Shown here: one piece after another, positions 1 to 25,748 of the stretch | Position numbering within the stretch: position 1 is the first letter of the stretch | Layout of the letters: each line of letters starts with the position of its first letter | The notes under the pieces: generated by a model | Database searches by the model: none | The model's input: the letters and a program-made list of their open reading frames with translations, nothing else | What the model was told of the DNA's origin: nothing | IMG/VR virus record: IMGVR_UViG_3300044237_004289 | Span: 1-25,748 of that record | From: a virus | Length of the DNA stretch: 25,748 nucleotides | Strand: one strand, 5' to 3' | Position numbers and translations under genes: made by a program

Positions 1-1
1 T

Positions 2-223
2 GTGCATCCTAAACCTGTGCAGATGACCAAACTGTTGCGTGACTTGGGGATCAAATCCCCGAGGATGCCAGACTTCAAAGAAGCAGCTCGGGTGTTACAC
101 GAACGAGGCATCGAGCCACGCCGAACTAACGGTAAGAAAGTTTATGACATTAGCTATGAACCGATTGACGACGACTTTGGTGGTGGTAGCAGTTATAATT
201 TTGGTGGAGCGGTGGATGATTGA
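2..223 (+). CDS. Hypothetical protein, probably the C-terminal part of a gene cut by the window edge
   Basis: The frame is open from base 2, where a GTG could be a start, but only one base precedes it, so the gene is most likely truncated at its 5' end. The 73 visible residues have a basic helical part (KLLRDLGI, then FKEAARVLHERGIEPRR), a NGKKVYDI segment, and an acidic, glycine-rich tail ending in VDD. The middle resembles the short helix-turn-helix-like C-termini seen on some phage primase/helicase proteins, but this is only a pattern resemblance and I assign no function. Its stop overlaps the start of the downstream methyltransferase by 8 bases (ATGATTGA), which suggests translational coupling in one operon. 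Confidence 0.6.
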   Translation: MHPKPVQMTKLLRDLGIKSPRMPDFKEAARVLHERGIEPRRTNGKKVYDISYEPIDDDFGGGSSYNFGGAVDD

Positions 224-1346
224 AATACTGGCAGGCGATTGCCGAGAAACCTTAAAAACCCTAGCAGACCAATCAATCAATACTTGTATCACCAGTCCTC
301 CTTATTGGGGTTTGAGAGATTATGGCGAGGGCGAACAGCTTGGCATGGAAGATACGCCAGAAGAATTTGTTAATAACTTGGTAGAAGTATTTAGAGAAGT
401 AAAACGAGTGTTGCGAAGTGATGGTACAGTTTGGCTTAATTTAGGAGATAGTTATTGTGGCACAGGAAATAAAGGAAACCATACAGACCCGAAACATAAA
501 GAAGGAAGAAGCGGACAGAAAATAGCTTTGAATAATAAAGTAGAAGGTCTTAAATCTAAAGACTTAGTTGGCATCCCTTGGCGAGTAGCGTTTGCTTTAC
601 AGCAAGATGGTTGGTATCTCAGACAAGATATTATCTGGCATAAACCTAATCCAATGCCTGAGAGTGTCAAAGATCGTTGTACTAAAGCACATGAATACAT
701 ATTTTTATTGAGTAAGAGTCCAAAGTATTATTTTGATAATGAAGCGATAAAGGAAGATGCGAAAACTGAACCAGCTCTTAGAAACAAAATGGGAGAAGGT
801 TACCAAGCAGACTATACTAAAGGAAAAAGGTTTAGTGATGGAGAAAGGGTATGGGGTTCAAAAAAAAGAAATAAACGCTCAGTCTGGACAGTCACGACCA
901 AACCATTTAAAGGCGCACACTTTGCAACTTTTCCAATGGATTTGATTGAGCCTTGTGTGTTAGCTGGTTGTCCAGAAAAGGTTTGCGTTGCTTGTGGTAA
1001 ATCTTATGAACGAGTTATGCAAAGACCAAAGCAATTAGATGTGGAGAGAAATAAAAGAAGTGGTTTAGATGATAGAAAAATTGGCGGAGTATTAGACAAA
1101 TATAATAGAGAAAATCCATCAATAGATTTAGGACTGCAAAAACAATGTGATTGCGAAACCAACGAAACAAAACCTGGCACAGTTTTAGACCCCTTTGGGG
1201 GTTCTGGGACAACAGGCCAGATTGCTGATGGACACAATCGCAACGCAATTTTATGTGAGCTCAACCCAGAATATATTGAAATTAGCAAAAAAAGATTGGG
1301 TGTCGGTACGGATTTGTTTAGCGAGGTGGAGGTAAAGCATGATTGA
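216..1346 (+). CDS. Beta-class DNA amino-methyltransferase (N6-adenine or N4-cytosine)
   Basis: Site-specific methyltransferase of the N4/N6 family, 376 residues, transferring a methyl group from S-adenosylmethionine to adenine N6 or cytosine N4. The catalytic motif IV SPPYWGLRDYG is near residues 27-37. The SAM-binding motif DPFGGSGTTGQIA begins near residue 325. This order (IV before I) defines the beta class. A cysteine-rich insert before motif I (CVLAGCPEKVCVACGK, later CDC) looks like a zinc ribbon and is common in phage members. The frame is open upstream to 39, but ATG 216 is preferred: it has a GGTGGAG ribosome site just upstream, begins directly with the conserved MIEILAGDC strand, and overlaps the upstream stop by 8 bases. 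The role is probably protection of phage DNA from restriction. No cognate endonuclease is visible. Confidence 0.92.
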   Translation: MIEILAGDCRETLKTLADQSINTCITSPPYWGLRDYGEGEQLGMEDTPEEFVNNLVEVFREVKRVLRSDGTVWLNLGDSYCGTGNKGNHTDPKHKEGRSGQKIALNNKVEGLKSKDLVGIPWRVAFALQQDGWYLRQDIIWHKPNPMPESVKDRCTKAHEYIFLLSKSPKYYFDNEAIKEDAKTEPALRNKMGEGYQADYTKGKRFSDGERVWGSKKRNKRSVWTVTTKPFKGAHFATFPMDLIEPCVLAGCPEKVCVACGKSYERVMQRPKQLDVERNKRSGLDDRKIGGVLDKYNRENPSIDLGLQKQCDCETNETKPGTVLDPFGGSGTTGQIADGHNRNAILCELNPEYIEISKKRLGVGTDLFSEVEVKHD

Positions 1347-1998
1347 GCTGCCAAAGAAAAAATACAAGACCTTAGAATTGTTTGCTGGTTCCAGAAGTTT
1401 CAGTAAAGTTGCAGAGCAATACGGCCATGAAATTTATTGCACAGATATAGAAGACTTTGCCGAGATAAATCAGGTTTGTGACATTTTTGATTTTGATGTA
1501 GATAAAATGTTAGCGGAGTACGGAATACCAGACATCGTTTGGGCAAGTCCACCTTGTACATATTTTTCAGTGGCATCAATAGGACATCACTGGCATAAGG
1601 ATCATACGCCTAAAACTGGACAAGCTCTGTATGGCATGGAGGTGGTAGAGGAAATGCACAGATTGATAGATATTCTAAAGCCGAAATATTATTTTATTGA
1701 AAACCCACGAGGTAAATTGAGAAAACTACCCATTATGAATAGACATAAATACATGAAAACTGTCACTTATTGTTCTTATGGCGACAGCCGAATGAAGCCG
1801 ACAGACTTGTGGACAAATTATGACTTTACAACTAGAAAGATGTGTTTCAACGGCAACAGAGCTTGCCACCATGAAGCAGCACCACGAGGTTCAAAGACTG
1901 GCACGCAAGGATTAGAAAATGCTTATCTGCGCAGTGTAATCCCAGCGGAGCTGTTTGTAGATATTTTTGAGGAGATTATCGAAGATGAAAGAAAGTGA
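1339..1998 (+). CDS. C5-cytosine DNA methyltransferase (Dcm-like, short phage form)
   Basis: A 219-residue SAM-dependent cytosine-C5 methyltransferase. Motif I LELFAGSRSFS lies at residues 12-22. Motif IV SPPCT carries the catalytic cysteine at residue 73. The ENPRG motif VI is at residues 121-125. The protein is shorter than bacterial Dcm/M.HhaI enzymes (over 300 residues), so the target-recognition region is reduced; such short forms are common in phages. The start follows a strong GGAGG site at 5-6 bases and overlaps the preceding methyltransferase stop by 8 bases with the same ATGATTGA junction used at 216-223. With its neighbour it gives the phage two distinct base-methylation activities, most simply explained as anti-restriction. 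Sequence specificity cannot be read from the sequence. Confidence 0.9.
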   Translation: MIELPKKKYKTLELFAGSRSFSKVAEQYGHEIYCTDIEDFAEINQVCDIFDFDVDKMLAEYGIPDIVWASPPCTYFSVASIGHHWHKDHTPKTGQALYGMEVVEEMHRLIDILKPKYYFIENPRGKLRKLPIMNRHKYMKTVTYCSYGDSRMKPTDLWTNYDFTTRKMCFNGNRACHHEAAPRGSKTGTQGLENAYLRSVIPAELFVDIFEEIIEDERK

Positions 1999-2071
1999 AA
2001 AACCAAGGACAAGATACAAGGTAGGTAAGCGTCTGTTTGAAAAAAAGGACGACTGTACCCTTGATGAGTGA
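1985..2071 (+). CDS. Possible 28-residue micro-ORF
   Basis: ATG 1985 opens a 28-codon frame (beginning MKESEKPRTRYKVGK) that overlaps the end of the cytosine methyltransferase by 14 bases and ends in TGA at 2071. It is highly charged and basic. The overlap style matches real junctions in this operon, but no family is recognisable and the length allows chance occurrence. Confidence 0.3.
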   Translation: MKESEKPRTRYKVGKRLFEKKDDCTLDE

Positions 2072-2141
2072 TTGGACAAATGTGCATGAATGTATGTATG
2101 TTTGGACAATTATGCAGAAAAGGGTGGGGTCAAGGGTATAG
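2064..2141 (+). CDS. Possible 25-residue micro-ORF
   Basis: ATG 2064 overlaps the previous micro-ORF's stop through ATGAGTGA, the same 8-base junction that links the o-spanin and nuclease genes at 20869-20876. It encodes 25 residues beginning MSDWTNVHECMYVW. No ribosome site or family can be supported; reported because of the junction only. Confidence 0.18.
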   Translation: MSDWTNVHECMYVWTIMQKRVGSRV

Positions 2142-2150
2142 TAAAGTTAG

Positions 2151-2323
2151 CTGTACACTGTCGATTTGGTCAATGTTTATATGGCTTAGACTCTATAGGT
2201 AGTGTTAGGTATATACTTTTAAAGATAATATTTATATACATGGTTATTAGTAAGAATATGGCGTGTTTAGGTAGAATGACAAGTATAAGTATGAGAGTGC
2301 TGTACACTGCACACTGTACACTG
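2151..2323 (+). repeat. Three copies of CTGTACACTG upstream of the terminase small subunit gene
   Basis: The 10-mer CTGTACACTG, which contains the palindrome TGTACA, occurs at 2151-2160, 2300-2309 and 2314-2323. The last two are 14 bases apart and finish 14 bases before the terS start codon. The 2142-2337 interval otherwise shows no convincing gene. The arrangement resembles an operator or a protein-binding array (repressor, or a terminase-recognition site), but neither role is shown directly. Confidence 0.5.
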
Positions 2324-2337
2324 TTTGAGGATCTGAC

Positions 2338-2856
2338 ATGACAACAAGAGGTAGACCAAAGAAGCCAAAAACACCGTTGGTGCAAACGCCAGAACAATTT
2401 GAAAAAGACCAGGAGTTTGGGCTCACGGAAATGCAAGCGAGCTTTGTCTGGCACTACACCGAAGGTGCTTGTGGTCAAACCGATGCAGCGAGAAAAGCTG
2501 GCTTTGAGTTCCCAGCTCAAGCAGCTACTAAATTTTTAAACGGCAAAGATTATCCTAATGTGGTTAAAGCTATTAGGATCAAGCAAGATGAATTAGCAGA
2601 GAAGTATGCGATTACGCCACAGAAAACTGGGACAATGCTGTGGAAAATAGCAGAAACAGCTTACGCAAGTGGCCACTACAATGCTTGTGTATCTGCTATC
2701 AAAGAGCTCAATCAACTAGCTGGTTTGTCTGTGCATAGATCACAAAACATAAATATCAATGCTAATCTGGACACGATGAGCAAGGACGAAATCAAGCAAA
2801 GACTGTCTAAATTGTTAGGAGCTGACGCAGATGAGTTCTCACCAAAAGATAGGTAA
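2338..2856 (+). CDS. terS: Terminase small subunit
   Basis: A 172-residue protein with the typical small-terminase layout. A basic N-terminus (TTRGRPKKPK) is followed by LTEMQASFVWHYTEGACGQ and the DAARKAGF helix-turn-helix segment near residues 55-62, a central helical oligomerisation region (residues 80-130), and a short C-terminal helical tail (MSKDEIKQRLSKLLG). The family binds the packaging-initiation site on phage DNA and hands it to the large subunit. The ATG has GAGG about 8 bases upstream. The matching large subunit lies about 19 kb away at 21780, which is unusual for adjacent-pair phages; in a circularly permuted genome the two may still be distant. Family resemblance is clear in the first 65 residues and weaker after that. 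Confidence 0.8.
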   Translation: MTTRGRPKKPKTPLVQTPEQFEKDQEFGLTEMQASFVWHYTEGACGQTDAARKAGFEFPAQAATKFLNGKDYPNVVKAIRIKQDELAEKYAITPQKTGTMLWKIAETAYASGHYNACVSAIKELNQLAGLSVHRSQNININANLDTMSKDEIKQRLSKLLGADADEFSPKDR

Positions 2857-2985
2857 TTTAACCTCGTAATTAGCGTTTCTTAAAAAAAAATTCAAAATCA
2901 AAAAAAAATTTTGAATCTCCAAAAAAAGTCAATAAAATCAATAGCTTACACGCATATATTTATGTGCAAAGATTTATACAAATAA

Positions 2986-3007
2986 ATATCTTGTGTTCAC
3001 AAGGTAT
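2986..3007. promoter_or_regulatory. 10-bp inverted repeat, operator or hairpin candidate
   Basis: ATATCTTGTG at 2986-2995, TT spacer, CACAAGGTAT at 2998-3007. The inner CTTGTG/CACAAG is a perfect 6-bp dyad; pairing extends to ten positions with one G-T. No T tract follows, so an operator or DNA-binding site is more likely than a terminator. Confidence 0.4.
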
Positions 3008-3106
3008 ACAGTTTATTTATTGGAGTCCCTAGAACTGGTTTTTTTACTGGCTTTTAGGATCGTTTGACCCCCAGCACCCCAAAATGGGCTAGCGCTGTTG
3101 TCGTTG

Positions 3107-3118
3107 TAGTTATAACTA
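3107..3118. promoter_or_regulatory. 12-bp perfect palindrome TAGTTATAACTA
   Basis: A perfect, spacer-free 12-bp dyad about 110 bases upstream of the resolvase-like gene start. This form is typical of a repressor half-site pair, but no regulator is assignable. Confidence 0.35.
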
Positions 3119-3173
3119 ACTTAACCACATGAAATCACCAAAAAATCTCATTGCTATTAAGCTATGCTACACT

Positions 3174-3200
3174 TTGCACATGGTTATACATTCTTATAAA
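3174..3200 (+). promoter_or_regulatory. Weak sigma70-like promoter candidate
   Basis: TTGCAC (3174-3179) and TATAAA (3195-3200), separated by 15 bases, about 30 bases upstream of the chosen start at 3229. The spacing is short, so this is a tentative call. It follows a 300-base noncoding interval, where a new transcript is expected. Confidence 0.3.
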
Positions 3201-3228
3201 AAAAGTTTCAGATCCAAAAATCCCGGTC

Positions 3229-3660
3229 ATGTCGATTAATTCTAGGACCAAGGGGGCAAGTTACGAAAGACAGGTGGTAGGAATCCTAAACGAGTTTTTT
3301 TCTGCCAATAATTTTGCTGTGAGCTGTAAACGTAACCTAGATCAATACCAAGAAAAGCATTTGCCAGACATAAACATTCCATTTCATGCCATAGAGTGCA
3401 AACATTACAAAAAAGGCAACTCTTACAAGCCAGAATGGTGGCGTCAAGTCTGCGAAAGTGCCGCTTTAGACGATTCTATCCCTGTTTTAGTCTATAAATT
3501 CAACCGTGTACCGACTAGAGTGTGTGTACCACTGCATGCAATCAATACTAAATGGCCAAAAGACAACGAAAAAGTCGCTATTATGTCGATGGAAGCTTGG
3601 TTAAAAGTTTTAAAAACGAACTGGAACGATTATCGTGGTCTTTACGGTTCTAATTTATGA
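3229..3660 (+). CDS. Holliday-junction-resolvase-like PD-(D/E)XK nuclease
   Basis: A 143-residue protein. RTKGASYERQVVGILNEFF at residues 4-22 gives the N-terminal helix with the conserved glutamate. RNLDQYQEKHLPDI supplies the acidic metal ligand, and HAIECKHYKK is the E-x-K strand of the PD-(D/E)XK fold. This order and size match archaeal Hjc-type and phage resolvase-like nucleases, which cut branched DNA before packaging or in recombination. The frame is open back to 3151, but ATG 3229 starts directly before the conserved domain, and the upstream extension (LLSYATLCTWLYI) looks untranslated. No strong ribosome site is seen at either start. The 3' end overlaps the next gene by ATGA. A restriction-like or VRR-type nuclease is the main alternative. 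Confidence 0.72.
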   Translation: MSINSRTKGASYERQVVGILNEFFSANNFAVSCKRNLDQYQEKHLPDINIPFHAIECKHYKKGNSYKPEWWRQVCESAALDDSIPVLVYKFNRVPTRVCVPLHAINTKWPKDNEKVAIMSMEAWLKVLKTNWNDYRGLYGSNL

Positions 3661-4403
3661 AAAATCAAGAAATTACAGTTTGGTTTTCTTGCGGAGCTGC
3701 TTCTGCTGTTGCAGCTAAAAAGACCTTGGAACTTTATGGCACCGAAAACAATGTTCGAGTGGTCAATAATCCAGTCAAAGAAGAGCATCCAGACAATCAA
3801 AGATTTCTTAAAGATGTTGAGCAGTGGTTAGGCGTTGAAATAGAGTATGCAATCAACACAAAATTTCCTGATTGCTCGGCTGAGGAAGTTTGGGATAAAG
3901 TCAGTTTTATGTCTGGCCCTATGGGAGCGCCTTGTACCTTGCATTTAAAAAAACATGCTAGACAGCTTTGGGAAGCAAAAAATAAATCCGACTATTTGGT
4001 ATTAGGTTTTACTGCTGATGAAGCAAAAAGAGCTGATAGATTCAAAAAAGTCGAAAAACAAAATCTTTTACCCGTGTTAATAGATCTTAATTTATCTAAA
4101 TTAGATTGTTTTGAGATAATTGATAGAGCTGGTATCAAACGTCCAGAAATATATGATTTTGGTTTTCCAAATGCCAACTGCATAGGTTGTGTAAAGGCTA
4201 CTTCGCCAACTTATTGGAATTTAGTACGCAAAAAATTTCCAGAAATATTTGCTCGACGAGCCGAACAATCTAGGCAAATAGGCGCTAAGTTAGTTAGACA
4301 CAAAGGTGAGCGTATTTTTTTAGATGTTTTACCACTGGACGCAAAAGGTCGCCCTTTGAAGAATTATGATTTTGAGTGTGGTATATTTTGTCTCAAAGAG
4401 TAA
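3657..4403 (+). CDS. PAPS-reductase-like PP-loop protein
   Basis: A 248-residue member of the adenine-nucleotide alpha-hydrolase (PP-loop) fold. The nucleotide-binding loop is FSCGAASAVAAK at residues 10-21. GAPCTLHLKK and YLVLGFTADEAKRADR follow as in CysH/DndC-like proteins. Cysteines occur at PC, NCIGC and at the C-terminus (ECGIFC), which could ligate a metal or Fe-S cluster as in 3-thia-modifying relatives. Phages frequently carry this family under the name phosphoadenosine phosphosulfate reductase. True sulfate assimilation is unproven, and base or tRNA thiolation is an alternative. The gene is translationally coupled to the upstream nuclease (ATGA). Just upstream of the next gene, TATAAT at 4404-4409 lies only five bases before ATG 4415. 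Confidence 0.75.
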   Translation: MKNQEITVWFSCGAASAVAAKKTLELYGTENNVRVVNNPVKEEHPDNQRFLKDVEQWLGVEIEYAINTKFPDCSAEEVWDKVSFMSGPMGAPCTLHLKKHARQLWEAKNKSDYLVLGFTADEAKRADRFKKVEKQNLLPVLIDLNLSKLDCFEIIDRAGIKRPEIYDFGFPNANCIGCVKATSPTYWNLVRKKFPEIFARRAEQSRQIGAKLVRHKGERIFLDVLPLDAKGRPLKNYDFECGIFCLKE

Positions 4404-4414
4404 TATAATAATTT

Positions 4415-6799
4415 ATGTCTATCGAATCCTTAGCAGAGCTCTTACGGTTCCAATCGGAGCTGGCAGTAGATCGTGCTAAGCGAAACATTGAACAACAAAA
4501 GGCTACCGCCGAACAATTCACTCCTACGCCAGCACAAAGTGCTTATATCGGTACGATTTTTGTACCTGGCTCTGGTATAGCCGACGCCTCTGGCGTCTTT
4601 CCTGAGTTTCCAAGTGCAGACGTACCTCTCTCAGAATATCTATCTGGCGAACCAATGCCTTCCATAGCTGAAAACATCGCAGCTGGTGGCATTGATCGTT
4701 ACTTAATTGCACCCTTACAAGGTTTAGGTGTTGCAGGCGATGCTTTGTATGCCGTACCAGGTGCTGGACCTCTTTTAGGTGCTACTTTAGGTTCTGGTCT
4801 GAAAGGGATAGGTGCGTTAGGGATAGCTGCAAGAGCAGCGAGTAAGGGTGCCAAGACTGAAAAAGGTATTACCACGCTTGACGAAACCAAAAATCTTATT
4901 AAAGCCGACATTGACGAGTATGCCAAAGACGAGTTTGGTTTTGTTTCGCCAACTTTAGAAGCGCTAATTAGAGAGGCACCACCGAATCTGAAAGGTCCTG
5001 CGATTAACGATTGGTTGGCTGCTAATACGCAAAAAGGTGTCAAGCCGAAAGAATTAGAGGTATTAGGCATTGATGAATTTATTAAGGCCAATCCACAAGC
5101 AACACTCTCCGAAGTGGTGGCAGGCGTCGCACCGAACAAAGTGCAGATTACTAAAACGGTAGCTGGTGGGGAGGGAAGTTATTTAGAGTTAACTCGCACA
5201 GTTCCAGAGGAAGATCCCTTGGATGGCAGTCTGCTTTACAATCCTGAGTTAGAGGATATTGAATACGAGTTGGCAGCAGATAATCCCGACATGCAATCTA
5301 TTATATTAGATTACTACAACAATGTAATAGCTAGAAATTTACCTGGCACTTCATCCAATCCTCTTGGCGATCCAGGACCTTACAAAAAATTGGAATCTTT
5401 TGACGAAATAGAACCATATTTGAGAGAAGGTTCTGGTAGTGAATACACAGGTGTAGATGATGTAGTAGAACAATATGCCAAAGAACAATATTTTAATGAT
5501 CCATTTGAACAACTTACTGCACGAGACATTGGTGAAGATACTTTTGCTTTCGGTAATGAGAGTGTTGGCTATCAACTTTTTGTTCGTGGCAGACGTGTGA
5601 CTGACCCAAACAACGTAGCTTTCAGTCGAACCGAGGCAGAAATTCAACTTAGAAACAAAATACAAGAAGAAGGCTTAGGTACTTATCGTGTTGACGCTGA
5701 TGATTTTGACGAAGGCTTTGATGATTTGGTTAGGCCTACCCAATACAAATCTTACATCGACGAAACCTTACCCGGTGGCTCCAACTACCGAGAAGTTGTT
5801 TTTCGCTACGAAAATGCGCCAGAGCCACACAACGTAACTACGCACTTTGACGATGACCGAGCTCTAGCTAGTGCCCTCATCCGAGATCGTAAACTCGACG
5901 ATGGCGCTGAAACGCTCCACGTCGACGAGCTGCAATCGGATTTGCATACCAAAGGTTCGAGAGATGGTTATAAATTACCAGAAACAGTAAAAAAACAAGA
6001 AATTGATAAAGTAGATAAATTTTTAGAAGGAACAGGTCTGTCGGTAAAACAACCAGAAAGTGTAAAAGGTGAAATTGATATAGACTTCGTTGACCGAGTA
6101 ATATTTGTAAATGATGGCGATGAATTTTTAGGTGCTTTTCCTATGTCACAAGTAAAGGGTTTAGCAAATGAACTTAAACAAGGTAGAACAGCAAACTTTG
6201 GCTCTAAAACTGGAGATACTATAGTAAAAAATCTAGGACCACAAAAAATTTATGAGTTAGAAAAACTTGTAAAACCTTTAGATATCAGCTCAAGAGCCGT
6301 CCCTAACTATCCCTTCAAAGACGATTGGTATGTCATGTCACTCAAGCAATTAATCAAAGACGCCATCGACGAAGGCAAAGACGCTATTTCGGTTTCTACT
6401 TCGGCACCTATCAAAGCAAGGTATACCGACCAATACAGCAAGTTTTATGAGTCGCTGTACGACCAAAAAATACCCTCAGCGATGAAAAAGTTAGCCAACA
6501 AATACGGCGGTAAGTTTGAGAAAGGTAATCTAGATTTAGAAGATACTTTTAGTGATGATGTTTTAAGAATGACAAAAGGGCGTGATTATACTAGAAGTGA
6601 ACTTGATGATATTAGAAAAAATCTTCAACCTAATTTACAATCAAACATCATCCGCATCACCCCAGAAATGCGAGCTAAAATAGCCGAAGAAGGCTTACCT
6701 TCTTTTGCTTATGGTGGCTCAGTGCAAAAAAAAGGTATTGAAAATTTACCGATTATGCCTAGAAGACCAGGCATCGTGCGTGGCATCGGTTCAATTTAA
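4415..6799 (+). CDS. Large polyvalent-type phage protein, probably virion-associated
   Basis: A 794-residue protein. Residues 1-55 are helical and Gln-rich. Residues 95-145 are Gly/Ala-rich and hydrophobic (GLGVAGDALYAVPGAGPLLG onward), possibly membrane-interacting. The centre is acidic. The C-terminal third carries two blocks typical of large polyvalent proteins: NVTTHFDDDRALASALI with LHVDELQSD at about residues 502-509, and NYPFKDDWYVMSLKQLIKDA at about 631-650 followed by a SVSTSAPIKARYTDQY block. Such proteins of mobile elements and phages are thought to be delivered into the new host with DNA. The end (FAYGGSV then a Pro/Gly-rich tail) resembles C-termini of marine phage structural proteins. 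There is no signal peptide and no clear ribosome site. The enzymatic role, if any, is unknown. Confidence 0.7.
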   Translation: MSIESLAELLRFQSELAVDRAKRNIEQQKATAEQFTPTPAQSAYIGTIFVPGSGIADASGVFPEFPSADVPLSEYLSGEPMPSIAENIAAGGIDRYLIAPLQGLGVAGDALYAVPGAGPLLGATLGSGLKGIGALGIAARAASKGAKTEKGITTLDETKNLIKADIDEYAKDEFGFVSPTLEALIREAPPNLKGPAINDWLAANTQKGVKPKELEVLGIDEFIKANPQATLSEVVAGVAPNKVQITKTVAGGEGSYLELTRTVPEEDPLDGSLLYNPELEDIEYELAADNPDMQSIILDYYNNVIARNLPGTSSNPLGDPGPYKKLESFDEIEPYLREGSGSEYTGVDDVVEQYAKEQYFNDPFEQLTARDIGEDTFAFGNESVGYQLFVRGRRVTDPNNVAFSRTEAEIQLRNKIQEEGLGTYRVDADDFDEGFDDLVRPTQYKSYIDETLPGGSNYREVVFRYENAPEPHNVTTHFDDDRALASALIRDRKLDDGAETLHVDELQSDLHTKGSRDGYKLPETVKKQEIDKVDKFLEGTGLSVKQPESVKGEIDIDFVDRVIFVNDGDEFLGAFPMSQVKGLANELKQGRTANFGSKTGDTIVKNLGPQKIYELEKLVKPLDISSRAVPNYPFKDDWYVMSLKQLIKDAIDEGKDAISVSTSAPIKARYTDQYSKFYESLYDQKIPSAMKKLANKYGGKFEKGNLDLEDTFSDDVLRMTKGRDYTRSELDDIRKNLQPNLQSNIIRITPEMRAKIAEEGLPSFAYGGSVQKKGIENLPIMPRRPGIVRGIGSI

Positions 6800-7122
6800 T
6801 GCCCACTTACAATAAATTTTACTATCGACCCTTGCCAGATAATCTAACACTTGGCACAAGTGAGATTGAAGGCACTGGTGTTTTTGCAACAGAAAAACTA
6901 GAAGCCAACTTAGATTTAGGCATGACTCACATAAAAGTGCCAATTATTAACGGTTACATACGCACCCCACTTGGCGGTTTTGTCAATCACACCGAAGCAG
7001 CCAACTGTTATTTAGTGCAAAAATTGGATTGGGATGACTACCGAGTCTTTCATCTCTGCACCATGCGACCCATAAAAAAGGGTGAAGAACTCACCCTTAA
7101 TTATCATCTCGACGAAGATTAG
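6799..7122 (+). CDS. Minimal SET-domain protein (putative protein-lysine methyltransferase)
   Basis: At 107 residues it is about the size of the smallest viral SET enzymes. SEIEGTGVFATEKLEAN (residues 21-37) matches the N-terminal SET strand with the G-x-G-V/L-F-A pattern. GGFVNHTEAANCY (59-71) is the NHS/C pseudoknot motif. IKKGEELTLNYHLDE (92-106) is the GEEL-T-x-Y motif with the catalytic tyrosine at residue 102. There are no pre-SET or post-SET zinc clusters. It would transfer methyl groups from S-adenosylmethionine to lysines on a phage or host protein; the target is unknown. It starts by TAATG overlap with the polyvalent gene, so the two are likely co-expressed. Its 3' end converges on and overlaps (4 bases) the last minus-strand gene, and it carries that operon's terminator. 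Confidence 0.82.
   Translation: MPTYNKFYYRPLPDNLTLGTSEIEGTGVFATEKLEANLDLGMTHIKVPIINGYIRTPLGGFVNHTEAANCYLVQKLDWDDYRVFHLCTMRPIKKGEELTLNYHLDED
7074..7098 (-). terminator. Intrinsic terminator of the minus-strand operon
   Basis: Read on the minus strand, AAGGGTGA - GTTCT - TCACCCTT forms a perfect 8-bp stem (7098 back to 7078) with a GC-rich core. It is followed by an uninterrupted T tract (six Ts at 7079-7074). It begins 20 bases past the stop of the last minus-strand gene and lies wholly inside the SET-domain coding sequence on the opposite strand. Confidence 0.85.
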
Positions 7123-7304
7123 TAGTTGAAACTCTCGTACTCCACAAGCTCTCCATCTTGATAAATTTTGTACGGTATGCCTTCCTCTTGGCATTTAATT
7201 TTGCGTTTGATAATTAAACTGTCGTAGTTTTCATCTCGACATTGCACCGTCATCACAAAAGCTGTTTCACCAGCTAAAGTTAGTTCTTGTTTGAATTTGT
7301 ACAT
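7119..7304 (-). CDS. Small hypothetical protein, last gene of the minus-strand operon
   Basis: A 61-residue protein. AAGGAGG about 7 bases before the ATG is an excellent ribosome site, and the start overlaps the upstream stop as TAATG. The sequence (LTLAGETAFVMTVQCRD early, IKCQEEGIPYKIYQDGELV late) suggests a small beta-rich domain plus a helix; no family is recognised. The stop overlaps the convergent SET gene by 4 bases, and the operon terminator follows directly. Confidence 0.75.
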   Translation of the reverse strand: MYKFKQELTLAGETAFVMTVQCRDENYDSLIIKRKIKCQEEGIPYKIYQDGELVEYESFNY

Positions 7305-7960
7305 TATACTGCCTCCTTAAAAAATCTTTTTTTTGGTTTCAAATCACCTAATTTAGTAGATCTGGAACCCCAACCCTTTGCATCTGGTTTATATGTAATT
7401 ATTTTATCGTTTAAAAACCCAGCATGTTTTAAATACTCCCCTGATTGATTAGCGTGTATGTAGGTCACAAACTCTGCATTTGGCACTTGGTAAAAATATT
7501 TAAAAAGATTGGTAGCTTCTGTAATGAATTTACTTGGCGCTGTGTATTTTCTCTCGGTTTTAGGATTGAAGTCTTCTAAAAAACAGATTCTAGTTAGTTC
7601 AAAAACATTAGGGTTTTTGAATCTAGCTATAGGTCGTCCGATACTACAAATACCTAATATTCGTGGTAACGAGTACATCATCCAATCACCGTAATTATCA
7701 TCGTATCTCGAAGCCAATTTTATTTCTTGGAGTGCATATTTATCGCTCATTAATTGCAAGTCTCTTGCTTCAATAAAAGCAGATTTATCATTTCCAAATT
7801 CATGTTCCCACGCATCATACAGTAACCCCCATTGGCTATCTAAATTTATATCATCTAGTAAAGCAAAACTTGCCATGTGACCAACTGGTGGTTTATGTGT
7901 TTTGTGATGCCACTCGTATATTTTTTTAGCTAACCAAAATTCAATTTCAACGGTCTCCAT
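7304..7960 (-). CDS. GNAT-fold, Mom-like protein (putative acetyltransferase / DNA-modification enzyme)
   Basis: A 218-residue protein starting at METVEIEFW. This start has GAGGAG upstream and overlaps the previous gene by 14 bases; a longer frame to 7984 lacks a ribosome site. The C-terminal half (roughly residues 95-190) has the order GRPIARF, ELTRICFLE, PSKFITEATNLFKYF, AEFVTYIHANQSGEYLKHAGF. This resembles the phage GNAT/Mom-like group (R-P, E-L-x-R, N/P-S-x-I, then a D-x-x-G-x-x-Y-x-x-x-G-F loop). Mom of phage Mu modifies adenine to evade restriction. Whether this one modifies DNA or acetylates something else is unknown. The N-terminal 90 residues are unrelated to anything I recognise. 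Confidence 0.5.
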   Translation of the reverse strand: METVEIEFWLAKKIYEWHHKTHKPPVGHMASFALLDDINLDSQWGLLYDAWEHEFGNDKSAFIEARDLQLMSDKYALQEIKLASRYDDNYGDWMMYSLPRILGICSIGRPIARFKNPNVFELTRICFLEDFNPKTERKYTAPSKFITEATNLFKYFYQVPNAEFVTYIHANQSGEYLKHAGFLNDKIITYKPDAKGWGSRSTKLGDLKPKKRFFKEAV

Positions 7961-8156
7961 TTTGCCACTCCTCAAAACTAGCATCTAAGAACAATTTGTT
8001 TCGCTCTAAATACTCAGCTCTGCTCAACACATTGGACTCTCCCCAACGCTTTTTTTCTAATTTGTATTCTTGAAACATGTGATCTTCAAAGATTTCTCGT
8101 TCAGAACGATTGTCTATCCAACTCTCATGGTTTTTAGCAATGTCTTTCAACTTCAT
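7947..8156 (-). CDS. Small hypothetical protein
   Basis: 69 residues, strongly charged and helical (SWIDNRSEREIFEDHMFQEY, then AEYLERNKLFLDASFEEW). GGAGAGG lies 4-5 bases before ATG, and the start overlaps the upstream stop (ATGA). No family recognised. It sits in the middle of the minus-strand operon, downstream of a recombinase-divergent promoter, which suggests early expression. Confidence 0.7.
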   Translation of the reverse strand: MKLKDIAKNHESWIDNRSEREIFEDHMFQEYKLEKKRWGESNVLSRAEYLERNKLFLDASFEEWQNGDR

Positions 8157-8365
8157 AGCCTCTCCAAAGCAGCTCGCTGCTCACCCTCGTAATGATCCAA
8201 ATACATTTCCTTGTACTCTCGAATGATACCCAAATGCTCTGGCCCTGCATCGTACATGCGATCCAAGTAGCGTTTCATCATTTTCACCATAGTCTTAGCA
8301 TCGACATGCTCCCAATTGGATCTGAACAACAAATCCAATAAGTCCCAATATTTATTTTCATACAT
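8153..8365 (-). CDS. Small hypothetical protein
   Basis: 70 residues starting at MYENKYWDLLDLL. The frame is open to 8431, but ATG 8365 has AAAGGAGAAAA upstream and overlaps the preceding stop by 8 bases, as at other junctions here. All-helical and charged (VKMMKRYLDRMYDAGPEHLG, IIREYKEMYLDHYEGEQ). No family recognised. Confidence 0.7.
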   Translation of the reverse strand: MYENKYWDLLDLLFRSNWEHVDAKTMVKMMKRYLDRMYDAGPEHLGIIREYKEMYLDHYEGEQRAALERL

Positions 8366-8624
8366 TAGCTTTTCTCCTTTCTTTAGCTTGTTTATTACGG
8401 CGTAGTCTTTCCTCTCGTAATTCTGGTTCAATCTCGTGCATAATCTCAGCTTTGATTATCTCTCGTTCATCTGGCGTTAGCTCGTCAATTAGCACAATAT
8501 CAGCCTCGGTTGGTACCCAAGTCTGAAAAAATTGTTTCTTTTGATCCTTCCACTCCCAAGCGACCTCTCGGTTGAGCTCGGTAGAGTTGATAATAAAAAA
8601 TATGTTGTTGCTTTCAGTTTTCAT
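8358..8624 (-). CDS. Small hypothetical protein with charged C-terminal helix
   Basis: 88 residues: a short beta-prone N-terminus (NNIFFIINSTELNREVAWEW), a WVPTEADIVLIDELTPDE middle part, and a long Arg/Glu-rich helix to the end. AGGAG precedes the ATG by about 7 bases, and the start overlaps the upstream small gene by 11 bases. No family recognised. Confidence 0.7.
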   Translation of the reverse strand: MKTESNNIFFIINSTELNREVAWEWKDQKKQFFQTWVPTEADIVLIDELTPDEREIIKAEIMHEIEPELREERLRRNKQAKERRKANV

Positions 8625-8751
8625 TTTTTTCTCCTAAACCTAAAAAATATATTTGATTGGCAAAATCTTCTGCTTGTTTTTGTGTCAACCCTCTTGCCAA
8701 GCCTTCGGCTACCAAGCTGTCTAAATACTTTTGGAGTTCCTCGTTAGTCAT
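8614..8751 (-). CDS. 45-residue hypothetical protein, short but well placed
   Basis: ATG at 8751 (minus) begins MTNEELQKYLDSLVAEGLA and ends in TGA at 8614. It overlaps the upstream zinc-ribbon gene by 8 bases (ATGACTAA) and the downstream gene start by 11 bases, so it exactly fills what would otherwise be a gap in a fully overlapping operon. The peptide is a two-helix, Gln/Glu-rich segment (GLTQKQAEDFANQIYFLGLG). No function assigned. Confidence 0.7.
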   Translation of the reverse strand: MTNEELQKYLDSLVAEGLARGLTQKQAEDFANQIYFLGLGEKNEN

Positions 8752-8932
8752 CGCTCGGTTTGGTTACAGAAGGCACGCTTTTCAAGAGTCGCTCTGGCAA
8801 GACTTTCTCGGTATCGCATTGGTCACAACACCGAGAGTCTATGTCGGTCAGCTCGCACAATGGCCAAGGATTATTACCCCAACCGTAAAAGCGTTCGCCA
8901 CACAAAGAGCAGATGTAGATTCGTTCAGCCAT
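8744..8932 (-). CDS. Small zinc-ribbon protein
   Basis: 62 residues with CSLC at 8-11 and CCDQC at 35-39, enough for one four-cysteine zinc site. Between them lies GWGNNPWPL, a spacer resembling the G-x-G-N-N-P-x-P-L pattern of small phage zinc-ribbon proteins whose second knuckle is RCCDxC. Such proteins are common in tailed phages; their role is unknown, though nucleic-acid or protein binding is likely. There is no ribosome site of its own; the start overlaps the upstream gene by 8 bases, which suggests coupled translation. Confidence 0.75.
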   Translation of the reverse strand: MAERIYICSLCGERFYGWGNNPWPLCELTDIDSRCCDQCDTEKVLPERLLKSVPSVTKPSDD

Positions 8933-9326
8933 TTTGATTTTTTTCTTTTTCTAAGTTAATGTACTCAATACATCTGTCATATGCTTCTTCATAAGAATCG
9001 CAATAATGTTCATCATGGTATGGGTCGTTAGAATCATCTTCATCATATTCACCATAAACCCAAGTTGTATAAACACCACCAGAAAAATCACCTTCATCAT
9101 CTCCATCAAAAAAAACAGAAATACAATTATGTTTTTCTAGCAGTTCAGATATTTTTCTTCTAAAGGCATATTCCCTATTTACAAAATCTAAATCTTCTTT
9201 TGATTTTAACTCTAAAGCTTTTTTTCTTTTGGCTTTTAGATACTGTTTGTAGTTATCGTGTTCACCACGAATCATATCGTCTATGGTTGTAGGTACACTC
9301 TGGCTATGTGGGTAAAATTTACTCAT
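8925..9326 (-). CDS. Hypothetical acidic protein
   Basis: 133 residues with TTAGGAGATAAATA before the ATG. The N-terminal half is basic and helical (KQYLKAKRKKALELKSKEDL). The C-terminal half is very acidic and aromatic (FFDGDDEGDFSGGVYTTWVY, then DEDDSNDPYHDEHYCDSYEE). A strongly acidic, negatively charged surface is a feature of some phage DNA-mimic and host-takeover proteins, but nothing specific supports that here. No family recognised. Confidence 0.72.
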   Translation of the reverse strand: MSKFYPHSQSVPTTIDDMIRGEHDNYKQYLKAKRKKALELKSKEDLDFVNREYAFRRKISELLEKHNCISVFFDGDDEGDFSGGVYTTWVYGEYDEDDSNDPYHDEHYCDSYEEAYDRCIEYINLEKEKNQNG

Positions 9327-9336
9327 TATTTATCTC

Positions 9337-9657
9337 CTAAAATTTGAATTTATTTGCTAAGTGATCTAAGTTTGAATTATTTAAATTCAACTTTGGCTCA
9401 ATTTTGGTTTTGCCTAAAAGAAATTGTATATAATCAAAGCAATATTTTTTATCATAACAAATTCTTTTTGTTTGCCAATAAATTGCATTATCTTTAACTA
9501 CTTTTTTGCCTTTTATAACGCAATACATTGCAGGGTCGTCATTAGTTAATTTTTTCTTTTGTAATACTTTCCAACCCCAAATTGAATTTGAAACTTGTGC
9601 TATTGCATACTTATGTCCAACTCTTTCAAAAGATAAAATGTTTTTAGCTAGTTTCAT
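9337..9657 (-). CDS. Hypothetical basic protein
   Basis: 106 residues, lysine-rich, preceded by AAGGAGGAAATA, one of the strongest ribosome sites in the window. Predicted mostly beta in the first 70 residues (KYAIAQVSNSIWGWKVLQKK, YCVIKGKKVV, AIYWQTKRICYDKKYC). No motif recognised. Second gene after the minus-strand promoter. Confidence 0.72.
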   Translation of the reverse strand: MKLAKNILSFERVGHKYAIAQVSNSIWGWKVLQKKKLTNDDPAMYCVIKGKKVVKDNAIYWQTKRICYDKKYCFDYIQFLLGKTKIEPKLNLNNSNLDHLANKFKF

Positions 9658-9674
9658 TATTTCCTCCTTTTTTA

Positions 9675-9926
9675 TTAATTATTTTGAACAGTTACTACTG
9701 TGTCCCCTAAGTGATACTTTGAAGCAAAAGCACTGACTTTTGCGTAAGCACCTTCTAAAGTGTCAAAGCTTTGTTTGTACTCAGGTCTGAAACAATTGAA
9801 GTCATAAAGCTCTGCTCCAACAGGGGCATCATAGATTTCTGAGTCAAAATCATTGAGTATCTCAATGCTTCGGATAGTAAGTTCAAATTTCTTTTGAACT
9901 TCTGTTATTTCATAAGTTATTTTCAT
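9675..9926 (-). CDS. Hypothetical protein, first gene of the minus-strand operon
   Basis: 83 residues beginning MKITYEITEVQKKF, with GGAGGAAATT before the ATG. The pattern suggests a small alpha/beta domain (FELTIRSIEILNDFD, LEGAYAKVSAFASKYHLGD). As the promoter-proximal gene it should be the most highly expressed of the operon. No family recognised; a regulator acting on the adjacent divergent region is possible but unsupported. Confidence 0.72.
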   Translation of the reverse strand: MKITYEITEVQKKFELTIRSIEILNDFDSEIYDAPVGAELYDFNCFRPEYKQSFDTLEGAYAKVSAFASKYHLGDTVVTVQNN

Positions 9927-9969
9927 AATTTCCTCCGTATTAATTAAAATTAAAATATCTCACCCCTTA

Positions 9970-9997
9970 ATTATACTTAAACTACAAAATATTGCAA
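9970..9997 (-). promoter_or_regulatory. Near-consensus sigma70 promoter of the minus-strand operon
   Basis: On the minus strand: -35 TTGCAA (9997-9992), 16-base spacer, -10 TATAAT (9975-9970). The -10 is perfect and the first minus-strand gene starts 44 bases downstream with a strong ribosome site. Host RNA polymerase should recognise it without a phage factor. Confidence 0.75.
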
Positions 9998-10017
9998 CTA
10001 TTTATACAAACTTGCAA
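9992..10017. promoter_or_regulatory. Pair of TTGCAA palindromes, operator candidate
   Basis: TTGCAA, itself palindromic, occurs at 9992-9997 and 10012-10017, exactly 20 bases apart (about two helical turns). Each copy doubles as the -35 box of one of the two divergent promoters, so a protein binding both would control both directions. Confidence 0.45.
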
Positions 10018-10040
10018 ACTTATTAATTTAGCCCTAAAAT
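10012..10040 (+). promoter_or_regulatory. Promoter of the serine recombinase gene
   Basis: -35 TTGCAA (10012-10017), 17-base spacer, -10 TAAAAT (10035-10040). The recombinase ATG follows 25 bases later with GGAG at 10056-10059. The spacing is ideal; the hexamers are near consensus. Confidence 0.6.
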
Positions 10041-10065
10041 GCTGTTATGATTTACGGAGTGATAT

Positions 10066-10857
10066 ATGAAACCAATTAAACAGATCAATAATGTCTACGG
10101 CTACATCCGGGTTTCAACCCACGAACAAGTAGCCAACGGCAGTTCCTTAGAGAACCAAAAGCAACTCATCACAGAGTTTGTCCAAGAAAAATACAACCGA
10201 CCCGTTGATAAATTTTTCATCGACGCTGGTGTCAGTGGCACCATCGGTATTACCGAACGCCCAGCTTCCAAAGAGCTGACCGATACCATTGATGCCCACG
10301 ACGTCATCGTTGCCACTCGCCTCGATAGACTCTCCAGATCCAGTGGCGATTTACTCAACACCATACCTGTGTTGGAAGACACTGGCGTTACCTTGTATTT
10401 CTGTCAGCAGTTTGGTGACGTACCGATTGTCTATCCAAAAACTAAAGACGCAACTGGACTTAAATCCAAGTTTGATATGAACGAGATGGCTAATCGCATT
10501 ATGTTGATGGTCTTGTCAGCTGTTTCCGAAATCGAACACGGTGCTATCAAAGATCGCCTCGCCGACGGTAAAGTAGTTTGGGCAGAAAAAGGTTATTCGA
10601 TAGGTGGACACACACCATTTGGTTATGAGAAAGCTTATGAAAAAGTCGGTAATAAAATGCACACCAAGTTGATACCGATAGAAGAAGAACAAGCCGTTTT
10701 GAAAACCATTTACAACTGTCGAAAACGTGGCTTAGGAGCTCGTCGGATTGCCAAACAAGTCAGCAATCGTCATCCTGGTTACGAGAACTTTTCGGTCAAC
10801 AAAGTAGCAAAGATTATCAATCGTAAGTTTCAAGGCTTACCAGAGTCAGCTATTTAG
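10066..10857 (+). CDS. Serine site-specific recombinase (resolvase/integrase family)
   Basis: A 263-residue protein with the resolvase catalytic domain. YGYIRVSTHEQ carries the nucleophilic serine at residue 17, and ATRLDRLSRSSGDL has the arginines near residues 85, 88 and 91. GGHTPFGYEK and VLKTIYNCRKRGLGARRIA then mark the recombinase DNA-binding domain of the larger serine recombinases. It lacks the long zinc-ribbon/coiled-coil end of large integrases (usually over 450 residues) but is longer than invertases (about 190). It may integrate the phage, resolve multimers or invert DNA. No flanking inverted repeats or att core are visible. It is divergently transcribed from the small-gene operon through a shared control region. 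Confidence 0.88.
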   Translation: MKPIKQINNVYGYIRVSTHEQVANGSSLENQKQLITEFVQEKYNRPVDKFFIDAGVSGTIGITERPASKELTDTIDAHDVIVATRLDRLSRSSGDLLNTIPVLEDTGVTLYFCQQFGDVPIVYPKTKDATGLKSKFDMNEMANRIMLMVLSAVSEIEHGAIKDRLADGKVVWAEKGYSIGGHTPFGYEKAYEKVGNKMHTKLIPIEEEQAVLKTIYNCRKRGLGARRIAKQVSNRHPGYENFSVNKVAKIINRKFQGLPESAI

Positions 10858-10888
10858 ATTTATAATTAGATTCGGTTATAATCTTTTT
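10857..10888 (+). terminator. Weak hairpin with T tract after the recombinase gene
   Basis: GATT(T)ATAA at 10857-10865 pairs with TTATAATC at 10876-10883, with one bulged base, followed by five T residues up to the next ATG. The stem is A/T-only except at its base, so termination would be inefficient. The same bases contain TATAAT (10877-10882), so part of it may instead be a -10 element. Confidence 0.35.
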
Positions 10889-11026
10889 ATGACCGATACA
10901 GAAAAAGTCCAAGCTGCATTAACTAAAATTGATTACATCTTGGCTTATAAATTTATTACTATACCCGTCAAAGCCGAACTCGAAGCTGCTAAATCTGATT
11001 TAGAAAGCGTTACTGGAGTTAGTTAG
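10889..11026 (+). CDS. 45-residue hypothetical protein
   Basis: ATG 10889 begins MTDTEKVQAALTKIDYILAY and ends at TAG 11026, whose last base is the first base of the next gene's GTG start. It is helical, with a Lys/Glu-rich second half (VKAELEAAKSDLESVTGV). There is no Shine-Dalgarno sequence; the start directly follows CTTTTT. Placement before a tail gene suggests a structural or chaperone role, but nothing specific is recognised. Confidence 0.6.
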   Translation: MTDTEKVQAALTKIDYILAYKFITIPVKAELEAAKSDLESVTGVS

Positions 11027-11607
11027 TGGCTAATATCACAGGTTGGGGTCGAGGAACTTGGGGACAAGGCACCTGGGGTGAGCCCATTGCTGTTGAGCTC
11101 GGCTCTCTAGCTATTACCTCTGGCCTTGGCAGTTTAACCACTCGACACAGCATACAAGTCGCACTTGGCACACAAGCGATTACTTCTGGCTTAGGCTCAA
11201 CCACACAAGTAGCTAAAGCTAATACCACGGTAACGACTTTAGCGATAACTTCGGGGATCGGTTCTACAACTCAAATAGCGAAAGCCAACGTCGGTTTGAC
11301 TACCTTGGTGACAACTTCGGCTTTAGGCAGTGTCATCGTTCACGAAAACGAAGTCATCAACGCACCTACTTTTGCTATTACTTCTGGTTTGGGCACGCCG
11401 ACCGTGGTTGCTAAAGCTAACGCCGTGACAACTGGTTTGAGCATGACTGGTAGTACAGGCGCTATTTTCATTTGGGGTGAAATCGATGATTCACAAACAC
11501 CGAGTTATTCAGAGATAGATGATTCACAAACTCCAAGTTACTCAGAGATTGCAACCAGTCAAAGTCCAAACTATACTTCTATTAAAGGTGGTCGTGACGC
11601 AGCCTAG
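11026..11607 (+). CDS. Repeat-containing tail/structural protein
   Basis: 193 residues starting at GTG. It opens with a glycine/tryptophan segment GWGRGTWGQGTWGE seen at the start of marine phage tail proteins. It continues with about five imperfect 20-25-residue repeats around LAITSGLGSTTQVAKAN, a Thr/Ser/Gly-rich beta-strand pattern. It ends with three 11-residue units (EIDDSQTPSYS type). Q-T/S-P-x-Y/W repeats of that type are typical of marine phage structural proteins. It probably forms a small fibre or tail decoration; it lies immediately upstream of the tail fibre gene. No enzyme motif or signal peptide. Confidence 0.65.
   Translation: MANITGWGRGTWGQGTWGEPIAVELGSLAITSGLGSLTTRHSIQVALGTQAITSGLGSTTQVAKANTTVTTLAITSGIGSTTQIAKANVGLTTLVTTSALGSVIVHENEVINAPTFAITSGLGTPTVVAKANAVTTGLSMTGSTGAIFIWGEIDDSQTPSYSEIDDSQTPSYSEIATSQSPNYTSIKGGRDAA
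11479..11577 (+). repeat. Three tandem 33-bp units encoding EIDDSQTPSYS-type repeats
   Basis: Units at 11479-11511, 11512-11544 and 11545-11577. The first two are nearly identical in DNA and identical in protein; the third has diverged (EIATSQSPNYT). The length is a multiple of three, so unit number can change by slippage without a frameshift. Confidence 0.85.
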
Positions 11608-11645
11608 TAAAGAATGATATATAATCAAGCAACTGGAGATTATAG

Positions 11646-13514
11646 ATGGCAAGCACTTATGTAAACGATTTAAGATTAAATGAACTAGCAACTGGAGATG
11701 CTAGTGGTACTTGGGGTACCATAACCAACACCAATTTAGAGTTGATAGCCGAAGCTTTTAGTTTTGGCACCGAAGGCATCACAACTAACGCCGATACGCA
11801 CACGTCTACCATCGCTGATGGTGCTACCGATCCAGTGCGTAGTATGTACGTTAAATACACAGGAACCCTAGATTCCGCTTGTACCATAACCATAGCACCA
11901 AATACTGTCTCGAAATTATGGTTTATAGAAAATGGCACAAGCGGGTCTCAAAATATCATCATCTCCCAAGGCACTGGAGCCAATGTCACCATACCAGCTG
12001 GCGATACCAAAGTAGTGTATTCCGATGGCGCAGGTTCTGGTGCTGCTGTCGTCGACGCTTTTGCGAGTCTTTCTACCGTAGATCTGAAAGTTCAAGACGA
12101 TTTGACAGTTACGGATGATGCCTCCGTAGGTGGTGATTTATTAGTTAGTGGTGAAGTACAAACTGCAAATATCGGTTTCACTGATGGCGACAATGCAATC
12201 ACCATAGCTGATGGTGGCGGTATCACAGCAGCTAATGGTATTACTTCCACAGCAGCAGCCAACACGTTTGGAGCTACTTCGTTTAACGATGCTAATATTA
12301 CAAATGTTGGTGATATTGCCTTAGATAGTTTATCAGCAGACGATTCTAGCATTTCCATAGCCAGCCCGGTGGTAATTAATGGGTCCACACCTACTTTAAC
12401 TATTGGTGATGCAGGTGCAGAAGATACTAAGATTGTTTTTAATGGTAATGCTCAAGATTATTACATTGGGCTAGATGATTCTGCTGACGATTTAATTATT
12501 GGTAAAGGTTCTACTGTAGGTACAACACCTGCTGTAGTTATTGATGAAAATTTAAATGTTGGAATTGGAACTACAAGTCCTGCAAGACCATTACACATAG
12601 AAAACGCTGAAGGAAGATTAGTTCGTTTGAGTCATACATCTAATCCTAAAATAGAATTTGTTGATACAACAAATGGTACATCCGGAGCTTATTTAGGCTC
12701 GGAAGATAACGAATTGACGTTTGAAACTGGTGGTCAGAATGAAAGAATGAGAATTGATTCTGCTGGTAATGTTGATATTAAGAGTTCAAATTTATATTTA
12801 ACAGGTAGTAATGACAGAAGAATAAAACTTAGTGATAGTGGTATTGCTGGTGTTTCTGATTCAAATAATACAGTTCATATTCGTGGTGATGACGATACTT
12901 TGATACTTAATAATGCTGGTAATGGAAATATGTTGTTCCAAGAAAACGGCACAGAAAGAATGCGAATTGCTGCTGGAGGTGCTTTTTTAATTAACAAAAC
13001 AAGTGCATCAGGGGCTGTAGAGGGTTTTGAATTTGAAAGTAACGTATGTAGAATTACAAAAAGTGGTGGAACACCTTTATTTTTAAACAGATTGACAAGT
13101 GATGGAGTCTTAGTTGATTTAAGAAAAGACACAAGTCAAGTTGGAACTATCAGTACAAATGCTAATTCCTTACCTTCAGATAAAAATTTCAAGAGAGATA
13201 TAAGTGATTTAGATTTAGGTTTGAACTTAATCTCTAAGTTAAAACCAAGCCAATACAACTATAAAATTGACGATGAGGGTTCTCCTAAAATGTTTGGCTT
13301 GATAGCACAAGATTTAGAAGAATCTTTAAGTGAAGTAGGTATAGAAAAAAATAGCACTTGGCTTTTACAACACGAACCTAAAGATGATGAAAACGAATCA
13401 GATTATAGCTTAGATTATTTAAAACTTACACCTGTACTAATAAAAGCTATCCAAGAACAACAAACACAGATTGAAGCCTTACAATCTGAAATTAACACTC
13501 TAAAAGGAGGATAA
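11646..13514 (+). CDS. Tail fibre protein with C-terminal peptidase S74 chaperone domain
   Basis: 622 residues. The N-terminus (STYVNDLRLNELATGDASG) is a virion-attachment-like module. The middle is beta-rich with phrases typical of fibre shafts (NVGIGTTSPARPLHI, ERMRIDSAGNVDI, ERMRIAAGGAFLINK). At the C-terminus, SDKNFKRDISDLDLGL, SQYNYKIDDEGSPKMFGLIA and YLKLTPVLIKAIQEQQ match the intramolecular chaperone (peptidase S74), which trimerises and then cuts itself off at a serine near SDKNFK. A short coiled coil closes the protein. GGAG lies 7 bases before the ATG, and TATAAT at 11620-11625 could give a local transcript. It is the likely host-recognition protein. The last third has a lower G+C content than the first, as in a swapped module. 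Confidence 0.85.
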   Translation: MASTYVNDLRLNELATGDASGTWGTITNTNLELIAEAFSFGTEGITTNADTHTSTIADGATDPVRSMYVKYTGTLDSACTITIAPNTVSKLWFIENGTSGSQNIIISQGTGANVTIPAGDTKVVYSDGAGSGAAVVDAFASLSTVDLKVQDDLTVTDDASVGGDLLVSGEVQTANIGFTDGDNAITIADGGGITAANGITSTAAANTFGATSFNDANITNVGDIALDSLSADDSSISIASPVVINGSTPTLTIGDAGAEDTKIVFNGNAQDYYIGLDDSADDLIIGKGSTVGTTPAVVIDENLNVGIGTTSPARPLHIENAEGRLVRLSHTSNPKIEFVDTTNGTSGAYLGSEDNELTFETGGQNERMRIDSAGNVDIKSSNLYLTGSNDRRIKLSDSGIAGVSDSNNTVHIRGDDDTLILNNAGNGNMLFQENGTERMRIAAGGAFLINKTSASGAVEGFEFESNVCRITKSGGTPLFLNRLTSDGVLVDLRKDTSQVGTISTNANSLPSDKNFKRDISDLDLGLNLISKLKPSQYNYKIDDEGSPKMFGLIAQDLEESLSEVGIEKNSTWLLQHEPKDDENESDYSLDYLKLTPVLIKAIQEQQTQIEALQSEINTLKGG

Positions 13515-13515
13515 A

Positions 13516-13860
13516 ATGGCAATATCATACGCATGGGATGTTTCAACTTGTGATACTTACCCTTCAAAAAGCGGAAAATCTAACGTAATACATAATGTGC
13601 ATTGGCGACTGACAGCTACCGATGACACTAATAAAGACTCTGAAAATAATTTTCAAACAGCAACAGTGTACGGCAGTCAAACTTTAGATACTTCTGACCT
13701 GTCATCTTTTATAAATTGGTCTAGTCTCAAAACAAGCGATGTCCAAAGTTGGGTTGAAACAGCATTAGGTAGCGATAAAGTTACCGAAATGAAAGCCTCT
13801 TTAGATACTGAAATAGCTGCAAAAGTCTCACCTACATCTGTAACTAAAACTTTAGCGTAA
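13516..13860 (+). CDS. Conserved phage hypothetical protein after the tail fibre
   Basis: 114 residues with a very good AAAGGAGG site. A beta-rich N-terminal half contains VIHNVHWRLTATDD and NFQTATVYGSQTLD. A helical C-terminal half contains SDVQSWVETALGSDKVTEMK and SLDTEIAAKVSPTSV. I associate this style of protein with marine phage tail regions, but no biochemical role is known to me. Position and spacing (one base after the fibre stop) suggest a fibre-associated or assembly protein. Confidence 0.7.
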   Translation: MAISYAWDVSTCDTYPSKSGKSNVIHNVHWRLTATDDTNKDSENNFQTATVYGSQTLDTSDLSSFINWSSLKTSDVQSWVETALGSDKVTEMKASLDTEIAAKVSPTSVTKTLA

Positions 13861-13864
13861 TACT

Positions 13865-14113
13865 ATGTCAGAAAAAAAAGAAAACGTAGCATACATCGAA
13901 GGCACTGAGCTCAAAGAATGTGATATGACTGATGAGCAAAAATATTTTACTAGACAAATACAAGACTTACGCAGAAAAAAAGCAGACTTACAACTTGAGC
14001 TAGATCAAATCTTGGCGTGCTTATCGGTTTTTGAAAATTCTTTGGTGCAAAGCACAAGAACTCAAGCCGATGAAATTTTAGAAACAAAAACAAAAATAAT
14101 AGGAGAAAAATAA
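13865..14113 (+). CDS. Small coiled-coil hypothetical protein
   Basis: 82 residues, soluble and highly charged. QIQDLRRKKADLQLELDQIL (about 36-55) has clear heptad character and continues toward LVQSTRTQADEILETKTKI. The motif ECDMTDEQKYFTRQIQDL is reminiscent of small proteins placed before phage lysis genes. No membrane segment. No specific function is assigned. Confidence 0.65.
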   Translation: MSEKKENVAYIEGTELKECDMTDEQKYFTRQIQDLRRKKADLQLELDQILACLSVFENSLVQSTRTQADEILETKTKIIGEK

Positions 14114-14287
14114 ATGACATTTTGGCAAAGACTGAGAGGTTTGTTTTTTACAGACAACACAAAAAAAGAAGAGCCTGACGAGTACGAAGTAGTACGAGCA
14201 AGAAATGAAAAAGGTAGGTATGTGGCTGACGATCCAGATACTCCAGAAAATGAGGCTTACACAAAACGTAAAAAAAAGAAAAAATAA
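14114..14287 (+). CDS. 57-residue hypothetical basic protein
   Basis: ATG 14114 directly follows the previous stop and has GGAG at about 9 bases. It encodes MTFWQRLRGLFFTD, a short amphipathic helix that could touch the membrane, then an acidic stretch, then a lysine-rich tail (seven basic residues at the end). No family recognised. It belongs to the run of small genes leading into the lysis region. Confidence 0.65.
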   Translation: MTFWQRLRGLFFTDNTKKEEPDEYEVVRARNEKGRYVADDPDTPENEAYTKRKKKKK

Positions 14288-14294
14288 AAGTTTT

Positions 14295-14477
14295 ATGGCA
14301 ACAGTAAAGGATGCTTTACACAAAATAGAGACACATGAAAAAGAGTGTGCTCTACGTTATGAAAATATTGAAAAACGACTAGAAGAAGGTTCTGAAAAAT
14401 TTAGAAGATTAGAAAATTTACTGTGGGGAGTCTATCCCTTTATAGTTGGTGCAATCGTAATTACTAGATTTTTATGA
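14295..14477 (+). CDS. Small coiled-coil protein with C-terminal membrane anchor (XhlA/holin-like)
   Basis: 60 residues starting at MATVKDALHKI; a longer frame from 14205 is not supported because it runs through the preceding gene. The first 40 residues are a charged coiled coil (ENIEKRLEEGSEKFRRLENL). The last 20 form one hydrophobic segment (LWGVYPFIVGAIVITRFL). This layout matches XhlA-like phage proteins that accompany holins. The stop overlaps the next start (ATGA). Function by analogy only. Confidence 0.6.
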   Translation: MATVKDALHKIETHEKECALRYENIEKRLEEGSEKFRRLENLLWGVYPFIVGAIVITRFL

Positions 14478-14809
14478 ACGAAGAAACAAAAACAGAAAAC
14501 ACAGAAGCGCCTATCAAAAAAAAGTTGGAGTTAGACATTGATGTAACGCCACACAATTCTGGAAAAAATCCTTATCAAAAATGGATATACTTAGCCAGAG
14601 CCATAGATTCCTGGCGCATATTTCCTAGATTGTTTTTAAGTGTTTATATATTTTTACTCTATTATTCAACAATGTGGTTTATGAGTTTGGAAGACCCAAC
14701 TTTAGAACAAAGCGGTTTAATATCAATCATAGTGGGAGCAGGCGCAGCTTGGTTTGGTTTGTATGCAGGTACATCAAACTCAAGCAAAAACTTCAAAGGC
14801 GAGGATTAA
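14474..14809 (+). CDS. Two-transmembrane protein, candidate holin
   Basis: 111 residues: a soluble charged N-terminus, then two hydrophobic stretches (LFLSVYIFLLYYSTMWFM near 53-70 and GLISIIVGAGAAWFGLYAG near 81-99) separated by a short acidic loop, and a charged end (SKNFKGED). A cytoplasmic N-terminus with two membrane passes is a class II holin-like topology. It sits among membrane genes upstream of the spanin/endolysin block. Holin function is inferred from topology and position, not from a diagnostic motif. Confidence 0.6.
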   Translation: MNEETKTENTEAPIKKKLELDIDVTPHNSGKNPYQKWIYLARAIDSWRIFPRLFLSVYIFLLYYSTMWFMSLEDPTLEQSGLISIIVGAGAAWFGLYAGTSNSSKNFKGED

Positions 14810-15103
14810 ATGGATTGGCTCAACCTAATTGCTGAATTAGGTGTTCCGATAGCTGGTGCTTTGGTCATGGCCTATTTTATTTTTTTAGTAATGAAGCAAC
14901 TTATGGACGGTTTGGTTAGTGAAATCAAAACCGTGCAAGGCATTACACAGATGTTAATCACTAGAGCTTCGATAATGAATAACGACATGATTCGCATTGA
15001 TACTTTAGTTTCAGCAGCTTTAGATTTATCTCCTGACCTCGACCGAATTGCTAGATCAGAAAATTTTGTGGAGGATGGCAAAATAGATGCCAGAAGAGAT
15101 TGA
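14810..15103 (+). CDS. Single-pass membrane protein, first of a related pair
   Basis: 97 residues. One N-terminal membrane segment (ELGVPIAGALVMAYFIFLVM, about 9-28) precedes a long helical, coiled-coil-like soluble part (LVSEIKTVQGITQMLITRA, then MIRIDTLVSAALDLSPDLDR). The layout is shared with the next gene (short N-terminus ending in LGVP/FGFP before the membrane helix, then a coiled coil with NNDMIRID / LDQDMIRLK), which suggests an old duplication. GAGG precedes the start. Possible holin accessory or antiholin; unproven. Confidence 0.65.
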   Translation: MDWLNLIAELGVPIAGALVMAYFIFLVMKQLMDGLVSEIKTVQGITQMLITRASIMNNDMIRIDTLVSAALDLSPDLDRIARSENFVEDGKIDARRD

Positions 15104-15387
15104 TGGACATTGTACAAATAGTTGCTGATTTTGGATTCCCAGTAGTAATGGTCATAGGTTTAGGTTACTTTGTTTATTATGTTTGGCAGACAATTACCAA
15201 TACCATAGATCCAGCTGTGCAAGAAATGAAAACTACTATCATACGGCTTACTGACCAGTTACGACTTTTAGACCAAGATATGATACGCTTGAAAGAGAAA
15301 GTATCTACAGTCATAGAGCTTAAAGAAAACGAAAACGATGAAAAGAAAGAAAACAGAAAAAGAACTAATACAAGACGAAAAGGTTAA
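15103..15387 (+). CDS. Single-pass membrane protein, second of the related pair
   Basis: 94 residues starting at MDIVQIVADFGFP. A TTG one codon earlier is possible, but ATG 15103 gives the usual TGATG junction with the previous gene. Membrane segment VVMVIGLGYFVYYVW is followed by a coiled coil (MKTTIIRLTDQLRLLDQDMI) and a lysine/arginine-rich end. Similar architecture to the preceding protein. Its last 50 bases also encode the start of the CsgF-like protein in another frame. Confidence 0.65.
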   Translation: MDIVQIVADFGFPVVMVIGLGYFVYYVWQTITNTIDPAVQEMKTTIIRLTDQLRLLDQDMIRLKEKVSTVIELKENENDEKKENRKRTNTRRKG

Positions 15388-15850
15388 AAATTGGTTTGCA
15401 GCCATAGGTTTAGGTTTCATAATTTTTACCTTAGTTTTTGCCTCAGTCGAAAGTGTTTTTGCAGATCAAATTACGCACAAATTTAAAAATCCGAGTTTCA
15501 GTGGTGTCGGTACTTCAAGCCATTACCTAACTATTGAAAATCAAGAATTTAGCAGAAAATTATCATTGAAGGAGGAGCTCAAAGCTTTGCAAGATGAAAT
15601 AGAGAGAGATAAAGAAAATACAACCCTAGCTCGTTTTGTTAGAAATTTAGAATCAAGAATATATGCTCAACTTTCAAGACAATTAGTTGAGAACTTATTT
15701 GGTGACGTGTCAAAAACATCTGGCACCTTAGAGCTAGAAAACAACTTAATAAGTTATACTAGCGATGGTGTGACAATAACATTAACTATTACAGACCCTG
15801 ATGGTAATACAACTGAAATATCTCTGCCTATTGGCTCTTTTACTTTCTAG
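15338..15850 (+). CDS. csgF: CsgF-like curli assembly factor
   Basis: 170 residues. A basic N-terminus and hydrophobic core (WFAAIGLGFIIFTLVFAS) end in VFA at 40-42, a good signal-peptidase site giving a mature protein from DQITHKF. ITHKFKNPSFSGVGTSS matches the start of mature CsgF (T-F-x-F-R/K-N-P-N/S-F-x-G), the segment that inserts into the CsgG channel in E. coli. ESRIYAQLSRQLVENLF corresponds to its central helix, and ITLTITDPDGNTTEISLPIG to its C-terminal strands. CsgF couples the pore to curlin nucleation at the cell surface. It is somewhat longer than E. coli CsgF (about 138) because of the extended N-terminus and a charged insert. Order F then G matches E. coli. Confidence 0.85.
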   Translation: MKRKKTEKELIQDEKVKNWFAAIGLGFIIFTLVFASVESVFADQITHKFKNPSFSGVGTSSHYLTIENQEFSRKLSLKEELKALQDEIERDKENTTLARFVRNLESRIYAQLSRQLVENLFGDVSKTSGTLELENNLISYTSDGVTITLTITDPDGNTTEISLPIGSFTF

Positions 15851-16673
15851 TTGTGCAATACACGAAGTAATAGAAGATACCGAAAAACAAAGATACAAAA
15901 GCAAAGGTACAACCGAAGCCACCATTTACGATTTACAGTCAGAAGCTTTATTTAATGTTCGCCCTCCTAAAGTTATGCCAGTTGTAGCGGTCTACGGCGA
16001 CGCCTTTACCGACCAAACTGGCCAGAGAAAAAGCAATTCTGAATTTGCGTTATTTTCTACTGCCGTAACTCAAGCTCCAAGCACTTTACTAATAAGGGCT
16101 TTAAAACATGCAGCCAATGGCAAGTTTTTCAGAGTGGTTGAAAGAGTTGGCTTAGACAATTTAGTAAAAGAAAGACAACTAATAAGATCTGCAAGAGAGC
16201 AATTTGCTGAAAATGAAGAAGACAAAACTATACAACCTTTGTTGTTCGCTGGTGTCTTGCTCGAGGGTGCAGTGATAAGTTATGATACTAACTTAACGAG
16301 TGGAGGCGCAGGCGCCCGTCTACTCGGCATTGGTGGTAGTGTTCAGTACCGAGAGGACACAGTAAGCATAAGTTTACGGATGGTTTCTGTTGCTACTGGC
16401 GAGGTTCTTTTAGAAGTAACCAGTCAAAAAACCATATTTAGCTATGGCAAATCCAACGACGTATTCAAGTTCTTTGAAGCTGGAACTGAGTTGATTGAGA
16501 TAGAAATAGGTTCTGCTCGAAACGAAAGTACCACAATAGCTTTGATGAAAGCGATTGAAAGTGCTGTTTTAGAACTAATAAACTTAGGTTATGACAGGAG
16601 TTTTTGGACACATGACATTAAAATTGATAAGCCTAGTTGCATTGATGATAAGTGTGACGATTTACGGGGCTGA
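15801..16673 (+). CDS. csgG: CsgG-like outer-membrane curli secretion lipoprotein
   Basis: 290 residues, near the 277 of E. coli CsgG. The lipoprotein signal ends in LSSC with the lipidated cysteine at residue 18. Strong family blocks follow: VVAVYGDAFTDQTGQ, FSTAVTQAPSTLLIRALK, FFRVVERVGLDNLVKERQLI, SGGAGARLLGIGGSVQYRED, LRMVSVATGEVLLEV and SAVLELINLGYDRSFW. CsgG forms a nine-subunit beta-barrel pore that exports curlins without ATP. At the constriction loop, F85 lines up with E. coli F56, while the positions of Y51 and N55 appear as S80 and L84, so the channel throat may differ. The only ATG supplying a lipobox overlaps csgF by 50 bases. Ribosome site not evident; translation is probably coupled. 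Confidence 0.93.
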   Translation: MVIQLKYLCLLALLLSSCAIHEVIEDTEKQRYKSKGTTEATIYDLQSEALFNVRPPKVMPVVAVYGDAFTDQTGQRKSNSEFALFSTAVTQAPSTLLIRALKHAANGKFFRVVERVGLDNLVKERQLIRSAREQFAENEEDKTIQPLLFAGVLLEGAVISYDTNLTSGGAGARLLGIGGSVQYREDTVSISLRMVSVATGEVLLEVTSQKTIFSYGKSNDVFKFFEAGTELIEIEIGSARNESTTIALMKAIESAVLELINLGYDRSFWTHDIKIDKPSCIDDKCDDLRG

Positions 16674-17340
16674 TAACGAAATCTACATCGAACAATCTGG
16701 AACACAAGCTAATATTGACTTAGAGCAAATTGGCAGTGGCAACATAATAGGTGGTTTACAATCAACACCTGGCAGTATGAATCCTTTAGATTTGGACGGT
16801 AATGTGATGACTTTAGACATCAATATGATTGGAAACTCTAACAAATTCTTAGGCGATATATGGGCAGACACTTATACAGGATTTTTTCAGTTTGATGGAG
16901 ATAGTAATGTTTTTACTATGCAAACTGACCCAAACAACACTTTTGGAGCTGATAACTCAAATGTAAATGTTAATGTTACTGGTAGCACAAACCTATTCAC
17001 ATTAAATCAAGCCACGTCAGCTTTAGCTAGTCAGTTGGATTTAGACTGGATTATTAACGGCGATGGCAATCAGATAACTTCAAATATTAACTACGATGGA
17101 GCTACCAACTACATGGACATCGACGGTAACTCTAATAGTATTTCTTTTACTGGTAGTGGCTATGCTGGAGGATATTTTTATTGGGACCACACAGGTAATA
17201 ATACTGCTTTAAACGTACAACAGTTAAGCACACAAGACAATGATTGGCTCAAAATTATATCTACATCAAGTAATACTGGTAATAACACTAGCTCTTTCTG
17301 CATCATTCAAAACGATCAAGGCACAAGCACAGGTTGTTGA
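16612..17340 (+). CDS. Curlin-like secreted amyloid protein (CsgA/CsgB family, divergent)
   Basis: 242 residues. ATG 16612 gives a clean signal peptide (KLISLVALMISVTIYGA) cut after residue 20; ATG 16591 would spoil it. AGGAG is 11 bases upstream. EIYIEQSGTQANIDLEQIGS is the classic curlin strand-loop-strand (Q-x-G-x2-N). Further looser repeats continue to the end (FDGDSNVFTMQ, INGDGNQITSNI, IDGNSNSISFTG, HTGNNTALNVQQ), giving an Asn/Gly/Ser/Thr-rich beta-solenoid. Two cysteines near the C-terminus (C234 and the final C242) are unusual for curlins. It is the obvious export substrate of the preceding CsgF/CsgG and would be laid on the cell surface. E. coli CsgA has about 150 residues, so this is long and less regular. 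Confidence 0.8.
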   Translation: MTLKLISLVALMISVTIYGADNEIYIEQSGTQANIDLEQIGSGNIIGGLQSTPGSMNPLDLDGNVMTLDINMIGNSNKFLGDIWADTYTGFFQFDGDSNVFTMQTDPNNTFGADNSNVNVNVTGSTNLFTLNQATSALASQLDLDWIINGDGNQITSNINYDGATNYMDIDGNSNSISFTGSGYAGGYFYWDHTGNNTALNVQQLSTQDNDWLKIISTSSNTGNNTSSFCIIQNDQGTSTGC

Positions 17341-18370
17341 TAACATAGGTGACATCACAGAGCTAAATGGTCAAGCACAGATTGTAAGAGATAAAACTTA
17401 TGATGCTGCCTTAAAATTTACCATACAACAAAATGACGAAGCGATAACTAATAATGGCCGAATGGCTATAACCTTTTTAGACGAAAGCACGGTTCGTCTA
17501 ACAGAACATTCGCAGTTGATTGTTGACGAGTATATTTTTGACCCAAACCCTTCTAACTCAAAAATGGCTTTGACTTTTGGTTTAGGCACCGCCAGATTTA
17601 TAACAGGTAATCTCAACCGCATCGATAAACAAAATATAAAATTAAAAACCCCAACGGCTAACATAGCTATCAGAGGCACCGATTTTACAGTGACAGTAGA
17701 TGAATTAGGTAGATCTTTGATTATTTTGTTACCTGACGCATTAGGGCTATCTAGTGGTGAAATAGAAGTTATTACTGCAACCGGGTCAGTATTGCTTAAT
17801 AAACCTTTTGAAGCAACTTCGGTTTCTGTTTTTGAAGCAAGTCCATCTAGCCCGGTGGTGCTAGATTTAACTTTGGGTGACATTGACAATATGTTGATTG
17901 TGAAAGCACCTGCTGAAAAAGAAGCGGTAGTGCAAGAACAAACAAAAGCAAAACAAGCAAATTTTTTAGATTTCAATGATTTAGATATTGATTATCTGGA
18001 AGAGGATTTTTTGAAAGAAGACGATTTAGAGTTTACTGAATTAGATATAAATTATCTTGATGTAAATTTCCTAGAAGATTTATTAGATGTTTTAGATGTT
18101 TTAGCTGTTGGCGAAGAAGAAGATCAATTACGGGAGGTGTCTGGTATAAACATATCTGGAACTTTGATAGGGCAAGATCCAGATACACAAATCACAACGA
18201 TTGTGTCTGGTCAACAAGTGAGCTTGCGTCGTGCAGTTAGCGACTCAGCTCGTGTTGACATTGACGGCAGTAATTCTTACACAATAATTTTTATTCAAGA
18301 CGGTACTTCAAATGTTGTTAAAATAAATGGTGGTAGTGATTCAACTATTACTATCACACAAAGCAACTGA
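17240..18370 (+). CDS. Secreted FecR-domain protein with acidic repeats and curlin-like C-terminus
   Basis: 376 residues. A signal peptide (KLYLHQVILVITLALSASF then KAQA) ends near residue 28-30. The FecR domain covers about 32-165: ITELNGQAQIVRD, MAITFLDESTVRLTEHSQL, LTFGLGTARFITGNL, KTPTANIAIRGTDFTVTV. Residues 245-284 are two 20-residue acidic repeats of the F-x-x-LDI-x-YL type. The end (SYTIIFIQDGTSNVVKINGG, then STITITQSN) follows curlin spacing (S-x6-Q-x-G-x2-N), suggesting it can join or cap the curlin fibre. FecR proteins of this RGTDF type often adjoin CHASE2 cyclases, as here. The gene overlaps the curlin gene by 101 bases and the cyclase by one. There is no membrane anchor, so its final location is periplasm or surface. 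Confidence 0.82.
   Translation: MIGSKLYLHQVILVITLALSASFKTIKAQAQVVDNIGDITELNGQAQIVRDKTYDAALKFTIQQNDEAITNNGRMAITFLDESTVRLTEHSQLIVDEYIFDPNPSNSKMALTFGLGTARFITGNLNRIDKQNIKLKTPTANIAIRGTDFTVTVDELGRSLIILLPDALGLSSGEIEVITATGSVLLNKPFEATSVSVFEASPSSPVVLDLTLGDIDNMLIVKAPAEKEAVVQEQTKAKQANFLDFNDLDIDYLEEDFLKEDDLEFTELDINYLDVNFLEDLLDVLDVLAVGEEEDQLREVSGINISGTLIGQDPDTQITTIVSGQQVSLRRAVSDSARVDIDGSNSYTIIFIQDGTSNVVKINGGSDSTITITQSN
17972..18091 (+). repeat. Tandem 60-bp duplication encoding two acidic 20-residue units
   Basis: Units 17972-18031 and 18032-18091 encode FNDLDIDYLEEDFL and FTELDINYLDVNFL followed by acidic residues. The DNA copies have diverged but keep frame and register. They lie between the FecR domain and the curlin-like tail. 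Confidence 0.65.
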
Positions 18371-20130
18371 TGAAATATTTGATAATACCTTTAATTTCTT
18401 TACTGATTTTACCTTTAGTTTTTACTAGCACGCCAACAGAGATTATTAAACTGAAAACCTTTGATGCTTTGGTAAAAGCACAAACCGAAAGCGGTAATTT
18501 TGTGATTTTAAATATAAACGAAAAAGATATACAGAATGAAGGCGGCTGGCCTTTGCCAAGAAAAAGATTAGCTGAAATTAATGATTTACTTTTAGCTTAT
18601 GGCGCTACAGGAGTCGGTTGGGTCATAGCTTTTCCACAACCAGACCGATTAGGTGGAGACCAAGCTTTTGCTGACTCTTTGCAGCTCGCACCAACAATAC
18701 TTGCAACCTTTGAAAACCCAGCTGGTACTTTTCCGAAAACTATAGGCACAATCATCAAAGGTAATTCAGTTGTCGGTTTAGAAACAAAAGGTGTGATTGA
18801 AAACACAGATTTGTTGAGAACTGCAACAGCTCAAGGCATAGCTGTAGCACCAGTAGATGTAGATAATTTAGTAAGACGTTTACCTTTATTGCTACGCACT
18901 CCAGACGGTTGGGTATCAGCTTTTGGCACAGAAGTTTTAAAAATCTTAACAGGAACTAAATCTTACATAATTACTTCCGATGACTTAGGCATCAAAGAAA
19001 TTGCAGTCAGAGGTTTGCCACCAGTAAAAACCGATAGTCTAGGTAGAAAATGGATTTCTTGGGTAGACACTCCAGAAACTGACTTAGCGAGCATGGATGT
19101 CAATGGACGATTTGTTTTTGTTGGAGTGACGGCGCCTGGTGTAATGCCACAGTTAGCAACACCAGTAGGCTTATTAGAGCCACACAAAATTCAAGCTGCC
19201 TTATCGGAAAGCATGTTGATACAAGACTCACCTATAATCCCTGATTATAGTTTATTAGCAGAATTAATGATTTTGTTAGTTACTACGGTTTTAGTTTGGT
19301 TTTTGTTGTTTTACCTTGGTATCAATTTAGGCTTGTTTTTCAGCGCAGTTATTTTGGGGATGACAGCTTTTTTTGGTTACTACCTAATACAAAAAGGTTT
19401 GCTGATAGATGTAAGTTGGACTCTAATTAGTCAGTTTATTGTCGGTGCTGTTGCTTTTTACCTTAGATTCAGAGAGCAATACAAACTTCGGTTACAGATA
19501 AAAAAACAGTTTGAACATTATTTAGATCCTCGCCAAGTCAAAAAATTACAGTCAAATCCAAGTTTACTGAAATTAGGTGGTGAAAAGAAAACTGCTACTT
19601 TTTTATTCACTGATGTCAGAGGATTCACTTCTATGTCAGAAGAGTTAGCACCTGAAAAAGTAACGTACATAATGAACAAGGTTTTAACAGTTCAACAAAA
19701 AGCCGTGCAAAAATACGATGGTATGGTAGATAAATACATAGGTGACGCAATGATGGCAATTTTTAACGCTCCTTTAGATTTAGAAAACCATGAAGAAAAA
19801 GCCATAGATTGCGCTAAAGAAATTGCTAAAAACATGCAAGAACTCAATGAAGAGTTGATAAAAAGTGCTTTACCAGAAATAGAAATAGGTATAGGTGTCA
19901 ACTCTGGCAAAGCTGTAATAGGTAATATGGGCAGTGCTACAAGGTTCGATTATACGGCTATCGGCGATGCAGTAAATCTTGCAGCTAGACTAGAGAGTGC
20001 TACAAAAGAACAAAAAGTGAATATATTAATAGGCGAAGACACTGCCAATAACTGTCAATATGATTTAAGATATGTCAACGACATTTTTGTGAAAGGTAAA
20101 ATTTCACCCGTTAAAATATATGGGATTTAA
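18370..20130 (+). CDS. CHASE2-domain membrane class III nucleotide cyclase
   Basis: 586 residues. An N-terminal membrane helix (residues 2-18) leads into a periplasmic CHASE2-type sensor (about 22-285: FVILNINEKDIQNEGGWPLP, FVFVGVTAPGVMPQLATPVG). Three membrane helices follow (about 292-366), a short linker (YLRFREQYKLRLQIKKQFEH), and a cyclase domain from about 405. Metal-binding aspartates are at 415 (FTDVRGFT) and 459 (YIGDAMMAIF). The purine-specifying pair is Lys455 and Thr529, as in ATP-using class IIIb enzymes, and transition-state residues are N536 and R540 (YTAIGDAVNLAARLE). All catalytic residues are intact. It should make cAMP in the host cytoplasm in response to a periplasmic signal. 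It is coupled to the FecR gene by TGATG; the spanin gene starts inside its end. Confidence 0.92.
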   Translation: MKYLIIPLISLLILPLVFTSTPTEIIKLKTFDALVKAQTESGNFVILNINEKDIQNEGGWPLPRKRLAEINDLLLAYGATGVGWVIAFPQPDRLGGDQAFADSLQLAPTILATFENPAGTFPKTIGTIIKGNSVVGLETKGVIENTDLLRTATAQGIAVAPVDVDNLVRRLPLLLRTPDGWVSAFGTEVLKILTGTKSYIITSDDLGIKEIAVRGLPPVKTDSLGRKWISWVDTPETDLASMDVNGRFVFVGVTAPGVMPQLATPVGLLEPHKIQAALSESMLIQDSPIIPDYSLLAELMILLVTTVLVWFLLFYLGINLGLFFSAVILGMTAFFGYYLIQKGLLIDVSWTLISQFIVGAVAFYLRFREQYKLRLQIKKQFEHYLDPRQVKKLQSNPSLLKLGGEKKTATFLFTDVRGFTSMSEELAPEKVTYIMNKVLTVQQKAVQKYDGMVDKYIGDAMMAIFNAPLDLENHEEKAIDCAKEIAKNMQELNEELIKSALPEIEIGIGVNSGKAVIGNMGSATRFDYTAIGDAVNLAARLESATKEQKVNILIGEDTANNCQYDLRYVNDIFVKGKISPVKIYGI

Positions 20131-20530
20131 GTTAAGTTTAATTTTAGGAGGATTATTAGTGGCAACAGTGTCTGGTTCGGCTTTTTATATAAAATACCTT
20201 AATAACCAAATATCCACCTTACAAGCCAATCAAATTGTCTTAGAAGATAAAATTACTGAACAAAACGAGTCAATAAAAAATTATCTAACAAAACAAAAAG
20301 AAACTATGGCGCAAATGCAAACGCTTGAAGCCGAAAAACAAGAAGCAGTAAGATCGGTTACAGAACTTAGAAATAAATTTGCAAGGCATGATTTGAATAA
20401 TCTTGCTTTAGTTAAACCTGGATTAATTGAAAAAAGAGTCAATGCTGGCTCAAAAAAAGTTTTTGATGAGCTAACTTCAATTACTTCCCCTAGAGTAGAA
20501 GAAGATGAAAATATCTCTCCTAATAATTAG
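20120..20530 (+). CDS. Inner-membrane spanin (Rz-like)
   Basis: 136 residues: a single N-terminal membrane anchor (LSLILGGLLVATVSGSAFYI), then a long periplasmic coiled coil (QISTLQANQIVLEDKITEQN through MQTLEAEKQEAV), and the block ELRNKFARHDLNNLALVKPG, seen in phage Rz-like proteins before GLIEKRVNAGSKKVFDEL. This is the i-spanin layout. It partners the overlapping lipoprotein downstream to fuse inner and outer membranes in the last lysis step. The gene starts 11 bases inside the cyclase gene, so the spanins are co-transcribed with the curli/cyclase cassette. Confidence 0.8.
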   Translation: MGFKLSLILGGLLVATVSGSAFYIKYLNNQISTLQANQIVLEDKITEQNESIKNYLTKQKETMAQMQTLEAEKQEAVRSVTELRNKFARHDLNNLALVKPGLIEKRVNAGSKKVFDELTSITSPRVEEDENISPNN

Positions 20531-20876
20531 CTCATTGTTTGTCTTGGGTGGCTGTTCAACACTGCCCAAGACACAACCAGTAGAGGTTAGAACCATAGCT
20601 GAAATACCACCGATGTATCACCCTCCATTACCCTTAGAAATACAAGGAGTAGCTGTAAAATGGAAGGTTTTAACACCAGAAATCATGCAAGAGTATTTAG
20701 ATCTTGTAGAAACAGGCAAAGCCCCTGCTATGCCTTACTATGCTTTGACCACACAACAATATGAAAATTTATCTTTGAACATGGCAGAAATAACAAGATA
20801 TACCAAAAACATTTTGTCGATAGTTGAGTATTACAGAAACTACGATAAATCAAAAAAGGAGAATAGTGATGAGTGA
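20505..20876 (+). CDS. Outer-membrane lipoprotein spanin (Rz1-like)
   Basis: 123 residues. The signal sequence ISLLIISSLFVLGGC carries a lipobox with the lipidated cysteine at residue 17. A proline-rich segment (IPPMYHPPLPLEIQG) is the hallmark of o-spanins. The rest is mostly helical (LTPEIMQEYLDLVETGKAPA, LSLNMAEITRYTKNILSIVE). It overlaps the i-spanin gene by 26 bases, a common Rz/Rz1 arrangement, and is longer than the 60-residue lambda Rz1. It should anchor in the inner leaflet of the outer membrane and bind the i-spanin across the periplasm. Confidence 0.75.
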   Translation: MKISLLIISSLFVLGGCSTLPKTQPVEVRTIAEIPPMYHPPLPLEIQGVAVKWKVLTPEIMQEYLDLVETGKAPAMPYYALTTQQYENLSLNMAEITRYTKNILSIVEYYRNYDKSKKENSDE

Positions 20877-21246
20877 CAACCCAGATGCTTTTGTTTATCA
20901 AGCAGAACTAGATAGAGTCGTTGACGGCGATACTGTTGATGTCGTATTAGATTTAGGCTTTGATGTAAAATTACACAAACAAAGAGTAAGATTGCACGGT
21001 ATCGACACCCCAGAGTCGAGAACAAGAAACTTAGCAGAAAAAAAACTTGGATTGGCAGCCAAAGAAAGATTGAAAGAGCTCTGTGTAGGCAAGTTTAAAG
21101 TTAAATCATTAGGAAAAGGTAAATACGGTAGGATTTTAGGCATACCTTACACAGAAACAGGAGAAGATATTTGTCAAAAATTAATAGATGAAGGACATGC
21201 TGTAAAATATCATGGCGGAAAGAAAACTAAAGTATGGGGAGCGTAA
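20869..21246 (+). CDS. Thermonuclease-like (staphylococcal nuclease fold) protein
   Basis: 125 residues starting at MSDNPDAFVYQAEL; AAAGGAG is well spaced and the start overlaps the spanin stop (ATGAGTGA). A frame from 20824 is only an extension. RVVDGDTVDVVLDLGF (16-31), RVRLHGIDTPESR (39-51) and GKYGRILG (84-91) carry the calcium- and phosphate-binding residues of the SNase family (aspartates at 19 and 21, R41, E49, R88). No signal peptide is seen, so it would act in the cytoplasm or after lysis. Roles could include host DNA degradation for nucleotide reuse. The lysis-gene context is notable. Confidence 0.85.
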   Translation: MSDNPDAFVYQAELDRVVDGDTVDVVLDLGFDVKLHKQRVRLHGIDTPESRTRNLAEKKLGLAAKERLKELCVGKFKVKSLGKGKYGRILGIPYTETGEDICQKLIDEGHAVKYHGGKKTKVWGA

Positions 21247-21248
21247 TT

Positions 21249-21692
21249 ATGAAAATATCAGAGGAAGGCAAGGCTTTAATTAAAAAGTTTGAAGGTTGTA
21301 AATTAGAAAGTTACTTATGCCCAGCAGGACATTGGACTGTAGGTTTTGGGCATGTTAAGGGAGTAGAGGAAGGTATGACAATAACACAAAATGAAGCCGA
21401 TGCTTACTTATCAAGTGATTTACAAGAATTTGAAACATACGTTGAAAATATGGTGAATGTAGAACTAGAGCAAAATGAATTTGATGCTTTGGTTTGTTGG
21501 ACTTTTAATTTAGGACCAACTAATCTGAGCACATCAACCTTGTTAAAAGTTTTAAATGAAGGCAAAAAAAACGAGGTACCTGCACAAATAAAGAGATGGA
21601 ATAAAGCATCTGGAGAGGTGTTAGAAGGACTTGTAAGAAGAAGAGAAGCCGAAGCTTTGTTATTTCAAGGTAAAGAATGGCACGAAGTATAG
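21249..21692 (+). CDS. Endolysin, GH24 lysozyme (muramidase)
   Basis: 147 residues from MKISEEGKALIKKFEG; an upstream ATG at 21234 is inside the nuclease gene. The T4/P22-type GH24 triad is E15 (KKFEG), C24 and T30 (LCPAGHWTVGFGH): E-x8-C-x5-T, the cysteine replacing the more usual aspartate. CWTFNLGPTNLSTSTLLK and LEGLVRRREAEALLF are further family blocks. It hydrolyses the MurNAc-GlcNAc bonds of peptidoglycan. There is no signal or SAR segment, so release needs a holin. With the spanins it completes the lysis functions. There is no obvious terminator directly after it. Confidence 0.92.
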   Translation: MKISEEGKALIKKFEGCKLESYLCPAGHWTVGFGHVKGVEEGMTITQNEADAYLSSDLQEFETYVENMVNVELEQNEFDALVCWTFNLGPTNLSTSTLLKVLNEGKKNEVPAQIKRWNKASGEVLEGLVRRREAEALLFQGKEWHEV

Positions 21693-21710
21693 CTATATGT
21701 AATACTAACT

Positions 21711-21769
21711 CTAGGCATTTTATGCTTAGGGTTGTGCGATTACTATGTCACTACCTAATTGTGCAACCC
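21711..21769 (+). other. Two consecutive hairpins between endolysin and terminase genes
   Basis: CTAGGCAT (21711-21718) pairs with ATGCTTAG (21722-21729) around a three-base loop. GGGTTGTGC (21729-21737) pairs with GTGCAACCC (21761-21769), with two G-T pairs. No T tract follows either stem, so these are structured RNA or DNA-binding candidates rather than clear terminators. Confidence 0.4.
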
Positions 21770-21779
21770 GCTTAATTTT

Positions 21780-23264
21780 ATGGATTTGAACAAGCTCAAA
21801 GATTTCGACATTTTATCTGAACAAGATAAACAAGAAGCTTTAGCCCTGCTTCATAGATACGAACAAATTGATAAACAAGAAGAGTGTCAAAATGATTTTA
21901 TAAAATTTGTCAAACACCTCTGGCCAGATTTTATTGAAGGTAGGCACCACAAAATTATTAGCGAAAAATTTAATCGAATTGCACAAGGTAAACTAAAGAG
22001 GTTGATAGTTTGTTTGCCGCCTAGACATTCTAAATCTGAATTTGCTTCTACTTATTTTCCCGCTTGGATGATGGGTAGAAAAGGTGATTTAAAAATTATT
22101 CAAACCACGCACACAGCTGAATTAGCCGTGCGCTTTGGTAGAAAAGTTAGAAATATTATCGATAGTGAAGAGTATCAACACATATTTCCAGAACTTAAAT
22201 TACAAGCCGATAATAAATCAGCAGGTCGTTGGACAACTAACCAAGATGGCGAGAGTTATTACGCAGGTGTAGGTGGTGCAATTACTGGACGTGGTGCTGA
22301 TTTACTTATTATCGATGATCCTCATTCAGAACAAGATGCTATGTCCCCAAAAGCCATGGAATCGGCTTATGAGTGGTACACCTCTGGACCTAGACAGCGT
22401 TTACAACCAGGAGGCACGATTGTCATAGTAATGACACGTTGGAGCACCAAAGACTTGGTAGGGAAAGTTTTGAAAAAACAAGGCGAAGAAAACGCCGATC
22501 AGTGGGAAATAGTTGAGTTTCCTGCAATCATGCCAGAATCAGAAACTCCACTGTGGCCAGAATTTTGGCAAAAAGAAGAGTTGTTATCAGTAAAGGCGTC
22601 TTTACCCTTGCCTAAATGGAACAGCCAATGGTTACAAAATCCTACGGCAGAGGAAGGTAGTATCGTAAAAAGGGAGTGGTGGCGACGCTGGGAGGAGGAC
22701 AACGTGCCAGATTATAATTATGTCATACAAAGTTATGACACAGCTTTTTCCAAAAAAGATACTGCGGATTATTCAGCTATTACCACTTGGGCAATATTTG
22801 GAGACAATGACGACAATCCAGAAGGTATTATTTTATTAGACGCAAAAAGAGTTCGAGTTGATTTTCCAGAGCTAAAAAAAATAGCTTTAGAAGAATATAG
22901 ATATTGGGAACCAGATTGTGTCTTAATAGAGGCAAAAGCCTCTGGTACACCACTAACGCATGAATTAAGACGCATGGGCATACCTGTTACTGCTTACTCA
23001 CCTAGTCGTGGTCAAGATAAAGTAGCAAGAATGAATAGTGTTGCACCTATTTTTGAATCAGGCATGGTTTGGGCTCCAGAGCATGAATTTGCAGACGAAG
23101 TTATTGAAGAAATGGCTAGTTTCCCTTATGGCGATTATGATGACTATTGTGATAGTGCAACCATGGCTTTGATGCGTTTCAGACAAGGAGGTTTCTTGTC
23201 ACTAAAAGAGGATTATCAAGAAGAGGCTAAATTTATGCGTAAAAACAGAACCGTTTATTATTAA
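21780..23264 (+). CDS. terL: Terminase large subunit
   Basis: 494 residues from ATG 21780 (MDLNKLKDF); a TTG seven codons earlier is less likely. The ATPase domain has a Walker-A-like CLPPRHSKSEFAS near 80, Walker B LLIIDDPHSEQ near 177, and the coupling motif VMTRWSTKDL. The nuclease domain has QSYDTAFSKKDTADYSAITT, LIEAKASG and DYCDSATMALM, providing the three acidic metal ligands of the RNase-H-like fold. It translocates DNA into the prohead and cuts concatemers. No clear ribosome site is seen. Followed by TAATG into a small gene and then the portal. Confidence 0.95.
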   Translation: MDLNKLKDFDILSEQDKQEALALLHRYEQIDKQEECQNDFIKFVKHLWPDFIEGRHHKIISEKFNRIAQGKLKRLIVCLPPRHSKSEFASTYFPAWMMGRKGDLKIIQTTHTAELAVRFGRKVRNIIDSEEYQHIFPELKLQADNKSAGRWTTNQDGESYYAGVGGAITGRGADLLIIDDPHSEQDAMSPKAMESAYEWYTSGPRQRLQPGGTIVIVMTRWSTKDLVGKVLKKQGEENADQWEIVEFPAIMPESETPLWPEFWQKEELLSVKASLPLPKWNSQWLQNPTAEEGSIVKREWWRRWEEDNVPDYNYVIQSYDTAFSKKDTADYSAITTWAIFGDNDDNPEGIILLDAKRVRVDFPELKKIALEEYRYWEPDCVLIEAKASGTPLTHELRRMGIPVTAYSPSRGQDKVARMNSVAPIFESGMVWAPEHEFADEVIEEMASFPYGDYDDYCDSATMALMRFRQGGFLSLKEDYQEEAKFMRKNRTVYY

Positions 23265-23458
23265 TGTCGCAAAAAGAATTAAAAATATTTATAACTAAGT
23301 TTATCCATGATGAACTAGAATTTGTAGGTCCTGACATACATGCAGACAGTTTCGAGCAAGCTGAGTTGATTGCAGAAATGCAAGGTTTAATTATTGAAGG
23401 AGAGCTGACTGATTTAATCGCAATTAATGACTTTAGCAGACCGAAAGTGCTACACTAA
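23264..23458 (+). CDS. Small hypothetical protein between terminase and portal
   Basis: 64 residues, starting at the TAATG junction with terL. ELKIFITKFIHDELEFVGPD suggests a compact alpha/beta piece, followed by an acidic helix (FEQAELIAEMQGLIIEGEL). No family recognised. Its position between two packaging genes, in the same frame spacing, suggests co-expression with them. Confidence 0.7.
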   Translation: MSQKELKIFITKFIHDELEFVGPDIHADSFEQAELIAEMQGLIIEGELTDLIAINDFSRPKVLH

Positions 23459-23464
23459 AAAATT

Positions 23465-25748
23465 ATGGCTATTGATAAACCTTTAGGAACTGAAAACGAC
23501 CCAGATGTAAAAGAAACAGGTTCTGCTGTAGAAATCCTGCCAGAAGAATCTCGTGCCGATCAAATACAAAATGCAGCTCAAATTTTAGTAAGTGAAGAAG
23601 AAATTTTGATTGGTGATGAGTTACCACTTGAACAAGAAATGCCCATGATGAACTTCAATTCTAATTTAGTTGATTTTATTGACCCTATGGTCATGCAAAA
23701 ATTAGCCTCTGACTTAATTAGCTCGGTTGAAAGTGATAAACAATCAAGAAGTGAATGGGAAAAAACCTACAAAGACGGTTTGCAATACTTGGGCATGAAA
23801 TTTGATGAAAGTCGTTCACAACCTTTTGAGGGCAGTTCTGGAGTAATTCATCCTATTTTGGCAGAAGCCGTAACTCAATTCCAAGCCCAAGCGTATAAAG
23901 AAATGTTACCTGCTAAGGGTCCTGTCAAGACTGAGATTGTAGGCGCCAGAACCATAGATACAGAAAATCAAGCAGAAAGAATTCAAGAGTTTATGAATTA
24001 TTACATTATGAATGTAATGGAAGACTACGATCCAGAACTAGATATGTTGTTGTTTTACTTACCTTTAGCTGGTTCTGCATTTAAAAAAGTTTATTTTGAT
24101 TTCGTGACAAACAAAGCAGTTTCTAAATTTATCCCACCAGAAGATTTAATCGTACCTTATGAAGCTGCCGATTTATCATCAGCTGAACGAGTCACTCATG
24201 CAATTAGCATGTCATTGAATGAAGTTAAAAAACAACAACTGACTGGCTTTTATGCAAATGTCGATATTCCAGAAGATGCTTATAGCGACGAAGACTCTGA
24301 AATACAAAATGAAATTGATGAAATTCAAGGCGTTGAAGCTAGTTACAAAGAGGATCGTAATCGTACTATATATGAGATACACACAGTTTTAGACTTACAA
24401 GGCTTTGAAGACCTTGACCAAAATGGCAATCCAACAGGTCTTAAACTGCCATACATCATTACGATAGACGAGGCTTCACAAAGAATTTTAGCCATAAGAA
24501 GAAATTACTTAGAAAACGATATGCTCAAAAACAAAATAAATTATTTTGTGCAATATAAGTTTTTACCCGGACTAGGCTTTTACGGTCTAGGTCTTTCTCA
24601 CATGATAGGTGGTTTATCTAAAGCTTCAACTTCAATCCTTAGACAATTAATAGACGCAGGAACCTTAGCTAATTTACCAGCTGGGTTTAAAGCTAGAGGT
24701 ATGAGAATACGAGACGAAGACGAACCTCTACAACCTGGCGAGTTCAGAGATATAGACACGACTGGTGGCTCGCTTAGAGAAAATTTAATACCGCTACCAA
24801 TAAAAGAGCCTAGTAATGTCTTGATGCAACTGCTAGGACTATTAGTAGATTCTGGTAAAAGATTTGCAGCCATAGCTGATATGAATATAGGGGATGCTAA
24901 TGCGGCCATGCCAGTTGGTACAACAGTCGCATTGTTAGAGCGTGGCACTAAGGTTATGAGTGCTATACACAAAAGATTACATTACGCACAAAGGTTAGAG
25001 TTTAAATTATTAGCTAAAGTTTTCGCAGAATATTTACCACCAGCTTATGATTTTCAAACAGGTTCTGCGCCTGCTGAAATCAAGCAAGCAGACTTTGATG
25101 GCAGAGTTGACATAATACCAGTATCAGATCCCAACATATTTTCACAAAGTCAAAGAGTAACCTTGGCACAAGAACTATTACAGATGGTTCAATCCAACCC
25201 TCAAGTGCACGGTATTACTGGCATGTACGAAGCTTACCGTCGTATGTATGCAGCTTTGGGTGTAGATAATGTGGAAGCATTGATACAACCTCCACCTGAC
25301 ATGACACCTCGACCCATAGATGCTGGCACAGAAAACTCTGGTTTATTGTTAGGACAACCAGCTCAAGCTTTTGCAGGGCAAAATCACCAAGCTCATTTAC
25401 AAACACATCGCAGCTTGTTTTTGACTAAAGTAGTTCAAGAAAATCCACAAATTCAATCCATGATAATTAGTCATTGCATGCAACATCTACAATTTTTAGC
25501 TGCGGAGCTTGCACAAGAAACTATACCTGAAGAGGTCATAGCACGAATCCAAGAGGTACAAAGTCAACTACAACAAGTCTCTCCACTTGAAGCACAACAG
25601 ATTGCAACAGAAATACAAATGATTTTAGATCAATTTAGCGCTCCAATCCTCGCAGAACTTACCGATGACTTCTTACAGTCTATAGGTCAAGGTTCAAGCA
25701 GCGATCCACTTGTGGACATCAGAAAAGCAGAGCTTGATTTCTTTCTCT
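23465..25748 (+). CDS. Portal protein, C-terminus cut by the window end
   Basis: The frame opens at ATG 23465 and has no stop before the last base, giving at least 761 residues, which is the size class of P22-type portals. WEKTYKDGLQYLGMKFDESR and PFEGSSGVIHPILAEAVTQF match conserved marine phage portal blocks. KVYFDFVTNKAVSKFIPPED and GFYGLGLSHMIGGLSKAS lie in the core, and a Gln-rich helical barrel-like region (IARIQEVQSQLQQVSPLEAQ) is near the end. The portal ring at the head vertex admits DNA from the terminase and later joins the tail. Directly downstream one would expect a scaffold or major capsid gene. Confidence 0.9.
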   Translation, partial: MAIDKPLGTENDPDVKETGSAVEILPEESRADQIQNAAQILVSEEEILIGDELPLEQEMPMMNFNSNLVDFIDPMVMQKLASDLISSVESDKQSRSEWEKTYKDGLQYLGMKFDESRSQPFEGSSGVIHPILAEAVTQFQAQAYKEMLPAKGPVKTEIVGARTIDTENQAERIQEFMNYYIMNVMEDYDPELDMLLFYLPLAGSAFKKVYFDFVTNKAVSKFIPPEDLIVPYEAADLSSAERVTHAISMSLNEVKKQQLTGFYANVDIPEDAYSDEDSEIQNEIDEIQGVEASYKEDRNRTIYEIHTVLDLQGFEDLDQNGNPTGLKLPYIITIDEASQRILAIRRNYLENDMLKNKINYFVQYKFLPGLGFYGLGLSHMIGGLSKASTSILRQLIDAGTLANLPAGFKARGMRIRDEDEPLQPGEFRDIDTTGGSLRENLIPLPIKEPSNVLMQLLGLLVDSGKRFAAIADMNIGDANAAMPVGTTVALLERGTKVMSAIHKRLHYAQRLEFKLLAKVFAEYLPPAYDFQTGSAPAEIKQADFDGRVDIIPVSDPNIFSQSQRVTLAQELLQMVQSNPQVHGITGMYEAYRRMYAALGVDNVEALIQPPPDMTPRPIDAGTENSGLLLGQPAQAFAGQNHQAHLQTHRSLFLTKVVQENPQIQSMIISHCMQHLQFLAAELAQETIPEEVIARIQEVQSQLQQVSPLEAQQIATEIQMILDQFSAPILAELTDDFLQSIGQGSSSDPLVDIRKAELDFFL

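Follow-up and report, generated by a model that had tools for sequence, protein, structure and literature searches.

A predicted pelagiphage curli (type VIII secretion) module with a FecR-domain protein and a CHASE2 cyclase in an HTVC023P-like podovirus

Introduction

Type VIII secretion (curli) modules of pelagiphages have been reported before, both for HTVC023P-type podoviruses and for pelagimyophages (Wittmers et al. 2022; PMC9599517). In that work, the FecR protein is labelled as an iron regulator and the short genes upstream of csgF are named "histidine kinases"; CHASE2, spanins and endolysin are never mentioned in the main text. The curli module is also present in the GenBank records of the two isolates HTVC008M (KC465899) and Melnitz (MZ577097). 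The paper describing Melnitz (PMC9004378) states that curlin genes are absent, but its GenBank record, examined with Pfam, contains two of them.

We analyzed the viral sequence IMGVR_UViG_3300044237_004289, positions 1–25,748, and refer to this whole stretch of 25,748 nt as the window. An earlier note on this DNA had placed phage-borne curli genes, together with those for a FecR protein and a CHASE2 cyclase, in the lysis region, which proved correct, and had taken such a set, complete with substrate, FecR and cyclase, to be unreported. The latter is wrong, as PMC9599517 describes the set and the HTVC008M and Melnitz records hold it. Because the module was already described in 2022, the novelty is limited to details of its parts and to its location. 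Four such points were not found in the cited pelagiphage papers: the location in a cargo site flanked by a holin candidate and the spanins, including a deletion scar; two one-helix membrane proteins as strict partners of the module; a cyclase with conserved catalytic residues set against a near-lack of cNMP-binding domains; and a "FecR" that is a secreted protein with a curlin-like C-terminus and not an anti-σ regulator.

Results

The window carries the gene for the large terminase subunit TerL (21759–23264), which has HTVC023P-type relatives and is 62% identical to that of 023Pt_psg01, 59% to that of HTVC027P and 57% to that of HTVC023P. Based on this terminase relatedness (57–62% identity), we assign the phage to the HTVC023P-type podoviruses; a search of annotated phages for near-identical DNA gave no match to the window. 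The sequence is best read as a pelagiphage curli module in a new member of this type, predicted to encode a CsgG pore, a CsgF ring, a curlin, a secreted FecR-domain protein, a CHASE2 cyclase and two small membrane partners. The module genes and the flanking lysis and terminase genes lie on the plus strand; the overlaps pointed out in the earlier note measure ∼50, 65 and 92 nt and are also seen in podovirus relatives. The module is common in ocean phages: scanning IMG/VR for CsgG revealed at least 573 confirmed relatives. A search of phage and metagenome data for the same gene order, as the note had suggested, retrieved about 150 IMG/VR contigs with that order. In the locus counts for TMA/TMB and GH24 given below, a few contigs occur twice and the loci were picked by similarity to the window. 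The median dN/dS of 0.13–0.23 across all seven module genes indicates that all of them are under purifying selection. A promoter scan showed no excess over shuffled sequences.

Pfam profiles matched the csgF, csgG, FecR, CHASE2 and class III cyclase genes, as the note had proposed, and hydropathy gave the signal peptides, lipobox and membrane helices expected of the module proteins. The csgF gene (15338–15850; Pfam CsgF, 2.6e-16), coding for the putative extracellular curli chaperone or pore ring, has the conserved N-terminal motif FxxPxFSGxG; its profile gave no match against the PDB. The product of csgG (15801–16673; Pfam CsgG, 5.9e-47) matches the solved CsgG structures 4uv2/4uv3 at 2e-42 and carries the lipobox LLSSC, in agreement with an outer-membrane secretion pore lipoprotein. 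No match to the CsgE gate was obtained among the window proteins scanned with Pfam, and absence of CsgE is likewise reported in PMC9599517.

The proposed curlin is encoded at 16612–17340, with 16612 as the probable translation start within an ORF that begins at 16591. It reaches only 10.0 bits against Pfam Curlin_rpt, below the cut-off of 20.7, compared with 26.0 and 21.8 bits for the homologues in Melnitz, and its count of Q.G..N motifs does not exceed that of shuffled sequences. A profile built from podovirus homologues, with the myophages left out, nevertheless finds the curlins of HTVC008M (1.6e-25) and Melnitz (2.6e-20), as well as a bacterial ORF adjoining csgF/csgG (2.6e-8). The AF2 model (pLDDT 85) is a signal peptide-bearing protein's two-strand-per-turn β-solenoid, and its best structural match is the curli subunit 8c50 (Z 18.2, rmsd 8.6, 198 residues); a second curli subunit, 8enq, gives Z 11.8 and other β-helices, e.g. 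SufB, reach up to Z 16. Based on myophage-curlin homology and the modelled fold, the product is a relative of curlin. The earlier identification as curlin thus stands on these two grounds, but not by the Pfam repeat score.

The FecR-domain gene (17240–18370; Pfam FecR, 8.8e-10) encodes a protein with a single N-terminal hydrophobic signal, which is therefore predicted to be secreted. According to hydropathy, it has no helix except the signal peptide; it also has an acidic linker and a conserved β-type C-terminus, while the AF2 model is of low confidence (pLDDT 51) and shows β content only. Neither a cytoplasmic N-terminal anti-σ domain nor a transmembrane helix was found, Pfam recognizing the FecR domain alone. 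We therefore rejected a role as anti-σ regulator, and the protein is probably not an iron regulator. Its C-terminal tail (SYTIIFIQDGTSNVVKINGGSDSTITITQSN; 18272–18370 including the stop codon) is nearly invariant across about 155 phage homologues and by itself scores 14.4 bits (E 0.039) against Curlin_rpt, below the cut-off. Because an HMM of the tail found nothing significant among phage curlins and bacterial ORFs, its likeness to curlin consists of a pattern match and this sub-cut-off Pfam match.

The last gene of the module (18370–20130) encodes a CHASE2 domain (5.9e-28), membrane helices and a class III nucleotidyl cyclase domain (Guanylate_cyc, 2.1e-22; 5.8e-43 against CyaB, 3r5g). The residues of class III adenylate cyclases are all in place: the metal-binding aspartates D415 and D459, the substrate pair K455 and T529, and the transition-state pair N536 and R540. 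Among 138 relatives, the metal Asp, substrate Lys and transition-state Arg are present in every one and the Asn in 136, and we predict ATP as substrate and cAMP as product. Given this conserved catalytic site, the coupling to cyclic-nucleotide signalling put forward in the note is plausible. However, 16 phage records yielded no canonical cAMP receptor or other cNMP-binding protein, and just 5 of 118 SAR11-family genomes have a cNMP-binding domain. PADLOC matched Pycsar cyclase models to the catalytic domain; these are general models of class III cyclases, and we rejected the assignment as generic. In three bacterial loci (L240, L250 and L252), a FecR gene adjoins a CHASE2 cyclase gene with no curli genes nearby.

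The genes upstream of csgF, all "holin-like" in the note, are of two kinds. The first (14474–14809; phrog_10198, 3.3e-21) encodes a probable two-helix hairpin, of which 357 phage records, the majority from Vibrio phages, contain homologues; it is a holin candidate and appears to form the left edge of a cargo site. The other two were found only in module-bearing phages: TMA (14810–15103), a small one-helix membrane protein with 46–48% identity to its HTVC008M and Melnitz counterparts, and TMB (15100–15387; phrog_18771, 9e-28), likewise with one helix and with a coiled-coil tail. Among 50,697 phage records, TMA matches only six, all module-bearing, and TMB only those same six, which also contain CsgG, FecR and the full-length cyclase. 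Both genes lie upstream of csgF in 99 of 101 loci, and their distribution marks them as strict module partners. A search of 190 alphaproteobacterial genomes, run without a positive control, gave no TMA or TMB match. From their position, we infer that they are the genes labelled "HK" in PMC9599517; no HisKA or HATPase domain was detected in either. TMB also weakly matches a holin profile (phrog_4898, 5e-4).

Downstream of the module, the lysis genes named in the note were all matched: an Rz-like i-spanin (20120–20530; phrog_739, 8.9e-15), an o-spanin lipoprotein (20505–20876; phrog_812, 2.8e-16), an SNase-like nuclease (20869–21246, ORF from 20824; Pfam SNase, 9e-14) and a GH24 endolysin (21234–21692; phrog_7, 3.4e-55), followed by TerL and then the portal gene. 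In 63 of the 72 loci where this could be judged, a GH24 gene is no more than 4 kb away from the cyclase. The module of podovirus relatives follows the holin candidate and precedes the spanins, and the same site can be empty, hold other cargo or bear a deletion scar. Since unrelated cargo occupies it in L295 and L287, it looks like a cargo slot. In L314, csgF to fecR are lost, the last fecR bases remain as a scar and the holin candidate is kept; the cyclase is missing from the module in L325 and L301. Parts of the module are therefore accessory. Elsewhere in the window, the only specific pointer to a lysogen role is a gene for a serine recombinase close to the tail fibre.

Discussion

We propose, as a reading that we consider somewhat probable, that the phage exports curlin to the surface of the infected cell late in infection, with sensing by FecR and the CHASE2 cyclase. 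The module and lysis genes would be transcribed together, at a late stage. Curlin and the FecR protein would reach the periplasm via Sec, and CsgG–CsgF would export curlin, which would polymerize on the cell surface. The FecR protein would remain in the envelope as the partner read by the CHASE2 domain, so that the cyclase would report the state of envelope or fibre as cAMP. The benefit to the phage is the least certain step: most likely the dying cell or its debris would adhere to neighbouring hosts, or the cell would be coated against competitors. Known hosts have no curli (PMC9599517, PMC9004378), and infection would therefore confer a new surface property. Against the proposal stand the lack of clumping in Melnitz-infected cultures (PMC9004378), the absence of CsgE, the accessory nature of module parts, the near-lack of cAMP receptors and the position of the myophage module away from recognized lysis genes. 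A more specific version seems improbable to us, in which FecR is part of the fibre machinery: its tail would dock on or cap the growing curlin and the cyclase would read FecR, so that the phage would measure amyloid export and answer it, via a receptor, with cAMP or another cyclic nucleotide of this kind.

Fibres or a filled pore could instead mask receptors from competing phages. Such a superinfection block, proposed in PMC9599517, fits a phage-made surface product, but the module's place among lysis genes points to expression at a late stage, at which exclusion pays less, and we regard such a block as rather unlikely. Unlikely, and a little more so, is a lysis device, as argued for Melnitz in PMC9004378, in which late opening of the outer membrane by CsgG–CsgF permeabilizes the envelope or times lysis and curlin and FecR serve as plugs or timers. 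The location between holin candidate and spanins and the two small membrane proteins preceding csgF, one with a weak holin match, agree with it. However, a pure pore would have no use for the curlin, which has a fibre-subunit-like fold and is both conserved and under purifying selection; the phage has a complete spanin pair and an endolysin in any case; relatives carry unrelated cargo at the same site (L295, L287), and in myophages the module is distant from recognized lysis genes.

Without a CsgE gate, CsgG may leak, which would suit an uptake route for large nutrients or cofactors during infection (PMC7029224, PMC9599517); this leaves the conserved CsgF, curlin and FecR tail unexplained and is very unlikely. 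Even less credit is due to the cyclase acting in counter-defence or energy diversion and not in fibre control. The Pycsar matches and the scarcity of cNMP-binding proteins in the phages and SAR11-family genomes would be in line with this, but the matching models are general, envelope sensing is the function suggested by the CHASE2 sensor, which is commonly paired with FecR, and some modules lack the cyclase (L325). A chimeric assembly joining bacterial to phage DNA, which the note had raised against its own reading, is excluded for practical purposes, because the same order recurs in the IMG/VR contigs and in two isolated phages.

If infected cells turn sticky, encounters, aggregation and DNA exchange in SAR11 would change. 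The corrected parts list (TMA/TMB, secreted FecR and cyclase) guides which parts to co-express, and such work can be done in the cultured systems HTVC008M and Melnitz.

Compared with the csg genes of E. coli, the window shares CsgG, CsgF and the curlin fold, whereas CsgE, CsgD and CsgC were not found and FecR and cyclase are added; its CsgG constriction loop differs in length from that of bacterial CsgG by about one residue. The Burkholderia BiofilmReg operon (PMC5192318) likewise encodes an extracytoplasmic FecR-domain protein beside a CHASE2 sensor, and bacterial FecR–CHASE2 pairs involve either a cyclase or a kinase (see also the CHASE2 cyclases of S. meliloti, PMC13001267). Unlike the window, the bacterial FecR–CHASE2 loci inspected have no curli genes nearby and their FecR C-termini are not curlin-like. 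HTVC008M and Melnitz differ from the window in being myophages, in a second curlin between fecR and cyclase and in a module that does not adjoin recognized lysis genes, and the Melnitz cyclase has Ser in place of the transition-state Asn (N536 in the window). Yet TMA, TMB, csgF, csgG, curlin, fecR and cyclase follow in the same order in both, and the module of the HTVC023P-type group (PMC9599517) agrees with the window from the short genes through csgF, csgG, csgA/B and fecR to the cyclase.

Identification of the module genes

The terminase (TerL) of the window, a linear virus record of 25,748 bases, shows 62% identity to that of 023Pt_psg01, 59% to HTVC027P and 57% to HTVC023P, and we therefore group this phage with the HTVC023P-type podoviruses, the isolates of which infect SAR11. 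The module comprises seven plus-strand genes: two encoding small membrane proteins, TMA (14810-15103) and TMB (15100-15387), followed by csgF (15338-15850), csgG (15801-16673), a curlin gene (16612-17340, ORF opening at 16591), fecR (17240-18370) and a CHASE2-class III cyclase gene (18370-20130). Pfam confirmed four assignments that the earlier note had made from the sequence alone: CsgF (2.6e-16), CsgG (5.9e-47), FecR (8.8e-10) and, within the cyclase, CHASE2 (5.9e-28) and Guanylate_cyc (2.1e-22). Solved structures give matches for CsgG (CsgG pores, 2e-42) and for the cyclase profile (class III cyclases). All seven genes have median pairwise dN/dS values of 0.13-0.23, overlapping gene stretches included.

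For the curlin, Pfam Curlin_rpt gave 10.0 bits, under the cut-off of 20.7; the assignment was upheld by homologues and predicted fold. A profile of podovirus homologues, containing no myophage sequence, recovers the curlins of the cultured myophages HTVC008M (1.6e-25) and Melnitz (2.6e-20) as well as a bacterial ORF adjoining csgF/csgG (2.6e-8); the Melnitz curlins themselves exceed the Pfam cut-off. The predicted structure (pLDDT 85, pTM 0.82) is a beta-solenoid with repeats of ~23-26 residues. VIA-align ranks the Pontibacter curli subunit 8c50 first (Z 18.2, rmsd 8.6, 198 residues), E. coli CsgA 8enq scores Z 11.8, and viral models titled "Curlin associated" match too. Since other beta-helices reach Z 16, the model places the protein firmly in the beta-solenoid fold class, while its identity as a curlin is based on fold and sequence together.

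The FecR-domain protein carries a signal peptide, no further membrane helix and no anti-σ domain detectable by Pfam, which sets it apart from conventional FecR regulators. Its C-terminal 30 residues (consensus SYTVIFIQDGVSNVIKINGGSDSVITITQSD) form the protein end, are near-invariant in about 155 phage sequences and follow a pattern resembling one curlin repeat. The tail of the window protein alone reaches a sub-cut-off 14.4 bits (E 0.039) against Curlin_rpt. Because a tail profile gave no significant match to phage curlins, we regard this kinship as a lead rather than demonstrated homology.

In the cyclase, both metal-binding Asp residues, the adenine-specifying Lys and the transition-state Arg are present in all 138 relatives covering the region, the transition-state Asn in 136; Ser, Thr or Asp occupies the second specificity position. 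Based on these catalytic residues, we predict an active adenylate cyclase.

Gene order and small membrane proteins

Scanning IMG/VR with CsgG and FecR yielded, among the matches listed, about 150 distinct contigs with the order TM gene(s), csgF, csgG, curlin, fecR, cyclase, (spanins), (nuclease), GH24 and terminase. This bears out the expectation that the order recurs near spanins and GH24, and it removes the suspicion of a chimera assembled from bacterial and phage contigs. Of 72 testable loci, 63 have GH24 no more than 4 kb downstream of the cyclase, and csgF is preceded by TMA or TMB in 99 of 101; the loci were picked for their resemblance to the window, so that the counts lean towards its lineage, and some few contigs were included twice. 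The same-strand overlaps at 15801-17340 (about 50 nt for csgF/csgG, 65 nt for csgG/curlin and 92 nt for curlin/fecR) are repeated in podovirus relatives, not in HTVC008M.

TMA and TMB, with one hydrophobic helix apiece, are conserved with their HTVC008M and Melnitz counterparts. Among 50,697 phage records only six match them, each with CsgG, FecR and a full-length cyclase. By position, they correspond to the "histidine kinases" of PMC9599517, a name left unsupported by Pfam and further profile searches, which detected no kinase domain. The gene directly upstream (14474-14809) is widespread, with matches in 357 phage records, and is the better holin candidate.

Elsewhere in the window, a serine recombinase (10066-10857; phrog integrase 6e-44, NCBIfam Ccr-like) lies just 5' of the tail-fibre genes and could be either a fibre-switching invertase or an integrase. 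The region 11026-13514 encodes a 193-aa repeat-containing ORF and, after it, a tail fibre whose C-terminus resembles an intramolecular chaperone; a weak inverted-repeat pair (11451-11468/13422-13439; 18 nt, 78%) flanks the fibre gene. We also noted a tandem pair of DNA methyltransferase genes (39-1998), a sub-cut-off PAPS-reductase-like protein (3657-4403) with a RusA-like resolvase upstream, and a small phage-encoded SET-domain protein (6799-7122; Pfam 2.6e-8).

A cargo site within the lysis cassette

We compared the site among terminase relatives with sufficient upstream sequence. In most, the module occupies the interval from the holin candidate to the i-spanin. Contigs L287 and L295 carry other cargo there, namely a large protein (about 740-760 aa) whose start looks signal-like; the module is missing from L304 and L308, long stretches of which match L295; L327, L338 and L343 have a short module-free stretch; and L301, L312, L324 and L325 possess the module without the cyclase. 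L314 shares 98% identity with L325 downstream and 91% upstream and still has TMA and TMB, but a 2.9-kb stretch covering csgF through fecR is missing. Immediately upstream of the i-spanin, L314 retains the terminal bases of fecR, CGATTGTCATTAGACAAAGCTCAGGATA, as a deletion scar. Taken together, these varied, empty and partial sites and the scar indicate a cargo slot within the lysis cassette from which the module can be lost. In L295 (3073-6732) and L287 (167-2728), the large protein is accompanied by a small membrane coiled-coil protein, with no clear Pfam family.

Discussion

What the sequences show, from the identity, order and conservation of the genes to selection, active-site residues and domain architecture, can be assembled into a working model. 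Module genes would be transcribed late along with the lysis genes, their products exported by Sec, and curlin secreted through CsgG-CsgF, so that fibres might grow on infected cells; FecR may act as partner of CHASE2, and the cyclase output would be cAMP. CsgG-CsgF could instead serve purely as a lysis pore; a part in lysis was proposed in the Melnitz paper (PMC9004378), which stated that curlin genes are missing. The Melnitz GenBank record, contrary to that paper, names two curlin-repeat proteins. Since curlin and the FecR tail are conserved as much as the pore, we favor secreted fibres that serve adhesion or coating rather than a pore used for lysis alone.

The coupling to cyclic-nucleotide signalling suggested in the earlier note agrees with the conserved catalytic residues, but cNMP-binding domains are absent from all 16 phage records, two complete myophages among them, and occur in only 5 of 118 SAR11-family genomes. 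Class III cyclases are found in 3 of these 118, one being a phage contig inside a Pelagibacter MAG. Curli-module phage-like contigs (L168, L165 and L166) are binned in bacterial MAGs (Pelagibacter, Flavobacteriaceae and Rhodobacteraceae) and may mislead searches for bacterial curli. A 1.5-kb record titled Salmonella phage (OR851715.1) with a csgG-like gene is probably a bacterial fragment.

Few alphaproteobacteria encode CsgF (7 of 385 genomes). In the bacterial csgF/csgG loci that we inspected, flanks of about 1-10 kb, varying with the contig, contain no FecR, cyclase or TMA/TMB gene, and FecR-CHASE2 cyclase neighbours are found separately (bacterial loci L240, L243, L250, L252 and L258), in agreement with the statement that bacterial curli operons do not include FecR and cyclase (PMC9599517). 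This suggests that the phage module is a union of two bacterial systems. Unlike phage FecR, bacterial FecR adjoining CHASE2 cyclases lacks the curlin-like ending in the cases read.

In phages, csgF/csgG were reported earlier by Zaragoza-Solas et al. (2020; PMC7029224), who proposed "sibling capture". The full set with substrate, FecR and cyclase, which the earlier note took to be unreported, was described by Wittmers et al. (2022; PMC9599517) in nine HTVC023P-type genomes and pelagimyophages, with expression noted in metatranscriptomes. The observation is confirmed and its interpretation partly supported: the window is a fresh example of a published module, to which our analysis adds useful corrections, and the cultured SAR11 phage HTVC008M has the whole set, as in the window.

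Follow-up and report, generated by a model that had tools for sequence, protein, structure and literature searches.

Organisation of the locus

The window, by which we mean the whole stretch of 25,748 nucleotides analysed, is an IMG/VR virus record (IMGVR_UViG_3300044237_004289), identified as viral by genes for a large terminase, a portal, a lysozyme and spanins. The nearest relatives of its large terminase (TerL) and portal belong to HTVC023P-type phages (pelagiphages). Within it lies a module that opens with a pair of small transmembrane (TM) proteins, continues with CsgF, CsgG, a curlin-like protein and a FecR-domain protein, and has the cyclase last:

14810..15103, + strand: small membrane protein of 97 aa, one TM and a coiled coil, phrog_18771; the gene that follows is a paralogue
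15100..15387, + strand: second member of the small membrane pair, 95 aa, also in phrog_18771; weakly similar to holins (phrog_4898, E 5.2e-4)
15338..15850, + strand: CsgF-like curli chaperone (Pfam CsgF, E 2.6e-16)
15801..16673, + strand: CsgG-like outer membrane curli export pore, a lipoprotein (Pfam CsgG, E 5.9e-47)
16591..17340, + strand: curlin-like repeat protein, presumed exported fibre subunit (from its position and a family in common with the HTVC008M 'curlin-associated protein')
17240..18370, + strand: FecR-domain protein (Pfam FecR, E 8.8e-10)
18370..20130, + strand: predicted CHASE2 receptor adenylate cyclase, 586 aa (ORF, Pfam, alignment, model)
18403..19287, + strand: CHASE2 sensor domain of the cyclase, residues 12-306, mostly periplasmic (Pfam, E 5.9e-28)
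19252..19455, + strand: three membrane helices of the cyclase, residues 295-313, 322-340 and 344-362 (hydrophobic segments, model)
19588..20109, + strand: class III catalytic domain of the cyclase, residues 407-580 (Pfam Guanylate_cyc, E 2.1e-22)
20120..20876, + strand: Rz and Rz1 spanin genes, directly 3' of the cyclase; neighbours outside the conserved module
21234..21692, + strand: phage lysozyme (Pfam); neighbour
21759..23264, + strand: terminase large subunit, related to that of HTVC023P-type pelagiphages

The open reading frame at 18370-20130 apparently encodes an intact CHASE2 receptor adenylate cyclase that is predicted to be catalytically competent. The CHASE2 and Guanylate_cyc matches both lie above the Pfam cut-offs, and a chance match is excluded because of the E-values and the hundreds of viral relatives. 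Class III cyclases depend on two metal-binding Asp residues, a transition-state Asn and Arg, and a Lys and Thr/Asp for the substrate. The window's cyclase has the full set: D415, K455, D459, T529, N536 and R540 align with D16, K56, D60, T133, N140 and R144 of Pseudomonas aeruginosa CyaB (chain 3r5g), and its K/T substrate pair is that of this adenylyl cyclase. These are the six residues, at the same numbers, that the initial annotation had listed, and the loss of a catalytic residue in a domain alignment, which it had named as grounds for refutation, was not seen. The AF2 model of the protein (pLDDT 82) gives CyaC, Cya2 and CyaB as structural matches. The CHASE2 sensor and the three membrane helices described at the outset were recovered, while a fourth hydrophobic segment at the N-terminus (residues 3-21) had been missed; the layout is that of a CHASE2 receptor cyclase, with an N-terminal TM, a periplasmic CHASE2 domain, three TM helices and a cytoplasmic output domain. 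The succession of CHASE2 and three TMs is also given in the available part of PMC5192318.

The export genes upstream are recognised with differing strength. The NCBIfam CsgG match of 15801..16673 falls under its cut-off, as does the Pfam Curlin_rpt match of the curlin-like protein (E 0.92). Neither protein of the small membrane pair (97 and 95 aa) was found to contain a kinase domain.

The FecR-domain protein consists of a signal peptide, a FecR beta domain (model residues 44-222), a disordered acidic linker and a C-terminal beta hairpin; its model has a pLDDT of 56 and Foldseek matches to 4m0h and 6ovk, and a profile of the FecR family had no PDB match up to an E of 1. Regulators of the FecR iron anti-sigma type have a cytoplasmic sigma-binding N-terminus, one TM, a periplasmic FecR domain and a partner sigma factor. 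In the window's protein PF04773 is the sole Pfam match and the single hydrophobic stretch is N-terminal, with no anti-sigma part and no further TM found; nor was a sigma factor found among the ORFs scanned with Pfam. The iron-regulator reading was dropped because no anti-sigma part was found, and the window's "FecR" is, as judged from its predicted architecture, a free periplasmic cell-surface-signalling domain. A likeness to curlin repeats in the 36 conserved residues that end the FecR proteins was followed up and rejected: a profile of these tails matched none of 223 curlin ORFs at an E threshold of 1, and at a threshold of 10 it matched 4 curlin ORFs versus 10 reversed decoys.

Conservation in viruses and the pairing of CHASE2 with FecR

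A relative of the cyclase is encoded in at least 598 viral stretches (598 of the 600 scanned). The clade of the window comprises 160 distinct cyclase sequences, the window's included; of its 153 relatives that can be scored, 152 retain the catalytic residues. D415, K455, D459, N536 and R540 are present in every covering sequence except one 159-aa fragment (L289), and position 529 is occupied by T in 93 sequences and by S in 59. In a second viral clade all catalytic residues are kept in 70/70 sequences. Whole-cyclase dN/dS, calculated for the window against three relatives, is 0.065-0.081.

The company of the cyclase is conserved as well. CsgF, CsgG, curlin and FecR lie directly upstream in 33 of the 34 loci of the window's clade with at least 4 kb of upstream sequence, and in the remaining one (L014) CsgF lies just beyond the counting range. 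With L014 counted, genes for surface-protein export accompany the cyclase in 34/34 loci of this clade and in 25/25 of the second set, which together are every locus with enough readable upstream sequence. Anchoring on CsgG gave curlin, FecR and cyclase in 41/41 loci, all near relatives drawn from the best 80 of at least 595 in the alignment scan; a single-sequence CsgG scan gave 6 close relatives only. The 97-aa membrane protein is conserved alongside the cyclase in two viral clades. Among 34 loci selected through the second small membrane protein, nine had curli genes and FecR without the cyclase. Their nine records, each of which may be a fragment, and that of L337 were searched for CHASE2 domains, and none was found. 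The FecR protein must therefore also work without the cyclase.

The second viral clade links the cyclase to a different export route. Among its 25 loci with at least 1.5 kb of upstream sequence, type I secretion genes are present in 18 and curli genes in 7. There are thus other viruses in which this cyclase and the small membrane pair accompany type I export of an adhesin. Each of the six distinct type I substrates (adhesins) whose start is intact has a FecR domain at its N-terminus; this domain matches the window's FecR family with 99.5% probability (E 2.5e-22, 184 columns). No description of this type I version of the cyclase module was found in the literature searched; a comparison of its outer-membrane component with 50,697 phage records gave no match. 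The adhesins also have a weak profile match (E 7.1e-5) to PDB 5ix9, an 'antifreeze protein' chain that we take to be the start of the RTX adhesin from Marinomonas; no retention-module model of NCBIfam was among their matches. By this likeness, the FecR end of the adhesin might conceivably remain in the periplasm in the manner of the RTX adhesin retention end. On one virus contig with the type I linkage, two other proteins had weak phage matches only (25-28% identity). A search of 15 viral records for the T4-type major head family had no match, and neither had its control.

Bacterial CHASE2 receptors appear, from their gene neighbourhoods, to pair recurrently with FecR-bearing surface proteins. 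A same-strand FecR ORF, detected with the phage-built FecR profile, lies within 500 bases in 18 of 79 bacterial CHASE2-cyclase loci, and Pfam recognised FecR in 9/9 of the partners run through it, four of which also have TPR and an outer-membrane barrel and three Big_4 Ig domains (two of them with fn3 in addition), with no companion found in two. As reported in part of PMC9239204, FecR-domain outer membrane proteins cluster with CHASE2 cyclases, and a biofilm-regulating operon combines LysM-FecR proteins with a CHASE2 histidine kinase (PMC5192318, in the portion available). CyaD1 lacking CHASE2 produces cAMP constitutively; in Sinorhizobium meliloti the Clr-controlled genes, one FecR-domain protein included, are dispensable for signal perception (PMC5498481, as excerpted). 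In the class to which a Stappia contig belongs, 30 of 385 genomes had a CsgG match, which was strong (E below 1e-70) in five of them. Neither FecR nor cyclase was found in the 19.5 kb around each of these five, and therefore an intact bacterial donor was not seen among them.

A model for the cyclase and alternative explanations

We propose, with about an even chance of being right, that the CHASE2 cyclase is the output of a phage surface-display module, gated by a fibre-tied FecR domain, with cAMP acting on a host receptor. The infecting phage would export the curlin-like fibre through CsgG/CsgF, while the FecR-domain protein would remain periplasmic, attached either to this fibre or on the outer membrane side. 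The FecR domain of this protein, which has the fold of FecR/PupR cell-surface signalling, could then engage CHASE2 and alter cyclase activity. If a fibre-tied FecR domain gates the cyclase, cytoplasmic cAMP would therefore report whether or not the surface structure is deployed, and would act on a host cyclic-nucleotide receptor. No cyclic-nucleotide-binding domain was found in 30 related phage records (0/30), so that any receptor must be the host's. Within this model we infer that the enzyme is active and that the FecR domain is what CHASE2 binds, and likewise the direction of regulation, the target in the host and the benefit. The initial annotation had suggested that the sensor faces the periplasm beside the curlin and FecR proteins and reads the state of the surface structure, and the comparative context, namely the FecR domains of the type I adhesins and the bacterial FecR-CHASE2 pairs, favours this suggestion.

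Four other explanations were weighed. The module could be a lysis-timing device, with the moment of lysis determined jointly by the holin-like membrane pair, the CsgG/CsgF pore and the cyclase; such a role was proposed for the curli pores of Melnitz, where, in the part of the report available, cell clumping was not seen (PMC9004378). A spanin or lysozyme gene lies within 2.5 kb downstream in 33 of the 49 loci with at least 2.5 kb of readable downstream sequence, one member of the small pair has a weak match to a holin family (E 5.2e-4), and L337 has the small pair beside a lysozyme without any curli gene. However, no spanin or lysozyme is in range in the other 16 of the 49, the annotation of the HTVC008M and Melnitz regions inspected shows no lysis gene next to the module, and the phage already has its own spanins and lysozyme. 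The cyclase and the pair also accompany the type I adhesin system, which a lysis clock does not need, and we regard lysis timing as improbable. Host reprogramming independent of the fibre, with raised cAMP pushing a host CRP-type regulon and CHASE2 sensing an envelope or external cue, would agree with an active site conserved in many viruses and with a target that must be the host's for want of a phage-borne receptor; it is nevertheless unlikely given the export genes beside the cyclase in all 34 (L014 counted) and all 25 loci with enough upstream sequence.

The same association with export genes rather than defence genes argues against counter-defence or defence, that is, a Pycsar-like cyclase or a decoy disturbing cyclic-nucleotide immunity. 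Pycsar cyclases are characterised by a pyrimidine cyclic nucleotide as product and by an effector gene next to them. PADLOC PycC profiles do match the catalytic domain (best E 3.1e-29), but this is expected by homology because PycC enzymes have a class III domain too, and the CyaB-type K/T pair, the membrane CHASE2 receptor and the lack of a neighbouring defence effector among the window ORFs scanned leave this idea, which had also been raised initially, with little support and a very low probability. Just as doubtful is a vestigial passenger, copied with the curli genes and without an enzymatic role: the cyclase is missing from 9 of 34 modules and that of Melnitz has lost the catalytic Asn, yet the catalytic residues are near-invariant in two viral clades and dN/dS is low.

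Returning to gating by a fibre-tied FecR domain, we suggest more tentatively that it may be one case of a general checkpoint on surface deployment in marine phages, in which a CHASE2 cyclase, usually with the small membrane pair, plugs into curli-type or type I export and reads a FecR domain, either on a separate periplasmic protein or at an adhesin N-terminus retained in the periplasm. If the gating model is right, viruses of abundant ocean bacteria would bring in both the machinery for exporting an adhesin and a second-messenger circuit that signals its deployment. The model also suggests the FecR domain as a candidate ligand of CHASE2, whose recognition target was stated as not known in 2016 in the available part of PMC5192318.

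Comparison with known systems

A phage-borne cyclase had been presented as unexpected at first, but HTVC008M, Melnitz and uncultured pelagiphages are already annotated with one. The window is a further example of a module described in 2022, in which pelagiphages of the HTVC023P-type Podoviridae and of the Myoviridae combine type VIII secretion, FecR and an adenylate cyclase (PMC9599517, as far as available, here and below). CsgF, CsgG, curlin, FecR and cyclase are collinear and in the same order in both. The paper calls FecR an iron regulator, whereas the window's protein is without an anti-sigma part, and it places a histidine kinase before csgF, where the window, HTVC008M and Melnitz have two membrane proteins of 92-115 aa (97 and 95 aa in the window), perhaps the 'HK' of the paper. 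Unlike the published module, and unlike HTVC008M and Melnitz, whose gene order is otherwise that of the window, the window has no second curlin gene between FecR and the cyclase. The adenylate/guanylate cyclases of HTVC008M and Melnitz are 34% and 30% identical to the window's over 90-96% of the protein; in Melnitz S replaces the catalytic Asn, which the window keeps as N536, and position 529 is D. Two 'Acinetobacter phage MD-2021a' matches were dropped as relatives; the one inspected adjoins the bacterial housekeeping genes mfd, iscS and hscA.

Among bacterial systems, the CHASE2 receptor cyclases CyaD1, CyaD2 and CyaK of S. meliloti, with the outer membrane protein NsrA, similarly receive an outer-membrane-linked signal, but there the signal is from the plant and the target is the Clr regulator (PMC13001267, PMC5498481, both as excerpted). 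The Burkholderia BiofilmReg operon likewise joins a periplasmic FecR protein to a CHASE2 sensor, with biofilm as the surface phenotype; it is bacterial, and its output, as described in the portion of PMC5192318 available, is a histidine kinase rather than a cyclase.

The window cyclase and its predicted activity

The window encodes a phage-borne CHASE2 receptor cyclase:

18370-20130, + strand: CHASE2-cyclase ORF, 586 residues

The CHASE2 domain spans residues 12-306 (Pfam, E 5.9e-28) and the Guanylate_cyc domain residues 407-580 (Pfam, E 2.1e-22). The six catalytic residues named in the initial annotation are present at the numbers given there; D415, K455, D459, T529, N536 and R540 align one to one with D16, K56, D60, T133, N140 and R144 of 3r5g, a P. 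aeruginosa CyaB chain. An AlphaFold2 model built with 22 viral sequences has a mean pLDDT of 82, and the structural matches of its catalytic domain are CyaC, Cya2 and CyaB. Three membrane helices had also been described; hydropathy agrees with three segments C-terminal to CHASE2, but adds a further N-terminal one. Terminase, portal, spanin and lysozyme genes are present in this IMG/VR virus record. Its TerL is 62% identical to that of phage 023Pt_psg01 and 57-59% to those of the pelagiphages HTVC027P and HTVC023P, and its portal-like protein is 48-52% identical to those of the same three phages. The window also encodes a serine recombinase (10066-10857; Resolvase, Pfam E 3.3e-26) and a small SET-domain protein (6799-7122; Pfam SET, E 2.6e-8), which an ORF at 9999-10310 of L086, a virus contig with a type I module, resembles by eye.

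The survey of catalytic residues covered the window cyclase and 159 distinct viral ORFs from its clade. D415, K455, D459, N536 and R540 are kept in all sequences covering them (7 or 8 have gaps at each catalytic position), except in the 159-aa fragment L289, which has E and S at two catalytic positions; at position 529, 93 sequences have T and 59 have S. All catalytic residues are kept in 70 ORFs of a second viral clade, related to the L086 cyclase, with S at 529. Whole-cyclase dN/dS between the window and three close relatives is 0.065-0.081 (Nei-Gojobori), a rough ratio as several dS values exceed 1. The conserved catalytic residues and low dN/dS therefore make enzymatic activity of the window cyclase likely. 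The exception is phage Melnitz (L083:8917-10968), in which S replaces the catalytic Asn, D occupies the 529 position and a C-terminal extension is present; this cyclase is possibly inactive or altered. Two further viral loci, L252 and L253, are 83-84% identical to the window cyclase in the CHASE2 part and only 64% in the catalytic part, which suggests exchange of catalytic domains via recombination; for L251 both parts are 81-83% identical.

Curli-type and type I modules

A gene block that ends with the cyclase encodes, in order, two small membrane proteins, CsgF, CsgG, a curlin-like protein and a FecR-domain protein ahead of it. The small proteins (14810-15387; 97 and 95 aa) are paralogous members of phrog_18771, each with one TM segment and a coiled coil, and show weak holin similarity. 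The curlin-like assignment is based on position and on a family shared with the annotated HTVC008M curlin protein, the Pfam repeat being under the cut-off (E 0.92). The FecR ORF as listed begins about 100 bases within the curlin ORF (window 17240-17340), and relatives overlap similarly. Scanning viral contigs with the window cyclase gave at least 598 encoding stretches. Among the best 80 of these, 34 loci extend 4 kb or more ahead of the cyclase; CsgF-CsgG-curlin-FecR lie in range in 33 of them, and in the 34th CsgF falls just beyond the counting range. Downstream sequence of 2.5 kb or more is available for 49 loci, and in 33 of these spanin or lysozyme genes follow the cyclase.

The cyclase of L086, a MAG contig, is 100% identical to that of an IMG/VR contig across the part the latter covers, and adjoins a long adhesin-like ORF and TolC, ABC and HlyD-type ORFs. 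The TolC and HlyD labels are Pfam names from the relative L215; ABC is a label by resemblance, since the ABC-type ORF of L215 had no Pfam match. A viral scan with this cyclase gave 302 stretches, of which 80 were retained; among these, 25 loci have at least 1.5 kb upstream, with type I secretion genes in 18 and curli genes in 7. In 66 of the 80, the two small membrane proteins are encoded no more than 1.2 kb from the end of the cyclase. The pair thus recurs beside curli and type I modules alike, even with orientation changed. Exported proteins of the type I loci carry cadherin or RTX domains, and a FecR domain heads all six distinct proteins whose start is intact (L175, L187, L194, L197, L210 and L428; L176 and L213 have ORFs at the L175 coordinates and were left out). 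Of 15,287 reversed decoys, none scored better than E 0.097. The FecR domain of these proteins matches the window FecR family with 99.5% probability (E 2.5e-22). One viral contig type (L171:1-10536 and L234) has a pair of CHASE2 cyclases: the first follows type I secretion genes, and the second belongs with a convergent CsgF-CsgG-curlin-FecR block whose FecR protein has 739 aa. In a quick tree of 82 cyclases (SH-aLRT support only, bacterial members from one scan), the sampled viral cyclases form one group (support 100) adjoining Alphaproteobacteria (92). This viral group contains both the clade of the window (100) and that of the type I loci (99). A type-I-linked sister module with FecR-headed adhesins was not found in the literature or phage records searched.

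FecR as the putative partner of CHASE2

The window FecR protein has a signal-peptide-like N-terminal hydrophobic stretch. Hydropathy gives no second membrane segment and Pfam no family besides PF04773; this is therefore no FecR-type anti-sigma regulator. The model of the protein is of low overall quality (pLDDT 56); residues 44-222 form an ordered domain that matches 4m0h and 6ovk, the latter the cell-surface signalling domain of PupR (Foldseek, E about 1e-4). Among 79 bacterial CHASE2-cyclase loci, 18 have a same-strand FecR ORF no more than 500 bases away and 8 more have one within 5 kb; CsgF, CsgG, curlin and the small pair occur in none of the 79. Pfam confirmed FecR in all nine bacterial partners submitted: four (loci L091, L118, L134 and L141) combine it with TPR and a TonB-receptor-like barrel, three from Brevibacillus with Big_4 Ig domains (two with fn3 too), and two showed FecR alone. 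This pairing agrees with the available parts of two reports, on Campylobacterota CHASE2 cyclases clustered with a FecR-domain outer membrane protein (PMC9239204) and on a Burkholderia biofilm operon with a CHASE2 histidine kinase and a LysM-FecR protein (PMC5192318).

Both viral module types, curli and type I, share one constant element with the bacterial pairs: a surface- or outer-membrane-tied protein bearing a FecR domain, encoded next to a CHASE2 receptor whose output is cytoplasmic. Most simply, CHASE2 would read the FecR domain in the periplasm, with FecR as the presumed ligand. The constitutive cAMP production of a CyaD1 without CHASE2, described in the available part of PMC5498481, would fit release of inhibition as the putative effect. 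A cyclic-nucleotide-binding domain was found in none of 30 related phage records, the same search being positive in 10 of 14 control genomes, which argues that the receptor would have to be the host's; the papers listed for Pelagibacter and cAMP included nothing on a host receptor. Against the mechanism, curli genes and FecR occur without a cyclase in 9 of 34 loci anchored on the small pair (CHASE2 was not found on those nine records, all possibly fragments), FecR is seen near a minority of bacterial CHASE2 cyclases, and the portion of PMC5498481 available describes a FecR-domain protein as dispensable for signal perception. The module could, less probably, serve lysis, a role proposed in the accessible part of PMC9004378, where no clumping was observed; the lysis-gene neighbourhood and the weakly holin-like small proteins are in keeping with this. 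Reading of FecR by CHASE2 is plausible, and we give it a roughly even chance.

Comparison with published phage modules

Two phage-collection entries that matched the cyclase, CAKLQH020000011.1 and CAKLQF020000009.1 ('Acinetobacter phage MD-2021a'), were set aside; in CAKLQH020000011.1 the match is flanked by mfd and isc housekeeping genes, and the DNA is apparently bacterial. The initial annotation had regarded a phage cyclase as unexpected, a view that is not supported, since the available part of PMC9599517 already describes nine HTVC023P-type genomes that carry CsgF, CsgG, CsgA/B and FecR, with an adenylate cyclase often coming next. The same part describes counterparts in myoviruses, notes that the module is expressed in metatranscriptomes and assigns it an origin in Alphaproteobacteria, and 'sibling capture' is proposed in the accessible part of PMC7029224. 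Phage cyclases of this type are thus already known, and the window is a new member of a known module type.
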